Below, piece by piece: positions 1-64,000 of a stretch of 64,000 bases of DNA. The notes under the pieces are model-generated. The model had not been told where the DNA came from. It made no database searches and saw only the letters and a list, made by a program, of their open reading frames with translations. The DNA comes from Ferrovibrio sp. MS7 (GTDB lineage: Bacteria > Pseudomonadota > Alphaproteobacteria > Ferrovibrionales > Ferrovibrionaceae). Within the stretch, counting starts at the first letter, position 1, and each line of letters starts with the position of its first letter. The stretch spans positions 1 to 64,000 of the forward strand of contig NZ_JBBKBA010000001.1 in the NCBI RefSeq assembly GCF_038404985.1. Direction: 5' to 3'. Both the position numbers and the translations under genes were made by a program.

Positions 1-183
1 GCGGTCGCAGATATCGAGCTGCACGAAGCGGTGCAGGCCGGGATTGGGCAGGTTGGCGATGTTGTCCAGGTTGGCGGCATAGGTCAGCTTGTCCACCGTC
101 ACCACCGACTCGCCAGCCGCATTTAGCTGCCGCACCAGCGCCGAGCCGATGAACCCGGCACCACCGGTTACGATTACCGTCAT
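1..183 (-). CDS. rfbB: dTDP-glucose 4,6-dehydratase, N-terminal fragment
   Basis: Only the first 61 codons lie in the window; the rest runs off the left edge. The N-terminus has the Rossmann motif TGGAGFIGS, then VVTVDKLTYAANLDNI and LDICDR, which is the typical opening of RfbB/RmlB, an extended SDR enzyme. RfbB converts dTDP-glucose to dTDP-4-keto-6-deoxyglucose, the precursor of dTDP-L-rhamnose and related sugars, in the cytoplasm. The ATG is preceded by a strong ribosome site (GAGGAGG). The gene lies 47 nt downstream of gmd on the same strand, so the two are probably co-transcribed. The motif match is clear; that the distal part is intact cannot be seen. Confidence 0.88.
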   Translation of the reverse strand, partial: MTVIVTGGAGFIGSALVRQLNAAGESVVTVDKLTYAANLDNIANLPNPGLHRFVQLDICDR

Positions 184-230
184 CGCCTCGCCTCCTCAAC
201 GCGCCCCGCCCGTGCTATTAGACAGCAGCT

Positions 231-1286
231 TTATTCGGCTACAGGGTTGTGCGCCAGCTTCATGTCAGCCGCCACCATATCGGCGATCATCTGGCGGAAG
301 CTGATCCTGGGCTTCCAGCCCAGAATGGTATTCGCCCGCTCAGGGTTGCCGAGCAGGTAATCCACTTCGGTGGGGCGGAAATAACGCGGGTCGATCTGCA
401 CCAGAATATCGCCGGTCTTGGCATTGACGCCAACTTCCTCAAGCTCGCTGCCGCGCCACTCGATCCTGACATCGGCCTCTGCGAAAGCCAGTTCGACAAA
501 TTCGCGCACGGTATGCGCCTCGCCGGTGGCCAGCACAAAATCATCCGGCTTGTCATGCTGCAGGATGCGCCACATGCCCTCGACATAATCACGGGCATCG
601 CCCCAATCACGCAGTGAGTTCAAATTGCCGAGATACAGCCGGTCCTGCTTCCCGGTCACGATGGCGGCCACCGCGCGGGTGATCTTGCGGGTGACGAATG
701 TCTCGCCGCGGGTCGGCCCTTCATGATTGAACAGGATACCGTTCGACGCGAACATGCCATAGGCTTCACGGTAGTTTCGCGTGATCCAGTAGGCGTAAAG
801 CTTGGCGGCGGCATAGGGGCTGCGCGGCTCGAAAGGCGTATATTCGGATTGCGGCGGCTTGGCATTGCCATACAATTCCGAGGTCGATGCCTGATAGAAG
901 CGCACCTTGTCGTTCAAGCGCAGGATACGGATCGCTTCCAGAAGGCGCAGCGTGCCCAGCGCGTCCGAATTAGCGGTGTATTCCGGCGTCTCGAAACTGA
1001 CCTGCACATGGCTTTGCGCCGCCAGGTTATAAATCTCGTCCGGCTGCACTTCCTGAACCACACGGATCAGGTTGGTGGCATCGGTAAGATCGCCATAGTG
1101 CAGGAACAGATTGACGCCGGACGTATGCGGATCCTGGTAAAGATGCTCGATACGGCCAGTATTGAAGGATGCGGAGCGGCGCTTCAGGCCGTGAACCACA
1201 TATCCTTTCTGCAATAGCAGTTCCGCCAGCAAGGCACCGTCTTGACCCGTTACGCCCGTGATAAAGGCGACTTTCTTCTTATCCAT
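231..1286 (-). CDS. gmd: GDP-mannose 4,6-dehydratase
   Basis: The protein has 351 residues, the usual Gmd length. It is an extended SDR enzyme that turns GDP-D-mannose into GDP-4-keto-6-deoxy-D-mannose, the precursor of GDP-L-fucose and GDP-D-rhamnose. Visible motifs are the nucleotide loop TGVTGQDG (residues 10-17), [13 protein letters not shown], the catalytic STSELYG and [10 protein letters not shown] (YxxxK), and the [16 protein letters not shown] segment diagnostic of Gmd. It diverges from manC across a 448-bp AT-rich region and reads towards rfbB. Its product can be finished by the GDP-L-fucose synthase at 24159. A second, divergent Gmd-like gene lies at 15027. Confidence 0.95.
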
Positions 1287-1734
1287 ACAGCAAGCTTTTT
1301 CTATGCAGGTTAAAGAACAAGACGTTATATTTCATTTTTTTGGGTTGAGCCAAGCCGTAGCATGAAGTCGAGCAATTGCCTCCGTATTAAACCTTAAGGT
1401 TGCGGCGCACGCTGCAAACATGTAAATGCCAACCGAATACTTTCGCTTAGCTCTGAGTTCTATATATGCAATCTGTCCACTATTATGCCCATTTTATGGA
1501 GAGAATCTATAACTTTTGAGACATAAAAAAGTCTTATGGAATAGCATTAGGGTTGCTCAGATGCTATACGACCAGTCGATACAATTCTTCCATGGCCTTG
1601 AACGAAGGCGACCACTTGCTGGGCTGGAGCGTTTAGTTTACGAAATCTACAGTTTGTTTCTCTAATCTAGCCTCAGCTATTAAAGCAGCGGACAAATCAT
1701 AGATTTTTATTATTTGGATGAAGAAACGGCCATT
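1287..1734. promoter_or_regulatory. AT-rich divergent intergenic region between gmd and manC
   Basis: This 448-bp stretch has no convincing gene. It is much richer in A and T than its flanks and contains many TATA-like hexamers, so no single promoter could be chosen. It must carry the promoters for gmd (leftward) and manC (rightward). I saw no clear operator, tRNA or terminator in it. Confidence 0.5.
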
Positions 1735-3189
1735 ATGACAACAGCAGCCATTATTGTCCCCGTGGTTCTTTGCGGCGGTACCGGCACCAGACTTTGGCCT
1801 TTATCGCGCCGGGCGCTGCCCAAACAATTCCTTGCAATGGATGGCGAAGCCACCATGTTGCAGGAAACCGCCGCCCGGCTGAGCAATCCGGCACTGGAAC
1901 CCACTTGGTATGTATGCAGCGACGAGCATCGTTTCATGATCGCCGAACAGCTGCGCCGCACCGGGCTGCCAATGGGGAAGATTCTGCTTGAGCCGGCGGC
2001 CCGCGGCACCGCGCCGGCGGCGGCCATAGCCGCCCTGGCCTGCCTCGCCCAATATGACGGCGCGGATAACGACCCGCTGCTGCTGGTGGCGCCGGCCGAT
2101 CATGTTGTGCGCGATGCCGGCACCTTGCTCAACACCATCCTGGCGGCGGCCGACGCCGCCCGGGCCGGCCATATGGTGGTTTTCGGCATCGAGCCGGATG
2201 CGCCGGAAACCGGTTACGGCTATATCAAGGCCGGCGCCGCCCTGGCGCATCAATCAGCCGGCGCCGCGGCAACCGCCCGCCATGTCGACCGCTTTGTGGA
2301 AAAGCCGGATCGCGCCCGCGCCGAAGCCTTCCTGGCCGAAGGCAGCTATTACTGGAATAGCGGCATCTTCCTGTTTTCCGCCCGGCGCTTCCTGGCCGAA
2401 CTGGAACAGCATCGCCCGGATATCCTGGCGGCCTGCACGGCAGCGGCGCAAAACCTGCTAACCGATGCCGATTTTGTCCGCGTCGATGCCGGGGCTTTTG
2501 CCGCCTGCCCGTCCGACGCCATCGACACCGCGGTGATGGAACGCACCAGCAAGGCCACCGTGCTGCTGTTGAGCGCCGGCTGGAGCGATGTTGGCACCTG
2601 GTCGGCGCTGTGGGATATCGGCAGCCGCGACGACGACGACAATGTGACACGCGGCAATGTCCACGCCATCGACTGCACCCGCTCATATCTGCGCAGCGAA
2701 GGACCGCTGATCGCCGCCCTGGGCGTATCCGATCTGCTGGTGGTGGCCACCGATGATGCCGTGCTGGTGGCGCCACGCGACCGGGCGCAGGATTTGCGCC
2801 AGGTTGTTGATCGCTTGAAACAGGCGCAATGCGAAGAAGTGGAGCAAAGCGCCACGGTTTACCGGCCGTGGGGCTACTTCCGGCGCATCGATGCCGGCGC
2901 GCGTTTCCAGGTCAAGCATATCATGGTCAATCCGGGCGCCAGTCTGTCGTTGCAGATGCATCATCACCGCGCCGAACATTGGGTGGTGGTCAGCGGCACG
3001 GCCCGCGTGGTGCGCGGCGACGATACTTTCCTGCTATCGGAAAACCAGTCGACCTATATTCCGATCGGCGTGACGCACCGGCTGGAGAATCCCGGCCGGC
3101 TGCCGCTGTCGCTGATCGAAATCCAGTCCGGCAGCTATCTGGGCGAGGATGATATCGTGCGCTTCCAGGATACGTTCGGGCGCGTCTGA
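1735..3189 (+). CDS. manC: Bifunctional mannose-1-phosphate guanylyltransferase / mannose-6-phosphate isomerase
   Basis: The 484-residue protein matches the two-domain ManC/AlgA family. It makes GDP-mannose from mannose-1-phosphate and GTP, and the C-terminal cupin isomerises fructose-6-phosphate to mannose-6-phosphate. The N-terminal nucleotidyltransferase has GGTGTRLWPLSR near residues 12-23 and FVEKPD near residue 187. The cupin begins around residue 375 with YRPWGYF and contains the metal-binding QMHHHRAEHW stretch. I chose the ATG at 1735; the frame stays open to a TTG at 1714, but that would add seven residues before the usual start. It converges with the phosphomannomutase gene, which supplies its substrate. 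Confidence 0.94.
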   Translation: MTTAAIIVPVVLCGGTGTRLWPLSRRALPKQFLAMDGEATMLQETAARLSNPALEPTWYVCSDEHRFMIAEQLRRTGLPMGKILLEPAARGTAPAAAIAALACLAQYDGADNDPLLLVAPADHVVRDAGTLLNTILAAADAARAGHMVVFGIEPDAPETGYGYIKAGAALAHQSAGAAATARHVDRFVEKPDRARAEAFLAEGSYYWNSGIFLFSARRFLAELEQHRPDILAACTAAAQNLLTDADFVRVDAGAFAACPSDAIDTAVMERTSKATVLLLSAGWSDVGTWSALWDIGSRDDDDNVTRGNVHAIDCTRSYLRSEGPLIAALGVSDLLVVATDDAVLVAPRDRAQDLRQVVDRLKQAQCEEVEQSATVYRPWGYFRRIDAGARFQVKHIMVNPGASLSLQMHHHRAEHWVVVSGTARVVRGDDTFLLSENQSTYIPIGVTHRLENPGRLPLSLIEIQSGSYLGEDDIVRFQDTFGRV

Positions 3190-3215
3190 GCAGACCGCAG
3201 CTCGCCGGCGCCCCC

Positions 3216-4598
3216 TCAATAGCCGGCAGGCCGGGCGATGCCGCAGGCGTCGAGATGCTGCCAAAGCGAGGCGAGCAGGATCGGCAGCCCTTCCGGCGCC
3301 GTGGCCTCGCAGCGCGCCACCAGCACCGCCTGTGTGTTGGAGGCGCGCAACAGCCACCAGCCATGCTCGGTATCGGTGCGGATGCCGTCCACGGCATTGA
3401 AGGCCGTGCCGGCGGCATGCAGCCGCTCACGCACCTCTGCAATCACATCGAATTTGCGTGAATCGGCGCAATCGATGCGGATTTCCGGCGTGTTGTAGAG
3501 CTTGGGCAGGCGCTTGCGCCAATCGGCCAGGCCCTGATCCGGCCAACCGGCAACAATGCCGAGCAGCCGTATCGCGGCATAAAGCGCATCGTCGAAGCCA
3601 TAATAGCGGTCGGCGAAAAAGATATGGCCGCTCATCTCGCCGGCCAGCGGCGAGCCAATATCGGCCATCATGGTTTTGATGAGCGAATGCCCGGTGCGCC
3701 CCATCACCGCCTTGCCGCCCAGCTTGTCGACCTGATCGAAAAACACCTTCGATGCCTTCACATCGGCAATGATCGGAGCGCCCGGCCGATCCGCCAAAAT
3801 CTGTTCGGCAAAAGCGATCAGCAATTTATCGCCCCATAGAATCTCGCCCTCGCCATCCACCACGCCGATGCGGTCGCCATCGCCATCAAAAGCAATGCCG
3901 AGATCGGCACCCTGGGCGCGCACCGCGGCAATCAGATCGATCAGGTTGTGCGGCTCGGTCGGATCGGGATGATGATTGGGGAAACTGCCGTCGATCTCGC
4001 CATAGAGAACCGTGTTCTGGCCCGGCAGGCGCTGCGCCAGCGCCGTCGCCACCGCGCCAGCGGCGCCATTGCCGCAATCCCAGACCACACGCAGCGGCCG
4101 GCCCGGCGTGAAATCCTGCAGCAGCCGCTGCACATATTCCTCGAATACCGAAGCCTCCGTTGCCAGGCCGTCGCCCTGCTCGCAATCCCCGGCGGCAGCC
4201 AGCCGGCCGATATCGAGAATATCGGCGCCAAAAAACGGCTTGTTGCCAAACACCATCTTGAAGCCGTTGTGATTGGCCGGATTATGCGAGCCGGTAACCA
4301 TGATGCCGCCATCGGCATGCCGTGCCTTGGCGGCGTAATACAGCATCGGCGTGGGGCCGCAGCCGATCTGCACCGCCGTGCAGCCGGTGCTGGTCAGGCC
4401 GCGCACCAGGGCGGCGGCCATTGCCGGGCTGGAAAGCCGGCCATCCCAGCCGACGCAGACGACGCCGCCGCCGGCGCGGCGCACACGGGTGCCGAAAGCG
4501 CGGCCGATCGCATCGGCATCGGCTTCCCACAGGGTTTCGCCGACAATGCCGCGAATATCGTATTCGCGCAGAATGCTCTTATGGAAAACATGCGTCAT
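3216..4598 (-). CDS. manB: Phosphomannomutase/phosphoglucomutase
   Basis: The 460-residue alpha-D-phosphohexomutase interconverts mannose-6-phosphate and mannose-1-phosphate (and probably the glucose phosphates) in the cytoplasm, feeding ManC. Diagnostic motifs are the phosphoserine loop TGSHNP (Ser at about residue 104), the metal site DGDGDR (about 238-243) and the sugar-binding GEMSGH. The N-terminal REYDIRG is typical of AlgC/ManB. I chose the ATG at 4598, preceded by GGGG, over a TTG 21 nt upstream. It is 26 nt from the manC stop and convergent with it. Whether mannose or glucose phosphate is the preferred substrate cannot be told from sequence. Confidence 0.92.
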   Translation of the reverse strand: MTHVFHKSILREYDIRGIVGETLWEADADAIGRAFGTRVRRAGGGVVCVGWDGRLSSPAMAAALVRGLTSTGCTAVQIGCGPTPMLYYAAKARHADGGIMVTGSHNPANHNGFKMVFGNKPFFGADILDIGRLAAAGDCEQGDGLATEASVFEEYVQRLLQDFTPGRPLRVVWDCGNGAAGAVATALAQRLPGQNTVLYGEIDGSFPNHHPDPTEPHNLIDLIAAVRAQGADLGIAFDGDGDRIGVVDGEGEILWGDKLLIAFAEQILADRPGAPIIADVKASKVFFDQVDKLGGKAVMGRTGHSLIKTMMADIGSPLAGEMSGHIFFADRYYGFDDALYAAIRLLGIVAGWPDQGLADWRKRLPKLYNTPEIRIDCADSRKFDVIAEVRERLHAAGTAFNAVDGIRTDTEHGWWLLRASNTQAVLVARCEATAPEGLPILLASLWQHLDACGIARPAGY

Positions 4599-4635
4599 GG
4601 CAATGCCCCGGAATAACAATCGGCACCGCGCCGGC

Positions 4636-6006
4636 TTATGCCTGCGGCTTGGTGGCAGACAGAGAATTCACGATGTGGGCAGCCACCTTCTTGCCTTCAC
4701 GAATGGCATAATTGGTGCCCCGATCCTCAGGGTAGACCTGCGCCATGGTGGAAATCAGCACATTCTCAAGCGGCGTCTGCATGCCGGGCACGATCTTGGA
4801 ATAATGCTTCTCCACGATCGGCTGGGCGTAATCCGCACGCCAGACATAATGCTGCTTGATCCAAGATTTCTCCATCGCCGGAAACATGCGCTTTAGATGC
4901 GGCATGGCGAATTCGAGCAATTCGTCATCCGGCATGGTGTAGAACGCATCGGTGGCCGGCAGATAGCGCGACAGATAGACGATATGGCTGTTGCCGTAAT
5001 ATTGCGGCGGCTCAAAATTAGTGTGTTCGATCACGCCGACAAAGGGAAAGCCGGGATCGTTTACGTTGAGCCAGTAGGTACTCGACAAGCTGCGGTCGAG
5101 TTGCAGCACCAGGCAGATATTGGCCAGATACTGCACCCTCCGCAGCGCCTGTAGATAGGTTTCCGGCGCGGCATCCCGCAACAGATCAGCCGCGTCGGGC
5201 AAAGCCGTTGTCAGCAGCACGCTCTTGGCCTTGTAGATACCCTTCGAGGTTTCCACCGCCAAGGCGCGACCATTTTCGGCGATCACCCGCTGGGCGGATT
5301 GACCGGTTTCGATACGGCCGCCGCGACGCAGGATTTCCTCGCCCATATGCCGCGCCAGGGCGGCGAAGCCGCCACGGTAATAGGCCAGCATCTCCTTGCC
5401 GCTATTGGCGCGGCTGCCGCCACGCAGCACCAGCTTTTTCCAAAACCAGACGGCGGAAATCGTATCGGCGAAAACACCGAACTTGCCCACCAGCAGCGGC
5501 TCCCAAACCACCTTGAATACCTTCTCGCCGAACAATTCGAGCAGCCATTCGCGCGACGAGCGGTTTTCCAACTGCATCCAGTCTCGCACTTGGCGTGCTC
5601 GCAGCACGCCGATGCCAAGCCGTATACGTTCCAGGAATGGCAAGGCGCTGAACCGCAGCAGGTCGACCGGCGTGCTTAGACGGAAAAAATTATTCGAGAA
5701 ATACATGCCGGTGCGCGCTTCATGCGTCACCACCGAATCGGTGCGCCCAAGCTCGGCCACCAGATCGGTCACTTCACGGTCGCTGACAAACCAGTGATGA
5801 TAGAATTTCTCCAGTTCGAAGCCGCCGATATCGAAGCCGCCGGCCAGGCCGCCAAGCGACGCATCCTGCTCTAGCAGCAGTACCGAGCGGCCCTGGCGCG
5901 TCAGATCGAGCGCGGCCGAGAGGCCGGTGAAACCGCCGCCGACGATCAGGCAGTCAACCGCTGCGTCTTCGGCGGCTTGAGTTGTCGGGAGAGTTGCTTG
6001 CGTCAT
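4636..6006 (-). CDS. FAD-dependent amine-oxidase-like oxidoreductase
   Basis: The 456-residue flavoprotein has a GxGxxG FAD loop (GGGFTGLSAAL, from residue 23), an acidic second-strand end and GGLAGGF, the pattern shared by protoporphyrinogen oxidase, phytoene desaturase and UDP-galactopyranose mutase relatives. No membrane segment or signal peptide is obvious. The ATG overlaps the stop of the GtrA gene (ATGA), so translation is probably coupled. A place in a GtrA/GtrB cassette suggests a redox step on a polyprenol-linked sugar or on the polyprenol itself, but that is inference. The true substrate is unknown. The open frame extends upstream, but the ATG at 6006 fits the family N-terminus. Confidence 0.75.
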   Translation of the reverse strand: MTQATLPTTQAAEDAAVDCLIVGGGFTGLSAALDLTRQGRSVLLLEQDASLGGLAGGFDIGGFELEKFYHHWFVSDREVTDLVAELGRTDSVVTHEARTGMYFSNNFFRLSTPVDLLRFSALPFLERIRLGIGVLRARQVRDWMQLENRSSREWLLELFGEKVFKVVWEPLLVGKFGVFADTISAVWFWKKLVLRGGSRANSGKEMLAYYRGGFAALARHMGEEILRRGGRIETGQSAQRVIAENGRALAVETSKGIYKAKSVLLTTALPDAADLLRDAAPETYLQALRRVQYLANICLVLQLDRSLSSTYWLNVNDPGFPFVGVIEHTNFEPPQYYGNSHIVYLSRYLPATDAFYTMPDDELLEFAMPHLKRMFPAMEKSWIKQHYVWRADYAQPIVEKHYSKIVPGMQTPLENVLISTMAQVYPEDRGTNYAIREGKKVAAHIVNSLSATKPQA

Positions 6007-6416
6007 GGAGTAGCCTGAGCTGATTTGAATGTAATCAGGCGGTTCAGGCTGAATTGCAGTACCAGAACAACGCCAAGGGTGAGAAGTTTTGCCAGAATCG
6101 GATGGATGGCCAGCCTGTCGATCATCCACCACAGCATCGCGGTGGAGACCAGATAGCCGGTGAAGGCGACACCGCAGAAAACCGCAAGCCGCAAGAGCGG
6201 CCGGTCGAAAACCTTGAAGGTGAAAGCGCGGTTGAGCACAAAACTGAGAAGCGTGCCGCCGGCATAACCGGCCAGATTGGCGAACTGGTACCATATGCCG
6301 GCCTGTATCAGCACGGAATAGAGTATAAAATCCATTGCCACACCACTGCCGCCGCACAACGCATAGAGTACAAACTGCCGCAAGGCAGGATTATTGAGCA
6401 TTTTCATCTTCAACAT
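6003..6416 (-). CDS. GtrA-family membrane protein (putative polyprenol-sugar flippase)
   Basis: A small integral membrane protein of about 137 residues with four predicted hydrophobic segments. The first follows NNPALRQFVLYALCGGSG, and a late one contains a charged tail FSLNRLITFKS; both are characteristic of GtrA/DPMS-like proteins. The family is proposed to flip undecaprenyl-phosphate-linked sugars across the inner membrane. It overlaps the upstream GtrB-like glycosyltransferase by 26 nt and the downstream oxidoreductase by 4 nt. The start is uncertain: ATG codons at 6416, 6407 and 6401 and a GTG at 6422 are all in frame. Confidence 0.85.
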   Translation of the reverse strand: MLKMKMLNNPALRQFVLYALCGGSGVAMDFILYSVLIQAGIWYQFANLAGYAGGTLLSFVLNRAFTFKVFDRPLLRLAVFCGVAFTGYLVSTAMLWWMIDRLAIHPILAKLLTLGVVLVLQFSLNRLITFKSAQATP

Positions 6417-7350
6417 TAGCACTGGCCGCGACCGTATATTGGGGCTTGCCGGTCAGCATCATGAAAATATTGCCGATATATTCGCCAACAATACCGATGC
6501 AGGAAAGCTGTGCTCCGCCCAGGATCAGCGAGGCGACAACCACGGAAGACCAGCCGACCGGCATGGCATTCCAGGTGAAACGCTGTACCACCAGCAGAAT
6601 GGCCAGCACAAGGCCGCTAAAGGACAGCAACAGCCCCATCAGCATGGCAATGCGCAGCGGAATAATGGTGGTGGAGGTCGACATCCGCATCAGCAGCCGG
6701 GTGGATTTCAGCAGGCTGTAGCCGCCGGTGCCATGCAGGCGCGGATGATGCTTGGCCTCGACCGAGGTGATGTTGCGCGTTAAGCTGAGGATGATGCTGT
6801 CGATATAGATCGACACGCCGCGGTATTTCACGATCTCGTCGGCGAGTTCGCGCGAAAAAGCCTTGAACGGCGACAGGTAAAGGTCTTTCGGCTTGCGCAG
6901 CAGAATGCGCGCCAGCATGTCGTTGAACTTACTGCCCAGGCGCTTCCACAGCGCATGATGCCGGGCCGGAAATTTCGCATAACAAACATCGAAACCGTTG
7001 CGCACCTGCTCGCACAGCATGGCGATATCATCCGGCGCATGCTGCAGGTCGTCGTCCATGGTGACGACTATCTTGCCGCGCACGGCATTTAGGCCGGCCA
7101 TGATGGCATTATGCTGGCCAACATTGTGGCGCAGGTTGAAACCGCGCACCATCGGATTGGTCTTGCACAATTCGACGATCACCTGCCAGCTGTTATCCGG
7201 CCCGCAATCATGCACCAGGATCACTTCGAAGGAGCGATCCTGCAAGGCTTCGCGAATCCTGGCGATAAGATCTGGAAGTATTTTTTCGCTTCTATAAACA
7301 GGAATGACTATGGATATGTCATATTTCTTTGACCTAACCATGGCGGACAT
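6391..7350 (-). CDS. GtrB/ArnC-like polyprenyl-phosphate glycosyltransferase (GT2)
   Basis: This 319-residue membrane-anchored GT2 enzyme resembles dolichol- and undecaprenyl-phosphate glycosyltransferases. It has the N-terminal nucleotide-sugar fold (SIVIPVYRSEKIL), a DDDLQH metal site near residue 97, and two C-terminal transmembrane segments at about 230-250 and 262-290. Family knowledge says such enzymes load one sugar onto a polyprenyl phosphate on the cytoplasmic face. The GtrA gene follows at once and could flip the product. It overlaps the preceding SDR gene by 17 nt. The start is at 7350 or an in-frame ATG at 7341. The sugar cannot be named. Confidence 0.87.
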   Translation of the reverse strand: MSAMVRSKKYDISIVIPVYRSEKILPDLIARIREALQDRSFEVILVHDCGPDNSWQVIVELCKTNPMVRGFNLRHNVGQHNAIMAGLNAVRGKIVVTMDDDLQHAPDDIAMLCEQVRNGFDVCYAKFPARHHALWKRLGSKFNDMLARILLRKPKDLYLSPFKAFSRELADEIVKYRGVSIYIDSIILSLTRNITSVEAKHHPRLHGTGGYSLLKSTRLLMRMSTSTTIIPLRIAMLMGLLLSFSGLVLAILLVVQRFTWNAMPVGWSSVVVASLILGGAQLSCIGIVGEYIGNIFMMLTGKPQYTVAASANVEDENAQ

Positions 7351-8026
7351 AATACTTCCTTAGTATCTTTTCGAAGTAATTGCTGGGAAATTCTACTCCA
7401 GCAGCCGCCATTATAGCAGCCATATCAGTAGTATCAACATGATAGGGCGTACCCAGCGGCAGCACTTCATATTTGCCGACCCGGCCGAGAATAACCTCGA
7501 AAGCCCGCACAATATCCAGGGCGGTGACCGCGAAAGGCGGAAAGACATTCATGGCGCCGCTTGGCAAGGCTTCGTTATCAATTACATAGCTGCAAATCCG
7601 GCAGACATCTTCAATATCGAGCAGCGCCCGCGGCGCCCTGGCCCAAACGTTGAAACTTTCACCGGCCTTGATCTTGTCATGCAGAAAATTCGCCAAGGTA
7701 TTCGGATTGCCGATATTGCCGACAACCTGCGGCAGACGAAAAATATAATGCCGCGGCGCGGCGGCGGCGATCAGCGCCTCCATGGCCAGTTTATGCCTAG
7801 TATAACGGCTGTCCTGGCGCTCCGGATCAAAAATACTGCAGGTGCTGAAATAAACGAAAAGCCTGTCAACGCCGCACAGATGCCGCTCAAGCAAATTCTG
7901 CTCGCGGCTATAGGCGGCCTGATCGGTTTCGGCAGAATTCGAAACCCCGGAAGCAAAAATGACTATATCGTCCCTGCCGCTATATTTACGGAAACCTTGC
8001 GCAAGCAAGCCGCTGCCAACAATCAT
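7334..8026 (-). CDS. NAD-dependent epimerase/dehydratase-like SDR protein
   Basis: A short 230-residue SDR-fold protein with an N-terminal GSGLLAQGF nucleotide loop and a YTRHK (YxxxK) catalytic pair near residue 80. It lacks the length of a full extended SDR (about 310-350) and looks compact rather than broken, as the frame is intact and has a good ribosome site (GGGGGA). It opens the leftward SDR-GtrB-GtrA-oxidoreductase cassette and overlaps the glycosyltransferase start. It probably modifies a nucleotide sugar, but substrate and reaction cannot be assigned. Base composition near its 3' end is unusually AT-rich. Confidence 0.7.
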   Translation of the reverse strand: MIVGSGLLAQGFRKYSGRDDIVIFASGVSNSAETDQAAYSREQNLLERHLCGVDRLFVYFSTCSIFDPERQDSRYTRHKLAMEALIAAAAPRHYIFRLPQVVGNIGNPNTLANFLHDKIKAGESFNVWARAPRALLDIEDVCRICSYVIDNEALPSGAMNVFPPFAVTALDIVRAFEVILGRVGKYEVLPLGTPYHVDTTDMAAIMAAAGVEFPSNYFEKILRKYYVRHG

Positions 8027-8128
8027 TTTTAATCATTCCCCCGAACCACGCCGCCACCAGTATGTTGTTGGGTCGGTGAAGTTGCAACGCTCGTCGTTTT
8101 CAGGCCAGACAACCGGAATCCGGCGCGG

Positions 8129-8863
8129 TCATGCCCGCCTTGCCTGCAACCAGACGGAGCCGCCGAAAGGCAGCCCCAATCCATAGCGGTTCAGCCATTC
8201 TTCTTGGCGCGCAATGGAAAACAACGCCGTGTTGAGCCAGGGAGCGAGCGGCCGCACATCGCTGGCGGTCTGCATTTTACCGACGCTCATGCGGTGCAGC
8301 AGCATCAGGGGAAATAACAGGCTGTTCCAATAGCCCGCCGCCTCGATGGCAAACCCGGCCTGCCGCAGCCGCTGCATGGCCTGCCGCTTGGTGTAGCGGC
8401 GGACATTATGGACATGGATGTCATGCGGCGAATTCATCCAGGAATAAGCCGGCAGGTTGAGCAGAAGACGGCCGCCCGGCTTCAGGCAACGCAGGAATTC
8501 CGCCAAGGCGGCAGCTTGATCCACCCCGGCATGGCACAGTACATCGTCTGAAACGATGGCATCGAACGCAGCATCGCCAAACGGCATTGCATTGACCGAA
8601 CCTTCGGTCACCGGCAGGCCGGATTTGGCCCGCGCCATGCCGGCCGCCTCGGCATTGAATTCCAGGCCGTGCAACACCAGCGCCGGCATCTGCTGGCGCA
8701 GAAAACGCAACAGGCCACCGGTGCCACAGCCAGCATCCAGGACATGGCCGGTCGGGGCGAGCCGCAGCGCCGCGAGACGCTGCTGCTGGATACGGTGCAA
8801 AGCCCTGTACCACCACAACGTCTCCTCAACCGCGGCCATGCGGTCATATTCATCCTGATCCAT
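8129..8863 (-). CDS. Class I SAM-dependent methyltransferase
   Basis: The 244-residue protein has motif I VLDAGCGTGGLL (about residues 42-53), an acidic post-I position (HGLEFN), motif II (FDAIVSDDVLCH) and motif III (LKPGGRLLLNLPAY), the pattern of a class I methyltransferase. I chose the ATG at 8863, preceded by GGGCGGAAT; the open frame extends another 22 codons upstream. The context suggests methylation of a sugar or of an intermediate in surface glycan assembly, though a lipid or small-molecule acceptor is possible. It is divergent from the glycosyltransferase run that begins at 9068. Confidence 0.82.
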   Translation of the reverse strand: MDQDEYDRMAAVEETLWWYRALHRIQQQRLAALRLAPTGHVLDAGCGTGGLLRFLRQQMPALVLHGLEFNAEAAGMARAKSGLPVTEGSVNAMPFGDAAFDAIVSDDVLCHAGVDQAAALAEFLRCLKPGGRLLLNLPAYSWMNSPHDIHVHNVRRYTKRQAMQRLRQAGFAIEAAGYWNSLLFPLMLLHRMSVGKMQTASDVRPLAPWLNTALFSIARQEEWLNRYGLGLPFGGSVWLQARRA

Positions 8864-9067
8864 ATTCCGCCCAGCAGTCTCGGGAAAGCCGGCGCCGGCG
8901 CATGCATTGCTCCCGGCGGCCGGCCGCAAACTAATCGCGGGAAAGCCGATTTACAACGCCTATTGGTTCAGCATAAATTTCGGCGCTGCGTGAAACAGCG
9001 CCTGAAAATCTACACTTTTCTTCATAAAGCCCATAATATTTCCCGGCGTCAGGGAAAGGTCGCAACC

Positions 9068-9967
9068 ATGGTCATGTTCAGCGTTATTACACCCTCATTC
9101 AATCAAGGACAGTATATTGAGAGAACCATCTTAAGTGTTTTAAATCAAGGAAATGCAACTTTTAAGTATAATGTTTTCGATGGCGGCAGCAAAGACGATA
9201 CGGTTGAAATCCTCCGCCGCTATGGCGACCGGCTAAGCTTTGTCAGCGAACCCGATGGCGGCCAGGCGGCTGCGGTAAATCGCGGCCTGGCCGCCGCCGA
9301 TGGCGATATCATTGCCTGGCTCAATTCGGACGACATCTATTATCCCGGGGCTTTTCAGGCCGTGGCCGAGATTTTCGAGCGCCACCCCGAGGTTGACTTC
9401 GTATATGGCGAGGCCAGCCATATCGATCCCGCCGATGCGGTGATGGAACGCTACTATACCGAAGCCTGGAATCCGGAACGGCTGCGCGATGTCTGTTTTC
9501 TGTGCCAGCCGGCGGTATTCTTCCGGCGCCGCGTGGTCGATCGCATCGGCCCCCTGAACAGCACCCTGCGTTTCTGCATGGATTATGAATACTGGCTGCG
9601 TGCCGCCCAGGCCGGCTGCGTATTCCATCATACATCCGCGCATCTGGCCGGTTCGCGGATGTATCCCGAGAACAAGACCCTGGCCAACCGCGTTGCCGTG
9701 CATGGCGAACTGAATAGCATGCTGCGCCAGCGCCTGGGCAGGGTTCCGGCCCGCTGGCTGTCCAACTACGCCCATGCGGTGGCCGATGCCCGCGGCATCG
9801 AACGCCAGGATCATGCGCGCTTTGTGAAACACCTCACCCTCCATCTGATCTATGCCGATCTGCGCTGGAACCGGGGCCTGGGCAAGGAAGTGCGCGGACT
9901 GATCCGCGAATGGAACGGCCCGCTGATCGGCAAATATCCCCTGCTCGGCAAATTGCTGCGCGATTAG
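9068..9967 (+). CDS. Family 2 glycosyltransferase
   Basis: A 299-residue soluble GT-A-fold enzyme. It starts MVMFSVITPSFNQGQYIERT, has FDGGSKDDTVEIL, then SEPDGGQAAAVNRGL and the metal-binding LNSDD near residue 84, all typical of bacterial polysaccharide GT2 enzymes. The ATG at 9068 has an upstream GGGAAAGG. It is the first gene of a rightward run of glycosyltransferases spaced by 8 nt or overlapping. The first 110 nt are markedly more AT-rich than the rest. Donor and acceptor sugars are unknown. Confidence 0.88.
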   Translation: MVMFSVITPSFNQGQYIERTILSVLNQGNATFKYNVFDGGSKDDTVEILRRYGDRLSFVSEPDGGQAAAVNRGLAAADGDIIAWLNSDDIYYPGAFQAVAEIFERHPEVDFVYGEASHIDPADAVMERYYTEAWNPERLRDVCFLCQPAVFFRRRVVDRIGPLNSTLRFCMDYEYWLRAAQAGCVFHHTSAHLAGSRMYPENKTLANRVAVHGELNSMLRQRLGRVPARWLSNYAHAVADARGIERQDHARFVKHLTLHLIYADLRWNRGLGKEVRGLIREWNGPLIGKYPLLGKLLRD

Positions 9968-9974
9968 GAGCATC

Positions 9975-11279
9975 ATGCGTATAGGCTTCGATGTCAGCCA
10001 AACTGGTCTGCTGCGCGCCGGCTGCGGCAATGTCGCGTATCAAACGATCCGTGAATTAGCGCAGATCGACAAGACCAACAGCTATCTGCTCTACCCGAAT
10101 TTCGGCGACCTGTTCTGGGACGAGAACTGGCGGCAGAGTACCGTGCTGCCGATGCAGTATAACTTCCATCGCGGGCTGCACCAGGATACGTACGAAAAGC
10201 TGCGGCAATTCTGGTATAATCCACCGCCGGATCTGGAACACCTGCTGGGTTCGCCGGACGTGGTGCATAGCCACAACTTCTATTGCCCGCCGCATCTGCG
10301 TAAAGCCAGGCTGGTCTACACGCTCTATGACCTGAGCTTCATCAGCAACCCTGAATGGACCACGGAAGCAAACCGGATCGGCTGCTTTCGCGGCATCTTC
10401 CAGGCCAGCCTCTATGCCGACCGGATCATCTCGATCTCAAAATTCTCCCGCGACCATTTCCTGTCGCTGTTTCCGCATGTCGAACCGGAAAGAGTGGAAG
10501 TGGTGCCGCTGGCCAGCCGCTTCACCAGCGCCACGCCGCTGCCCTGCCCGGCCCGGCTGGCGCCGTATGCCGGCAGCGACTTCCTGCTTTCAGTGGGCAC
10601 GCTTGAACCGCGCAAGAATTACTTCAAGCTGACCGAGGCTTATGCCCGCATCCTGCATGGGCGCGCGGATTGCCCGCCGCTGCTGATCGCCGGCGGCAAG
10701 GGCTGGATGTTCGATGGCTTCATGCAACACTTGGCCGAACTCGGCATCGCCGACCGGGTGCATATGATGGGCTTCTGCAGCGAGGAGGAACTGCAATGGC
10801 TGATGCAGAACTGCACGCTGTTTCTGTTCCCGTCCTATTGGGAGGGTTTTGGCCTGCCGGTGGTGGAGGCCATGAGCCAGGGCGCTTTCGTGGTGACATC
10901 CAATGTCAGTTCGCTGCCGGAAGTGGCCGGCGACGCGGCATTGATGGTGGATCCGCATGATGTGGCCGCCCTCGCTGCGGCGATCTGCAAGCCGCTGGAC
11001 GATGCCGAACTGCTGCGCGCCGGACGCGAGCGTTCGCGGCTCCAGGCCGCCAGCTTCTCCTGGCGCAAATCGGCCGAACAGGTGCTGAATATTTATCAGG
11101 ATACCGTCAACAAACCGAAAATCCACAGCCAAGTGGAGATGCAGCCGGCGGCTGTGCCTGACATGGCCGAATCGGTTGACATCATCGCAGCGGCCGACAC
11201 TGCCGAAATCACCGACACCCGCGAAACCAAATCATGGTGGCGAGGATTGCTGGACCGCTGGCAGAGCCGCCAGCAATGA
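9975..11279 (+). CDS. Family 4 glycosyltransferase
   Basis: The 434-residue protein has the GT-B fold of family GT4. It opens MRIGFDVSQTGL, has SVGTLEPRKNYFKL at the start of the C-terminal Rossmann domain, and carries the YWEGFGLPVVEAM nucleotide-sugar motif (E-x7-E) near residue 290. The last 45 or so residues form a charged tail after the catalytic fold. It begins 8 nt after the preceding GT2 gene and ends in an ATGA overlap with the next one, so the three are likely translated together. GT4 enzymes often use GDP-mannose or GDP-fucose; that fits the locus but is inference. Confidence 0.88.
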   Translation: MRIGFDVSQTGLLRAGCGNVAYQTIRELAQIDKTNSYLLYPNFGDLFWDENWRQSTVLPMQYNFHRGLHQDTYEKLRQFWYNPPPDLEHLLGSPDVVHSHNFYCPPHLRKARLVYTLYDLSFISNPEWTTEANRIGCFRGIFQASLYADRIISISKFSRDHFLSLFPHVEPERVEVVPLASRFTSATPLPCPARLAPYAGSDFLLSVGTLEPRKNYFKLTEAYARILHGRADCPPLLIAGGKGWMFDGFMQHLAELGIADRVHMMGFCSEEELQWLMQNCTLFLFPSYWEGFGLPVVEAMSQGAFVVTSNVSSLPEVAGDAALMVDPHDVAALAAAICKPLDDAELLRAGRERSRLQAASFSWRKSAEQVLNIYQDTVNKPKIHSQVEMQPAAVPDMAESVDIIAAADTAEITDTRETKSWWRGLLDRWQSRQQ

Positions 11280-12451
11280 GCGGTTGCGCCGCCGGCACGG
11301 CCCAAAGTTTCAGCATCTCGGTGCCGCTGCGCACCGGGCTGGAGAAGCTGCACGGCGCCTTGGCCAGTCTGGCGCAACAGGAGGTTGCCCTTAACTATGC
11401 CCTGCTTGATGCCAGCGGCGATGCCGGGGTGGACAGCATCGTGGCAGCCGCCGGCTTGCGACCGGCCTATTCCTACTACCGTACGGCGGATGGCGGGCAG
11501 GCGGCCGCCATACAGGAAGGCTGGAACAATACTGCGGGCTCGATTCTCGGCTGGCTGAATGCCGATGACCGCCTGCTGCCCGGCAGCCTGGCACGGGTCG
11601 GCAGAATCTTCGACACCCATCCCGAGATCGATATTGTGTACGGCCAGGCCAGTTATCTGGACGCGGACGGCGCCTTCATCGGCTACTTTCCCGCCTATGC
11701 ACCTGATACCGCCAGGCTGGACCGCAGCAACACGATCTGCCAGCCGGCGGCCTTTGTGCGCCGCTCCGCCGTCGAGCGGATCCAGGGCCTGAATACATCG
11801 CTGCATTATACGATGGACTGGGATCTGTGGCTGCGCCTGCGGGATGCAGGGTGCAAATTTCTCGGTATAGATACTGTGCTGGCGGTCGTTATCAACGACT
11901 CGAATACCAAGACCAACAGCGGCGGCGGCGCGCGCGCGGAGGAAATCGCCGCCATTCTGGCCCGCCGGCCGCGCCGGCCGGTTGAGCGCCTGCAGGATTG
12001 GGTCGGCCAGGCTTTTGGCGCCGCCGCACTGGCTGGCCGGCAGACGGAATGGCGCTTGCTATCGGCCTTGTTGGCCTGCAAACGCGGCTTATCCGGCGCT
12101 GGCCGGCGGGACCGCCTGCCCGGTTTCAGATACGGCCTACAGCCGCTGAGCAACGAGGTTGCAGGCCGCTGCACTGTGACACTGCCGGTGCCGCCCGATC
12201 AGCTGCCGGCACAATTCTCGCTGTTCAGCGACAGCAGTGGGCCGTTCCGCCTCAGCACCGATCCGGCACACCCCACCGCCACCCAGATGCTGGTGCCGCA
12301 GGGCCGGGTGCGGCAGCGGGGTATCGGCGGCATGCATCTTGCGTACAAGCACGTGACATCCGAACCCGTTACCTGGTCCAACCCATTCATTGCCGGCATC
12401 GAAGGCCCCGATCGATGGCGGCTGGTCGCCGCAAAAGCGGAACGCCTATAA
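11276..12451 (+). CDS. Family 2 glycosyltransferase with unassigned C-terminal region
   Basis: The 391-residue protein starts at the ATG overlapping the upstream GT4 stop (ATGA). The catalytic part (about residues 10-250) has YRTADGGQAAAIQEGW and the LNADD metal site, and a CQPAAFVRRSAV segment also found in the other GT2 enzymes here. The N-terminal strand is degenerate (ISVPLRTGLEKLHGALASL in place of the usual SVITPSFNQ). After about residue 280 comes a roughly 110-residue tail rich in Pro and beta-type residues that matches no family I recognise. It may be an accessory glycan-binding module. Acceptor and donor are unknown. Confidence 0.8.
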   Translation: MSGCAAGTAQSFSISVPLRTGLEKLHGALASLAQQEVALNYALLDASGDAGVDSIVAAAGLRPAYSYYRTADGGQAAAIQEGWNNTAGSILGWLNADDRLLPGSLARVGRIFDTHPEIDIVYGQASYLDADGAFIGYFPAYAPDTARLDRSNTICQPAAFVRRSAVERIQGLNTSLHYTMDWDLWLRLRDAGCKFLGIDTVLAVVINDSNTKTNSGGGARAEEIAAILARRPRRPVERLQDWVGQAFGAAALAGRQTEWRLLSALLACKRGLSGAGRRDRLPGFRYGLQPLSNEVAGRCTVTLPVPPDQLPAQFSLFSDSSGPFRLSTDPAHPTATQMLVPQGRVRQRGIGGMHLAYKHVTSEPVTWSNPFIAGIEGPDRWRLVAAKAERL

Positions 12452-12480
12452 CCAGCCCGATTAGGGAAAGCCGCCTCATC

Positions 12481-14898
12481 ATGAAAGCCATTATTGATAT
12501 CCGCGCGCTGATACCGGAGAAATCCGGCGGCATCATCCAGAATATCATCGGCGTCTTGCGCGCCTTGTTCAGCCTGCCAGACAGCAATGATGAATATGTA
12601 ATAGCCTGCTGCGTATTCAATCGGCACCTTGTGGAAGATATTCCCGGCAGCAAGGCGGTTATCACGCTGCCTCTGCACCAATATTATGACCAGCTTGAGG
12701 CATTGCGGCTGAAGCAGCAAGCCGACGTGATTTTTCATATCTATCCGCGCGGCGACTGCGTTGACTACGATCTGTCGAGACGGGTTTTTTATATCCCCGA
12801 TCTGCAACATGAGTTTTTTCCGGAATTCTTCAACGCCGAGATTATCAAGGGCAGGCAGAACGCATTCACACCGGTGCTGAACCATGCCGGCGCCATCGGC
12901 ACGATCTCGGAATTCTCCAGAAACACCGTGCTGGCGCATCCGGAATGCCGTTGCGCAGACATCTTCCTCATGCCGCCGGCCCTGCAGCTTGAACATGCAG
13001 AAATCCGGCCCGACACATTGACCGCGGCCGAGCAAAAGCAGATCCCCGACGGCGACTTCCTGTTTTTCCCCGCCAATCTGTGGCCGCACAAGAATCACCG
13101 GCGCCTGTTCGATGCCCTGCGCCTGCTGTCCAAGCGGCATGGCATCGCCATTCCGCTGGTGCTGACTGGCGCGAAGAACGACTGGCCGGCATTGGCCGCA
13201 CAATATCGCGACCTGACGATCCGCCATCTCGGCTATGTGCGGGGTGAGCTGGTCAGCGCCCTGCTCGCCAGGGCCACGGCTTTATGTTTCTTCTCATTAT
13301 ACGAAGGCTTCGGCATTCCGCTGCTGGAAGCCTTCCATGCCGGCACGCCGGTTGCGTGCAGCAACACCACCAGCCTGCCGGAAATTGCCGGCGATGCCGC
13401 GCTCTACGCCTCGCCGCTCGATCCGGAAGCAATGGCAGACACGCTGCACCGGCTGATAACTTCTCCCAATCTGCGGCAGGACATAGTGGAGCGCGGACGC
13501 CAGCGTCTGAAACTGTATTCCTGGAAGCAATCGGCGCTGAACCTGCAACAAGCCCTGCGGCGTGTGGCGCGGCGTGGCGGCATCGGCAGATCCGTGGCCA
13601 AAACCAGCGATAAGCAAGTCGACGCCAGGCCGCTGGTTTCGATCATCACCCCGTCATTCAACCAGGCCCGTTTCATCGCCGCCACCATCGACAGCGTTCT
13701 CGGCCAGACTTACGACAATATCGAATATATCGTGATGGACGGCAATTCCACCGACGGCACCGTGGATATCCTGAAACGCTACGACGCCCGCGTGCGCTGG
13801 ATTTCGGAGCCGGATGACGGGCAGACCGATGCGATCAACAAGGGTATGGCGCTGGCAAAGGGCGACATCCTGGCCTATCTCAATTCGGATGATGTGTTGG
13901 AGCCAACGGCGATCGCCGAGGTGGTGGCGTATTTCACCGAGAATCCCGCCGTCGACATGGTTTACGGCGAAGCCCTGTATATCGACGAGGATGGCGCCGA
14001 GATCGGCCGCTACAACACCCAGCCCTACACCAACGACGCCCTGGTCTATGACTGCATGATATGCCAGCCGGCGGCCTTCTGGCGCCGCCGTATCGCCAGT
14101 ATCGTCGGGCCGTTCGATGCAGCGCTGCATTATGCGATGGATTACGATTACTGGCTGCGCATGCGCAAGCTGAAGGCCAGCATCACCCATGTGCCGAGGG
14201 TATGGGCACGCTCGCGGCTGCATGCCGATACCAAGACAATCGGTCAGCGCGGCAAGGTGTTTGGCGAGGTCTTCGATGTCTGCCGCCGCCATCTGGGCTT
14301 TATCGCCACACAATATTTTGAGGGCCTGTGGCACTACCGTCTGGTCGAAAGCCATCCTCGGATGGGGCCGCTGATCGGTTCCTTCCCGTCGATCTGGCGC
14401 CTCGTCGCCCGGCTGCACCGGGTGATCTATTTCCAGCAGCAGGGCATGCTGAGAACAATCGTCGGCTCCAAGCTGCGCTCCATGTCATATCACGGCTCGC
14501 GTCTGACCGGCCTGATCTACAACACCTACCGCCGCCTGCGCCGCAGCCGCAACAATGCCGGTGAAGTCCCGCGCTCAGTGGCCGGCTTCTGGGCCGATAA
14601 CTGGTTTTCTGGCCATACCGCCATAACCTATGCCACGCACCAGAAGCCGCAACAGGCTTTTCTGCGCGGCGTGCCGCCGCTGACCTGCGATCTGGATATT
14701 ACGCTGAACGGCAAGAGCCTGCTGCATCGGCAACTGGGCGGCGGCGAGCATGCCAGCATCACGCTCAACCTGCCGGCAATGCGCCCCGGCGACCGTTTGG
14801 TCGTGGCTTTCTCGAAATGGGAAGTGGAGGTGGGGGGCCGGCCTCTGGCCTTCCTGGCCGATAGCACAAATCTGTTCGCCGAGAGCGACCACCTGTAG
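12481..14898 (+). CDS. GT4-GT2 bifunctional glycosyltransferase fusion with C-terminal beta module
   Basis: At 805 residues this is about twice the length of its neighbours. Residues 1-365 form a GT4 enzyme (FFPANLWPHKNHRRLF; YEGFGIPLLEAF, E-x7-E). Residues 385-640 form a GT2 enzyme (VSIITPSFNQARFIA; DGNSTDGTVDIL; LNSDD). The final part, from about residue 690, is a beta-rich domain starting GFWADNWFSGH that resembles glycan-binding appendages of other polysaccharide transferases. The ATG at 12481 lies 29 nt after the previous stop, and the frame runs unbroken through all three parts. Two catalytic domains suggest that it adds two successive sugars of the repeat unit, which is inference. A hairpin overlaps its stop codon. 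Confidence 0.88.
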   Translation: MKAIIDIRALIPEKSGGIIQNIIGVLRALFSLPDSNDEYVIACCVFNRHLVEDIPGSKAVITLPLHQYYDQLEALRLKQQADVIFHIYPRGDCVDYDLSRRVFYIPDLQHEFFPEFFNAEIIKGRQNAFTPVLNHAGAIGTISEFSRNTVLAHPECRCADIFLMPPALQLEHAEIRPDTLTAAEQKQIPDGDFLFFPANLWPHKNHRRLFDALRLLSKRHGIAIPLVLTGAKNDWPALAAQYRDLTIRHLGYVRGELVSALLARATALCFFSLYEGFGIPLLEAFHAGTPVACSNTTSLPEIAGDAALYASPLDPEAMADTLHRLITSPNLRQDIVERGRQRLKLYSWKQSALNLQQALRRVARRGGIGRSVAKTSDKQVDARPLVSIITPSFNQARFIAATIDSVLGQTYDNIEYIVMDGNSTDGTVDILKRYDARVRWISEPDDGQTDAINKGMALAKGDILAYLNSDDVLEPTAIAEVVAYFTENPAVDMVYGEALYIDEDGAEIGRYNTQPYTNDALVYDCMICQPAAFWRRRIASIVGPFDAALHYAMDYDYWLRMRKLKASITHVPRVWARSRLHADTKTIGQRGKVFGEVFDVCRRHLGFIATQYFEGLWHYRLVESHPRMGPLIGSFPSIWRLVARLHRVIYFQQQGMLRTIVGSKLRSMSYHGSRLTGLIYNTYRRLRRSRNNAGEVPRSVAGFWADNWFSGHTAITYATHQKPQQAFLRGVPPLTCDLDITLNGKSLLHRQLGGGEHASITLNLPAMRPGDRLVVAFSKWEVEVGGRPLAFLADSTNLFAESDHL

Positions 14899-14910
14899 CG
14901 GCCAGGTGGT
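14888..14910 (+). terminator. Hairpin at the end of the glycosyltransferase run
   Basis: A perfect 8-bp stem (ACCACCTG / CAGGTGGT) with a 7-nt loop contains the stop codon of the GT4-GT2 fusion. It is followed by a short TTTCGTCTC stretch, so it is a weak rho-independent terminator or an attenuating hairpin before the Gmd-like gene. Confidence 0.5.
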
Positions 14911-15026
14911 TTCGTCTCGCATTTGTAGCGGCAGATGAATTGGGCTAGAATATCGGCTGAATTCCAAGGCATTCCGCCCACCAGATCGGCTAAACTACCG
15001 AATATACGGAGCGCTCGACATCTTTC

Positions 15027-16022
15027 ATGACACAAGTAAATAAAACAAAAAGGGCGCTTATTTTTGGCATATCCGGGCAGGATGGCGCTTATCTCGCCGC
15101 CCATTTAAGCAGAAATGGTTATAAGGTCTTTGGTTCTTCACGCGGATCAAATGAGAATAGTAAGGATAATTTGCGCAGAATTTCCCCTGATCTGCTTGAT
15201 TCCGTTGATTTTCTTACCACAAGCCTTGAAGACTTGCCTTCGTTAATTACATTGCTGGAAAAAATCGAGCCGGATGAGATGTATAATCTCGCCGCGCAGA
15301 GTTCGGTCGGGCTTTCCTTCGACCAGCCGCGCGCCACTTTCAACAGCATTATCGGCACCACGCAGAACCTGCTGGATGCGATCCATCTGAGCAAGGCGCC
15401 GATCCGTTTCTACAATGCCAGTTCCAGCGAATGTTTTGGCGCCATCGATGGCCCGGCGGATGAAACCACGCCTTTCGCGCCACGCAGCCCCTATGCCATC
15501 GCCAAGGCCGCAGCGCATTGGCTTGTCACGAGTTATCGCGACGGGCGCGGGCTGCATGCCAGTTCCGGCATCCTGTTCAATCATGAATCGCCGCTGCGGC
15601 CGGTGCGTTATGTCACCAAGAAGGTTATCAATGGCGCCCTGCGCATTGCCTCCGGGCGCAAGGAGCGGCTGAAGCTCGGCAATCTGGATATCCGCCGCGA
15701 TTGGGGCTGGGCGCCCGAATATGTCGATGCCATGTGGCGTGTGCTGCAACATTCTTCCGACGATTATGTGATCGCCACGGGCGAAAGCTACAGTCTGCGC
15801 GAATTCGTCGCCTATTGCTTTGAACGGCTCGGTCTCGACTGGCTCGACCATGTTGATGTCGATCCCGGCCTGCTGCGTCCATCCGAAATTCCCTATAGCG
15901 GCGGCAATCCAGCCAAGGCCGCGGAAAAACTCGGCTGGCGCGCGCAAAGCAGGATGCAGCAGGTGGTGGAACAGATGCTGGCTGCGGAAAAGCTCGCCTT
16001 GCAGGAATCCGGGGAAATATAA
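15027..16022 (+). CDS. GDP-mannose 4,6-dehydratase-like SDR enzyme (second paralogue)
   Basis: The 331-residue protein has the Gmd nucleotide loop in the form GISGQDGAYLA, the NLAAQSSV motif, an SSSECFG catalytic segment in place of STSELYG, the YAIAK (YxxxK) pair and NHESPLRPVRYVTKKV. This places it in the Gmd branch, though it is shorter and clearly diverged from the copy at 231. It could be a second GDP-mannose dehydratase or have a changed nucleotide-sugar substrate. The ATG at 15027 follows ACGGAG. The first 230 nt are AT-rich, unlike the rest. It is 33 nt upstream of the next glycosyltransferase and probably co-transcribed with it. Confidence 0.8.
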   Translation: MTQVNKTKRALIFGISGQDGAYLAAHLSRNGYKVFGSSRGSNENSKDNLRRISPDLLDSVDFLTTSLEDLPSLITLLEKIEPDEMYNLAAQSSVGLSFDQPRATFNSIIGTTQNLLDAIHLSKAPIRFYNASSSECFGAIDGPADETTPFAPRSPYAIAKAAAHWLVTSYRDGRGLHASSGILFNHESPLRPVRYVTKKVINGALRIASGRKERLKLGNLDIRRDWGWAPEYVDAMWRVLQHSSDDYVIATGESYSLREFVAYCFERLGLDWLDHVDVDPGLLRPSEIPYSGGNPAKAAEKLGWRAQSRMQQVVEQMLAAEKLALQESGEI

Positions 16023-16055
16023 ACCAGTGTCGCCGCTGCCGAAAACGAGAGTGCC

Positions 16056-17696
16056 GTGAATACCGAGACGCAGAAACTGACCTTGCTGGTGGATTGCATG
16101 CCGATGCTGAGCGGCGGCGAAAATGGCGGCGCCAAATGGGCTGCGATCGGCATCGTGGACAGCATCACGGCGGTGCATCCGGAATGGCGGGTCATCGTCA
16201 TGTGCCGCGCCATGGTGGCCGATGAACTGCGCGCCGCCCTGCCCAATGCCGAAATCCTGATCGGGCTGGACAGCAGCGGCATGCATATCGCCGGTCTTCG
16301 GCTGCCCCGGCTGCGCGATGGCCATCGCATCGATGCCATCCTGTGCCCCTTTGTCGGCCCGCAAATTGTGCATCCCGATATTCCGATTGTTTCCGTGATC
16401 TACGATGTTCAATTCCAGTATTACCCCAACTTCTTCGCGCTGGAGGATTTGCACGCGCGCGCGCGCAGCGTGGTCGATGCGCTCGGACAAAGCGACCGGG
16501 TGATCTGTTGCTCCGATGCCACGCGCAGCAGCCTGATAGATTTCTACACCTATGATGCCGAGCGCATTCACGCCATTCAGCTGCGGCTGGCCGACCGCCT
16601 GCCCGGCACCACGAATGGCGCACGGCACCTCGCCGAGCTTGGACTGAAGCCTCGGCAGTATCTGCTCTATCCGGCAAATGCCTGGTTGCACAAAAACCAC
16701 GCCATGCTGTTGCTGGCCTATACGCTCTATTGCCGCCAGGCGGGCGAGGACAGCCTGACCCTGGTCTGCACCGGCACCGGCCCTGGCCATGAAATGGATA
16801 TCGTGAAGGATGGCATCGAGCGCATGGGCCTGGCCGGCAAGGTTCTGCTGCCCGGCTTCCTGGATGCCGACAAGCTCGCCGCACTGTTCGACGATGCCTT
16901 CGCCATGATCTTCCCGTCGATGTTCGAGGGCTTCGGCATGCCGGTGCTGGAAGCGATGCAGCGCGGCATCCCGGTATTGTGCAGCGACCTGCCGCCGCTG
17001 CGCGAACTGGCTGCGGATGCGGCGGTGTATTTCGACCACCGCAAGCCGGACGAGATCGCTGCCGCCATACTGAAATTGCAGGCCGATCCGGCGCTGCATG
17101 CCGAAATGATCGAGCGCAGCCATGACCGCGCCCAGCCTTATACCGACCGCCTGGAAATGGGCCGCGACTTTGCCACCGTGATCGCCGATATGGTGGCGGC
17201 GCGCAACGCCGCCAGACCGGCGGGCGATACCAGGCTTTATGAATACGGCCATGCGATTACGCCGGCCAATCCGGCTGAGATGGAAGACTTGCTCGGCGAT
17301 GGCTGGGCACATTCAGAGCCGCATGGTGTATGGGCCCTGGGCGAGCGCAGCGTGCTGTTCGTGCATGCCAATACAGTGTCCAGCAATGTCACCCTCGACC
17401 TCGAATTCTCACCCTTCCTGGCGCCAGGCCAGGTGGGCCAGCGGGTGGGACTGTTCGTAAACGGCAAGGCCCAGGGTGAATGGCTGATTACACGGCCTGG
17501 CGAAGCTGTCAGCGCGGAAGTGCCAGTGCATGTTTGGAATATCGGGCGACCGACGGAAATCACCCTGCTGCATCCGGATTACCAATCGCCCAGTGCGCTG
17601 GGCATGAGCCCGGATGAGCGGCGGCTTTCGATCAGCCTTAGCCGCTTCTCGGCCACGCTGGCGCCGGTTTCGGCCATACCAGAAGGCACCGACTGA
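16056..17696 (+). CDS. Family 4 glycosyltransferase with C-terminal beta-sandwich module
   Basis: A 546-residue protein starting at a GTG. Residues 1-390 form a GT4 enzyme (VSVIYDVQFQYYPNFF; YPANAWLHKNHAML; FEGFGMPVLEAM). Residues about 411-535 form an added module that begins GDGWAHSEPHGVWALG and ends with SPSALGMSPDERRLSISL. The same module pattern recurs at the C-terminus of the membrane protein encoded next door (17820). The module probably binds a glycan, judging by its beta-strand pattern and its attachment to transferases, but this is inference. No other GTG or ATG start fits the ribosome site better. Confidence 0.85.
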   Translation: MNTETQKLTLLVDCMPMLSGGENGGAKWAAIGIVDSITAVHPEWRVIVMCRAMVADELRAALPNAEILIGLDSSGMHIAGLRLPRLRDGHRIDAILCPFVGPQIVHPDIPIVSVIYDVQFQYYPNFFALEDLHARARSVVDALGQSDRVICCSDATRSSLIDFYTYDAERIHAIQLRLADRLPGTTNGARHLAELGLKPRQYLLYPANAWLHKNHAMLLLAYTLYCRQAGEDSLTLVCTGTGPGHEMDIVKDGIERMGLAGKVLLPGFLDADKLAALFDDAFAMIFPSMFEGFGMPVLEAMQRGIPVLCSDLPPLRELAADAAVYFDHRKPDEIAAAILKLQADPALHAEMIERSHDRAQPYTDRLEMGRDFATVIADMVAARNAARPAGDTRLYEYGHAITPANPAEMEDLLGDGWAHSEPHGVWALGERSVLFVHANTVSSNVTLDLEFSPFLAPGQVGQRVGLFVNGKAQGEWLITRPGEAVSAEVPVHVWNIGRPTEITLLHPDYQSPSALGMSPDERRLSISLSRFSATLAPVSAIPEGTD

Positions 17697-17819
17697 AGAT
17701 GTGGTGGCAATCGGCAAGTCGGCCACTAAGACCGGCTCGGCAAAAAGATCGGCGCGGGATCAACACAGGCCGCCAGAATTGCGGGACGGCTTTAATACTT
17801 GAAGTGGAGCGGGGGCAAA

Positions 17820-19787
17820 ATGCGTGATATGGCGGCAATATGGCAGCCCCGGCTCCGCCTGAATCTCAATCATCTGCTGCTGCTTGGCGGCCTTTGCTGC
17901 ATCCTGGTCTTTATGCTGATACTGCCCGCTCAGCGTGTTGGCGATGGCAGCGAATATTACGCTATGTATCTGTCGTGGCAGGAAACGCTGCGCCCCTATA
18001 TGACCGAAACGGCCTACCAAGCCTACGCAAAATTCATGGCAAGCGGACAGGTTCCTGGTCTGGTTTCACGGACTCAGTTGGAGAATGCCTTTCCAGCACT
18101 ACGCCTTGGCACCACCTCGGATTTCAATCACTTTTGGCTCTTCAGTTTTCTAGCTTTTGTGATCGGCAAGCTGACCAGCCTGCTGCAGATCGGGATCCAG
18201 CTGCATACCGGCTTCATCCTGCTGCATTTCATTCTGCTATCCACCACGATATTGCTGGCCTACCGCTTCTACAAATGGCCCGGTGTTACCACCGTTCTCA
18301 TCATGACATTCGCCTCGCCGATGTTCTGGTTCATCGACAAGGCGCATACCGAGTTCTTCACCTATTGCCTGGTGCTGTCGTCCATCATCCTGCTGTTGCA
18401 GGAACGCTTCTTCCCTGCTGCTTTTTTCCAGGCCCTGGCGGCGACGCAAAATCCCAGCTTCGCCATCATCGCCGCCTTCATCCTGCTGCTCAGCCTGGTA
18501 CGCCAGCCGGGCCGCTCCTATGGCCTGTTCGAATTGATTTTGGCCGGCGCAATTGGCCTGCTGGTGCTGCTGCATCCGTCTTATTATTTCTTTCGCTTTG
18601 GTGTTGCCACACCACAGTTACTCGCCGGTGGCGCCTCACTGGGCGGTAATCTGTCATCCTTCCATGTCTGGCTGCTCGATCTAGATATCGGCTTGCTGCC
18701 CAATTGGCCGATCGGCACGCTCTCCCTGTTGCTGGCGGCACTATTTTTCCTGAGCGCCCCACGCAGCTTCATATGGTCCAAGCAGAAGCTGGGCATCGCC
18801 GCTTTCATCCTGTTCTATCTGCTGATCAATCTTTACGCCCATTCCTCCACCACCAATATCAACAGCGGCGCCACGCCGGGCCTGTCGCGGTATTCCTTGT
18901 GGTATCTGCCGCTTGCATTCCCTTTTTTCATCTATGTCATCGTCAAATTGTCAGAACGCCTGGTAGCGGCTTCGGCCGCCGCAATGGCCTTCTGTGCGCT
19001 GGCCATGCTGAGCCTGTATCAGAATGTGCCTATCCGCTCGGAATCCTATACAAAACCAGCCTATCTCTCGATGCTGGTGCAAAGCCGACTCCCTTGGTTT
19101 TACAATCCACCACATGAAGTATTCCTTGAGCGTTACACACCATTTGGTGAAGCCGTTCATCTTCACGCCATGCTTATGGCTGTTGGTCCAGACTGCAAAA
19201 AAGCGCTGGTCATACCATTTGGTGATAGGCAAACAGTCACTTCGCCAACGCATTGCTTTCTAGATAATCAAAAACTCAAGGCTATTGCTTCTGAGCTCAT
19301 CGGAAAAATGAAGCGACCGGATTATATCTCGCTCAGCACTGAACAGGTAAAATCAGCACGACTTACCATTAATACCGGCCAACGCTACAAGGTGGGCATG
19401 GATCAGCCCGGCAATTTCCTGCTCCGTTCGGGTTGGAGCGGCATCGAGCCGTGGGGCGTATGGTCAGAAGGTGCACAAGCCGCAATTGCTTTGCCTTGTG
19501 ATGATGACCGTTTCAATGCCAAAGAAATGTTCCTAGGTTTTCGCGTATTTGAAAAACAGACCTTGACTGTAAAGGAGGCTAATGGCGCCGTATTGTGGTC
19601 CGGCCAGGTAGCTGGGGCTGCAGCATCTGTAAAATTTGATATGCGGAGGGAAAATTGCCAAAGCGGGCAATATCTCATCCTGTTGGATATTTCCAACCCG
19701 ACCTCGCCGAGCGAACTAGGCCCGTCGAATGACCGGCGCAAGCTCGGTATCGGCCTCGTCGAAATGATGATCGGCAATACGCTTTAG
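17820..19787 (+). CDS. GT-C-like integral membrane glycosyltransferase with C-terminal beta module
   Basis: The 655-residue protein has about ten hydrophobic segments in residues 18-400 and a soluble C-terminal part. The first extracytoplasmic loop contains an acidic DGSEYYAMYLSW, the position of the catalytic Asp in GT-C enzymes, which use polyprenyl-phosphate sugars. The tail (about 533-650) has GWSGIEPWGVW and later SPSELGPSNDRRKLGIGL, matching the module of the preceding GT4. I chose the ATG at 17820 (GGAGCGGGGGC upstream) over a TTG at 17799. Its stop codon is embedded in a long hairpin and lies 6 nt from the stop of the convergent sulfotransferase. Specificity is unknown. Confidence 0.75.
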   Translation: MRDMAAIWQPRLRLNLNHLLLLGGLCCILVFMLILPAQRVGDGSEYYAMYLSWQETLRPYMTETAYQAYAKFMASGQVPGLVSRTQLENAFPALRLGTTSDFNHFWLFSFLAFVIGKLTSLLQIGIQLHTGFILLHFILLSTTILLAYRFYKWPGVTTVLIMTFASPMFWFIDKAHTEFFTYCLVLSSIILLLQERFFPAAFFQALAATQNPSFAIIAAFILLLSLVRQPGRSYGLFELILAGAIGLLVLLHPSYYFFRFGVATPQLLAGGASLGGNLSSFHVWLLDLDIGLLPNWPIGTLSLLLAALFFLSAPRSFIWSKQKLGIAAFILFYLLINLYAHSSTTNINSGATPGLSRYSLWYLPLAFPFFIYVIVKLSERLVAASAAAMAFCALAMLSLYQNVPIRSESYTKPAYLSMLVQSRLPWFYNPPHEVFLERYTPFGEAVHLHAMLMAVGPDCKKALVIPFGDRQTVTSPTHCFLDNQKLKAIASELIGKMKRPDYISLSTEQVKSARLTINTGQRYKVGMDQPGNFLLRSGWSGIEPWGVWSEGAQAAIALPCDDDRFNAKEMFLGFRVFEKQTLTVKEANGAVLWSGQVAGAAASVKFDMRRENCQSGQYLILLDISNPTSPSELGPSNDRRKLGIGLVEMMIGNTL

Positions 19788-19829
19788 AACAACTCACGGC
19801 TTGGCTTTCAGCCATGCCGTGAGTTGTTC
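19787..19829. terminator. Long bidirectional hairpin spanning two convergent stop codons
   Basis: Two perfect 14-nt arms (GAACAACTCACGGC and its complement) flank a loop that itself folds (GGCT/AGCC), giving a nearly continuous hairpin. It overlaps the stop codon of the GT-C gene and the last codons of the sulfotransferase gene. It probably terminates or stabilises both convergent transcripts. There is no strong T-run on either side. Confidence 0.65.
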
Positions 19830-21797
19830 AATCGCCTTGCCGCGCGCGGCACGGTCAGCTTCTGATTCACGCAGCAAGGCTTCCAGCTGATTGACCGCCG
19901 CCAACCGCGCGGCGCGATCAGCTTCGGCCACTTCAAGCAAGGCTGATAATTTTTCCATCGCCTCGCCACGCGCGGCACGATCGATTTCAGATTCTTGTAA
20001 CTGCGTCACCAACTGTTTTATCGCCTCGGCATGATCCAGCTCTGCGGCCTGCAATTGCAGCCCGAGCTTGTCGATAGCTGCGCCACGGGCCGCACGATCT
20101 GCTTCCGATTCCTGTAACTGTCTACTCAACGTCTCAATAGCCCCGGCCCGCGCCGAACGATCCGCTTCAGACTCCTCCAACTGACGACTCAATTGTTCAA
20201 TAGCCCGGGCACGATCCGCGCGGTCAGCCTCCGCTTCGCGCAATTGCCGCGTCAGCTCGTCAATCGCCCCAGCCCGCGCCGTACGATCCGCTTCAGACTC
20301 CTCTAACTGACGGCTCAATTGTTCAATAGCCCGGGCACGATCCGCGCGGTCAGCCTCCGCTTCGCGCAATTGCCGCGTCAGCTTGTCAATCGCCCCAGCC
20401 CGCGCCGTACGATCCGCTTCCGATTCTTCCAACTGGCGGCTCAATGTCTCAATAGCACGGGCACGATCCGCGCGGTCAGTCTCCGCTTCGCGCAATTGCC
20501 GACCTAATTGTTCAATGGCCTTGATCCGATCCGCGCGGTCCTTCTCCGCTTCGTTCAATTGCCCGGTCAACAAATCCATTGCCTGGCCGCGCGCGGTCCG
20601 ATCCGCTTCGGCTTCCTGCAATTGCCGCGTTAATGTCTCAACCGCTGTGCCGCGGGCAAACAAATCGGCTTCCATTGCCACCAGCCTGCGGCCGATGCTT
20701 TCCGCTTCCAGCTTCAGCGCGACATGCTCGGCGAGCAGATTGGCCAGCCGGCCCCGCATGCCGGATTCGACATAATCGGCACTCCCAGAGAAGATGAAGC
20801 CTAGATCGGCCTGCTCGCCCTCGGATAGCGGCTGCGCCAGGCTGGCTGCCCGAATCTGGTCGGCTATCCGCGTATCATACAAGCGCTGCGCCTGTTGCCG
20901 GTATTGACCGGCGCGGCGCGGATCGGGCACCGGCATGCCACTAGCCGCAGCATGCTGCACCATCTCGGCATAGCCCCAATCCGTCACCACATCGACGCCG
21001 ATCCATCCCAGCAGTTGCGCCAGTTGCTCCGGCGCCAGGCTGCGCCAGGTATCGCGCGACTGGCGGTGCACTGCCTGCGTTGCCAGGATTTTGCGGTCGC
21101 CCATATCGCCATCGGCGCGGCGCTTATGGCTGAGCTTGATCTGCTCGGCAAGCTGCCGATTGCTGCGCTTGCGACCGATAAAATCATAAATCTCGGCCAG
21201 CAGCTTCACCGGATCGTCAACCAAAGCCTCATAATGCACGGTGATCTGGCGCTCTGGAAAATAGGCAGCAAATCGATCCAACAACCGAGGGCCGAGCAGC
21301 AGATCGAAAACAAACGGATCGTCCGGCGCCTGCCGCATCAGCAAAAACGGATCGATATTCCAGCTATCCCGATAGGATAAGGCGACATTGACCGGATTGC
21401 GGCGCAGGATGATGAAACGGGCGGCCGGAAACAAATCCGCGATCTGCCCTGCAATCTGATAATAGCGCGGCGTCTTGTCGAGAAATATCGCGCATCCCGT
21501 ATCAGCCAGCTGTGTATTATAGGCTTCGCGGGCAAAATCGCGCTGTGCCTTGCGTAAATTGTCATCGCCGAGAAAACGACGCACGGCACTGCCGATGGAT
21601 TGCGAACCGGCTGGATGGCGAACACCCACGCAACCGATTTCCAAGGCCGCGAACATCAGCCAGGGTTCAGGCGGCGCCAGGATTTTCGGGTCGTTGCCCA
21701 GCATCTCGGCCAGCAAAGTGGTGCCGGAGCGCGGCAGGCCGAGCAGAAACAGCAGGTTCTCGCCGTTTATACCGATTCCCGCCGCCGGCGCGGTCAT
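19794..21797 (-). CDS. Sulfotransferase with long 21-residue-repeat coiled-coil tail
   Basis: Residues 1-260 of this 667-residue protein look like a PAPS-dependent sulfotransferase: the 5'-phosphosulfate loop LGLPRSGTTLLAE (from residue 18) and the 3'-phosphate segment RRNPVNVALSYRDSW (about 131-145). From about residue 384 to the end it is a highly charged coiled coil of about fourteen tandem units, nearly all 21 residues (three heptads), with a core such as AIEQLSRQLEESEADR. It overlaps the downstream end of wzt by the usual ATGA, so it is co-translated with the exporter. It may sulfate the exported glycan while its tail acts as a spacer, scaffold or chain-length ruler; that role is inference. 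Confidence 0.82.
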   Translation of the reverse strand: MTAPAAGIGINGENLLFLLGLPRSGTTLLAEMLGNDPKILAPPEPWLMFAALEIGCVGVRHPAGSQSIGSAVRRFLGDDNLRKAQRDFAREAYNTQLADTGCAIFLDKTPRYYQIAGQIADLFPAARFIILRRNPVNVALSYRDSWNIDPFLLMRQAPDDPFVFDLLLGPRLLDRFAAYFPERQITVHYEALVDDPVKLLAEIYDFIGRKRSNRQLAEQIKLSHKRRADGDMGDRKILATQAVHRQSRDTWRSLAPEQLAQLLGWIGVDVVTDWGYAEMVQHAAASGMPVPDPRRAGQYRQQAQRLYDTRIADQIRAASLAQPLSEGEQADLGFIFSGSADYVESGMRGRLANLLAEHVALKLEAESIGRRLVAMEADLFARGTAVETLTRQLQEAEADRTARGQAMDLLTGQLNEAEKDRADRIKAIEQLGRQLREAETDRADRARAIETLSRQLEESEADRTARAGAIDKLTRQLREAEADRADRARAIEQLSRQLEESEADRTARAGAIDELTRQLREAEADRADRARAIEQLSRQLEESEADRSARAGAIETLSRQLQESEADRAARGAAIDKLGLQLQAAELDHAEAIKQLVTQLQESEIDRAARGEAMEKLSALLEVAEADRAARLAAVNQLEALLRESEADRAARGKAIEQLTAWLKAKP
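19801..20649 (-). repeat. 63-bp coding repeats with 126-bp near-identical higher-order units
   Basis: About fourteen tandem 63-bp units encode the coiled-coil tail of the sulfotransferase. Units alternate between two types, giving a 126-bp period. Units 20149-20274 and 20275-20400 differ at only four positions by my count, and 20401-20526 is a more diverged third copy. One unit near the 3' end is nine bases short. Such near-identity at the DNA level points to recent unequal exchange or slippage, so copy number may vary between strains. Confidence 0.9.
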
Positions 21798-23041
21798 TGC
21801 TGAACCTGGATCGATGGCGGCGCAGCCAGCAACACATAGCCGGCAGCAGCGCTGCTGCCCAAAATCTTCAGCGGAAAGGCATCGATATATCGGGCGGCAA
21901 AATCATGCAAATTGCTCTCGCGCGAAATGCCGCAAGTGATGAAATAATCGCCTGGCAGCAATCCGCCGCGCACGGCCCAACGCAGTTCCAGATTCATACC
22001 GATGGCAGGGGTGACTTTCCGCACCTGTTCAAACAGCGTATTGGTCGACAGCACCACATCGCCGCGTTTGTTCACCAGGCGGATGCCGAAAACCGGATCG
22101 GCCAGGGCGGCATGGAACGATACGCTGTAGCAGATATCGAATGCCTCGCCCTGGCCGACCGTGCCGACCCTTTTATGCTCTGCATTCTCCAGCCACACGC
22201 CATCGATGGTGCAGGCATCCGAACGATAGACGATGGCGGATTCGGATAGCGGCAGATATTGCGTTTCTGGTGTTTCGGGCGGCGGCGCGGCCACAGGCAG
22301 CGCCTGCCGGGTACTCGACATCACATAGGCGCGGGTCACATCCGCCGGCTCGCCTTCGGCGGCAATGCGGCCCTTGTCGAGCCAGATAACGCGATCGCAA
22401 AAGCGGTTGATGGCGTTCATGTCATGCGACACTAGTATCACCGCGCGATCCTTGGCACCGATCAATTGTTCGATCCGGCGAAAACATTTGAGCTGAAAAT
22501 CGGCATCGCCCACCGCCAGCGCTTCATCAATAATCAGGATATTCGGCTCAAGAAAGGAGAAGATCGAAAAAGCGATGCGGGTCAGCATGCCGGAGGAATA
22601 TTTCCGCGCCGGGATATCGATGAAGTCGCCGATGCCGCAGAATTCAACAATATCGGCCTCGCGTTCGGCGGCATAGCCGGCCGGAAAGCCGAACATGGAG
22701 GCGGCGGCATGAATATTCTCCCGGCCGGTGAGATCCGGATTGAGACCGGCGCCCAGTTCAAGAATCGCCAGCACGGTGCCCTTCAGCGACACCCGCCCGC
22801 CCGAGGGCAGGGTGCTGCCCACCAGGAGTTTCAGCAACGTGCTTTTACCCGAGCCGTTGGCGCCGATCAGGCCAAGGCATTCGCCCGGCATAACCGTGAA
22901 ATTAACCCCGTCCAGCGCAACGATTTCACTATGGCGGGGGGCTGCCAATGGCAATAGCATCTGCAACAGCCGGTCCCTCGGCCGCTTGAACAGGCGATAG
23001 CGTTTCGACAGGTCTTGCGCAGAAACCAGCGGTGCCGTCAT
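21794..23041 (-). CDS. wzt: Polysaccharide ABC transporter ATP-binding protein with C-terminal glycan-recognition domain
   Basis: The 415-residue ATPase has Walker A GANGSGKST (60-68), the O-antigen-type signature KYSSGM, and Walker B ILIIDEALAVGD. Residues beyond about 290 form the Wzt-type C-terminal beta-sandwich, including FGIRLVNKRGDVV near 316 and DAFPLKIL at its end. In characterised Wzt proteins this domain recognises the finished, modified end of the polysaccharide before export. The ATG overlaps the wzm stop by one base (TGATG), with a GTG one codon earlier. Partner: the Wzm permease upstream. Confidence 0.92.
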   Translation of the reverse strand: MTAPLVSAQDLSKRYRLFKRPRDRLLQMLLPLAAPRHSEIVALDGVNFTVMPGECLGLIGANGSGKSTLLKLLVGSTLPSGGRVSLKGTVLAILELGAGLNPDLTGRENIHAAASMFGFPAGYAAEREADIVEFCGIGDFIDIPARKYSSGMLTRIAFSIFSFLEPNILIIDEALAVGDADFQLKCFRRIEQLIGAKDRAVILVSHDMNAINRFCDRVIWLDKGRIAAEGEPADVTRAYVMSSTRQALPVAAPPPETPETQYLPLSESAIVYRSDACTIDGVWLENAEHKRVGTVGQGEAFDICYSVSFHAALADPVFGIRLVNKRGDVVLSTNTLFEQVRKVTPAIGMNLELRWAVRGGLLPGDYFITCGISRESNLHDFAARYIDAFPLKILGSSAAAGYVLLAAPPSIQVQQ

Positions 23042-23820
23042 CACAGATTATCCCGCACTTCATATTTCATGCCGCGATACAGCAAGCCAGCGCAGCAGGC
23101 CAGAAAAATCGCCCAGCCGCCGGCCAGCAACCATTGCAGCGGGTCGCCGGCATGATCGTAGAGCAATTGCTCGCGCAGCAGGATCATCGGCGCGCTGAAC
23201 GGGTTCAGATAGAGCAGCCAGCGGAAACTGTCGCCAATGGCGGTGACCGGATATACCACCGGGGCCGTCCAAAGCAGCAATTGCAAGGCCGCCGGTAGCA
23301 TCAGTTCCACATCACGGAAAAATACGTTGAACAGGCCGCAGATCATCGCAAGCGAGAAAGCCTGTGACAACACCAGGATCAATGTAGGCACCGCCAACAG
23401 CCAGGTTGCGGTTGGTCCGATGCCGAAGATGACGATGAAGAACAGCACAAGAGGGAAGCTGATAAGCAGCCCGACCAGCACCAGCAGCAAACCTTCCACG
23501 AAGAAAAAAACCAGCGGCACCGGCAGCCGCTTAATTGTATCGGCATTGCCACGCAGCACATTGGTCCCGGTGGAGATCAGTTCGCTACAGAATTGCCAGA
23601 CAAAAAAGCCGGTGGCGAGGAAAAAGCCATAACTGATGCTGGCATTTTCGGCGACGATGCGGGTGGGCATGACCTGGGAAAAGATCAGCCAGAAAATACT
23701 CAGCATGATGATGGGATGCAGAAATGCCCAGAATGGGCCGGCCAGCGACAGCAAGTATTTCTGGCGAATCTGGACCCGCACCCGATTGAACAAAAACCCG
23801 GCATAGCCCGGAGCGTTCAT
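23041..23820 (-). CDS. wzm: Polysaccharide ABC transporter permease
   Basis: A 259-residue ABC-2-type permease with about six hydrophobic segments and the family N-terminus RVQIRQKYLLSLAGPFWAFL. It would form the inner-membrane channel with Wzt to move undecaprenyl-diphosphate-linked polysaccharide to the periplasm. The ATG at 23820 has GAGGGG eight bases upstream; a TTG six bases earlier is less likely. It is the first gene of a tightly coupled wzm-wzt-sulfotransferase operon. Confidence 0.92.
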   Translation of the reverse strand: MNAPGYAGFLFNRVRVQIRQKYLLSLAGPFWAFLHPIIMLSIFWLIFSQVMPTRIVAENASISYGFFLATGFFVWQFCSELISTGTNVLRGNADTIKRLPVPLVFFFVEGLLLVLVGLLISFPLVLFFIVIFGIGPTATWLLAVPTLILVLSQAFSLAMICGLFNVFFRDVELMLPAALQLLLWTAPVVYPVTAIGDSFRWLLYLNPFSAPMILLREQLLYDHAGDPLQWLLAGGWAIFLACCAGLLYRGMKYEVRDNL

Positions 23821-24158
23821 GAACAAATCCCCTCGGCTCGACAGCGTGGCGTTTTACTCAGGGCAGGCGCCACGAACAAAATATTATCTACAATTGATGT
23901 AGTTACCGAATTCATTAGCCACCACATTTATTGATTGAATACTTTCGGAGAGCATTCATCATCCCGCCATCAAATGAAATTCCGGCACATAAATGCCCGG
24001 ATACTTTCCTTCTCGCAATATTGCCTACACAAGGCTCAGCCAGCATTATATGGGCTTTAGCCGCTGTTTTGAAGTGGGCGGAGCGATGACCAATTCTGGC
24101 GCCCAGGTCATGTTTAGGTTAATTAAAAAGCGGTTTGTTGGCTGATATTTGGGGTAAC
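23821..24158. promoter_or_regulatory. AT-rich divergent promoter region between wzm and fcl
   Basis: A 338-bp gene-free stretch with AT-rich blocks, especially 23880-23945 and 24118-24135. It must hold the promoters of the wzm operon (leftward) and of fcl (rightward). I could not choose specific hexamers or an operator. Confidence 0.5.
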
Positions 24159-25127
24159 ATGATGGCGCAAGCGTCAGTTTTCGATTTGGCAGGGAAGCGG
24201 GTATGGGTTGCCGGGCATCGCGGCATGGCGGGCAGCGCCATCACACAACGCCTGGCCCCTGAGCATTGCACCCTACTGACCACTGACCGCCGCCAGGTAG
24301 ATTTGCGCCAGCAGTCCGCTGTGTCGGAATGGATGCAGGCCAACCGGCCCGATGTTGTTATCCTGGCCGCCGCCACGGTGGGCGGGATTTACGCCAATTC
24401 CACGCGGCCGGCGGATTTCATCTACGACAATCTGATGATCGAGACCAATATCATCCATGGTGCGCATGAAGCCGAGGTCGCCAAGCTGGTCTTTCTCGGC
24501 TCCTCCTGCATTTATCCGCGCCTGGCGACACAGCCGATGGCGGAGGCGGCGCTGCTCACCGGACCGCTGGAACCAACCAATGAATGGTATGCGATCGCCA
24601 AAATCGCCGGCATCAAACTTTGCCAAGCCTATCGCAAACAATATGGCCGCGACTTCATTACCGCCATGCCCACCAATCTCTATGGGCCGGGCGACAATTA
24701 CGACCCGCTGAACAGCCATGTGGTGGCGGCCATGCTGGTCAAGCTGCATAATGCCAAACAGCATGATCTGCCGACTGTCGAAATCTGGGGTACCGGCTCG
24801 CCGACACGGGAATTCCTTTCCGTCTCAGACATGGCCGACGCGGTGGTGTTCCTGCTTAAACATTATTCCGGCCATGACCACGTGAATGTCGGCACCGGGA
24901 TCGAAACCAGCATCCGCGACCTTGCCCTGCTGCTGGCCGATATCATCGGCTTTCATGGCCAACTGGTCTTCAATCCGGAAAAGCCCGACGGCATGCCGCG
25001 CAAGGTCATGGATATCGGCCAGATCAAGGCGATGGGCTGGTCGCCCGTGCAAGACCTGCGCAGCGGCCTGACCGAAGCCTATCGGGCCTATCTGGCACAT
25101 CTGGATGCCGAATCGCACTCAGAATGA
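24159..25127 (+). CDS. fcl: GDP-L-fucose synthase
   Basis: The 322-residue SDR enzyme epimerises and reduces GDP-4-keto-6-deoxymannose, the product of Gmd, to GDP-L-fucose with NADPH. It shows the family motifs VAGHRGMAGSAI, AAATVGGIYAN, FLGSSCIYPR, NEWYAIAKIAG (catalytic YxxxK) and MPTNLYGPGDNYDP. The ATG at 24159 follows GGGGTAAC; a TTG further upstream is less likely. Together with manB, manC and gmd it completes the GDP-fucose pathway inside this locus, so L-fucose is a likely component of the glycan. Confidence 0.95.
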   Translation: MMAQASVFDLAGKRVWVAGHRGMAGSAITQRLAPEHCTLLTTDRRQVDLRQQSAVSEWMQANRPDVVILAAATVGGIYANSTRPADFIYDNLMIETNIIHGAHEAEVAKLVFLGSSCIYPRLATQPMAEAALLTGPLEPTNEWYAIAKIAGIKLCQAYRKQYGRDFITAMPTNLYGPGDNYDPLNSHVVAAMLVKLHNAKQHDLPTVEIWGTGSPTREFLSVSDMADAVVFLLKHYSGHDHVNVGTGIETSIRDLALLLADIIGFHGQLVFNPEKPDGMPRKVMDIGQIKAMGWSPVQDLRSGLTEAYRAYLAHLDAESHSE

Positions 25128-25209
25128 CAGCATTTTTACATGGACGCGTTTATTTTCTCGCGTCATTGTCTGTGTAGCTGAATAAAGAATTCACCGAGAA
25201 CAAGAAACA

Positions 25210-26538
25210 ATGTGGCCAACTTCTTTCCTGTATAAAAATACCGATGATGTTGTGTTCCAGGCCCCCTGGCCGGATCGTGAGGACTTGGAAAGCTTTTATG
25301 CCTTTGCGCTGCCTAAGGCCGGCAGCTCGCTGCTGGAAAGCATCCTGTTCGACATCTCCACCCTTAGCGGGCACACCACCTTCACGCCAACGGTGACGCT
25401 ATTCGAACACGGCATCAAAGAAGAGGATGTCGATATCGATCAGCCCAATACGTTTGAGGCGCAGGGCTATTGCTTCTCCGGTTTTCGCCACGCCCCGCCC
25501 TTCCTGTCTTCGCGCCTGCTGGAAAACCGCAAGGCGATCTTGCTGGTGCGCGACCCGCGCGACATGCTGGTGTCGATGTATTTTTCCATGCGCTACAGCC
25601 ATGTCGAACCGGGGCCGGGCGCCTATCGCGACTGGTTCCTGGCGCAGCGCAAGTCGCTGGCCGATATTCCCATCGACCGCTTCGCCGCCGGTGTGGCACA
25701 GGATCTCAATGCCACGCTGGAGGCCATGCTGGGCTTGCTGCGGCACGCCAATATCAGGCTGTATCGCTACGAGGATGTGATCTACCGCAAGCAGCAATGG
25801 ATTGAGGATATCGTCAGCTTCCTCGGCCTGACCTTGGATAATGCGGCCCTGGCCGGCATTGCGGCAAAATACGACACCCTGCCCGCGGGCGAGAATGTGA
25901 ACAGCCATTATCGCCAGGGCCATCCCGGCGACGGCGAACGCAAACTGGAGCCCACTACGCTGATGCGGATCGGCCGCATGCTGGCCCCGCAATGGCAATG
26001 GCTGGGCTATCCCACCGAACAGCCACAGGAAGCGCTGGCCCAGTCGGCCGATGTGGTGGCCCGGCTTATACCGCCTTCGCCGTCGGCCAGCATCACCTGC
26101 ACGCGCCTGGAAGGCGAAATTCCGGATGGCCTTGGCCCGGCACTGGCCCGCGCCTCGCATCCCGGCACGATCAGCCTGAAAACTGGCCGCGCCGAAATCC
26201 TTTCCGCCCATCTGGCCACCCGGATCGCCGAGGACGGCACCAAGCGGCTGGCCTATTCCTACATCGTTGCAGTCGGCCCGGTGGCGGAGGAACTTATTTT
26301 CGGCTGCCGCATGGTGAATGAACGCGGCGGGGTGTTCTTCGGGCGCAATTCGCTGGCGCTGAACCAGCCGCCGCTGCATTTCCCCGAAGGCGGCACGCTG
26401 TGCATCACCTGGGATTTGCCGCATCCGGTGCCGCCCGGCCTCTATCGCTTCAGTGCTGGCTGCTCCTATGCCAACAACCCGACCAATTTCATCGCCCGGG
26501 AAGTGGATGCCTTCCAGGCCGCGCTGCCGCAGTCCTGA
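25210..26538 (+). CDS. Sulfotransferase fused to a Wzt-like C-terminal glycan-recognition domain
   Basis: The 442-residue protein has two parts. Residues 1-270 look like a sulfotransferase: ALPKAGSSLLESIL (from residue 33) as the 5'-phosphosulfate loop and LVRDPRDMLVSMYFS (about 112-126) as the 3'-phosphate site. Residues about 340-440 match the C-terminal part of the Wzt encoded at 21794: both have FG-R-VN-RG-V, then N-L, a W, PG-Y, and an ending AR-DAF. That domain reads glycan ends in known Wzt proteins, so this enzyme may recognise the same chain terminus. It lies 82 nt after fcl and converges with the large GT-C-like gene. The loop lacks the common Thr after GSS, so activity is not certain. 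Confidence 0.78.
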   Translation: MWPTSFLYKNTDDVVFQAPWPDREDLESFYAFALPKAGSSLLESILFDISTLSGHTTFTPTVTLFEHGIKEEDVDIDQPNTFEAQGYCFSGFRHAPPFLSSRLLENRKAILLVRDPRDMLVSMYFSMRYSHVEPGPGAYRDWFLAQRKSLADIPIDRFAAGVAQDLNATLEAMLGLLRHANIRLYRYEDVIYRKQQWIEDIVSFLGLTLDNAALAGIAAKYDTLPAGENVNSHYRQGHPGDGERKLEPTTLMRIGRMLAPQWQWLGYPTEQPQEALAQSADVVARLIPPSPSASITCTRLEGEIPDGLGPALARASHPGTISLKTGRAEILSAHLATRIAEDGTKRLAYSYIVAVGPVAEELIFGCRMVNERGGVFFGRNSLALNQPPLHFPEGGTLCITWDLPHPVPPGLYRFSAGCSYANNPTNFIAREVDAFQAALPQS

Positions 26539-26541
26539 GCT

Positions 26542-29500
26542 TCAGGCCGGGGAGCAAATCCCCGGCTTCACCCGATAAATCCGGTATGGTCCGATGGCAG
26601 CCTGCAACGCATAGCGGGCAGCTAGGGCTGCCTCTTCGGGGCGGCCGGCAGGACTTAGGATAAAATCGTACTTCCATTCCAAGGCACTCCAGGCTGCAGC
26701 TTCATTGCGGGCCAGCCCGGCCCAGAACGCAGCCGCGCGCTGGCGCCCTTCCGGCGCCATGTATGAATCGGACCGGATGCGCGAGAAATCAAAATCGATC
26801 CGGCGCCCGGCAACCGATGCCGTGATCTGGTCGCCGCCGAACATGACAATATCGGCGCAGCGGGGCAGCCGCCTCAATTCCGCGATCAGCGCACGATGCG
26901 AGGCATCACCAGGCAGCCATGCGCCGCGCATATAGTAGGCCACGGTGGGAATATTGATTGCAGTCAGCAGAAGCATCGCCAGCGCTGCCAGACCAAGCAC
27001 CAGATTGCCGATCTTCAGGCTGCGGCGCTCAACCAGCGCCATCAGGCCAAAAATGGCCAATGGCACGGCAACAACGCGAAGCCATAAGCCGGATTTCAAG
27101 CCGGCATCAGGATAGGCGCCGAATAGGTAAAACAGCAGACCGGCTGCAAACAAAACCAGCAATGCGACAACCAGCCGCCGGCTGTCATCGGTCCGCGCAT
27201 AGCCGCGCCCATAGGCTACGGCGCCCACCAGCGCCAACGGCAGCGCCATGCCGAATGCGGCCAGCACATACAGCCATTGCACGGAAAATGCCTTGCCTCC
27301 GAAAAAAGCCACGTCGGCGCCACTGCCCCACAGCAATGCCTCCGCCAGAAACGGCACCAGCAAAGGCAGTGGCAGCAACGCAGCGCCCACCAACGCGGCC
27401 TGGGAATTACGCAGCCCCTGCTCACGATAAAGCTGCACCGCGAACAGCAACAAGAGCAGCACATATGAGAGCAGGATATGCGGCAGCAGGATCAGGCTGC
27501 CGAGAGCCGCAGCCACGGCCAGCAATCCAGCAAGCGCGATGCTGCGGCCCGGCGTGGCGGACTGGCTAGCATTCGCCAGCAACAACATCATGCATAGGCC
27601 GACAAGCACCACCAGCAAATGCTGCGGCACGAAGATATAGGAGATGAAAACTTCATCCACCCAGATGCTATCGAGAATCAGCCGGGCGCGGAAAAAAGCA
27701 AAGCCGATTGCCGGCACCGCATCGATCAGCAGCGGCAGCCCGCCACCAGCCCATGTGGCCAGTAGAACCGCCAGCACGTGCGCCATTCTGGATGCCGTCA
27801 TCGCCTGGGCCAGTTCAAGCGCAACCACCGGCACGGCGACCGACAAGACAACAACCACAAGCCAGAAAGCGGCAAAACTCAGTTGACCGGGTCCGCTCAG
27901 TTGCGCCAGCAGCGCCGCAGGCGCGTAATACAGAAAATTGTAGGCAAAAGCCTCGCCCTTGAAAAAAGCGTTTTCCGGCGGCCAGGATTGCGCCTCATAC
28001 AATGCCTGTAGCGCGAAGAAATGCTTCGGCAGATCGTATATCTCGGGAAAGCGGTAATTCGCCGCATCGCCCAGCATTGCTACCGGCCAATAGATGGCGG
28101 CCACCGCCACCACCCATGAAATCGTTATCAGACCAATAAACGCGCCGGCCCAGGTGAAGCGAGGAAAAGCAGGCACAAGGCCGGATTGGCCGCGATGCCG
28201 AAGCGCCAAGACATGGCCGGCGGCGGCAAAGAGCAGGATTGCCGCCGGCATCATGCTGCCGAACAGCCTGAGCGCATAAATAGCGGCCAGCCCAAGCAAG
28301 GCGTATCCGACAACCAGACCGGTGCCGAAATGGCTTGCCCTGCCGATGCCGCAGGCAAGCAGGAACGTGCGGCCAAGAAACGCCGCTGCGCCAACCATTG
28401 CCATGCCGAACACCGCCAGCAGCCAGTAGGATTGCGGCGTCACGCCGTTTGGCCTTGAAGGCTGGTCGGTGATGCGGAAGGTGAAAACGTCAAGCGCAAC
28501 CAGTCTGATATCGCCACTGCCTCTGGACCATCCACCCAGGCCGAATGACACGGCGCCCTGCCACGGCCCGGCCTGGCCATTCGCCAGGCCGATATATTGC
28601 TGGCCGGGCCGGTAGCTGCCCGGGGCTAGAGAGACCAGCTTCTCACGCCCATGCAGGGAAACATGCGCAGAAGCCGCATTGTTGCCTGTGAGCTGACCGG
28701 CAAAAGCCGCCTTCACATAAAACGAGCCTTTGAAGTTCAATGGCTGCGATATGAAGCCGGCGTCGACAGGACTATCGCTTGATACCCTGGGCTGACCGTC
28801 GGCAATGGAAAAATCAACCCCGGCCGGCCCCCAGGTCTGCCATTGCAGCATCGACAAATCCGCAACCTTGGTTAATTCGACCCGCCGGCGCGGCACCGCA
28901 ATCACATATTGCTCGTTATCAACCGCCACCCAATAACCACGCTGTTCCAGGCGCGCGGCGATGCCGGGATCGCGCAACCCCCGCAGCGCAGCCACCACCA
29001 CAATATCCCAGCGCCGCAAATCGGCCTTGGCCAGCAAATCATTGATGGTGGCCACCAGGGTCAGACGGTTTTGCGCCTGGCTGCCGATAAAAGGCAGCAA
29101 GGCCGGCGCAAATTCCTTGTAAATCAGAATTTCGAGAGCCTTATCGGTATCCAGCCGCAATTCATCCACTGCGGCCGTTTGATAAATAAAATCGTAAGCC
29201 CGCAGCAGGCGCTTGATCGGCGTATTGGCAGCAGCCGACCGGCTTACTGGCTGCTGCCAGACCACGCTGGGCACAATTTCACCGGGTCGAACAGCCAGCG
29301 CCACATTGATCGCAACCACAATCACGCTGCAGAAAGTCAGTATTGCGAATTGCCAGCGTGTTTCAGCCACTAAACGGGCGCCGGCAGCCATGAAAAGCAA
29401 CAGCAGGCCAGGCAGGAAATAGCGGAAATTCCAGTTGAAGGCCGGCGACAGAAACATTGTCACCAAAACAGCCGCCGCAACGCCAGCTAGCAAAAATGGC

Positions 29501-30756
29501 AACAGCCTAGGCGAGGCTACCGCCGGCTTGGCCTTGACTGAGGCGGCGCCAATGGTGAAGCGGCGCCAACCTGCCCAGAGCAGTAACGCGCCGCATAAAA
29601 ACCAGGCGGTGCCACCCATATTGTTGGAAAGCGCCCAGGATAAATGATCGCTTGGCGTCTCGATCACGCCCGGAAATATTCGCGCAAAAGCAAGAACCAG
29701 ATTGTCGAGCACGTAACTTGCCTGGAACGCGACCTTTTCCACATCCACCCGCTGCATCGGATTGCCATAGACAATCCAGTTGGTCCAGAAACGCGATGAA
29801 AAGATCAGCAGGCCGGCACCAGCCCATAACAGCACGGAACGCGGCAGCTTGATCGCGGCAACGGAAAGATCGCGCCCCAGCGCCAGCCCGGCAACGGCGA
29901 CCAAAACCAGCAGCGGCAGCAATACCGAAATCTTGGCGCCAAAAGCCCAGCTTGCGGCCAGCAGCAGCAAGGCAAGGTTCACGCCGGACCTGTCGCCAAG
30001 CAGCAGGCGCAACAGCCAGCCGGCAGCGAACAGGAAGCCTACGCAGCCCAGCAGATCGCCCTTGAGTGTTGTGGCCAGACCAAGGATCGCCGGCATCGAT
30101 CCAAGAAGCAGCGCCATGCACATGGCGGTGAAGATTGGCGCCCCCAACAGCCGGGTCAACCAGAACACAACGGCCATGAAGCCGGCCAGCACTTCAAGAT
30201 TGGCATAATTGAAAGCGGCATAGGAACCTGCGGCGAGGCCATAAGCCAGAGCATTCAGTTCGCCGTTCCATTCATTGACGAACAAATTGAGCTGAATGGT
30301 CGGCATATGGACAAAAACAGTGCCGTAATTGAGCCAGATCGCCAGGCGCGGCACGCCATAGGTTTGCGCATCCCAGGTATAATCGGCGCCGAGGCCGGAG
30401 CGCAGCCAGAACAGCACCAGCAGAATCGCCAGTAAGCCAAGCGGAAGCATGAGCCGCGCCGGCGGAATATCGGCCACGGCAGCAGGCTGAAACCGGTATA
30501 GCTGCATTGCCGCATGTGCAGCGGCAACAGTGAGCAACGCACATATAACATAAGCCGGCTGAGACAGCGCATCGAATGCGGAAAGTGCCAGGATCAGTGC
30601 ATTCTGCCCTGCATTCACCATCATCCAAGCAGCCAGCAGCGCCGTCAGGCAGTCATGGCTGAATCTGGCTGAAAAACCTTTACCTACCACCCAGACCGCC
30701 GCCACCTTCAGAAACAGGTAGGCAGTGGGAAGTACAAAATCTGTCATCACCAGCAT
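26542..30756 (-). CDS. Giant double GT-C-like membrane protein
   Basis: At 1404 residues this is far longer than common GT-C enzymes. The sequence reads as two membrane halves (about 1-500 and 790-1290), each with some ten hydrophobic segments, separated by a roughly 280-residue soluble part and followed by a soluble tail. Each half has an acidic first external loop: GADYTWDAQTYG near residue 123 and MLGDAANYRFPEIYDLPKHF near 890. The middle part contains a beta-rich block (about 640-770). It may be a fusion of two polyprenyl-sugar-dependent transferases. No characterised family was recognised with confidence. The ATG at 30756 is preceded by AAGG; a second ATG follows three codons later. Confidence 0.65.
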   Translation of the reverse strand: MLVMTDFVLPTAYLFLKVAAVWVVGKGFSARFSHDCLTALLAAWMMVNAGQNALILALSAFDALSQPAYVICALLTVAAAHAAMQLYRFQPAAVADIPPARLMLPLGLLAILLVLFWLRSGLGADYTWDAQTYGVPRLAIWLNYGTVFVHMPTIQLNLFVNEWNGELNALAYGLAAGSYAAFNYANLEVLAGFMAVVFWLTRLLGAPIFTAMCMALLLGSMPAILGLATTLKGDLLGCVGFLFAAGWLLRLLLGDRSGVNLALLLLAASWAFGAKISVLLPLLVLVAVAGLALGRDLSVAAIKLPRSVLLWAGAGLLIFSSRFWTNWIVYGNPMQRVDVEKVAFQASYVLDNLVLAFARIFPGVIETPSDHLSWALSNNMGGTAWFLCGALLLWAGWRRFTIGAASVKAKPAVASPRLLPFLLAGVAAAVLVTMFLSPAFNWNFRYFLPGLLLLFMAAGARLVAETRWQFAILTFCSVIVVAINVALAVRPGEIVPSVVWQQPVSRSAAANTPIKRLLRAYDFIYQTAAVDELRLDTDKALEILIYKEFAPALLPFIGSQAQNRLTLVATINDLLAKADLRRWDIVVVAALRGLRDPGIAARLEQRGYWVAVDNEQYVIAVPRRRVELTKVADLSMLQWQTWGPAGVDFSIADGQPRVSSDSPVDAGFISQPLNFKGSFYVKAAFAGQLTGNNAASAHVSLHGREKLVSLAPGSYRPGQQYIGLANGQAGPWQGAVSFGLGGWSRGSGDIRLVALDVFTFRITDQPSRPNGVTPQSYWLLAVFGMAMVGAAAFLGRTFLLACGIGRASHFGTGLVVGYALLGLAAIYALRLFGSMMPAAILLFAAAGHVLALRHRGQSGLVPAFPRFTWAGAFIGLITISWVVAVAAIYWPVAMLGDAANYRFPEIYDLPKHFFALQALYEAQSWPPENAFFKGEAFAYNFLYYAPAALLAQLSGPGQLSFAAFWLVVVVLSVAVPVVALELAQAMTASRMAHVLAVLLATWAGGGLPLLIDAVPAIGFAFFRARLILDSIWVDEVFISYIFVPQHLLVVLVGLCMMLLLANASQSATPGRSIALAGLLAVAAALGSLILLPHILLSYVLLLLLFAVQLYREQGLRNSQAALVGAALLPLPLLVPFLAEALLWGSGADVAFFGGKAFSVQWLYVLAAFGMALPLALVGAVAYGRGYARTDDSRRLVVALLVLFAAGLLFYLFGAYPDAGLKSGLWLRVVAVPLAIFGLMALVERRSLKIGNLVLGLAALAMLLLTAINIPTVAYYMRGAWLPGDASHRALIAELRRLPRCADIVMFGGDQITASVAGRRIDFDFSRIRSDSYMAPEGRQRAAAFWAGLARNEAAAWSALEWKYDFILSPAGRPEEAALAARYALQAAIGPYRIYRVKPGICSPA
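26546..26566. terminator. Convergent hairpin terminator
   Basis: A perfect 8-bp GC-rich stem (GCCGGGGA / TCCCCGGC) with a GCAAA loop lies 7 nt after the sulfotransferase stop and inside the last codons of the convergent membrane-protein gene. It could serve both transcripts, though no clear T-run follows. Confidence 0.55.
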
Positions 30757-30822
30757 AAAGCTGACCTTACGGGAACAGAGCGGCCTGACATTGGAATCTA
30801 CCGGAAAGTGGCTATTTTCTAT

Positions 30823-30840
30823 CCGAGACCATAGTCTCGG
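30823..30840 (-). terminator. Hairpin downstream of the sulfur operon
   Basis: A perfect 7-bp stem (CCGAGAC / GTCTCGG) with a 4-nt loop follows the cysA stop on the minus strand and precedes the large membrane-protein gene. It lacks a strong T-run, so it is a weak terminator candidate between the two leftward transcripts. Confidence 0.45.
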
Positions 30841-30884
30841 TGGACGCCAACCGTCCAGACATATCTAGGGCCGGAGATTATGGC

Positions 30885-31946
30885 TCAGCCCGCAAACACC
30901 TGTGCCCGCCTGAAGGCCAGACGCACCCGCTCGCCTACCTGCAGCGGCCGTTCGGCGAAAGCTTCGCGGGTCTGGCTCACTTCCAGCACCGGCAGACCTC
31001 CTTCGACTTCCACCTCGATACGCACATTGGCGCCAACTGAGGAAATGAAGCGCACGATGCCGCTATTCTGCAGCGGTGCACCAGGCACCAGGGCTTCCGC
31101 AATGATGTCATGCGGTCGTACATAGAGCTTGGCAGCCCCATCCAGCACACGCAAAGCCGGCAGCAGGCTGGTATCCACCGGACCGAACAGCACCCGGCCA
31201 TTGCTGATCTGGCCATCAAGCTCGTTGATATCGCCAAGGAAGCGGTTGACGAAGGGGGTCGCCGGTTTCTCATAGAGCGCTTCCGGCGTATCCACCTGTT
31301 CGATGCGGCCCTTATCCATGACGACCACGCGGTCGGCCAGTTCTAGCGCCTCTTCCTGGTCATGGGTGACGAACACGGAGGTCATGCCGAGTTGTTCATG
31401 CAGGCGGCGCAGCCAGCGGCGCAATTCCTTGCGCACCTTGGCATCGAGCGCGCCGAAGGGCTCATCCAACAGCAGTACTTTCGGTTCAATGGCCAGGGCG
31501 CGGGCCAGGGCGACGCGCTGACGCTGGCCGCCGGAAAGCTGCGCCGGCAGGCGCTCAGCCAGCCAGTCGATCTGCACCAGGCGCAGCAACTCGTTCACCC
31601 GGCGCTGGATTTCGGCATCCGTCGGGCGCAGTTTGCGCGGCCGCACCCGCAGGCCGAAGGCGACATTCTCAAACACGCTCATATGCCTGAACAGCGCGTA
31701 ATGCTGGAACACAAAACCGACATCGCGTTCGCCGGCGGTGCGCTGGGCGGCGCTTTTGCCATCGAAGCGGATATCGCCGGCATCGGGCTGATCAAGGCCG
31801 GCGATCAGGCGCAGCAATGTGGTCTTGCCGGAACCGGATGGCCCGAGCAGGGCCACCAGTTCGCCACTATTGATGCTGAGGTCTACCGCCTTGAGGGCGA
31901 GAAAGGAGCCAAATTGCCGGCTGACGCCGAGGATATCGATCTGCAT
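30885..31946 (-). CDS. cysA: Sulfate/thiosulfate ABC transporter ATP-binding protein
   Basis: The 353-residue ATPase has Walker A GPSGSGKT (35-42), signature [15 protein letters not shown], Walker [13 protein letters not shown] and the switch His in [10 protein letters not shown]. The C-terminal third is a TOBE-like regulatory domain, as usual for CysA. It drives sulfate uptake by the CysTW permease. It is the last gene of the leftward sulfur operon, 9 nt after cysW. Assignment as sulfate-specific rests on the adjacent cysW, cysT and sbp genes and on the family-typical N-terminus ([15 protein letters not shown]). Confidence 0.94.
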
Positions 31947-31955
31947 GGCGCTATC

Positions 31956-32828
31956 CTATCCGCCGGCCCGTGCCGTGTCGCGCGCCAGACGCCATTCCAG
32001 CAGGCTCTTCAAGATCAGCGTGACGATGGCAAGCATGGCCAAGAGCGAAGCGACCGCGAATGCGGCAACGAAATTGTATTCGTTGTAGAGAATCTCCACA
32101 TGCAGCGGCATGGTGTTGGTCTGGCCACGGATATGACCCGACACGACCGATACTGCGCCAAACTCACCCATGGCGCGAGCGTTGCAGAGCAAAAGGCCAT
32201 AGAGCAGGCCCCATTTGATATTCGGCAGCGTAACGCGCCAGAAGGTCTGCCAACCCGAGGCACCGAGCACAATCGCCGCCTCCTCCTCCTGTGTACCTTG
32301 CTCCTGCATGATCGGAATCAGCTCGCGCGCCACGAACGGGAAGGTGACGAACATGGTCGCCAGCACGATGCCTGGTACAGCGAAGATGATCTTGATGTCA
32401 TGCTCCTTGAGCCAGGGGCCGAACCAGCCCTGCAAACCGAACAGCAGCACGAAAACCAGGCCCGAGATCACCGGCGACACCGAGAATGGCAGATCGATCA
32501 GGGTGATCAGCAGGCTCTTGCCGCGGAAATCGAACTTGGTGATGACCCAGGCGGCAACGATGCCGAAAGCCAGGTTCAGCGGCACGACGATGACGGCGGT
32601 GATCAACGTGAGCCGGATTGCGGCCAGCGCCACCGGCTCGGTGAGGGCACGGAGATAGGCCGCCCAGCCCTGACGCAGCGCTTCGGTGAATACGATCACC
32701 AGCGGCAGCGCGATGAACAGCGCCAGGAACCCAAGTGCGATGGCGATCAGCGCCCAGCGCAGCATCCAGGCACCAGCCTGATCAATACGCCGTGAGGAGC
32801 GGCCGGGCAGAGCATACGTCGCGGCCAT
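31956..32828 (-). CDS. cysW: Sulfate ABC transporter permease CysW
   Basis: A 290-residue inner-membrane permease with about six hydrophobic segments and the EAA loop ([19 protein letters not shown]) that contacts the ATPase. The segment [20 protein letters not shown] is characteristic of CysW. I chose the ATG at 32828, two bases after the cysT stop, with AAGGGGCG upstream; the open frame continues 11 codons earlier inside cysT. It pairs with CysT to form the channel. Confidence 0.94.
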
Positions 32829-32830
32829 GA

Positions 32831-33688
32831 TCAGCGCCCCTTCTCGCGGCGTTCCGCCCAATGCTGCACGGCATTGATCAGAAACAGCATGACGAACGAA
32901 GCCACCAGCAAGGCTACGGCGATCGAGGTTGCCTCGGCATAGAGGAATTCCTCCAGTTTGATCACCACCAGCAGGGGCGCGATTTCAGAAATGCCCGGCA
33001 GGTTGCCGGCAATGAAAATCACCGAGCCGTATTCACCCAGGCCCCGCGCCAGGGCAAGCGCGAAACCGGTCAGCGTCGCCGGCATCAGGCTCGGCCAGAT
33101 GACACGGGCGAATATCTGCCAGCGCGTGGCACCAAGGCTTTCCGCTGCCTCCTCGATCTCTTTCTCGAAATCCTGCAGCACCGGCTGCACCGTGCGCACC
33201 ACGAAAGGCAGGCCGATGAACACCAAAGCCACCACGATGCCGCTGGGGGTGAACGCCACTTTCAGGCCGAGCGCCGCCAGCGGTGCACCGAGCCAGCCAT
33301 TCTCCGCCCAGAGTGCCGTGAGCGCGATGCCGGCGATGGCGGTGGGCAATGCGAAGGGAATATCCACCATGGCATCGACGATGCGGCGACCGGGAAATTC
33401 GTAGCGCACCAGCACCCAGGCTACCAGCAGGCCGAATACCGCATTGATCACCGCCGCAATCAACGCGGTGCCAAAGCTGAGCTTCAGCGAAGCGACCACG
33501 CGTGGGGCCTGGATGGTGTTGATGAAGGCATCCCAGCCGAGCGTGGCGGATTTCAGGAACAGGCCGGCCAGCGGCACCAGCACGATCAGCGCCGTCCACA
33601 GCAAGGTGAGGCCCAGTGTTAGGCCAAAGCCCGGAATCACGCTGTGGCGTGGCCGGAACGGCATGGCAGGCAAAGCAGTTGTCGCCAT
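32831..33688 (-). CDS. cysT: Sulfate ABC transporter permease CysT
   Basis: A 285-residue membrane protein with about six hydrophobic segments and the EAA loop [19 protein letters not shown]. The stretch [15 protein letters not shown] is typical of CysT (CysU). It forms the heterodimeric sulfate channel with CysW. Its ATG follows a GGGGG ribosome site and it lies 51 nt after the binding-protein gene. Confidence 0.94.
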
Positions 33689-33739
33689 TCTTCTAAACCC
33701 CCATCATGAAAAGCTGCGAACCGGCCCCGAAATAGATGT

Positions 33740-34726
33740 TCAGGAGCGCGGCTTGTAGATCTGGTCGAACACGCCACCATCGCCGAAATGCTCCGGCTGC
33801 GCCTTGGCCCAGCCGCCGAATTGCTCGTCGATAGTGAAAAGAGAGACTTTGGCGAAGGTGCCGGCATACTTATCGGCAACTTCGCGCAGGCGGGGGCGGT
33901 AATAATGCTTGGCGGCGATTTCCTGGCCGTCCTTGCTGTACAAAAACTTCAGGTAGTTCTCGGCAACGGCACGGGTGCCGCGCTTGTCCACCACCTTGTC
34001 GACCACCGCCACTGGTGGTTCGGCCAGGATCGAGACACTGGGCACCACGATATCGAACTTGTCCTTGCCAAGCTCATTCACGGCCAGAAAGGCTTCATTC
34101 TCCCAGCTCAGGAAAACATCGCCCTGGCCGCGCTGAGTGAACGTGATCAAGGCGCCACGCGCACCGGTATCCAGGATCGGCACATTGCGGAACAATGCCT
34201 GCACGAAATCGCGCGCCCCCTGCTTGCTGCCGGTCTTCTTCTCGGCATAGCCCCAGGCGGCAAGGTAGTTCCAGCGCGCGCCGCCCGAGGTCTTCGGGTT
34301 CGGCGTGATCACCTTCACATCGGAACGGACCAGGTCACCCCAATCCTTGATGCCTTTCGGATTACCCTTGCGCACCAGGAACACGATGGTCGAGGTGTAG
34401 GGCGAGGCGTTGTCTGGCAGGCGCTGCTGCCAATCCTTCGCAATCAATCCATGCCGGGCGATGGCATCGATATCATAGGCCAGCGCCAGCGTAACGATAT
34501 CGGCATCCAGGCCATCGATCACCGAGCGCGCCTGCTTGCCCGAGCCGCCATGACTCTGGTTGATGGTCAATTTCCGGCCCGGACTGGCCTTGATGAAGGC
34601 GGTGTTGATCTCCTGATACAATTCCCGTGTCGGATCGTAGGAGACGTTCAGCAGGGTCTGTGCGCGGGCTGGCAATGCAGCGCCAAGCGCAATAGCTGCG
34701 GACAGAATGATCCCGTGAATTCGCAT
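33740..34726 (-). CDS. sbp: Periplasmic sulfate-binding protein
   Basis: The 328-residue protein has a clear Sec signal peptide with likely cleavage after ARA near residue 22. The mature part has [32 protein letters not shown] and [16 protein letters not shown], all diagnostic of Sbp/CysP family sulfate or thiosulfate receptors. It delivers sulfate to the CysTWA transporter. A strong AAAGGGAGAG site precedes the ATG, as expected for a binding protein made in excess. Sulfate versus thiosulfate preference cannot be fixed by sequence alone. Confidence 0.94.
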
Positions 34727-34780
34727 GACCTCTCTCCCTTTGATTGGCGAGCGGACGCTGAAGGTCCAGGCTTGCGCTGG

Positions 34781-36679
34781 TCAGGCAACCGCCGTGCCGG
34801 CGGCCACAGAAAACTGACGATCGGCATAATCGACAAGCAATTGCGCGGCCAGCGGTGCAGCAAGCGCCCCCGTGTCGACCACCAGATCGGCCTGCCGCGG
34901 TACCTCGTAAGGCGCACTCACGCCGGTAAAATTGGCGATCTCTCCGGCCAACGCCCTTTTATACAGCCCTTTCGGGTCACGGGTACGACAGATATCAAGA
35001 TCAGCGCTGACAAAAATTTCATGGAACCCCGGCCCGATAATGCCGCGGGCATGATCGCGATCAGCCTGGGCCGGTGAAATCGCCGCCACCATGACGATCA
35101 GGCCAGCATCGGCCATCAGCTTAGCCGTCTCGGCCAGACGACGGATATTCTCCGCCCTTGCTTCCGGCGTGAAACCGAGATCGCGATTGAGACCGTGGCG
35201 CACATTATCGCCATCCAGCACATAAACCTGGCGGCCGCGCGCAAAAAGCTGGCGCATCGCTGCCATCGCCACAGTGGATTTGCCGGCAGCCGAGAGGCCG
35301 GTAAGCCACAGCACGCCACCGCGATGACCATTCAACTGCGCCCGGTCCGCCGCCGTGACCGAGGCATCGACCCGAGTGATATCCGAAAGCTGGCCACCTT
35401 CGGCGGACTCGACCACAAAGCCAGCGACGATGTGGAAGTTGCGCGCCAGCACGCCACGCCCGGTGCGAGCCATGGTTTCGTAGCGATCCAGCGCCAAAGG
35501 CTTGCGGGTGCGCAGCACCACCCGCGCCACGCCATTGCGCTCGACCTGTGCAGCCTTCACCGGCTGCAGCGTCTCAACGTCGATTACTTCCTCGATGGTC
35601 TCCACCAGCGCATCGGCTTCCGCCGTACCGATCTTGAGCGTAAGCCGCTGGCCGACATGCAATGCTTCCTTGTCGAGCCAGAACAGCCGCGCCAGCACAC
35701 GGGTGGTTTCCGATGGCGCCTGATCCGGCGCAGTAGCCAGCGCGCCGCGCTCCACGAACACGTCTTCATCCAGGGTGAAGGCGACGCTTTCGCCGGCCTT
35801 GGCCTCCAGCGGCGCCACCTTATTGCCCCAAGCCTCGATCGAAGCGACATTGGCCTCACGCCCACCCGGCGTGAAACGCAGGCGGTCACCGATCTTCACA
35901 GTACCGCTTTCGATCCGCCCGACGATGATGCGCTTGTCGTCGACCCGGTAGAGATCCTGGATCGGCAGACGCAACACTTCATCGACAGCATCCTTGCGGT
36001 CCGGGAAGGCATCCAGTGCTTCGAGCAAAGTCGGCCCCTGATACCAGGACATTCTGGTGCTGGGTTCCGCGATATTGTCGCCCTGCTTGGCAGAAAGCGG
36101 CACAATGGCGGCGGCCTCAATACCGATGCCGGCGAGATAGCCGCGCACAGAATCGGCCACCGCCTGGAAACGCACGGCATCATGCTCGATCAGGTCGATC
36201 TTGTTCACCGCCACCGCCACTTGGCGCAGGCCCAGCAGATGCAGCAGATAGGCGTGCCGCCTGGTCTGTTCGGCAAGGCCCTGGGCCGCATCCACCACCA
36301 GGATCGCGGCATCGGCCTGAGCCGCACCGGTGACCATGTTCTTCAGGAATTCCTTGTGGCCCGGCGCATCGATAATGACATAGCGGCGCTCGGCGGTGTG
36401 AAACCAGATCTGCGTCGTATCGACGGTGATGCCCTGGTCACGCTCCACCTGCAAGGCATCGAGCAGGAAGGACCATTCAAATTCCAGGCCGCGCTTTTCC
36501 GACACGGCACGCAACTGTTCCACCTTGCCGGTGGGCAACGAGCCGGTATCATGCAGCAGGCGCCCCACCAGGGTCGACTTGCCATGATCGACATGGCCGA
36601 CGATGACGATGGGAAACGCCCGGCTGCGCTGGGTCTTCGATGCGGCCTTGATGCGGTCGGTCAGGTTCACAATGGTCAT
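34781..36679 (-). CDS. cysNC: Bifunctional sulfate adenylyltransferase large subunit / APS kinase
   Basis: The 632-residue protein fuses CysN and CysC. The N-terminal GTPase has GHVDHGKST (28-36), DAPGHKEF and NKID and activates CysD in making APS from ATP and sulfate. The C-terminal kinase (from about residue 450) has GLSAAGKST and phosphorylates APS to PAPS, the sulfotransferase donor. I chose the ATG at 36679, four bases after the cysD stop, over the longer open frame. The fusion is common in alphaproteobacteria. PAPS made here could supply the two sulfotransferases encoded at 19794 and 25210. Confidence 0.95.
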
Positions 36680-36683
36680 GGTT

Positions 36684-37481
36684 TCACATATACCCAGCGA
36701 CGCGCAACCGCTCGAATGCGTCCTCCGAGTCGTGATCCATGGCACGGCCAGCACGTTCCGGCTCGCGGGTCACTTCAAGTTCGCTGATGATCTGGTCGAT
36801 ATTGCCGGCCTGGCTATCAATCGGGAAAGTAATGCCGATCTCGCCCAGTGAGCGGAAACGCTTGCCTTCCTTGGCAAAATACAGCGGCACCACCGGGATA
36901 CCCTCGCGCTGTATGTAGCGCCAGATATCCAGTTCGGTCCAATGCAGCAGCGGGTGGATGCGCATATGCACACCCGGCGGCAGTTCCGAGGCGAAATGAT
37001 CCCAGAGTTCGGGCGGCTGGTCGCGGAAATCCCAGGCACCATCCTCGGCACGCGGGCTGAATACCCGTTCCTTGGCGCGGGTCGCCTGCTCGTCGCGGCG
37101 GATGCCGGCGATCACGCCCTTGAAACCATACCTGGCGATGGCTTCCTTGAGGCCCAGGGTCTTACGCGCCGCGATACGGGAATTATGCGGCAGGGTCGGA
37201 TCGGTGGCTTCCAACGGCGGGCACATATCCTGGATCAGTTCCAGGCCCCATTCCTTGGCGTAGCGGTCGCGGAAGGCATAGGTCTCGGGGAATTCCAGGC
37301 CAGTATCAAGATGGGCCACCGGAAACGGCACTCGGCCCAGGAAGGCCTTCTTGGCCAGCCAGATCATGACATTGGAATCCTTGCCCAAGGACCACAGCAT
37401 CGCCAGCGGCTTGATGCGGCTATAGGCCTCGCGGAGGATGTAGATGCTCTGGGCTTCCAGCCAGTCGAGATCGTCGGTCAT
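36684..37481 (-). CDS. cysD: Sulfate adenylyltransferase small subunit
   Basis: The 265-residue PP-loop ATP pyrophosphatase carries the SLGKDS motif (31-36), [14 protein letters not shown] and [15 protein letters not shown], all typical of CysD. It adenylates sulfate to APS with the CysN GTPase. I chose the ATG at 37481, whose protein opens [20 protein letters not shown]; the frame is open for 70 further codons upstream, but those overlap cysH. The protein is somewhat shorter than E. coli CysD (about 300 residues). cysNC begins four bases downstream. Confidence 0.94.
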
Positions 37482-37503
37482 AATTTCACAAACTTTCAGC
37501 GTT

Positions 37504-38244
37504 CTATTCTTCACCAAGGCGGCTGGCCGGTAAAGGCATATGGAGGCCGCATTCGACTTTGTCCTGGCCGCGCCAGCGGCCCGCGCGCGCATCCTCGCCG
37601 GGCGTGACCGGCTGGGTACAGGGCGCGCAGCCGATGGAAAGATAGCCCTGGTCTGCCAGCGGATGCGCAGGCAGACCGTGGCGGCTGACATAGTCGGTAA
37701 GTTCCGCTGCCGTCCAGCCGGCCAGCGGATTGAATTTCAAGCGGCCATCCACCGCCTCCACCAGCGGCAGAGCGGCCCGGCTCCGGGCCTGGAAGCGTTT
37801 GCGGCCATTGATCCAGGCCTCGAAGGGCTTCAGGCCGCGCTGCAGCGGCTCCACCTTGCGGATGGCGCAGCAGGCATCGGCATCGCGGAACCACAGAGTG
37901 CCACTTGGATCCTTGGCCCCCAGCAATGCCGGCTCGGGGCGCAACACGCGCAGATCGGTAAGGCCGAACTGCGCCGTCAACTGCTCGCGATAGGCCAGGG
38001 TCTCGTCGAACAGCTTGCCGGTATCGATGAACAATACTGGTGTTGCCGGATTCACCTGCGCCACCAGATGCAGCAGCACGGCGGCATCGGCACCGAAGGA
38101 CGAGACCAGGGCGATGCGCCCGGGGAATAATTCATCAATCGCCACGCGCAGCATGTCGGTTGCCGACAGCCCGGCAAAGCGCCGGTTCAGCACCGCCGCC
38201 GTATCGGCGAGCGCGTCGCCGCCTATGTCGAGCGCGGCACTCAC
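37504..38244 (-). CDS. cysH: Assimilatory APS reductase (CysH family)
   Basis: The 246-residue enzyme reduces activated sulfate to sulfite. It has the P-loop-like SSFGADAAVLLH, and the two cysteine pairs CC at 125-126 and CAPC at 206-209 that bind a [4Fe-4S] cluster in APS reductases and are absent from the enterobacterial PAPS reductases. The catalytic Cys is in ECGLH (residue 232). APS rather than PAPS is therefore the likely substrate. It starts at a GTG that overlaps the stop of the DUF934 gene (GTGA). Confidence 0.92.
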   Translation of the reverse strand: MSAALDIGGDALADTAAVLNRRFAGLSATDMLRVAIDELFPGRIALVSSFGADAAVLLHLVAQVNPATPVLFIDTGKLFDETLAYREQLTAQFGLTDLRVLRPEPALLGAKDPSGTLWFRDADACCAIRKVEPLQRGLKPFEAWINGRKRFQARSRAALPLVEAVDGRLKFNPLAGWTAAELTDYVSRHGLPAHPLADQGYLSIGCAPCTQPVTPGEDARAGRWRGQDKVECGLHMPLPASRLGEE

Positions 38245-38762
38245 AGCCCTGCCTTGCGCGCCAGGCGCTGCTGCAGGCCGAGACGCACATTCTGCGCCGT
38301 GGCACGGTCATCGCCAGTCGGCTGATAGAACACGGTCATTTCCTGCAAGGCCGCCTTGAACACCTTTTCGGCATCGGGGCGGTTGATCTCGAAGGCGTCG
38401 AAGCCGGCACGGTGCATGTAGAGAAGCTGATCGCGCAGCACCTGGCCGGTGGCACGCAATTCACCCTGGTAGCCGAGATGCTCGCGCAGCACACGGGCCT
38501 GGCTATAGGCGCGGCCATCGCTGAATTTCGGGAAATTCAGCGCGATCAGGGCGAAACGGTGCACATCGCCGTTCAGTTCTTCCGGCGCCGCCGTGTTCGG
38601 CAGGCTCAGACCCAGCGGCGCGTTGCGCTGTTCGAGCTGCGCCTTCTGCTCCTGCCAGCGTTTCAGCGACACCACGGCCTTGCCGTCCGCCGGCAATTCC
38701 GCGTCATCCGCCACCAGGATCCAGTCGTCAGTGGTTTCGATCCCGTTCTTAATGAGCGGCAT
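38241..38762 (-). CDS. DUF934 family protein associated with sulfite reduction
   Basis: A 173-residue cytoplasmic protein of the DUF934 type, which almost always lies between cysI and cysH in alphaproteobacteria. It has no signal peptide and no obvious catalytic motif; GRAYSQARVLREHLGY and FDAFEINR are recognisable family blocks. The ATG at 38762 overlaps the 3' end of cysI by 14 nt. A supporting role in sulfite or APS reduction is inferred from context; the biochemical function is not known to me. Confidence 0.85.
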   Translation of the reverse strand: MPLIKNGIETTDDWILVADDAELPADGKAVVSLKRWQEQKAQLEQRNAPLGLSLPNTAAPEELNGDVHRFALIALNFPKFSDGRAYSQARVLREHLGYQGELRATGQVLRDQLLYMHRAGFDAFEINRPDAEKVFKAALQEMTVFYQPTGDDRATAQNVRLGLQQRLARKAGL

Positions 38763-40407
38763 AGACCTTCTCCTTGAACGGGGCGAGGCCGACGCGGCGA
38801 TAGGTATCGAGGAAACGTTCACCTTCCTGACGCAAACCGAGATAGGTCTCGACCAGTGTATCGATGGCATGCAGCGCGTCCTGCTCATTCAGCGCCGGGC
38901 CGATCAGATCGCCGAGTGCCGCATCGTCGCTGGCGGAGCCACCAATAGTGATCTGGAAGAATTCCTCGCCGGCCTTGTCGACGCCGAGGATGCCGATATG
39001 GCCGACATGGTGATGCCCGCAGGCATTGATGCAGCCGGAAATCTTGATCTTCAGTTCACCGATATCCTGCGCCCGCTGCCAGTTCTTGAAACGCAGCGCG
39101 ATGGCCTGGGCAATCGGGATCGAGCGCGTGTTGGCCAGCGCGCAGTAATCCATGCCCGGGCAGGCAATGATGTCGGAAACCAGTCCGATATTCGGCGTCG
39201 CCAGCCCTTGCGCCTTCAGCGCCCGCCACAACACCGGCAGGTCGGCCTGGGCGACATGCGGCAGCACCAGATTCTGTTCATGGGTGACCCGGGCCTCACC
39301 GAAGGAATAGCGCTCAGCCAGATCGGCCACCGCCGCCAACTGGTCCGCGGTAATGTCGCCCGGCGGCTTGCCTTCCTCTTTCAGCGAGATATTGACGATG
39401 GCATAGCCGGCCTGGCGATGTTTCACCACGTTTTGGCGGTGCCAATGGGCAAAGTCGCGGTCCTGGCGCAGGCCTTCCAGCAGGGCAGCTGGCGGCGCAG
39501 CAGGCAGGTCGGCATAGGCCGGCGGCGCGAACTGCGCCGTGATGCCGTCAATCACGTCCTGCGGCAGCTTCAGCGCGCCATCCTTGATCAACGCCCACTC
39601 GGCTTCCACATCCTCGCGGATCTTCTCGATCCCGGTCTCGTGCACCAGGATCTTGATCCGCGCCTTGTAGAGATTGTCGCGACGGCCATAGCGGTTATAA
39701 ACACGCAGGATGGCTTCGAGATAGCTCAGCAGATGCTGCTTCGGCAGGAAGCTGCGAATGGTCTTGCCGATGAACGGCGAACGGCCGAGACCACCGCCGA
39801 CAAAGACCTCGAAGCCGGTTTCGCCGGCATCGTTCTTCAGCATGCGCAGGCCGATATCATGCACACGCACGGCGGCGCGGTCATGCGGCGAACCGGTGAC
39901 GGCAATCTTGAACTTGCGCGGCAGGAAGGCGAATTCCGGGTGGAAGGTCGACCATTGCCGGATGATCTCGCACCACACCCGCGGATCCTCGATCTCGTCG
40001 GCGGCGACGCCGGCATACTGGTCCGTGGTGGTGTTGCGGATACAGTTGCCCGAGGTCTGGATGGCATGCATCTGCACTTCCGCCAATACGGCAAGGGCTT
40101 CCGGCGCATCCTCCAGCTTGATCCAGTTGAACTGGATATTCTGCCGCGTGGTGAAATGGCCCCAGCCACGATCATAGCGGCTGGCGACGCGCGCCAGGCC
40201 GCGGAGTTGATGCGAGGCCAGCGTGCCATAGGGAATGGCGACACGCAGCATGTAGGCATGGAGCTGCAGGTAGAGGCCGTTCTGCAGCCGCAGCGGCTTG
40301 AACTCGTCCTCGCTCAATTCGCCGCTGACACGGCGCTCAACCTGACCACGGAACTGCGCCAGGCGTTCATCGATCAGTTGCTGGTCTAATGGATCATAAC
40401 GGTACAT
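38749..40407 (-). CDS. cysI: Sulfite reductase hemoprotein (nitrite/sulfite reductase family)
   Basis: The 552-residue protein has two ferredoxin-like/siroheme repeats. The cluster and siroheme ligands are visible as ACPGMDYC and SGCINACGHHH, and the siroheme-contact TTRQNIQF lies near residue 85. It reduces sulfite to sulfide using siroheme made by the CysG encoded upstream. No CysJ flavoprotein is in the window, so the electron donor is probably ferredoxin or an unlinked reductase. It lies 10 nt after the DUF2849 gene. A role in nitrite reduction is unlikely given the sulfur context. Confidence 0.93.
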   Translation of the reverse strand: MYRYDPLDQQLIDERLAQFRGQVERRVSGELSEDEFKPLRLQNGLYLQLHAYMLRVAIPYGTLASHQLRGLARVASRYDRGWGHFTTRQNIQFNWIKLEDAPEALAVLAEVQMHAIQTSGNCIRNTTTDQYAGVAADEIEDPRVWCEIIRQWSTFHPEFAFLPRKFKIAVTGSPHDRAAVRVHDIGLRMLKNDAGETGFEVFVGGGLGRSPFIGKTIRSFLPKQHLLSYLEAILRVYNRYGRRDNLYKARIKILVHETGIEKIREDVEAEWALIKDGALKLPQDVIDGITAQFAPPAYADLPAAPPAALLEGLRQDRDFAHWHRQNVVKHRQAGYAIVNISLKEEGKPPGDITADQLAAVADLAERYSFGEARVTHEQNLVLPHVAQADLPVLWRALKAQGLATPNIGLVSDIIACPGMDYCALANTRSIPIAQAIALRFKNWQRAQDIGELKIKISGCINACGHHHVGHIGILGVDKAGEEFFQITIGGSASDDAALGDLIGPALNEQDALHAIDTLVETYLGLRQEGERFLDTYRRVGLAPFKEKVYAAH

Positions 40408-40417
40408 GACGGTTTCC

Positions 40418-40717
40418 TCAGGCTGCTTCCGTGGTCGGTCCCTGAGCGCGGATACGCTCGCGGAACTGCACCGGCAGCGGGGGCGTGCTGCCAGGCTCGA
40501 CCGGCACCAGATAGGGTGCCACTACAATATTGCGCGCCGCCTGGGCATTGGCTTCGGCCAGCAGGCTGGCGGCGGCGGCTTCGTCCGGTGCCACGACGGC
40601 ATCCTTGATGCTACGGCTCCAGGCGGAATCGGCGGTGAGATAGACCACATCACCGCGCACCAGATGATTGGCGGTGACAATCTGCGGGTTGTGCTTGAGC
40701 TTCGGGGCTTTGGCCAT
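40418..40717 (-). CDS. DUF2849 family protein
   Basis: A 99-residue protein of the DUF2849 type, typically encoded between cysG and cysI in alphaproteobacteria. It opens MAKAPKLKHNPQIVTANHL and has the block GDVVYLTADSAW. No signal peptide, membrane segment or metal motif is evident. It sits 17 nt after cysG and 10 nt before cysI. Its role in sulfite reduction is inferred from this conserved neighbourhood only. Confidence 0.85.
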   Translation of the reverse strand: MAKAPKLKHNPQIVTANHLVRGDVVYLTADSAWSRSIKDAVVAPDEAAAASLLAEANAQAARNIVVAPYLVPVEPGSTPPLPVQFRERIRAQGPTTEAA

Positions 40718-40734
40718 GGGGCGGGGCTCTTTTC

Positions 40735-42120
40735 CTAAGCGATCTTGCGCTGCTGGTGCATGGATTGCGTGGCGCGGGCGCGCGCCGCCACGGCACCAAG
40801 CACCAGCAGGGTGGGGCCGGAGCCGTGACGGGCACCGAGCGATACCAGGTCGGCAAGCCGGCCCTGGCTGACAACCTGGTCCGGGCGGCTGCCATTCTCG
40901 ATCAGCGCCAGCGGCAAGTCTGCGGAGACGCCATGGGCCAGCAATGCATCGCGGATCGCCGCCGCCTGGCTCAGGCCCATATAAATCACCAGCGTCTCAT
41001 CGGCCTTCACGCGTTCAGCCCAGCCGAGTGCTGCTTCGCCGCTCTTGTCGTGGCCGGTGACGAGCGTAAGCGCGCGGCTCATGTCGCGATGGGTGAGCGG
41101 GATGCCGGCGGCTGCGGCACAACCGAGCGCCGCCGTGATGCCGGGAATCACCACCACCTCAGCGCCATGCGCCTCAAGGTGATCCACTTCCTCGCCGCCA
41201 CGGCCGAAAATGAAGGGGTCGCCGGCTTTCAGCCGCACCACGCGCTTGCCGGCTTCCGCCGCCTGCAGCAGCAAGGCATTGATGCCGGCTTGGTCAATGC
41301 GGTGGCTGCCTTTGCGCTTGCCTACCGGTACACGTTCGGCATCGCGGCGGGCGCGCTCCAGCACCGCCGGCGCCACCAGATCATCATAGAACACCACATC
41401 GGCGCTGCTCAGCGCCCGCTGCGCGGCGATAGTCAGCAGATCGGGATCGCCAGGGCCAGCGCCAACGATATGCACCACACCAGCGATTTCAGCTTGTGGC
41501 CGGTTCAGTTCACGCAGCATGGTTTCGCGCGCGGCACCAAGGCGGCCTTCCAGTGCCTGGACCGCCGCCGGGCCATCGAACACCCGGCGCCAGAAGGCGC
41601 GGCGGCGTTCGGCATCGGGCAGTACACGGGCGACACTGGCGCGGAAATCTCCGGCCAGCTTCGCCAAGTCACCGAGCCGGCTCGGCAGCATCGCCTCGAT
41701 CTCGGCACGCAGGCGACTGGCCAGCATCGGCGCGCTGCCCTCGGTGGCGATGCCGACGGTGATATCGCCCCGGCGCACGATGGCCGGCACGGTGAAATCG
41801 GAAAGGTCGGCGCGGTCGACAACATTGATCAGCAGGCCGCGCGCCCGGGCTGCCGCCGCCACCTGCTCATCGACACGCGGATCGGCGCTGACGACGATAA
41901 GGAAACCTTCCAGCGCCGCCGGGGTGAAATCCTCAGGCCGATGCCGGATCACGCCCTCGGCCGCCAGGCCGGCCAGTTCGGCATTGAGTTCAGGGGCGAG
42001 CACGGTAAGCACGGCCTCCGCATCGCGCAGCAGGCGCAGCTTGCGGGCAGCATTCTCGCCGCCGCCAATGACCAGGACCGGTCGCTGGCGCAGATTGAGA
42101 AAGGCAGGAAAGGACGACAT
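40735..42120 (-). CDS. cysG: Siroheme synthase (trifunctional)
   Basis: The 461-residue protein matches E. coli CysG in length and order. The N-terminal dehydrogenase/ferrochelatase domain has VLVIGGGENAARK, and the C-terminal uroporphyrinogen-III methyltransferase domain starts near residue 218 with VHIVGAGPGDPDLLT and has RLKAGDPFIFGRGGEE. It makes siroheme for CysI. I chose the ATG at 42120 (GGAGCC upstream) because its N-terminus aligns with known CysG; an in-frame ATG lies 48 nt earlier. It is the first gene of the sulfur operon. Confidence 0.94.
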   Translation of the reverse strand: MSSFPAFLNLRQRPVLVIGGGENAARKLRLLRDAEAVLTVLAPELNAELAGLAAEGVIRHRPEDFTPAALEGFLIVVSADPRVDEQVAAAARARGLLINVVDRADLSDFTVPAIVRRGDITVGIATEGSAPMLASRLRAEIEAMLPSRLGDLAKLAGDFRASVARVLPDAERRRAFWRRVFDGPAAVQALEGRLGAARETMLRELNRPQAEIAGVVHIVGAGPGDPDLLTIAAQRALSSADVVFYDDLVAPAVLERARRDAERVPVGKRKGSHRIDQAGINALLLQAAEAGKRVVRLKAGDPFIFGRGGEEVDHLEAHGAEVVVIPGITAALGCAAAAGIPLTHRDMSRALTLVTGHDKSGEAALGWAERVKADETLVIYMGLSQAAAIRDALLAHGVSADLPLALIENGSRPDQVVSQGRLADLVSLGARHGSGPTLLVLGAVAARARATQSMHQQRKIA

Positions 42121-42216
42121 CGGGGCGGCTCCAGGGGCAGCATCGCTTAGGAACGCCCGGATCGGCATTCCCCGCTAGCAGTCTGTGCCAGGGAATATTT
42201 TACACTGACATTCTAT

Positions 42217-42272
42217 AGTCAATACAGTTTCACATAAATTCATTTAGTTTTATTATATTTCACATAATAAAA
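42217..42272 (-). promoter_or_regulatory. Probable promoter and operator of the sulfur operon
   Basis: On the minus strand a TTGACT hexamer (42217-42222) is followed by an AT-rich stretch that could hold a -10, though no spacing fits perfectly. Just upstream lie two copies of TTATGTGAAA (42228-42237 and 42258-42267) exactly 30 bp apart. The farther copy sits in a 9-bp inverted repeat with a 7-bp gap (42248-42272). The layout resembles an activator site of the LysR (CysB-like) type. No regulator gene is adjacent. Confidence 0.5.
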
Positions 42273-42302
42273 ATGATAAAACAAACTAACCAATTGATTT
42301 AT

Positions 42303-44537
42303 CTACTTTGACGTCGCGATGTACACGCCGGTCCAGTTTTCGCCCGGCGGGTTGGCGCGGTATTCCCCGATCCGCTCCAGATAGAGGTCGTACAGGTCTT
42401 CCAGTTCGGGATTGGCCTGGCTTTGAATCCGGATCGCCGCCTCGGCGGCATCCCAATCCTGGCTGCGATAGGCCGCCAGCATGGCGGCATGATCGGCCTG
42501 CAGTTTCTGAAAACCAGTATCGGCTGCCTTGGTGGCATCGCCGAGCAGGGCAAAGATCCGCACCGCCTCGGTCTTGCCCTTCACGGCGATCAGATCCAGT
42601 TCCAGCATCGCCCAGCCCGCCTTGGTCGCTTCCCGGGTCGATTCGCCCACCACGATGCCGACACCATAGGTCTTGGACTGGCCCTCGAGCCGCGAGGCCA
42701 GGTTCACTGCATCGCCGAGCACGGAATAATCGTAGCGCTGTTTCGAACCCATATTGCCGACCACGCATTCGCCGGTATTGAGGCCGACGCCGATATTGAT
42801 CGGCACGAACGGCTTCGAGGCGGCCTTGGCTTCCGCCTCCAGCGTGGCATTAAGCTGCTTAAGGCGCTCGAACATGCGCAGGGCCGAGGCGCAGGCATGG
42901 TCGGCATGGTCCGCATCATCCAGCGGCGCATTCCAGAACGCCATGATGCAATCGCCCATGTATTTGTCGATGGTGCCGCGGCGATCCAGGATCACGTTGG
43001 TCATCGGGGTCAGGAAACGGTTGATCAGCTTGGTCAGGCCCTGTGGATTGCCCTTGAACTGCTCCGAAACAGCGGTGAAACCACGGATATCGCAGAACAG
43101 GAACGTCATGATGCGGGTCTCGCCGCCGAGCTTGACGCGCTCAGGATGCGCCGCGAGCTGCTCCACCAGGGCCGGCGAGACATAGCGCGAGAACACGCCG
43201 CGCACCTGGCGCTTTTCCGTCTCCGTGCGCATGTAGCCGATAAGCGAGCCGGAGAGATAGATCAGGAAACCGGCCAAACTCGGCGACACCGGATCGACCA
43301 GCAGGGCATGGACGCTGTAGCCATACCAGGACAGGCCGAAAGCCAGCAGGATGGCGCCGCCGCCGAACAGCGCCGTGCTGAGTGCCCCGCCGCGCGCCAG
43401 CAGGGCGATCAGGCCGAGGCCGAGCACCAGGGTGAACACCCATTCCAGGCCTTCCGACCAGTCCGGCCGCTGCAGGTAATGGCCGAGCAGCACCTGCTCG
43501 ATGGCCTGCGCATGGGCCTCCACGCCCGGCATCACCGGATTGATCGGCGAGGGGCGGATATCACGCAGACCAGCGGCGGATGTGCCGATCAGCACGATAT
43601 TGCCTTCGACCAGGGCCGGATCGAACTCGCCGGTCAGCAGCTTCCAGGCCGAGAGGTAGCGTTTAGCCTCCGGCGGGGTGAAATGAATCAGAATCTGACC
43701 ATCGGCGGTAGTCGGCACTTCATAATTGCCGATCTTGATGCTGTTGATGCCGGTGGCGGCGCCGAAGGCGGTCTGGCCGCTGGCGCCCGATGACCGCACG
43801 ACATAGCTGCGGGCATTCTGCGCCACCCGCAGCGCCTCGGCGACAATGCTGGGCAGCAACTGGCCATTCAACTGGAACAGCAGCGGCACGGTACGCACCA
43901 CCAGGTCGCGACCAGGATGGAAATTGAAAGAGCCATTGCCCGCTGCCGCCGCCTCGAAGGCCGGCAGGGTAGGCACCGTGCCGTGGAAATCGCCTTGCAG
44001 GAAGGGGCGCGGATTGTCGCCGGCGGTGGCAAAACCCGCACGCAGCCTGGGCTTGCGGTCATTCTTCTCTTCCGTGAGGACAAAGCCGGTAACGGCATTC
44101 TTGGCCTGGCCCAGAATGTCGGCCAGCATGGCATCGTGGTCCGGCAGGTCGGCGAGACGCTGGGCGATATCCTCGGCGCCGGTGATCTTTTCCCACAGCT
44201 TGGCTACCTGGCCCGGCGAGGTACGGTCCGGTTCCGCGAAGACGATATCGAACACGATGGCGGCCGCCCCCGCGTTGGCGATTTGCGCCACCATCTCAGC
44301 AACCACTGGGCGTGGCCACGGCCATTGCAGACCGACTCGCTCCAGGCTCTCGTCATCAATGTCTATCACTCGAACGGGTGTATCCTGGAACGTCCGGGGT
44401 GAGATACGCTGGTAATAGTCGAACACAATTGTGCGGAAATCTGTCAGGAGGCCGGCCGGATCCAGCCCACGCAGGCCCAGTACCACCACGAGAACCAGGG
44501 TGGGCACATAAACACTGGCTTGCTTGAACCACTTCAT
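42303..44537 (-). CDS. CHASE2-domain class III adenylate/guanylate cyclase
   Basis: The 744-residue membrane receptor begins with an N-terminal membrane segment, then a large extracytoplasmic CHASE2 sensor (about 30-330), three hydrophobic segments (about 335-420) and a cytoplasmic class III cyclase domain. Both metal Asp positions are present, in FCDIRGF (about 477-483) and DKYMGDCIMAFW. The DKYMGD Lys and the Asp in YSVLGDAVNLASRLE suggest ATP as substrate. It would turn an envelope signal into cAMP. A GGGGG site precedes the ATG at 44537. It is divergent from the TPR-barrel and FecR genes, a known neighbourhood for this sensor type. Confidence 0.92.
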   Translation of the reverse strand: MKWFKQASVYVPTLVLVVVLGLRGLDPAGLLTDFRTIVFDYYQRISPRTFQDTPVRVIDIDDESLERVGLQWPWPRPVVAEMVAQIANAGAAAIVFDIVFAEPDRTSPGQVAKLWEKITGAEDIAQRLADLPDHDAMLADILGQAKNAVTGFVLTEEKNDRKPRLRAGFATAGDNPRPFLQGDFHGTVPTLPAFEAAAAGNGSFNFHPGRDLVVRTVPLLFQLNGQLLPSIVAEALRVAQNARSYVVRSSGASGQTAFGAATGINSIKIGNYEVPTTADGQILIHFTPPEAKRYLSAWKLLTGEFDPALVEGNIVLIGTSAAGLRDIRPSPINPVMPGVEAHAQAIEQVLLGHYLQRPDWSEGLEWVFTLVLGLGLIALLARGGALSTALFGGGAILLAFGLSWYGYSVHALLVDPVSPSLAGFLIYLSGSLIGYMRTETEKRQVRGVFSRYVSPALVEQLAAHPERVKLGGETRIMTFLFCDIRGFTAVSEQFKGNPQGLTKLINRFLTPMTNVILDRRGTIDKYMGDCIMAFWNAPLDDADHADHACASALRMFERLKQLNATLEAEAKAASKPFVPINIGVGLNTGECVVGNMGSKQRYDYSVLGDAVNLASRLEGQSKTYGVGIVVGESTREATKAGWAMLELDLIAVKGKTEAVRIFALLGDATKAADTGFQKLQADHAAMLAAYRSQDWDAAEAAIRIQSQANPELEDLYDLYLERIGEYRANPPGENWTGVYIATSK

Positions 44538-44712
44538 GCTTACCCCCGCAGACTTTCCGCCCTGTTGTGGATGTTTCCACGCCGCATCGTAGCTTTACCG
44601 TTAATTCGCAGATTATCGCCTTGAATCCGCTTCGCAACGAACAAGAATTTGCGTATTCTTCGCTTGGTTGCAAGCAGCGTACTGCAAGTAGTGCTTTGGG
44701 GAAGCTCCAGAC

Positions 44713-46068
44713 GTGTCGCCACATAAACAAAAGACTTCGCGCCGCCTCACCATGTCCGCGCTGGCCATCATTGGTGGCTTGCTTTGCTCGGGCGCAGCTT
44801 CGGCACAGCAGCAAATCAACTACACGCCGGAATACGATGCAGCTTTCAAGGCGATGCTCAGCGATCCTGGCAATCTCGACAAGACCTTTGCTTTCGCCAG
44901 CGAGGCGATCAAGGCCGGCGATCTGGAAGGCGCGGTAGCGGCGCTGGAGCGGATGCTGTTCATCAACCCGAATCTGCCGCGCATCCAGCTTGAACTCGGC
45001 GCCTTGTATTTCCGCCTTGGCTCGTTTGAGGCTGCGCGCGCCTACTTTCTGACCGTCAAGGATGATCCGAACGCACCGGCGGAAGTGAAAAGCAAGGTCG
45101 ATGCCTTCCTCGCCGAAATCGACAACCGCCAGAAGCGGCATAAATGGTCGGGCTCGCTGTTTGCCGGCATACGCTGGCAATCCAACGCCAACACCGCTTC
45201 CGCCGATGGCGTGGTATCGGTGCAGGGTGTCGCGTCGACGCTGGACTCGCAGTTCACCCAGAAGCGGGACTGGAATGCCTTCGCGGCGCTGAGCGTCAAG
45301 CATACTTACCAGATGGATCCGGCGCAGCCCGATACCTGGGATACCAGCATCACCACCTTCGGCTCGCGCCAGATGCGGCAGGAAACCGTGGATGTCACGC
45401 TCGGTGAAATCACCACCGGGCCGAGCCTGAAGATATTCCCCGGCAACGACTACGATCTCACCTTCCGCCCCTACGGCCTGATCACCTATGTGGCGATCAA
45501 CGATGTGCGGGATTTCTTCGCGCCCGGCGCCGGCGCCTCGCTCAGCGCCACGCTTGATCCGTTGACCTTGGCCGAATTGTCGACGGAATGGCGCGACAAA
45601 CGCTACCGCGACAGCTTCAAGAGCCCGACCAAAAGCGACCGCGATGGCATCGAACGTGCGTTGCGCGCCCGCATTGTCCGCGTAATCAACCAGGATCTCA
45701 GCCTCAATCTCGGCGGCAGCCTGACCAAGCAGGAAACCCAGGCTGACTCGCAGGGCAATTTCGAATATGCCTGGACCTTCGGTGCCGCTTGGAATTTCGA
45801 CTCGCCACTTGATGGCACGATGCCGCGCTGGACCTTGATCGGCAGCGTTACCCGCGCCTTCACGCCCTATGAGACACCCGACGCCACCATCAATGCGAAC
45901 GTGACGCGCTTCGACAAGGATTGGCGTTTCTCGCTGACCCAGGCGGTGCCGCTGAACAAGGACTGGACCGCGATTGCCATGCTGGCGCGCACCATTCGCA
46001 CGTCTTCGCTGCCGAACTACCAGTATACCAACAACGCGTTGACGCTCGGCGTCAGCTACCGTTTCTAG
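44713..46068 (+). CDS. TPR plus outer-membrane beta-barrel protein, SLAM-like
   Basis: The 451-residue protein has a signal peptide ending near AASA (about residue 31), a helical TPR-like region (about 45-135) and a C-terminal barrel of roughly 310 residues ending in the outer-membrane signature SYRF. The barrel opens SGSLFAGIRWQSNANTA, close to the G-x-x-x-x-SN-N-A opening of SLAM/DUF560 translocators, which export proteins with small C-terminal barrels. It starts at a GTG preceded by GGGGAAG. The next gene, 11 nt downstream, encodes a large secreted protein that is a plausible client. SLAM assignment is by architecture and needs confirmation. Confidence 0.72.
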   Translation: MSPHKQKTSRRLTMSALAIIGGLLCSGAASAQQQINYTPEYDAAFKAMLSDPGNLDKTFAFASEAIKAGDLEGAVAALERMLFINPNLPRIQLELGALYFRLGSFEAARAYFLTVKDDPNAPAEVKSKVDAFLAEIDNRQKRHKWSGSLFAGIRWQSNANTASADGVVSVQGVASTLDSQFTQKRDWNAFAALSVKHTYQMDPAQPDTWDTSITTFGSRQMRQETVDVTLGEITTGPSLKIFPGNDYDLTFRPYGLITYVAINDVRDFFAPGAGASLSATLDPLTLAELSTEWRDKRYRDSFKSPTKSDRDGIERALRARIVRVINQDLSLNLGGSLTKQETQADSQGNFEYAWTFGAAWNFDSPLDGTMPRWTLIGSVTRAFTPYETPDATINANVTRFDKDWRFSLTQAVPLNKDWTAIAMLARTIRTSSLPNYQYTNNALTLGVSYRF

Positions 46069-46079
46069 GAGCACAAGCC

Positions 46080-49000
46080 ATGACCGCTCGCCGCTTTACC
46101 CGCGCCGCCGCCCTGGCCGTTCTTCCCGCCCTGGCGCTCTTCGCCCTGCACTCTGCCCTGGCAGCCTCCGATCCCATCGGCGTGGCAGCCGCGGTGAACC
46201 CCGATGCAGCCGGCACGCCGCCGCAGATGCAGAAGCGCCTGATCGAAGTCGGCACCAACATGCTGAAGGACGAGAAGGTGGAAACCGGCCCCAATGGCCA
46301 GGTGCAGTTGCTGTTCAACGACGGCAGCGCCATTTCCATTGGCCCCAACAGCGAAATGGTGCTGGATACCTTTGTCTACGATCCGGCCAAGGGCACCGGG
46401 CAGATGGCCGTGTCGGTCGCTAAAGGAACCTTCCGTTTCATCGGCGGCAAGATTTCCAAGGAAAACCCGGTCCAGATCAAGGCCGGCAGTGCCACCATGG
46501 GCATCCGTGGCGGCGTAGCCGTCATTCAAGCCACGCAGAATCAGCCAACCGGGCCCGGCGCTGCGAACAATCCGGCAGCGACGCCGGGGACAACCTCCAC
46601 CGCGACCTTCCTGTATGGCAACCAGATGACCGTTACGCAGGCGGGCGTGACGCAAACCGCCACGGTGCCAGGCACGGCCATTGTTACACCGCCAGCCGGC
46701 CCACCCAGTCCGCCGCAGATTGTGACGGCGCAGCAGATCCGCCAGACCAACTCCCAGACCGCCAGGCAGGGTGGCTCCAGTGGCGGCAGCAGCGGCGGTG
46801 GCGGCGGTGACAGCGGCGGTGGCGGCGCGCCGAGCGGTGGCGGCAATATCGAAGCCGGCCTGTCCAGTTCGGGCGTCTCGCAGCAGAATTCATCCGCCCC
46901 GCCGTCGTCGATATCGACGGTGTCGCCCGCGCCTCAGGTGCAGCAGCAGCAATCCTCCAACCCGGCCCCGCAGCAATCCTCCAGCACGGACCAGGCGAGC
47001 AAGTCGGTTAACAGCAGCCAGACCCAGACTCAGACCCAGCAGGTGGTGAACAATACCAACCAGCCGGTGATCACCCAACTGCCCGGACGGATCGGCCGTT
47101 TCCTCTATGATAACGGCACCACCGCCGAGATTTTCTCCGGCACCAACGTCGCCAATGGCAACGCGACGGTGAACTCGACTTACAATCAGACCATCAATAG
47201 CGGCAATTTCCGACTCTACGCCGCGAACAAGAATGCGTCGGAATCGCTGCAGGCCACCATTGCCTCCACTCCAATCGGCACTGGCACGACACTGACATTG
47301 CCGATCAATGTCGAAGATTCGGCCTTCACGCTCTCGGTTTCCAGTTCGCCCTACGGCGCTCTCTCTGGCAGTGGTTACGCCAGTTCGGATAATGATTTCT
47401 TCTATTACTCGCTGCAGAGTCAGGCTGCTTCGACCACCAAGCTGGTGCTATTCGGCGGCACACCGACCACCACGGCTGATTTCCGGCATAGTGGCTTCAG
47501 CACCTATACCCTGCTGAACGGCGTGAACACCGTGCCCCTGATGGGCTCGGAGATGAACTCCACCTCCGTAAGCTCCTCTGCCCAGGTATCGAAACTATAC
47601 TCGAACCATTCGAGCAACATGCTGCCCAGCAGCATGACCGGCGCTCTTGCCACCAATCTGCAGGCGACGATCTCGATCGCCGGCCAGGGCACCAGCCAGT
47701 CGTCGATGCTTTCGGGCATGACCGGTGTTTTTGCCAACGACACCACGAATAACGATGTGGTGCTGACCGGCGGTGTCAACGGCTCCTTCCGCGCCGGGGC
47801 AAGCAACACACTGCGGAATTACACCTCCACTGTCAGCAGCGCCGCCGCCGGCAGCAATGGCTCGTCAGTCTTTGGTGATACTGGTGAATACCTGGTACTG
47901 ACGCCTGACAGCCTCTACCTCGATACCGACACCGAAGCCGTCACCCGCACGACCAAGATCGGCATTTCCTCGCAAGCGGCCACCACGCCGGTGCTGGAGG
48001 ATTATTTCTTCATGAATGGTGCCACGCGCACCAGCAATCCCAGCGGCGTTACCAGCCCCACCCGCACCAGTCGCACACTGCAAGGCTATGCCTCGGGCAT
48101 GCTGGAACGCGCCAGCCAGACCGATCAGATCCTCTACACCAAGGATCACGACCCGACCAATGTGTCGCTGACCACCAACGCCACCAGTAACCAGGCACGC
48201 GCCACCTTCACCCTGCGGGGCAGTACGCAGGACTTCGTGGTGGAATTCGGCGACGTGAATGCTGGCCTCAACGACAGCGTGTCGCGCTCCTCCTTCATCA
48301 ACGACAAGCTCTATGCCGCCCGCGAGTCCTATGGCCGCAATAGCAGCGTCGATGGCACGCCGGTGCAGAGCGCCCAGAATTTCCTCGCCTCATCCGCGCT
48401 GGCCAGTGTCAACAGCAGTTTCGTCAGCCAGGGCAACGCCTTCTGTGCGACATGTAACGACCTGTCCTGGGGCTGGTGGCTCAGCAACATGCAGGAAGCG
48501 AGTTCTGGGCCGAATGACCGGGTGCATATGGGCACGTTCGTCACCGGCCTGCTGCCGGCGACAAGCGCCATCCAGCAGACCGGCACCGCCACTTTCCGGG
48601 GCCAGGCACTCGGCAGTGTCACGAATGGTTCCAACCGCTACCTCACGCTTGGCAACTATCTCCAGACCTGGAACTTCGCCAGCAAGACTGGCCAGATCTA
48701 CATTACAAACTTCGACAGCTATAATTTTGTCGGCACCGGAAGCGCCCCGGACAACGACCGCGATTTCAATGCCAACCTGACGCAGCTTTATGCCAGCGGC
48801 ATCAGCGGCTCGATGCACGGTTCCTTCTTCAGCGACGGCCTGGGCAACAATGCCAAATATGTCGGCGGCCAATTCACCCTGAGCGGCACCGGCTACAACG
48901 CCATCGGCACCATCGCCGCTTCCAGCAATACTGCCTCGACCGGCTTTCTCGGCCGCTTCCTGCGCTCTGACCCAACCAACAGCATCAATCCATTCACCGG

Positions 49001-50819
49001 CTTCAATAACTCGACGCTGCGCGCCACGGCCGTGAGTGCCTACAACAACACCAATATCAGCTTCACCCGGCTGGATCAGACCTGGATGAGGGCCAGCACC
49101 ACGGAAGGCGATCTGTATTTCTACGCCGTGCCGTCAAACAGCAGCTACACTGCCAGTGCCGCCACGGTGATTTCGCCCTATGGCCAGCAGGCCGGCACGG
49201 TGTATTACGCCGCCGACCAGACCTTCTTCTTTGCCGGCCTGCGCGACTCCCTGGACAACACGGCGCGTACCGTGGTGTTTGGCGGCAATCCGACTCCGCG
49301 CGTGGATTTCCCCACCCTTGGGCTTGCCAGCTATAATATGGGCCAGGGCAACAACCCGGTGCCCTTCGCCAGCACCGCGATCACGTATGCTGACACCAAC
49401 CTCTCGAACGCCCGCACGGTCTCGCCGCTTTACGCGGCCTTCTCCAGCAACCTGACCTATGCCGGCACCAGTTCCGCGCCGGAGCGTGCGGTGCATACCC
49501 AGGCCTCCATCGGCATCTATGGCCAGGGCGCGTCGCAGCAATCCTTCCTGGTGGCGGAAACCGGCAATTTCATCGAGGAAGCAGCGAATAACGACGTGGC
49601 GCTGACCGGTGGCATGCGTGGCTCGATCCGGATGAATGCTACCGGTGCCACCACCCGGCTTGTCAGCAACGTGACCAGCGCCGATGCCGATACGCGCAAC
49701 GCCATTTATGGCTCGAATGCGGATCACATGGTGCTGACGCCAGATGCCACGGTGACCAACACGGTGGACGGCACCATCGACCGCGAGACCGCGCTGGCCT
49801 TCAATCAGCCGCATACCAACCTGACTGGCTCGAGCTACAATTTCTTCGAAGTCGCGAACCGGACCAGCACCAACTCCACCACCCTGGCCGCACCCGGGCG
49901 CACCAGCCAGACGCTCAACGGCTATGCCGGCGGCTTGATGGAAATCACCCCGCCGAGCAGCAGTGTGGTGAACAGCACTGACCGCGTGCTGGTGAACCAG
50001 AGCGGCACGGCGGCTGACGTGACAATCCAGACCAGCGCGGCAAACAACCGCGTCTCCGCCAACTTCTCGCTTGGTGACGCGCTGAACGGCACCAGCACCA
50101 ACAGCTACCTGATCAAGATGGGCTCGATCACCGGTACGTCCGCCGGCTCTTCCGCTTTCATCAATGATCAGGTCTATGCTGCCCGCGACATCGCCGGCGC
50201 CACCGACAACACCTTCAATGGCGGCGCCAGCGTGAATGGCGGCTCCTCGGTGAGCGTGGACCAACGCGGCATCATGGTAACCCACACGCTGGCGGAGGTT
50301 TCCTCCAGTGCCATCCCGAGCGGCGTTACCCTGTGTAGCTGCGATTATCTGCAATGGGGCTGGTGGATCACCGATATCCGCCACGGCACCGGCGATACCA
50401 ATGGCGAACGCGACCGCGTGCATCTCGCCACCTGGGTCGCCGGTACACTGCCGAATGTGGCCGAAGTGCCGACCACCGGCACCGCCAGCTACAACGGCAG
50501 CGTGATCGGCAGCGTGAACAACAACGGCGCACGTTACATTGCCATGGGCAATTATACCCAAAGCTGGAACTTCGCCACCAAGGCGGGTACGGCGACAATC
50601 AACAGCTTTGACAACCTTGCCAATATCAGCGGTGCGCTCTCTTCCGGTAACGGCCGCGATTTCAATGGCGCGCTTACCGGCAGCGCCGGCATTACCGGCC
50701 AGCTTGCAGGCTCGTTCTTCAAGGGCGGCACCGATCCGGTGAAGGCGGCGGCGGGCAACTTCACGCTCACCGGTACCAATTATCAGGCCGCCGGCACCTT
50801 CGCCGCGCAGAAGCCGTAA
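46080..50819 (+). CDS. Large secreted FecR-domain protein with duplicated C-terminal units
   Basis: The 1579-residue protein has a Sec signal peptide (cleavage near residue 29, no lipobox Cys) and a FecR domain (about 38-150, with VQLLFNDGSAISIGPNSEM and MGIRGGVAVI). A low-complexity Gly/Ser/Gln linker follows (about 225-330), then two copies of a unit of about 620 residues. Each unit has a Cys pair before a W-G-W-W motif and ends with GSFF and a GG-x-F-x-L-x-G-Y-x-A-x-G beta pattern like the small barrels of TbpB-type proteins. The ATG at 46080 is close behind the barrel gene, so the two are probably one operon. Export by that barrel and sensing by the cyclase are inferences. Confidence 0.78.
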   Translation: MTARRFTRAAALAVLPALALFALHSALAASDPIGVAAAVNPDAAGTPPQMQKRLIEVGTNMLKDEKVETGPNGQVQLLFNDGSAISIGPNSEMVLDTFVYDPAKGTGQMAVSVAKGTFRFIGGKISKENPVQIKAGSATMGIRGGVAVIQATQNQPTGPGAANNPAATPGTTSTATFLYGNQMTVTQAGVTQTATVPGTAIVTPPAGPPSPPQIVTAQQIRQTNSQTARQGGSSGGSSGGGGGDSGGGGAPSGGGNIEAGLSSSGVSQQNSSAPPSSISTVSPAPQVQQQQSSNPAPQQSSSTDQASKSVNSSQTQTQTQQVVNNTNQPVITQLPGRIGRFLYDNGTTAEIFSGTNVANGNATVNSTYNQTINSGNFRLYAANKNASESLQATIASTPIGTGTTLTLPINVEDSAFTLSVSSSPYGALSGSGYASSDNDFFYYSLQSQAASTTKLVLFGGTPTTTADFRHSGFSTYTLLNGVNTVPLMGSEMNSTSVSSSAQVSKLYSNHSSNMLPSSMTGALATNLQATISIAGQGTSQSSMLSGMTGVFANDTTNNDVVLTGGVNGSFRAGASNTLRNYTSTVSSAAAGSNGSSVFGDTGEYLVLTPDSLYLDTDTEAVTRTTKIGISSQAATTPVLEDYFFMNGATRTSNPSGVTSPTRTSRTLQGYASGMLERASQTDQILYTKDHDPTNVSLTTNATSNQARATFTLRGSTQDFVVEFGDVNAGLNDSVSRSSFINDKLYAARESYGRNSSVDGTPVQSAQNFLASSALASVNSSFVSQGNAFCATCNDLSWGWWLSNMQEASSGPNDRVHMGTFVTGLLPATSAIQQTGTATFRGQALGSVTNGSNRYLTLGNYLQTWNFASKTGQIYITNFDSYNFVGTGSAPDNDRDFNANLTQLYASGISGSMHGSFFSDGLGNNAKYVGGQFTLSGTGYNAIGTIAASSNTASTGFLGRFLRSDPTNSINPFTGFNNSTLRATAVSAYNNTNISFTRLDQTWMRASTTEGDLYFYAVPSNSSYTASAATVISPYGQQAGTVYYAADQTFFFAGLRDSLDNTARTVVFGGNPTPRVDFPTLGLASYNMGQGNNPVPFASTAITYADTNLSNARTVSPLYAAFSSNLTYAGTSSAPERAVHTQASIGIYGQGASQQSFLVAETGNFIEEAANNDVALTGGMRGSIRMNATGATTRLVSNVTSADADTRNAIYGSNADHMVLTPDATVTNTVDGTIDRETALAFNQPHTNLTGSSYNFFEVANRTSTNSTTLAAPGRTSQTLNGYAGGLMEITPPSSSVVNSTDRVLVNQSGTAADVTIQTSAANNRVSANFSLGDALNGTSTNSYLIKMGSITGTSAGSSAFINDQVYAARDIAGATDNTFNGGASVNGGSSVSVDQRGIMVTHTLAEVSSSAIPSGVTLCSCDYLQWGWWITDIRHGTGDTNGERDRVHLATWVAGTLPNVAEVPTTGTASYNGSVIGSVNNNGARYIAMGNYTQSWNFATKAGTATINSFDNLANISGALSSGNGRDFNGALTGSAGITGQLAGSFFKGGTDPVKAAAGNFTLTGTNYQAAGTFAAQKP
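47080..50816 (+). repeat. Two diverged copies of a roughly 1.86-kb coding unit
   Basis: Copy one runs from about 47080 to 48930 and copy two from about 48940 to 50816. Matching landmarks occur in the same order in both: GRFL, VLFGG or VVFGG, a SIAGQGTSQ or GIYGQGASQ block, NNDV-LTGG, LTPD, RTS-TL-GYA, FIND-YAAR, the Cys pair with WGWW, DRVH, and the terminal GSFF block. Protein similarity is moderate, so the duplication is old. Confidence 0.85.
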
Positions 50820-50828
50820 GCACATTGC

Positions 50829-50858
50829 GCCAGCCGTCCCATCATGGGGACGGCTGGC
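50829..50858. terminator. Bidirectional hairpin terminator
   Basis: A perfect 12-bp stem (GCCAGCCGTCCC and its complement) with a 6-nt loop lies 9 nt after the FecR gene stop and 26 nt before the convergent DJ-1 gene stop. No long T-run follows on either strand, but the stem is strong and well placed. Confidence 0.75.
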
Positions 50859-50884
50859 GGAAGCGCCGGATGTAGTTGTTGCGC

Positions 50885-51556
50885 TTAAAGCCGCGCGGCG
50901 GCCGCCTTGCTCGCAGCAAGGCGCTTTTCCAGCATCGGCGCCATCACGCCGCGCATCTTGCTCAAAACAACTTCCCCTGCTCCCTCAGGCGAACCAGCAT
51001 TGAACGGCGGCGCCGGATCATACTCGATGGAAAGCTGGATCGCCTTGGCCACATCTTCGCCCAGCATTTCCGCCACCAGCGCCAGCGCGAAATCGATGCC
51101 GGCGGTGACGCCGCCTCCGGTGACGCGGTTGCGGTCAATTACATACCGCGCCTGCGCCGGATAGGCGCCAAACATCACCAACTGGTCATGCGAGGCCCAA
51201 TGGGTGGTCGCCTTGTAGCCTTTCAGCAAGCCAGCGGCACCCAGCACCAGCGCACCGGTGCAGACCGAAGTGATCCAGCGCGCGCCATCGGCCTGGCGGC
51301 GCAGGAATTCCAGCACCTCGTCATCCAGCATCAGGTCGATCTGACCCGGTCCGCCCGGCACGCAGATCACATCCAGTTGCGGCGCCTCAGCCAGTGTCTT
51401 GCTCGGCAATAGATGCAGACCACGATCATCACGCACCGGCTCCAGCGTCTTCCACAGAAGATGCACTGTGGCGCCCGGCGTGCGGGCAAAGACCTCGAAC
51501 GGTCCGGTGAGATCAAGCTGCGTCAGGTTGGGGAACAGCAACAGGCCGATCTGCAT
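50885..51556 (-). CDS. DJ-1/PfpI family protein (isonitrile hydratase-like)
   Basis: The 223-residue protein has the DJ-1/PfpI fold with nucleophile Cys99 in SVCTGALVLGAAGLL and the acidic DLTGPFEVF start typical of isonitrile hydratase and GlxA-type N-domains; no HTH domain follows. The ribosome site AAGGAG sits 6-7 nt before the ATG at 51556 and directly touches an upstream ATG at 51562, so I chose 51556. It is the last gene of the TetR-thioesterase-desaturase set. Substrate is unknown; hydration of isonitriles is only the family-based guess. Confidence 0.8.
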   Translation of the reverse strand: MQIGLLLFPNLTQLDLTGPFEVFARTPGATVHLLWKTLEPVRDDRGLHLLPSKTLAEAPQLDVICVPGGPGQIDLMLDDEVLEFLRRQADGARWITSVCTGALVLGAAGLLKGYKATTHWASHDQLVMFGAYPAQARYVIDRNRVTGGGVTAGIDFALALVAEMLGEDVAKAIQLSIEYDPAPPFNAGSPEGAGEVVLSKMRGVMAPMLEKRLAASKAAAARL

Positions 51557-51576
51557 GGTCATCTCCTTCAGGCCGA

Positions 51577-52602
51577 TTACGCTTGGGCCGGCTTCGCTTG
51601 TTTGCGCCGCTCGGCGAAGATGCGCCGCAGCGTGTCGCGGATATCGCGTACCTCGGCGCCCTGCAGCAGGCCGCGCGCCTGCATCTCGGCATGGGCGCGG
51701 GGCAGATTGTAAAACGGGATCGCCGGATAGAGATGGTGCTCGATGTGATAGTTCACGCTATGCGGAAACATCAGCCAGATCAGCCAGCCCGGCCCGGTAT
51801 TGCTGCGCGCCGCCAGCAGCGGCGACGTGGTGTCGCTCACCGCGCCATGCTCGCAGATGGCGCGCAGCCGCAGCAAAGCCTGCAACAGCGTCACCAGCGG
51901 CAGCAGCCACAGCACCAGGTATTCCAACAGATAGCCGCCAGCATAGGCGGCGATGGGGGCGGCAACATGGAATCCCACCACCCACCAGCGGTCGATACGC
52001 GCGGCACGCCGCAGTTCCGGTGCGGTATCGTCGAGCGGACGATTCACGGCGGTGGCGTCGTCATTGATCGCCGGGGCGCCGAAGAAATAGGCGTAGGTCT
52101 TGGGCGCGGTGGCGCCAGTGAGGTCGCGCAGCAGCTTCTTCGCCAGATAGGCGCGACCGCGCGGATAGCCGCCATGCAGCGGAATATCAGGATCGCGCGA
52201 CTCATAGAGGTGATTGTGGTGCAGGCGGTGCACCACGCGGTAGGTGCGCATCGAGATGCCCACCGGGATCGCCACCAGGCAGCCGACGAGATCATTGAGC
52301 CAGCGCTGTGCGAACAGCCGGTAATGCGCGGCATCATGCGCCAGCACGAAGCAGGCCTGCTGGCGCGAGCAGATCACCACCAGCATCGGCGCCACCACCC
52401 AGGGCGTCCACCAGACCAGCGACACGGCAATCGCCGCCGCCAGCACCCCCAGGGTCTCGATCACACCCAGCATCGCCGGCCAGAAAGAGAGCTGATAGAG
52501 CTGCTTCAACACATCCGGCGGCAGGCCGGCGGCGCGGCGGCCATCGGCGCGGAATTCCCTGCCTAGCTGGGTTTCAGGAGCAGTGCTGCCCGGCGTTTCC
52601 AT
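51577..52602 (-). CDS. Membrane fatty acid desaturase
   Basis: A 341-residue integral membrane di-iron enzyme. All three His boxes are present: HDAAH (89-93), HRLHHNH (125-131) and HIEHH (about residue 300). Hydrophobic segments flank them, as in acyl-lipid or acyl-CoA desaturases and related hydroxylases. The ATG at 52602 is preferred over an upstream TTG that would overlap the previous gene. The neighbouring thioesterase-like gene and TetR regulator suggest fatty-acid remodelling of the membrane. The position of the introduced double bond cannot be read from sequence. Confidence 0.88.
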   Translation of the reverse strand: METPGSTAPETQLGREFRADGRRAAGLPPDVLKQLYQLSFWPAMLGVIETLGVLAAAIAVSLVWWTPWVVAPMLVVICSRQQACFVLAHDAAHYRLFAQRWLNDLVGCLVAIPVGISMRTYRVVHRLHHNHLYESRDPDIPLHGGYPRGRAYLAKKLLRDLTGATAPKTYAYFFGAPAINDDATAVNRPLDDTAPELRRAARIDRWWVVGFHVAAPIAAYAGGYLLEYLVLWLLPLVTLLQALLRLRAICEHGAVSDTTSPLLAARSNTGPGWLIWLMFPHSVNYHIEHHLYPAIPFYNLPRAHAEMQARGLLQGAEVRDIRDTLRRIFAERRKQAKPAQA

Positions 52603-52645
52603 GACCCGAGCATAGCCAGCACCGGGGTAGCGAGGAAGCCCTTGC

Positions 52646-53104
52646 CTATGCGGGACCAATGCGCCAACGCGGCCGCGCCAGCATCACCAGGTCCCCGGCT
52701 TGATCGCGCAATTCTACACGGCCCTGCACATCCTGCGGTTTCGACCAATCCTGGTCCTCAATGCGGCATTCCGCCGTGATCGGGCCCCGCGCCTTCTTGA
52801 GGAAATCGCTGTCCATGCCGGTGACGATCCAACGGCCTTCGCGCGGCTGGCCACTGCTCATTGCCAGGTTGGCGGTGGTCTCGGCCAGGGTGATCAATGC
52901 CGTGGCATGGATCGAGCGCAGATGGTTGCGCACGCCGCGGCGGTCGGCCAGGCGCATGCGGGCGCGACCGGGTTCCAGGCTCAGCACATCGGGCCGGATC
53001 GTCGCGGCATAGGGCACCACGAAGCCGAGCAGACGGCCAAACAGGTAACGCCCGCCGGGCAGGCGATTGAAACTGTGCCACTGCTTCATCAATTGCGCGG
53101 CCAT
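52646..53104 (-). CDS. Hotdog-fold thioesterase-like protein (DUF4442 type)
   Basis: The 152-residue protein has a hotdog-fold pattern of the PaaI/DUF4442 kind: HATALITLAETTANLAMSS marks the long central helix, preceded by RNHLRSIHA. It lacks a signal peptide. It starts one base after the tetR stop, with an AGGAG site inside the tetR end, so the genes are translationally linked. Likely acts on acyl-CoA or acyl-ACP together with the desaturase downstream; the exact substrate is not known. Confidence 0.82.
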   Translation of the reverse strand: MAAQLMKQWHSFNRLPGGRYLFGRLLGFVVPYAATIRPDVLSLEPGRARMRLADRRGVRNHLRSIHATALITLAETTANLAMSSGQPREGRWIVTGMDSDFLKKARGPITAECRIEDQDWSKPQDVQGRVELRDQAGDLVMLARPRWRIGPA

Positions 53105-53105
53105 G

Positions 53106-53765
53106 TCATTTACTCCTGGATGGGGTGAAAAGCAGGGCGGCGACGGCAAGGTCGCCGAGATGCTGGATCGCCTGGGCCGGGCTTTCCTTGGCCTGGCCAT
53201 CGAGCCACAGCCGCAGCCAGAGCTGCGCCGGGCCGATCAGTTGCGCCAGCAGGATTTCCGCCGGCATCTGCGCCAGGCCGCCCGCCCCCTGGGCCTGGCG
53301 GAACAGCGCCCCGACCTGGCCATGGAACGCGCGCGTGCCAGCACGGATATCGGCATCGGCCTTGGCCAGCGCACCTGCGCGGCGCGCAGTGGCCAGGAAG
53401 GCGGCTTCGGCGCGATGCTGCGTCGCCCAGCCGATATGGCCGGCGACACAGGCACGGATCAGGCCGGCGGCATCGCCGCGCGCCTTTGCCAGGGCGGCCA
53501 GCAACGCCTCGCGCGAACCCGCCAGGCAATCGGCATACAGCGCGGCAGCAATGCCTTCGCGGTCGCCGAAGAAGTGATAGATGCTGCCGGTACTGGCACC
53601 TGCGGCATCGCGGATCATCTCAATCGTGGTGCCTTGCAGGCCATGGCGTGAGAAACAGCCAAGTGCTGCCGCCAGGATACGGCCGCGCGTGATCTCGCCG
53701 CGCGGCGGTTTCGGCGGCGCCTTGGGCAACGGTTTCGGACGGACGGCAAGGGCTGTCTTGGCCAT
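53106..53765 (-). CDS. TetR family transcriptional regulator
   Basis: The 219-residue protein has a TetR HTH near residues 27-70 (ILAAALGCFSRHGLQGTTIE, then DAAGASTGSIYHFFGDREG) and a variable helical ligand domain with LIGPAQLWLRLWLDGQ. I chose the ATG at 53765, not the one at 53783, because the latter overlaps the palindrome at 53783-53801, a likely operator. It probably represses its own operon (thioesterase, desaturase, DJ-1) and perhaps the divergent gene at 53908. The inducer may be a fatty acid or acyl-CoA; that is inference. Confidence 0.9.
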   Translation of the reverse strand: MAKTALAVRPKPLPKAPPKPPRGEITRGRILAAALGCFSRHGLQGTTIEMIRDAAGASTGSIYHFFGDREGIAAALYADCLAGSREALLAALAKARGDAAGLIRACVAGHIGWATQHRAEAAFLATARRAGALAKADADIRAGTRAFHGQVGALFRQAQGAGGLAQMPAEILLAQLIGPAQLWLRLWLDGQAKESPAQAIQHLGDLAVAALLFTPSRSK

Positions 53766-53782
53766 GGCCGCACTATACGGCA

Positions 53783-53801
53783 TCTAGAATATTTTTCTAG
53801 A
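53783..53801. promoter_or_regulatory. Palindromic operator candidate for the TetR regulator
   Basis: A perfect inverted repeat with 7-bp arms (TCTAGAA / TTCTAGA) and a 5-bp AT-rich centre lies just upstream of tetR, between it and the divergent nitronate monooxygenase-like gene. Size and position fit a TetR-type autoregulatory site controlling one or both directions. Confidence 0.6.
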
Positions 53802-53907
53802 ATAAAATTTTAATTACTCAAGGCCGGCTGATTTCCGCTGGCGCCGCCCCATCATCGGGTCCAGACTGCCGGAAACGTCTCGCCCCGCCGGCAGCAGGAG
53901 GAATGCC

Positions 53908-54975
53908 ATGCTGTTTGCCAATGATTTCACGCGCCGCCTTGGCCTCGATCACCCGCTGGTGCAGGCACCGATGGCCGGCGAAACATCCACCGTGCCGCTG
54001 AGCCTGGAAGCCAGCAAGGCAGGCGCCCTCGGCTCGCTTGGCGCTGCCTATTTCACCCCGGCCAAGCTGCGCGACTCGATCCGTGCCATGCGCTCTGGCA
54101 CCGACCGCAGCTTCGCGGTGAACCTGTTCATCCCGGTGCCCTGGGGCCGCGATCCGGCCCGCGAAGCCGCCTATGCCGCCGAAATCGCGCGGGCACATCA
54201 GGCGCTCGGCCTGGAGCCGCCGCAGCCACCGGCCCAGATCGAGGAAAGCTTCGAGGCGCAGATGCAGGTGGTGCTGGAAGAAGCGCCGCCAGTGTTCAGT
54301 TCCACCTTCGGCGCCCCGGATGCGGATCTGGTGACCGCGCTGCAGCAGCGCAGTATCTACGTGATCGGCACTGCCACTACCGTCGCTGAAGCCCTGGTGC
54401 TCAAGCAGCGCGGCGTAGACGCCATCATCGCCCAAGGCGCGGAGGCCGGCGGCCATCGCGGCAGTTTCCTCAAGCCCTTCAGCCAATCCATGATCGGCAC
54501 CATGGCGCTGGTGCCGCAGATCGTTGATGCCACCGGCCTGCCGGTACTGGCGGCGGGCGGTATCGGCGATGGACGCGGCGTGGCCGCTGCGCTTTGCCTT
54601 GGCGCCAGCGCCGCAGCCCTCGGTTCGGCTTTTCTGCTTTCGCCGGAAAGTGGCGCCAGTGCCGCCTACCGCGCCGCGCTGACCAGCCCGGCCCAGACCG
54701 AAACCACGATCACCCGCGCCTTTTCCGGGCGGCCGGCGCGCGGCCTGCGCAATGATTTCCTGGAACGGCTGGAAGGCCGCGAGGAGATCATCCCGGATTA
54801 CCCGATCCCCAATGCCTGGAGCCGCCCGATGCGGCAGGCCGCCGCGCGCCAGGGCGAGGCCGGCTACCTGTCGCTCTGGGCCGGTCAGGCCGCCGCCATG
54901 ACCAAGCCTGAGCCGGTGGCAACCATCGTGGCGCGCGTGATGGCCCAGGCCAAAGCCGTACTGGGCGAGACTTGA
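53908..54975 (+). CDS. Nitronate monooxygenase-like FMN enzyme
   Basis: The 355-residue TIM-barrel flavoprotein opens with LGLDHPLVQAPMAGETS, has the IAQGAEAGGHRGSF phosphate/active-site segment near residue 172, and VLAAGGIGDGRG and GASAAALGSAFLLSPE in the second half. These are the landmarks of the 2-nitropropane dioxygenase/nitronate monooxygenase family. It would oxidise alkyl nitronates with FMN and O2, although many family members have unknown roles. It is divergent from tetR, with a good AGGAGG site before the ATG. Confidence 0.88.
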   Translation: MLFANDFTRRLGLDHPLVQAPMAGETSTVPLSLEASKAGALGSLGAAYFTPAKLRDSIRAMRSGTDRSFAVNLFIPVPWGRDPAREAAYAAEIARAHQALGLEPPQPPAQIEESFEAQMQVVLEEAPPVFSSTFGAPDADLVTALQQRSIYVIGTATTVAEALVLKQRGVDAIIAQGAEAGGHRGSFLKPFSQSMIGTMALVPQIVDATGLPVLAAGGIGDGRGVAAALCLGASAAALGSAFLLSPESGASAAYRAALTSPAQTETTITRAFSGRPARGLRNDFLERLEGREEIIPDYPIPNAWSRPMRQAAARQGEAGYLSLWAGQAAAMTKPEPVATIVARVMAQAKAVLGET

Positions 54976-55040
54976 TCCCCCAGGCTTTGCTTGATGCTGG
55001 GCGACTTGATCCCTGCCAGCTTCATTGCTAGGTCCTGAGC

Positions 55041-56171
55041 ATGGGACCGCTGGAGACTTACCGCGCCAAGCTGGCAGCGGGCGAATTGCAGGGCGACGAG
55101 GCGCAGGAACTTGCCGCCGAGAAGCTGGAATTGCTCAGCCGTCGCCTGGCGCATTACACGCCGGGCCAGGGCGATGAAGGCTGGCTGCAGCGCCTGAGCT
55201 TCGGCCGCAAGCGCGAGCCGGCACCGCAGGGCCTCTATATCTTCGGCGAGGTCGGGCGCGGCAAATCCATGCTGATGGACCTGTTCTTCGCCACCGCACC
55301 GGTAGCGAAGAAGCGCCGGGTGCATTTCCATGCCTTCATGCAGGAGGTGCATGCGGCGATTTTCCGCTACCGCAGCCTGCCGGAAGACGCGCCTGAGAAA
55401 AAGAAGGGCGGCGACGATCCGATCAAGCCGGTGGCCAAGGCCATTGCCGAACAGGCATGGCTGCTCTGCTTCGATGAATTGCAGGTGACGGATGTAGCCG
55501 ATGCCATGATCCTCGGCCGGCTGTTCCAGAAGCTGTTCGACCGTGGCGTGGTGGTGGTGGCAACCTCCAACCGTGCCCCAGACGAGCTTTATCTCAACGG
55601 CCTCAACCGGCCGCTTTTCGTGCCATTCATCGCGCTGTTCAAGGAAAAGCTAGATGTGCTGCAGCTTGCCGCCGCGCGCGATTACCGGCTGCAGCGGCTC
55701 TCTGGCGCGAAAGTGTGGCATAGCCCGCTGGGGGCGGAATCCGATGCCGCCCTGGCGCGCGCCTTCGCGCTGCTGACCGACGACGAGGCCGGCGAACCGG
55801 CGGATATCGAACTGTTGGGCCGCAAGCTGCATGTGCCGCGCCAGGCGCGCGGCGTCGCCTGGTTCAGCTTCGCCGAGCTTTGCGAAAGCCCGCTCGGGCC
55901 GGCGGATTTCCTGGCCATCGCGCGCAGTTTCCATTCGGTAATCATGGGCGGCATCCCGGAACTGGGGCCGGACCGGCGCAACGAGGCGAAACGGTTCGTG
56001 ACGCTGATCGATGCGCTTTACGAAGCCAAAGTGAAGCTGATTGCCTCGGCCGCAGCGCCGCCGGAAACGCTCTATCCGAGCGGCGACGGCGCGTTTGAAT
56101 TCCAGCGCTGCGTCAGCCGCCTTAATGAAATGCAGAGCGACGATTACCGCGCCCAGCGGCATATTTCTTGA
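55041..56171 (+). CDS. zapE: ZapE/AFG1-like cell-division ATPase
   Basis: The 376-residue AAA-type ATPase has Walker A GEVGRGKS (69-76) and Walker B LLCFDELQVTD, followed by ATSNRAPDELYLNGLNR, all diagnostic of the AFG1/ZapE family. In E. coli ZapE associates with the Z-ring during late division under stress; in mitochondria the homologue aids turnover of respiratory complexes. The gene lies near sdh, as in many alphaproteobacteria. It starts 65 nt after the upstream gene. Confidence 0.92.
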   Translation: MGPLETYRAKLAAGELQGDEAQELAAEKLELLSRRLAHYTPGQGDEGWLQRLSFGRKREPAPQGLYIFGEVGRGKSMLMDLFFATAPVAKKRRVHFHAFMQEVHAAIFRYRSLPEDAPEKKKGGDDPIKPVAKAIAEQAWLLCFDELQVTDVADAMILGRLFQKLFDRGVVVVATSNRAPDELYLNGLNRPLFVPFIALFKEKLDVLQLAAARDYRLQRLSGAKVWHSPLGAESDAALARAFALLTDDEAGEPADIELLGRKLHVPRQARGVAWFSFAELCESPLGPADFLAIARSFHSVIMGGIPELGPDRRNEAKRFVTLIDALYEAKVKLIASAAAPPETLYPSGDGAFEFQRCVSRLNEMQSDDYRAQRHIS

Positions 56172-56250
56172 TCGTCATGCCCGCGAAAGCGGGCATCCCA
56201 TACAGCGTCTTGTAAAATGCGACCCCAGGTCGAACACCCAGGATGACAGC
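56172..56250. repeat. REP-like intergenic palindrome
   Basis: A hairpin with two 8-bp arms (ATGCCCGC / GCGGGCAT, GAAA loop, 56177-56196) preceded by GTC and followed some 50 nt later by CCAGGATGAC. This is the layout of short palindromic elements found many times in alphaproteobacterial genomes. It sits between the convergent zapE and pentapeptide-repeat genes and may also act as terminator. Only one copy is in this window. Confidence 0.6.
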
Positions 56251-56257
56251 CGTGCCG

Positions 56258-57610
56258 TCAGTTCGGCAGAACCAGGTCGCGCGCACCTTCGGTGCGGGCT
56301 TCGTTCAGCACCGTGTCGGAAAGCTTGGCGCCGGTGAAGCGGCCATCGGTGAGATCGGCGCTGGTGAGATTGGCCTGGGTGAGATCGGCATCGCGTAGAT
56401 CGGCACCGACCAGGCTGACGCCGGAAAGATTGGCCCCCACCAGCTTCACCTGCTTCAGCTTGGCCGCACTCAAGTTGGTGCGGGCAACGCGGCCAGCGCG
56501 GGCCTCGTCGCGGATCGCCGATAGATTGGAATTCGACATGTCGGCGCCATCGAGCACCGCGCGGCTTAAGTTTGCGCCACGCAGATTGGCCTTGCGCAGA
56601 TCAGCCTTGCGCAGATCAGCGAAATTCAGCCGCGCCAGGGCCAGGTTGGCGCTGGTAAGCAGGGTCTCGGCGAAGCAGGCACGCTCCAGCAGGGCGCCCA
56701 TCAGATTCACGCCGGCCAGGTTCATGCCGCGGAAATCGAAATCGGAAAGATCGGCGCGCTCGCCTTCACGACCCTCGCTCATCACCCAGGCGGCGTGGCG
56801 TTCGAGCAATACCGTCAATTCCTCGCGGCTGTGGCGCGACACGGCGGCAAACACCGCCTCGGCGAATTCCGGCAGGCTGCGCATCGCCTGATCGAGGATG
56901 GCCCCGCGCATGTCAGCACCGGTGAAATTGGCGCCATCCACCGAAGCGCCGGCGAGGTTGGCGCCGGCCAGGTTGGCGCCGCTGAAATCCGACCCGGCGA
57001 GATTGGCTTCGTTCAACCGCGCCGAGACAAGCTGCGCCTTGCGCAGATCGGCGCCGGCCAGATCGGCCTTGCCGAGATTGGCGTCGGCGAAATCGGCATG
57101 CAGCGCGAAAGCCTTGCCGAGGCTGGCGCCGGCCAGATCGGCGCGCTGCGCCGAAGCACCGGAAAGGTCGAGCGGCCGGCGCTGCTGCGTCGAGGCGTCG
57201 GTGAGGCGGCCCTCGGAATCGTAGACCGGCGCCACCGCATCACCGCCATCGATCTCGGCGAAATTGGCATCGTTCAGGCCGGCGGCGCGCAGGCAGGCGC
57301 CGCGTAGATCGGCCCAGCGCAGGTCGGCGCCATCAAGTGTTGCATTGCGGAAATCGGAACCGGCGCATTTCGACAGCGACAGCCGGGTGCCATCGAGGCG
57401 GGCGCGGTGCAACCGCGCGCCGGTGAGATCGGCCTGGGCCAGATTGGCGCCGGAAAGGTCGGCGTCGGACAGATCGGTGTAGGAGAGTTTCGCCGGCTTG
57501 GCGTCGCCGCGTCCCGCCAGATGTGCCTCATGCTCCCGCACCACCTCGCGGAGGCGTTCCTGGCTCATCTTAGCCAGTTGTCTGGGGGCATCTTTCAGAA
57601 GATTCGGCAT
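56258..57610 (-). CDS. Pentapeptide-repeat protein with central helical insert
   Basis: The 450-residue protein has two long blocks of A(D/N)LxX pentapeptide repeats (about 40-240 and 295-440), which fold into right-handed quadrilateral beta-helices. Between them, at about 245-290, is a non-repeat segment with charged helix-type sequence (FAEAVFAAVSRHSREELTVL). The N-terminal 40 residues also look helical. No signal peptide or membrane segment is seen. The family includes DNA-gyrase-protecting proteins and many unknowns; I assign no function. The minus-strand start at 57610 is the natural ATG. Confidence 0.9.
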   Translation of the reverse strand: MPNLLKDAPRQLAKMSQERLREVVREHEAHLAGRGDAKPAKLSYTDLSDADLSGANLAQADLTGARLHRARLDGTRLSLSKCAGSDFRNATLDGADLRWADLRGACLRAAGLNDANFAEIDGGDAVAPVYDSEGRLTDASTQQRRPLDLSGASAQRADLAGASLGKAFALHADFADANLGKADLAGADLRKAQLVSARLNEANLAGSDFSGANLAGANLAGASVDGANFTGADMRGAILDQAMRSLPEFAEAVFAAVSRHSREELTVLLERHAAWVMSEGREGERADLSDFDFRGMNLAGVNLMGALLERACFAETLLTSANLALARLNFADLRKADLRKANLRGANLSRAVLDGADMSNSNLSAIRDEARAGRVARTNLSAAKLKQVKLVGANLSGVSLVGADLRDADLTQANLTSADLTDGRFTGAKLSDTVLNEARTEGARDLVLPN

Positions 57611-57725
57611 ACCAACGTCAACGCTTGCTGAGGCATCATATTACGCTGAGGTATGGGGCGCTGCAGCAAAAATAAACCCAAATGTGACCAAAGCTGCAGC
57701 ACCCACCCTATAAGTTGCCTCACCT

Positions 57726-57740
57726 CGGGCAACCTGCCCG
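57726..57740 (-). terminator. Short hairpin downstream of sdhB
   Basis: A 6-bp stem (CGGGCA / TGCCCG) with a 3-nt loop lies 21 nt after the sdhB stop on the minus strand. There is no T-run, so this is a weak terminator candidate. Two copies of GCTGCAGC further left flank a short AT-rich stretch that may hold the promoter of the pentapeptide gene. Confidence 0.4.
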
Positions 57741-57761
57741 ATTGCGTGCATTAACCGTTGC

Positions 57762-58553
57762 TCAGCCCCGGCGCTCCACCATCTTCTGCTTGATTTCACC
57801 GATTGCCTTGGCCGGATTCAGGCCCTTCGGACAGGTATCAGTGCAATTCATGATAGTGTGGCAGCGATAGAGTCGGAACGGATCTTCCAGGTTATCCAGG
57901 CGCTCGCCGGTCATTTCATCGCGGCTATCGGCGATCCAGCGATAGGCCTGCAGCAGCACGGCAGGACCGAGATAACGGTCCGAGTTCCACCAGTAGCTGG
58001 GGCATGACGTGGAGCAGCAGGCGCAGAGGATGCACTCATAGAGGCCGTCGAGCTTCTTGCGGTCCTCGGCCGATTGCAGGCGCTCGCGCGCCGGCGCCGG
58101 GCTCTCGGACTGCAGCCACGGCTTGATCGAGGCATACTGGGCATAGAAGTTGGTGAGATCCGGCACCAGATCCTTCACCACCGGCATATGCGGCAGCGGG
58201 TAGATCTTCACCTCACCGTCCACATCCTCGCAGGCCTTGGTGCAGGCCAGCGTGTTGCGGCCATCGATATTCATGGCGCAGGAACCGCAGACACCTTCGC
58301 GGCAGGAGCGGCGGAAGGTGAGCGACGGATCGACCTCGTTCTTGATCTTGATCAGGGCGTCGAGAACCATCGGGCCGCAATCGTTCATGTCGACGGTGTA
58401 GGTGTCGACACGCGGATTCTGGCCGTCATCGGGATTCCAGCGGTAGACCTTGAAGGTCTTGAGATTCTGCTGGTGTCCGCCTTCGGCTTTCGGCGCGGGA
58501 TGCGTCTTGCCTTGGGTGACGCGGGATTTGGTCGGCAGATTGAAAGCAACCAT
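57762..58553 (-). CDS. sdhB: Succinate dehydrogenase iron-sulfur subunit
   Basis: The 263-residue protein carries the three clusters of complex II: [2Fe-2S] ligands in CREGVCGSC (84-92) and Cys104, [4Fe-4S] in [12 protein letters not shown] and [3Fe-4S] in [15 protein letters not shown]. It passes electrons from SdhA to the quinone site at the membrane anchor. It is the last gene of sdhCDAB, 12 nt after sdhA. Confidence 0.97.
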
Positions 58554-58565
58554 TGGGGTGGCCCT

Positions 58566-60353
58566 TCAGTAAACGCGCTTCTTGGGTTCGATATACTGGA
58601 TCTCGTTGGTCAGCGTGTAGGTGTGCACCGGCCGGAAGTCGATGGTCACCTTGCCGCTGCGGTCGAGCCAGCTCAGCGTATGCTTCATCCAGTTTTCGTC
58701 GTCGCGGTCCGCGTAATCCTCGCGGGCATGGGCGCCACGGCTTTCCTTGCGGTTGGCGGCGCCATGCATGGTAACCACGGCCTGACCGATCAGGTTGTCC
58801 AGCTCCAGCGTTTCCACCAGATCCGAATTCCAGATCATGCCGCGATCGCTGACGGCGATATCCGACATCTGGCTGTTCACGACATCGATCAGCTTCACGC
58901 CTTCCTCCAGCACCTCGCCGGTGCGGTAGACGGCGCAGTTATTCTGCATCGTGCGCTGCATCTTGTCGCGGATCACCGCCGTGGGCGAACCGCCCTTGGC
59001 ATGGCGGAAATGATCCAGGCGGGCCAGGGCTTCATCGCCGGCATTCTTGAGGTCGCGATGCTTGGCGTCCTTCTCCACCACCTTGGCGGCGCGGATGCCG
59101 GCAGCACGACCGAACACCACGAGGTCGATCAGCGAATTGGAGCCAAGGCGGTTGGCACCATGCACCGACACGCAGGCCGCCTCGCCAATCGCCATCAGGC
59201 CGGGCACCACGGTATCCGGGTTGCCGTCCTTCAGGGTCAGCACTTCGCCATGATAGTTGGTCGGGATGCCGCCCATATTGTAGTGCACGGTGGGCAGCAC
59301 CGGGATCGGCTGCTTGGTCACGTCGACGCCCGCAAAGATCTTGGCGCTTTCCGAAATGCCCGGCAGGCGGTCTTCCAGCACCTTCGGATCGAGGTGATCG
59401 AGATGCAGGAAGATGTGGTCCTTGTTCTTGCCGACGCCGCGGCCCTCGCGGATTTCCATGGTCATGGCACGGCTGACAACGTCGCGCGAAGCCAGGTCCT
59501 TGGCCGAAGGCGCGTAGCGCTCCATGAAGCGCTCGCCGGCGGAATTCACCAGATAGCCGCCTTCGCCACGCGCGCCCTCGGTGATCAGACAGCCGGAGCC
59601 GTAGATGCCGGTGGGGTGGAACTGCACGAATTCCATATCCTGCAACGGCAGGCCGGCGCGCAGCACCATGCCGCCGCCGTCGCCGGTGCAGGTATGGGCC
59701 GAGGTGCAGGAGAAATAGGCGCGGCCATAGCCGCCGGTGGCCAGCACCACCATATGGGCGCGGAAACGGTGGATCGTGCCATCGGCCAGGTTCCAGGCCA
59801 TCACGCCACGGCAGGCGCCCTCATCGTCCATGATCAGGTCGAGGGCGAAATACTCGATGAAGAACTCGGTCTCGTATTTCAGCGACTGCTGGTACAGCGT
59901 GTGCAGGATGGCATGGCCGGTACGGTCGGCCGCCGCGCAGGTGCGCTGCGCCGGGCCCTTGCCGTATTCCTTGGTCATGCCGCCGAAGGCGCGCTGATAG
60001 ATCTTGCCTTCTTCGGTGCGCGAGAACGGCACGCCGAAATGCTCCAGCTCGATCACCGCCGGCACGGCCTCGCGGCACATGTATTCGATGGCATCCTGGT
60101 CGCCGAGCCAGTCCGACCCCTTCACGGTGTCGTACATATGCCAGCGCCAATTGTCCTCGCCCATGTTGCCGAGTGCGGCGGAGATGCCGCCCTGCGCCGC
60201 GACCGTGTGGCTGCGGGTGGGGAAAACCTTGGAGATGCAGGCGGTCTTGAGGCCGGCAGCGGCCAGGCCCATGGTGGCGCGCAGACCGGCGCCGCCGGCG
60301 CCGACCACCACCACATCGTAGAAATGTTCGGTGACGTTATAAGAGGCGGGCAT
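58566..60353 (-). CDS. sdhA: Succinate dehydrogenase flavoprotein subunit
   Basis: The 595-residue catalytic subunit oxidises succinate to fumarate. It has the FAD loop GAGGAGLRA (from residue 18), the SHTVAAQGG segment whose His49 is the expected covalent FAD attachment site, and the active-site [19 protein letters not shown] region. Length and motif order are normal. It starts 4 nt after the sdhD stop and forms the peripheral part of complex II with SdhB on the cytoplasmic face. Confidence 0.97.
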
Positions 60354-60357
60354 GGGG

Positions 60358-60753
60358 TCAGGCTCCGAAAAACAGCTTCAGGATCGACAGGGCACAGAGC
60401 GCGCCGACCAGGAACACGGCAAAGGTGGTGCCGAGCTGCACAAGCAGCTTGGTGCCTTCGGTGTGGATGTAATCTTCGATCACCACCTGCAGGCCGAGCT
60501 TGAGATGCCAGAACACCGCCAGCACGCCGAGCAGGGCGATCACCGCCAGCAGCGGATGCTTGAAGGCGGCGGCGACAGCGGCGTGATCGGCAGTGCCGAG
60601 TTTCAGCAATGCGACCGCGAGGATCAGCACCAGCGGCACCAGGGCAACGGCGGTCACGCGCTGCAGCCACCAATGCTGCACGCCTTCCTTGGCCGAACCG
60701 AGGCCGCGCACACGCTTGAGCGGGCTGCGCATGGTATTCTTGCTATTGCTCAT
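60358..60753 (-). CDS. sdhD: Succinate dehydrogenase membrane anchor subunit
   Basis: A 131-residue integral membrane protein with three hydrophobic segments and the N-terminal [20 protein letters not shown] typical of alphaproteobacterial SdhD. The segment [14 protein letters not shown] contains the likely haem-b ligand His followed by the conserved Asp-Tyr. It binds haem and quinone together with SdhC. It lies 10 nt after sdhC. Confidence 0.94.
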
Positions 60754-60763
60754 GATGCGCTCC

Positions 60764-61150
60764 TCACTTCCAGGCGTAGGCCAGGATCCAGGCCAGCAGG
60801 GTCAGCGCCACGGAGGCGATGATGACGATCCAGGCCGAGCGACCGGCAACGGCCTTCTCAAAACCATGGCCGAGATCCCAGGCGAGGTGCCGGATGCCAT
60901 TGCAGAGGTGATAGAACAGCGCCCAGGTGAAGCCGAGTATGATCAGGCGGCCAAGCCAGGAGCCGAGCACCGCCTGGACCAGGGCGAAGTAATTCGGGCC
61001 GGCAGCGGCGGCGACCAGCCACCAGGCCAGCAGCAGGGTGCCGAGGCCGAGGCCGACACCGGTGATACGGTGCAGGATCGAGGTGATCGCCGTGATCGGC
61101 AACCGGTAGACCTGCAGATGCGGAGAAAGCGGTCGTTCGATATTCGCCAT
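60764..61150 (-). CDS. sdhC: Succinate dehydrogenase cytochrome b556 subunit
   Basis: A 128-residue membrane protein with three hydrophobic segments. It begins MANIERPLSPHLQVYRLPIT and has SILHRITGVGL and HLCNGIRHLAWDLG, the signature of SdhC with the haem ligand His. I chose the ATG at 61150 because the N-terminus matches the family; the frame is open 30 codons further, but that runs through the promoter. First gene of sdhCDAB. Confidence 0.95.
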   Translation of the reverse strand: MANIERPLSPHLQVYRLPITAITSILHRITGVGLGLGTLLLAWWLVAAAAGPNYFALVQAVLGSWLGRLIILGFTWALFYHLCNGIRHLAWDLGHGFEKAVAGRSAWIVIIASVALTLLAWILAYAWK

Positions 61151-61226
61151 TTCATGCCTTCGATCTGGGGCGCGTGCCGGAGCGGCCGCAGGAGGCGGCA
61201 GGCCCGGCACCCGGAAAGCTGGGGGG

Positions 61227-61279
61227 ATTGTAGGTTCCACCCCTGTCTAGTCAACGATTCCAGGGAGTTCTTACTCCCC
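61227..61279 (-). promoter_or_regulatory. sdhCDAB promoter with upstream inverted repeat
   Basis: On the minus strand TTGACT (61249-61254) and TACAAT (61227-61232) are separated by 16 bp, a near-consensus housekeeping promoter 77 bp before the sdhC start. Immediately upstream, 61263-61278 is a 6-bp inverted repeat (GGGAGT / ACTCCC, 4-nt loop), which could be a regulator site or the end of the mesaconyl-CoA hydratase transcript. Confidence 0.65.
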
Positions 61280-61404
61280 ACCCCCGCCAGTCGCAAGGGC
61301 ATAAGCTATACGAATAAGACCGCGTTCTGGATGGCCTGACCGGGGCAGCTGGGCAAGGCTGCGGCCAAACCACAGCGGGAAGTGGTCCAATCCGTCGGAG
61401 CCGG

Positions 61405-62460
61405 CTATTTACGCGGCATCAGCACCCAATAATCGAGGTCCAGGACGACGCTGTCGAGGTATTTGCCCTCGGCATCCTTCTCCGGGAAGCCGTCAGCTGG
61501 GCGGTCCTTGAGCGCCACGGTGCGGACCCGGAGCGCGCCGACATCGGCGCGGCCGGGGATGCGGGCCTTGTCGAGAATTTCCGACCAGGCATAGACGGTG
61601 TGGCCGGCCAGCGTCGGGTTGACATGGCGGCCGCCATTGATGGCGGCGAGGAAAGCGCCATTGCCGAGCCCGTTGAAACTGAGCGAGCGGGCCAGCGAGA
61701 TGATATGGCCGCCATAGATCAGGCGCCGGCCAAGCCGGTCCTGACCCTGGCGATACTGGTCGAAATGCACCTTGGCGGTGTTCTGGTACAACCGGGTGGC
61801 AAGCTGGTGCTCGGCCTCCTCGATGGTCATGCCATCGACATGGTCGATCTTTTCGCCGACGGCGTAGTCTTCCCAGCCATGCGGGCTGCCGGCGAGCGTC
61901 CAGTCATACTGGGTGAAATCCATGCCGGCGGGGATGCGGAGCTGGTCGGCGCGCACGGCAACGGCCGGCTGCGGCACACGCTCGGCGACCAGCGGCGCGT
62001 TCTCGTCGCGCTTCTTCACCATCACCCAGCGGACATAGTCGAGCACCAGTTCGTCGCCATCCTTGTAGCCCTGGCTGCGGACATAGACGACGCCGCTCTT
62101 GCGGTTGGAATTCTCCTTGATGCCGATGATGCGGCTGACGGCGGAGAGCGAGTCGCCGGGATAGACCGGGCTGAGCCAGCGGCATTCGGCATAGCCGAGA
62201 TTGGCCACCGCGTTGAGCGAGATATCCGGCACGGTCTTGCCGAACACGACATGGAAGGTGAGCAGGTCATCCACCGGGGCGCGCTTGAGGCCGAGCTTGC
62301 GCGAGAAGCTGTCGGCCGAGGGCACCGGGAAGCGGCTGCCATACAGCGCGGTGTAGAGCGCCACATCGCCCCAGCCGACAGTGCGCGGCGTGGCATGGCG
62401 GATTTCCTGGTCGAGGCGGAAATCCTCAAGGAAATTGCCCAGATTGGTCTTGCTCGCCAT
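61405..62460 (-). CDS. mch: Mesaconyl-CoA hydratase (double MaoC domain)
   Basis: The 351-residue protein has two MaoC-type hotdog halves. The N-terminal FFEDFR-like block (FLEDFRLDQEIRHATPRTV), then ALYTALYGSRFPVPS and a C-terminal RRLIYGGHIISLARSLSFNG are the landmarks of mesaconyl-CoA hydratase. The enzyme interconverts mesaconyl-C1-CoA and beta-methylmalyl-CoA in the ethylmalonyl-CoA pathway. It lies 23 nt after the CitE-like gene, so the two form an operon upstream of sdh. Assignment is strong for the family and probable for the exact reaction. Confidence 0.87.
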   Translation of the reverse strand: MASKTNLGNFLEDFRLDQEIRHATPRTVGWGDVALYTALYGSRFPVPSADSFSRKLGLKRAPVDDLLTFHVVFGKTVPDISLNAVANLGYAECRWLSPVYPGDSLSAVSRIIGIKENSNRKSGVVYVRSQGYKDGDELVLDYVRWVMVKKRDENAPLVAERVPQPAVAVRADQLRIPAGMDFTQYDWTLAGSPHGWEDYAVGEKIDHVDGMTIEEAEHQLATRLYQNTAKVHFDQYRQGQDRLGRRLIYGGHIISLARSLSFNGLGNGAFLAAINGGRHVNPTLAGHTVYAWSEILDKARIPGRADVGALRVRTVALKDRPADGFPEKDAEGKYLDSVVLDLDYWVLMPRK

Positions 62461-62483
62461 GGTCCCTACCCCTTCCCCAACGC

Positions 62484-63377
62484 CTAAGCCTGACGCAGCT
62501 TGTCGATCGCGGCGGCCAGCGCGGTGAGCTTCTTGGCCTGCGCCACATGCAGATTCTCGATCAGCTTGCCATCCACCAGCACCACGCCCTTGCCTTCCGC
62601 CGTGGCGGCCTCGAAGGCGGCGATGATCTTGTGGGCATACTCGACCTCGGCGGCCGAAGGCGCATACACCGCATTGCAGGGCTCGACCTGCTTCGGGTGA
62701 ATCAGCGTCTTGCCGTCGAAACCATATTCCAGACCCTGCTCGCAGGAGGCCTTGAAGCCGGCATCGTCATCGAGGTTGAGATTGACGCCATCGAGGATGG
62801 CCAGGCCATAGGCGCGCGCCGCCAGCAGGCAGAGCGACAGCGAGGCGGCGACGGGCAGGCGCAGCGGCGTGTGCCGGGCATTGAGGTCCTTGACCAGATC
62901 CGACGTGCCCATCACCAGGCATTCGAGGCGCGGATGCGAGGCGGCGATGGCTTCGGCGTGAAGAATGCCCTTGGGCGTTTCCATCATCGCCCAGAGCCGG
63001 GTGCGCGCCGGCGCGCCATGCTTGGTCAGCAAGTCAGCGGCTTGCTGGATCAGCGCCGCATTCTCCACCTTGGGCAACAGCACGGCATCGGGCCCGGCAG
63101 CGGCAGCGGCGGCCAGATCGTCCAGCCCCCAGGGGGTATCGAGGCCATTGGTGCGGATGATCAGCTCGCGACCGCCATAGCCGCCGGCCTTCACCGCATC
63201 GCAGACCTGCTGGCGCGCCACCGCCTTGGCATCGGGCGCCACGGCATCTTCCAGATCGAGGATCAGGCCATCAGCCGGCAGGGTCTTGGCCTTGTCCAGC
63301 GCGCGGGCATTGGAGCCCGGCATGTAGAGCACCGAGCGGCGCGGCCTGACACTGGTTTCCGAAAGGCTGCCCTGCAT
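62484..63377 (-). CDS. HpcH/HpaI (CitE-like) malyl-CoA lyase or thioesterase
   Basis: The 297-residue TIM-barrel CoA-ester enzyme opens RPRRSVLYMPGSNARALDKA, has ILDLEDAVAPDAK with the metal acid, LPKVENAA, AMMETPKGILHAEAI and a late FDGKTLIHPKQVEP. This is the CitE/malyl-CoA family. Next to mch it could be L-malyl/beta-methylmalyl-CoA lyase (Mcl1) or the (3S)-malyl-CoA thioesterase (Mcl2); its length (near 290) favours Mcl2. I chose the ATG at 63377; the frame is open far upstream, but that region opposes pdxY. Confidence 0.85.
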   Translation of the reverse strand: MQGSLSETSVRPRRSVLYMPGSNARALDKAKTLPADGLILDLEDAVAPDAKAVARQQVCDAVKAGGYGGRELIIRTNGLDTPWGLDDLAAAAAAGPDAVLLPKVENAALIQQAADLLTKHGAPARTRLWAMMETPKGILHAEAIAASHPRLECLVMGTSDLVKDLNARHTPLRLPVAASLSLCLLAARAYGLAILDGVNLNLDDDAGFKASCEQGLEYGFDGKTLIHPKQVEPCNAVYAPSAAEVEYAHKIIAAFEAATAEGKGVVLVDGKLIENLHVAQAKKLTALAAAIDKLRQA

Positions 63378-63485
63378 CGTCGATCCCCCATGCTGCACTG
63401 CGAAATGATTGCCGGCCACTATAATCCCCGGCCCACCCGTGGCAAGCTCCGGCACGACCTGCACGGGAAAGAGAAAGCCAGCGGC

Positions 63486-64000
63486 GTGACCATACTCGCC
63501 ATCCAGAGCCAGGTGATTCATGGCCATGTCGGCAACAGCGCCGCCATGCTGCCGCTGCAGCGCCAGGGTTTCGAGGTGCTGGCGATACCGACCGCCGTGC
63601 TGGCCTTCCATCCCGGCAAGCTTTATCCCGGCCAGAGCGGCCCCGCCCCGGTGCTGACCGAGCCGGCCGCCATCGATGCCTGGGCCGGGGCGCTGGCCAG
63701 CCTGCCGCATTGGGGCCGGCTAAAGGGTGGCATCACCGGCTGGCTCGGCCGCCCGGCCATCGCCGAGGCCGCCGCCCGCGCCATGCTGGCAGCCAAGGCG
63801 GCCAGCCCGCATTTCCATTGGCTCTGCGATCCCGTGCTGGGCGACAACGATACCGGCCTCTATGTCGATGCCGGCCTGGCGGCGATGCTGCGCGATGAGC
63901 TGCTGCCCCATGCTACCAGCGCTACGCCGAACCGCTTCGAGCTGGAATACCTCACCAACCAGCCGGCCCAGACACTGCCGGAAGCGCTGGCGGCGGTGGA
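63486..64000 (+). CDS. pdxY: Pyridoxal kinase, N-terminal part
   Basis: The gene is cut by the right window edge; about 171 codons are visible from a GTG start with GAGAAAG upstream. It opens VTILAIQSQVIHGHVGNSAA, the conserved PdxY start, and later shows CDPVLGDNDTGLYVD, the metal/phosphate region of ribokinase-like pyridoxal kinases. The enzyme phosphorylates pyridoxal in vitamin B6 salvage. It is divergent from the CitE-like gene. Confidence 0.92.
   Translation, partial: MTILAIQSQVIHGHVGNSAAMLPLQRQGFEVLAIPTAVLAFHPGKLYPGQSGPAPVLTEPAAIDAWAGALASLPHWGRLKGGITGWLGRPAIAEAAARAMLAAKAASPHFHWLCDPVLGDNDTGLYVDAGLAAMLRDELLPHATSATPNRFELEYLTNQPAQTLPEALAAV

Follow-up and report, generated by a model that had tools for sequence, protein, structure and literature searches.

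Three adjoining genes of Ferrovibrio sp. MS7 appear to encode a cell-surface sensing device made up of an outer-membrane exporter, a giant two-part surface protein and an inner-membrane cAMP enzyme. They occupy positions 42,303 to 50,819 of the window, by which we mean the whole 64,000-nucleotide stretch that was analyzed. The reading that we narrowly favor is that the locus encodes a surface receptor that is coupled to cAMP and uses a SLAM-like pore (type XI secretion, T11SS), with a FecR domain that would be retained in the cell and read by a CHASE2 domain.

In the favored reading, export, tethering and signaling of the surface protein are predicted from sequence as follows. The barrel encoded by gene B would move the TbpB-like C-terminal modules of the gene C product across the outer membrane, and the FecR domain of the same protein would fold in the periplasm and be held there in the manner of the retention domain of an RTX adhesin. 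Two TbpB-like units would sit outside, joined to the FecR domain by a flexible linker of ~110 residues that threads the barrel or runs alongside it. Surface binding, or a changed export status, would be relayed to the FecR domain; contact of this domain with the CHASE2 domain of the gene A cyclase in the inner membrane would then change cAMP output.

Organization of the locus and the CHASE2 cyclase

The original prediction had placed a membrane cyclase, a TPR-barrel protein and an exported FecR-domain protein in this region, and all three genes were found at the positions given. Gene A (42303..44537, minus strand) encodes a 744-residue protein with a CHASE2 domain, expected in the periplasm (residues 15-374, 43416..44495, minus strand; PF05226, E 8e-54), and a cyclase catalytic domain (residues 477-658, 42564..43109, minus strand; PF00211, Guanylate_cyc, E 1.6e-19). 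Hydrophobic stretches lie near residues 4-34, 78-102 and 361-407. The catalytic motifs FCDIRGFT, DKYMGDCIMAFW and YDYSVLGDAVNLASRLE are present, and we take them to keep the metal-binding and adenine-type residues of class III cyclases. With a CHASE2 domain and a class III cyclase domain carrying its catalytic motifs, gene A encodes a CHASE2 adenylate cyclase, the sole CHASE2 match in the Ferrovibrio sp. MS7 genome at E ≤ 0.001. Its product could turn contact with the gene C protein into a cAMP signal.

Gene B (44713..46068, plus strand) has a GTG start and encodes 451 residues, and gene C (46080..50819, plus strand), which encodes an exported FecR protein of 1,579 residues, begins 11 bp 3' of it. 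Just 3' of gene C, direct reading reveals a perfect 12-bp hairpin with an 8-base loop and no T run (50828..50859, plus strand), a possible terminator of the B-C unit that was missed by a consensus terminator scan. Promoter and terminator scanning of the window gave results at shuffle level, and no Rfam family reached its gathering score in the window.

Gene B is a remote relative of SLAM

The AlphaFold model of the gene B protein (mean pLDDT 95.4) has a periplasmic TPR part of six helices (residues 39-139, 44827..45129, plus strand) followed by an outer-membrane barrel (about residues 143-450, 45139..46062, plus strand) of 14 strands, each of at least 13 residues. TPR plus a 14-strand barrel is the architecture described for Slam1 (PMC5449769). 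Profile searches with the single protein gave TPR matches up to 3.9e-7 (TPR_19), a value of only 0.048 for TPR_Slam, under the cut-off of that model, and no match to PF04575 (DUF560).

The relation to SLAM emerged from profile comparison. A 12-row alignment of B proteins, the window's included, matched five proteins that score over the PF04575 cut-off at 99.9% in hhalign (E 6e-33). The barrel part alone gave 99.9% (E 2e-34), versus 0.7% for a reversed control. Across the B family (n = 76), 13 members matched PF04575 and 32 matched TPR_Slam at E ≤ 0.01. By this profile relation gene B is a remote SLAM/T11SS homolog, with the N-terminal TPR part and the 14-strand barrel in place and a score short of the PF04575 cut-off, and so outside the family as PF04575 defines it. 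A Foldseek search of the PDB listed porins and TPR-barrels, with SLAM absent among the 50 matches listed; CymA, OmpG, BcsC and PelB scored alike, so that a fold search cannot single out SLAM. The proposal that the product of the gene at 44713 is a SLAM-type TPR-barrel is borne out by the profile match and the 14-strand model, and the fold did not turn out to be an unrelated one.

A polysaccharide exporter of the BcsC/PgaA/PelB kind was also considered and rejected: no polysaccharide genes were recognized alongside gene B on reading the ORF list, 14 strands were modeled, and the profile match is to SLAM. Exporters of that kind have 16 strands.

The gene C protein carries two units that end in domains related to SLAM-cargo barrels

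Behind a signal-peptide-like N terminus, read from the sequence as lacking a lipobox, the gene C protein begins with a FecR/retention-like domain (residues 30-225, 46167..46754, plus strand; Pfam FecR at 66-149, E 1.3e-10). A low-complexity linker rich in Gly, Ser, Pro and Gln follows (residues 226-334, 46755..47081, plus strand), and then two tandem units of ~620 residues, unit 1 (residues 335-950, 47082..48929, plus strand) and unit 2 (residues 951-1579, 48930..50816, plus strand). The repetition that had been noticed in this protein is real, with residues ~336-947 and 955-1576 aligning at 35% identity (BLASTP E 5e-96). Each unit closes with a domain of ~180 residues related to the barrel of SLAM cargo, located at 48387..48929 in unit 1 (plus strand; CxxC at 789-792) and at 50277..50816 in unit 2 (plus strand; CxC at 1419-1421).

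The whole protein matched NF041636 (slam_lipo) at E 3.2e-8 in two stretches, the best at residues 1447-1578. The slam_lipo score of 34 bits is below the NCBI cut-off of 80, and the FHBP_C score of 15 bits is below its cut-off of 28.1, so the case for cargo rests on family profiles and fold rather than on single-sequence matches. A profile seeded with both unit ends matched 65 ORFs in related loci, the window's included, and among 53 complete ORFs of the main locus sample (L081-L160, described below) the match stopped no more than 12 residues from the C terminus in 52. Aligned units (n = 39) matched slam_lipo in 26 cases, FHBP_C in 14 and TbpB_B_D in 12, and the NHBA structure 6cuj was matched at E 1.8e-4.

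Unit 2 was modeled with a pLDDT of 89.2 and a pTM of 0.92. TbpB made up the first 26 of the 50 Foldseek matches listed, at low TM-scores of about 0.23; LbpB, NHBA (with a TM-score of 0.77 when normalized by target length), fHbp, HpuA and haemophilins came later among the 50. Comparison of the first part of a unit with its last lobe gave zero profile similarity, so two homologous lobes per unit are not claimed by sequence. By family profiles and modeled fold, the unit ends are related to the barrels of TbpB and NHBA and so to SLAM cargo, which ends in an eight-strand barrel with a handle; this is in keeping with the small-barrel pattern that had been suggested for both.

The FecR domain resembles the retention module of RTX adhesins

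A profile of 35 FecR domains, 4 of them from other architectures (3 of these RTX-type), matched one PDB chain at E ≤ 10, the RTX adhesin domain 5ix9 (E 1.5e-11, over profile positions 5-82 of 184); the window domain alone reached only 0.014 against 5ix9. The retention_LapA model matched 21 of the 35 domains, the window's at 22.7 bits versus a cut-off of 50. More of them matched Leptospira surface-protein models (Lsa33 in 33 of 35, LipL45 in 28 of 35). The N-terminal domain of gene C is thus related at the profile level to the RTX-adhesin retention module, a relation that is newly seen in the match to 5ix9. Since the FecR domain matches this adhesin domain, the gene C product may be tethered rather than shed. 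No LapG-type protease was found in a search of the Ferrovibrio sp. MS7 genome.

The position of the domain is uniform across the family. It lies N-terminal to the barrel in all 58 complete ORFs that have both, and the stretch after it is enriched in Pro, Gly, Ser and Gln (mean 0.45 vs. 0.34 in the 58 ORFs), and in 36 of the 58 it includes the 60 residues of lowest complexity. In gene C itself these residues make up 67% of the 100 positions after the FecR domain, vs. 29% beyond.

These features bear on a simpler possibility, that B secretes the whole FecR protein as a soluble, fully released product and that the cyclase is only a regulator or a loose neighbor. T11SS are known to handle soluble cargo, HphA being one example (PMC12282271), haemophilins were among the Foldseek matches to unit 2, a lipobox-like string is absent from the window protein and from 48 of the 55 complete FecR ORFs listed (7 have one), and CHASE2 was not found in most related loci (see below). 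We nevertheless think full release rather improbable, given an invariably leading FecR domain that resembles a retention domain and precedes a low-complexity stretch, and given that RTX-type proteins, too, can begin with a CHASE2-linked FecR domain. The original prediction of a soluble or shed client is correct as to the missing lipobox; shedding is not the likeliest fate of a protein headed by such a domain.

Anti-sigma signaling of the FecI/FecR/FecA type was rejected: of that architecture only the FecR domain was matched, behind the signal-peptide-like start. No sigma factor or TonB receptor genes were recognized on reading the ORF list between positions 36000 and 57000.

Conservation of the module across loci and genomes

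The main sample comprised 80 loci (L081-L160), the best 80 of 244 relatives retrieved with the 12-row profile, whose rows are among the matches listed. Five of them (L081, L084, L090, L144 and L148) overlap an earlier set and two genomes occur twice, so the loci are not independent. Twenty control stretches were picked by eye, most of them for long open frames. A FecR gene adjoins B in 65 of the 80 loci (60 counted by script and 5, L081, L084, L091, L137 and L153, read by hand). The other 15 have no FecR neighbor among those listed, absence meaning no match to the profile built from the window's FecR family; 13 of these have enough sequence to judge, and L092 and L133 end at a contig edge.

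Where the downstream FecR gene is complete (54 loci), the cargo barrel is encoded in cis in 44, including one partial match with the rest in another frame (L120), by the next gene in 3, and by neither in 7. Of a further 31 loci, 21 have B together with FecR; these 21 are on the whole more distant, and the cargo barrel is missing in 11 of them. Some of the FecR-protein tails without a cargo barrel in these further loci look beta-rich by eye. The CHASE2 cyclase is present in 14 of the 80 loci, in several gene orders; it was not found in the remaining 66, nor in 37 of the 49 loci flanked by 4 kb or more on both sides. One locus with all three genes is L141, from Rhodopseudomonas rhenobacensis. 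The constant core is the barrel gene with the FecR gene, and the cyclase is an optional partner. Of the single module originally proposed, the linkage of B and FecR is far from random and the cyclase is only sometimes present; the cargo barrel belongs to most of the closer loci (47 of 54) and is often missing from the more distant ones.

Genome-wide counts give a similar picture. Strong B matches (E < 1e-100) occurred in 15 of 78 genomes, the window's included, and strong cargo-barrel matches (E ≤ 1e-20) in 11, all within those 15 and in none of the other 63 (Fisher 2e-10, ignoring kinship). Three weak cargo-barrel matches all came from genomes that encode a protein scoring above the cut-off of PF04575. 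The cyclase adjoins B in 10 of the 15 strong-B genomes. Within Ferrovibrio the distribution is patchy, with strong B in 4 of 9 genomes, again counting the window's. Three plasmids have a B match: those of Shinella and Paracoccus carry tight B-C-A operons, and the third, from Azospirillum, has a 298-residue FecR gene, with the cargo barrel and CHASE2 gene absent from the stretch examined.

At least 32 of 100 CHASE2 matches across the 78 genomes lie no more than 7 kb from a FecR match, vs. about 1.4 expected, a count that draws on 150 listed FecR rows of a larger number and on 100 of 103 CHASE2 rows, some rows being gene pieces. On this excess, with the co-occurrence counts for loci and genomes, chance linkage was rejected. 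That the genes are neighbors through chance or descent alone, with no shared function, we consider very improbable: the sampled genomes are related and B stands without a FecR neighbor in the 13 judgeable loci, but the same partners are kept through several gene orders and occur together on two plasmids.

FecR-CHASE2 pairing beyond the barrel module

The pairing of FecR with CHASE2 extends beyond the barrel module, as is partly in print. Fusions of FecR, TPR and TonB-receptor barrel adjoin CHASE2 cyclases in two loci (L161, L162), and, as noted, RTX-type proteins can be headed by CHASE2-linked FecR domains.

The fusions suggest another role for B, as an outer-membrane receptor barrel that contacts a periplasmic FecR protein and signals with it to CHASE2, the two being the halves of a split FecR-TPR-barrel protein; the TbpB-like units would then remain in the periplasm or exit by another route. 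A 1,235-residue FecR protein beside a CHASE2 cyclase on Sinorhizobium meliloti pSymB fits this arrangement, as does the persistence of B and FecR in the 7 and 11 loci that lack the cargo barrel. We judge it unlikely, since the L161 and L162 barrels belong to the TonB-receptor family and B to the relatives of SLAM, and since a pure receptor would have no need of the cargo barrel that 47 of 54 loci keep in cis or in the next gene.

The same pairing can be drawn into a broader proposal, which we advance tentatively, that FecR domains serve generally, across export routes, as plugs in the periplasm and as signaling adaptors, and that CHASE2 reads a trans-envelope tether. FecR would stand N-terminal on SLAM-pore, RTX-type and TonB-receptor-like-barrel proteins, would keep one end of them periplasmic, and would report surface occupancy or tension to CHASE2; the present locus would be the SLAM-pore version. 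The target recognized by CHASE2 domains was called unknown in 2016 (PMC5192318). The FecR protein, which adjoins CHASE2 genes far more often than by chance and is fused to exportable surface modules, offers a concrete candidate for a direct partner.

Comparison with known systems

SLAM/T11SS systems (DUF560, PF04575) share with this locus the TPR and 14-strand barrel, an adjoining cargo gene and a small barrel of the TbpB/fHbp/NHBA type at the cargo end. They differ in that the window's B has no PF04575 match, its cargo is FecR-headed, lipobox-free and built of two complete units, and a CHASE2 cyclase sometimes accompanies modules of the window's type. Among the surface proteins of Sphingomonas and Psychrobacter, cargo is described that has a repeat-rich N terminus and several barrels of the TbpB type (PMC12282271). 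The main text of the two T11SS surveys searched contains none of the words FecR, CHASE and cyclase. TbpB and LbpB themselves resemble gene C through the Foldseek match of modeled unit 2, whereas gene C has no lipid anchor, two tandem units and no TonB-dependent partner recognized in the ORF list. The RTX adhesins LapA and MpIBP likewise have a profile-related N-terminal domain (5ix9, retention_LapA) ahead of exported binding modules, and are retained by internal folding (PMC12077191); they leave by type I export, in contrast to the SLAM-like barrel predicted here, and the LapG-type protease was not found in this genome.

Several printed clusters contain part of the set. The Lysobacter orf4990-4994 cluster combines a FecR gene, a TbpB homolog and a SLAM gene (PMC11233812), but there FecR stands apart as a regulator of the sigma-factor type, together with genes for a sigma factor and for a TonB-dependent transporter, and a CHASE2 cyclase goes unmentioned in the available text. 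The Burkholderia BiofilmReg operon (PMC5192318) and a Campylobacterota cAMP cluster (PMC9239204) both place a CHASE2 gene beside an exported FecR-domain gene; the former involves a kinase and a LysM-FecR protein, and the latter a FecR outer-membrane protein, a phosphodiesterase and a TPR protein. SLAM-type cargo is unmentioned in the available text of either paper.

A functional parallel is found in S. meliloti. There the FecR protein SMc02177 has been reported as dispensable for signal perception, an observation that counts against the favored reading. In the same organism, the outer-membrane protein NsrA acts via the CHASE2 cyclase CyaK, and a protein signal raises cAMP (PMC7529298, PMC13001267). 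The 1,235-residue FecR protein on pSymB lies directly upstream of its CHASE2 cyclase, and by size and place we take this pair to be NsrA and CyaK. One protein there stands for both B and C, with no profile match to SLAM or to the cargo barrel. What the NsrA-CyaK/CyaD pathway shares with the present locus is an outer-membrane barrel protein and a CHASE2 adenylate cyclase, and it provides a precedent for signaling from an outer-membrane protein by way of a cyclase of this kind.

Layout of the module

Three genes of the window lie within 8.5 kb. Gene A, which encodes a CHASE2 adenylate cyclase (42303-44537, minus strand), is divergent from the TPR-barrel gene B (44713-46068, plus strand) with a start-to-start spacing of 175 bp, and B is followed after a gap of 11 bp by the FecR gene C (46080-50819, plus strand; 1579 aa). 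A perfect 12-bp hairpin without a T run sits immediately 3' of C (50828-50859). Judged from the ORF list only, sulfate-assimilation-like genes (cysN/D/H/I/G-like, 34781-42168) lie to the left of the module and a pentapeptide-repeat protein (56258-57610) to the right.

Relationship of B to SLAM

When B was searched by itself against PF04575 (the DUF560 model), no match was returned. Searches with B reach proteins above the PF04575 cut-off in two comparison genomes (G073:C3 and G031:C9), and within the B family at E<=0.01, PF04575 matches 13 of 76 members and TPR_Slam 32 of 76. Profile-profile comparison with SLAM gave 99.9% for the full-length protein and 99.9% for the barrel only, against 0.7% for a reversed control. 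The predicted model (mean pLDDT 95.4) contains six helices and 14 long strands, which is the architecture of Slam1, helices plus 14 strands, in the available text of PMC5449769. A Foldseek search of this model against the PDB was non-discriminating, and no SLAM structure was among the 50 hits listed.

Architecture of C and its putative cargo barrels

Past a signal-peptide-like N terminus without a lipobox, the product of C comprises a FecR domain and two tandem units with a mutual identity of 35%. Between the domain and the units runs a low-complexity linker, in which Gly, Ser, Pro, and Gln make up 67% of the first 100 residues past the FecR domain. Each unit ends in a domain of about 180 aa, here called the cargo barrel, which among 39 aligned units is matched by the NCBI cargo model slam_lipo in 26, by FHBP_C in 14, and by TbpB_B_D in 12, and whose sequence profile shows a relation to PDB chains of NHBA and fHbp. 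The predicted model of unit 2 (pLDDT 89.2, pTM 0.92) retrieved TbpB in its first 26 Foldseek matches and later LbpB, NHBA, fHbp, HpuA, and haemophilins, with a TM-score by target length of 0.77 against NHBA. Whole-unit TM-scores were low, at about 0.23, and the placement is therefore firm for the last lobe only. The available text of PMC5449769 lists TbpB, LbpB, fHbp, and HpuA as proteins that depend on Slam, and that of PMC12282271 counts soluble haemophilins among T11SS cargo.

C contains four cysteines in total, one CxxC and one CxC, each just N-terminal to a WG motif that opens the final domain of its unit, before the small barrel (48444-48455 and 50334-50342). This cysteine/WG motif is conserved in 26 of 27 aligned final domains and may be a disulfide or metal site. 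In the four genus members with gene C, first and second units form separate clades with full support, so the duplication predates the split of these members; among the loci examined, only their ORFs carry two cargo barrels.

Linkage of B, FecR genes, and cargo barrels

A profile of B retrieved 244 relatives, and the best 80 loci (L081-L160) were compared. A FecR gene adjoins B in 65 of these, and in 60 it is co-oriented and starts less than 1 kb downstream, with a median ORF gap of 18 bp. Where the downstream FecR gene is complete (54 loci), the cargo barrel lies within it in 44, on the next gene after a short FecR gene in three (L101, L135, and L154), and in neither place in seven. Of 53 complete ORFs with the cargo barrel, 52 have it ending no more than 12 residues from the C terminus. 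Farther afield, around the B matches in the 78 comparison genomes (31 loci, window locus included), B occurs with FecR in 21 and the cargo barrel in just 10 of those 21. The 11 loci with a FecR gene but no match to the cargo-barrel profile are L042-L045, L048-L050, L052, L053, L057, and L058; several barrel-less FecR tails are proline-rich or short, and others are beta-rich in appearance. The missing cargo barrels, at these loci and at the seven above, feed a rival explanation, in which B is itself a receptor and not a translocator.

Across genomes, the cargo-barrel profile at E<=1e-20 finds 11 of 78, all within the 15 genomes with a strong B match (E<1e-100) and none of the 63 others, and its three weak matches occur in genomes with a protein above the PF04575 cut-off. 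In 20 stretches with FecR genes away from B, the cargo barrel was present in two (L166 and L167), and both of those genomes have B elsewhere.

No FecR gene was found near B in the fetched DNA of 13 judgeable loci (L082, L083, L086, L087, L088, L094, L099, L107, L108, L123, L127, L151, and L152). At L151 a CHASE2 cyclase lies 0.7 kb downstream. More than one FecR gene per B neighbourhood is seen at L058, L104, L111, and L158, and at L104 and L111 two FecR genes have a cargo barrel each.

The FecR domain as a possible retention module

A search of the PDB at E<=10 with a profile of 35 FecR domains yielded exactly one chain, 5ix9, with E 1.5e-11 over positions 5-82 of 184. This chain, titled 'Antifreeze protein', is the N-terminal domain of an ice-binding adhesin from Marinomonas. 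The NCBI model retention_LapA matches 21 of the 35 domains (best 1.1e-8). The Leptospira models Lsa33 (33/35) and LipL45 (28/35) also match, and the retention relation is therefore one of several. According to the available text of PMC12077191, retention domains of this kind anchor the adhesin because they fold on the inside and exceed the size that the channel lets through, and those of Marinomonas and LapA have a common fold. In 36 of 58 complete ORFs, the 60-residue stretch of lowest complexity is close to the FecR end; an N-terminal FecR domain, flexible linker, and surface modules would be the expected look of a pore-spanning tether. Against retention stand the match of the single window domain to 5ix9, at only 0.014, and a search of the window's genome that returned no LapG protease. 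No paper in the open-licence literature was found to combine 'FecR' with 'retention module'.

A proposed trans-envelope receptor

Our best reading is that the locus encodes a trans-envelope receptor, in which the TbpB-like modules of C would be exported by B in SLAM-like fashion, the FecR domain would be retained, CHASE2 of A would read FecR, and cAMP would be the output. The window's genome contains eight cNMP-binding and eleven class III cyclase places, which could serve or confuse this signal. Counted against the trans-envelope receptor are the 13 judgeable loci where B lacks a FecR neighbour, the FecR genes without a cargo barrel (7/54 and 11/21 loci), the 66 of 80 loci in which CHASE2 was not found, and the FecR protein SMc02177, described in the available text of PMC5498481 as unneeded for signal perception, whose position next to cyaD1 is deduced from locus numbers.

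CHASE2 cyclases and FecR proteins

CHASE2 cyclases were found at 14 of 80 loci, including 12 of the 49 that have 4 kb or more of sequence to either side, and adjoin B in 10 of 15 strong-B genomes, placed divergently, downstream in an operon, upstream, or convergently relative to B/FecR. Two of three plasmids with a B match carry a B-FecR-cyclase operon (Shinella and Paracoccus, but not Azospirillum). Among the matches listed for the 78 genomes, 32 of 100 CHASE2 matches lie no more than 7 kb from a FecR match, where about 1.4 would be expected. Near further CHASE2 cyclases, long proteins with RTX, Calx-beta, cadherin-type, or VWA domains begin with a FecR domain (L163, L164, L174, and L176), possibly a counterpart exported by a type I system. 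FecR proteins of 1129-1294 aa lie beside CHASE2 cyclases at L161 (8306-11692), L162 (6800-10681), and L181 (4944-8648), those of L161 and L162 being single FecR-TPR-TonB-receptor-like-barrel chains. Because the linkage extends to RTX-type and TonB-receptor fusions, FecR-CHASE2 looks like a wider theme, with the SLAM-like pair as one way to build it.

On Paracoccus aminophilus pAMI5 (L184, 6237-8201), the linker of the FecR protein is similar, at residues about 257-370, to the repeats of collagen-like adhesins, and a patatin-like gene with a cyclic-nucleotide-binding product lies nearby in divergent orientation. Another FecR domain (G017:C2:181835-182131) lies within a 6679-aa open frame.

Comparison with known systems

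The FecR-CHASE2 pairing is partly known in print, from a Burkholderia operon (PMC5192318) and a Campylobacterota cluster (PMC9239204), as far as the available texts describe them. Sinorhizobium NsrA and CyaK provide an experimental anchor (available text of PMC7529298 and PMC13001267). S. meliloti pSymB encodes a 1235-aa FecR protein immediately upstream of a CHASE2 cyclase, a pair taken to be NsrA/CyaK from size and place, without annotation; the L162 protein is 31% identical to this FecR protein across 98% of the L162 length. 'FecR', 'CHASE', and 'cyclase' are absent from the main text of two open-licence T11SS surveys. For TbpB with FecR and Slam, no paper besides PMC11233812 was found in the open-licence literature. 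Its available text describes a Lysobacter cluster of a sigma factor, FecR regulator, TonB transporter, TbpB homologue, and SLAM, in which FecR is a separate regulator gene, whereas in C of the window FecR is part of the putative cargo.
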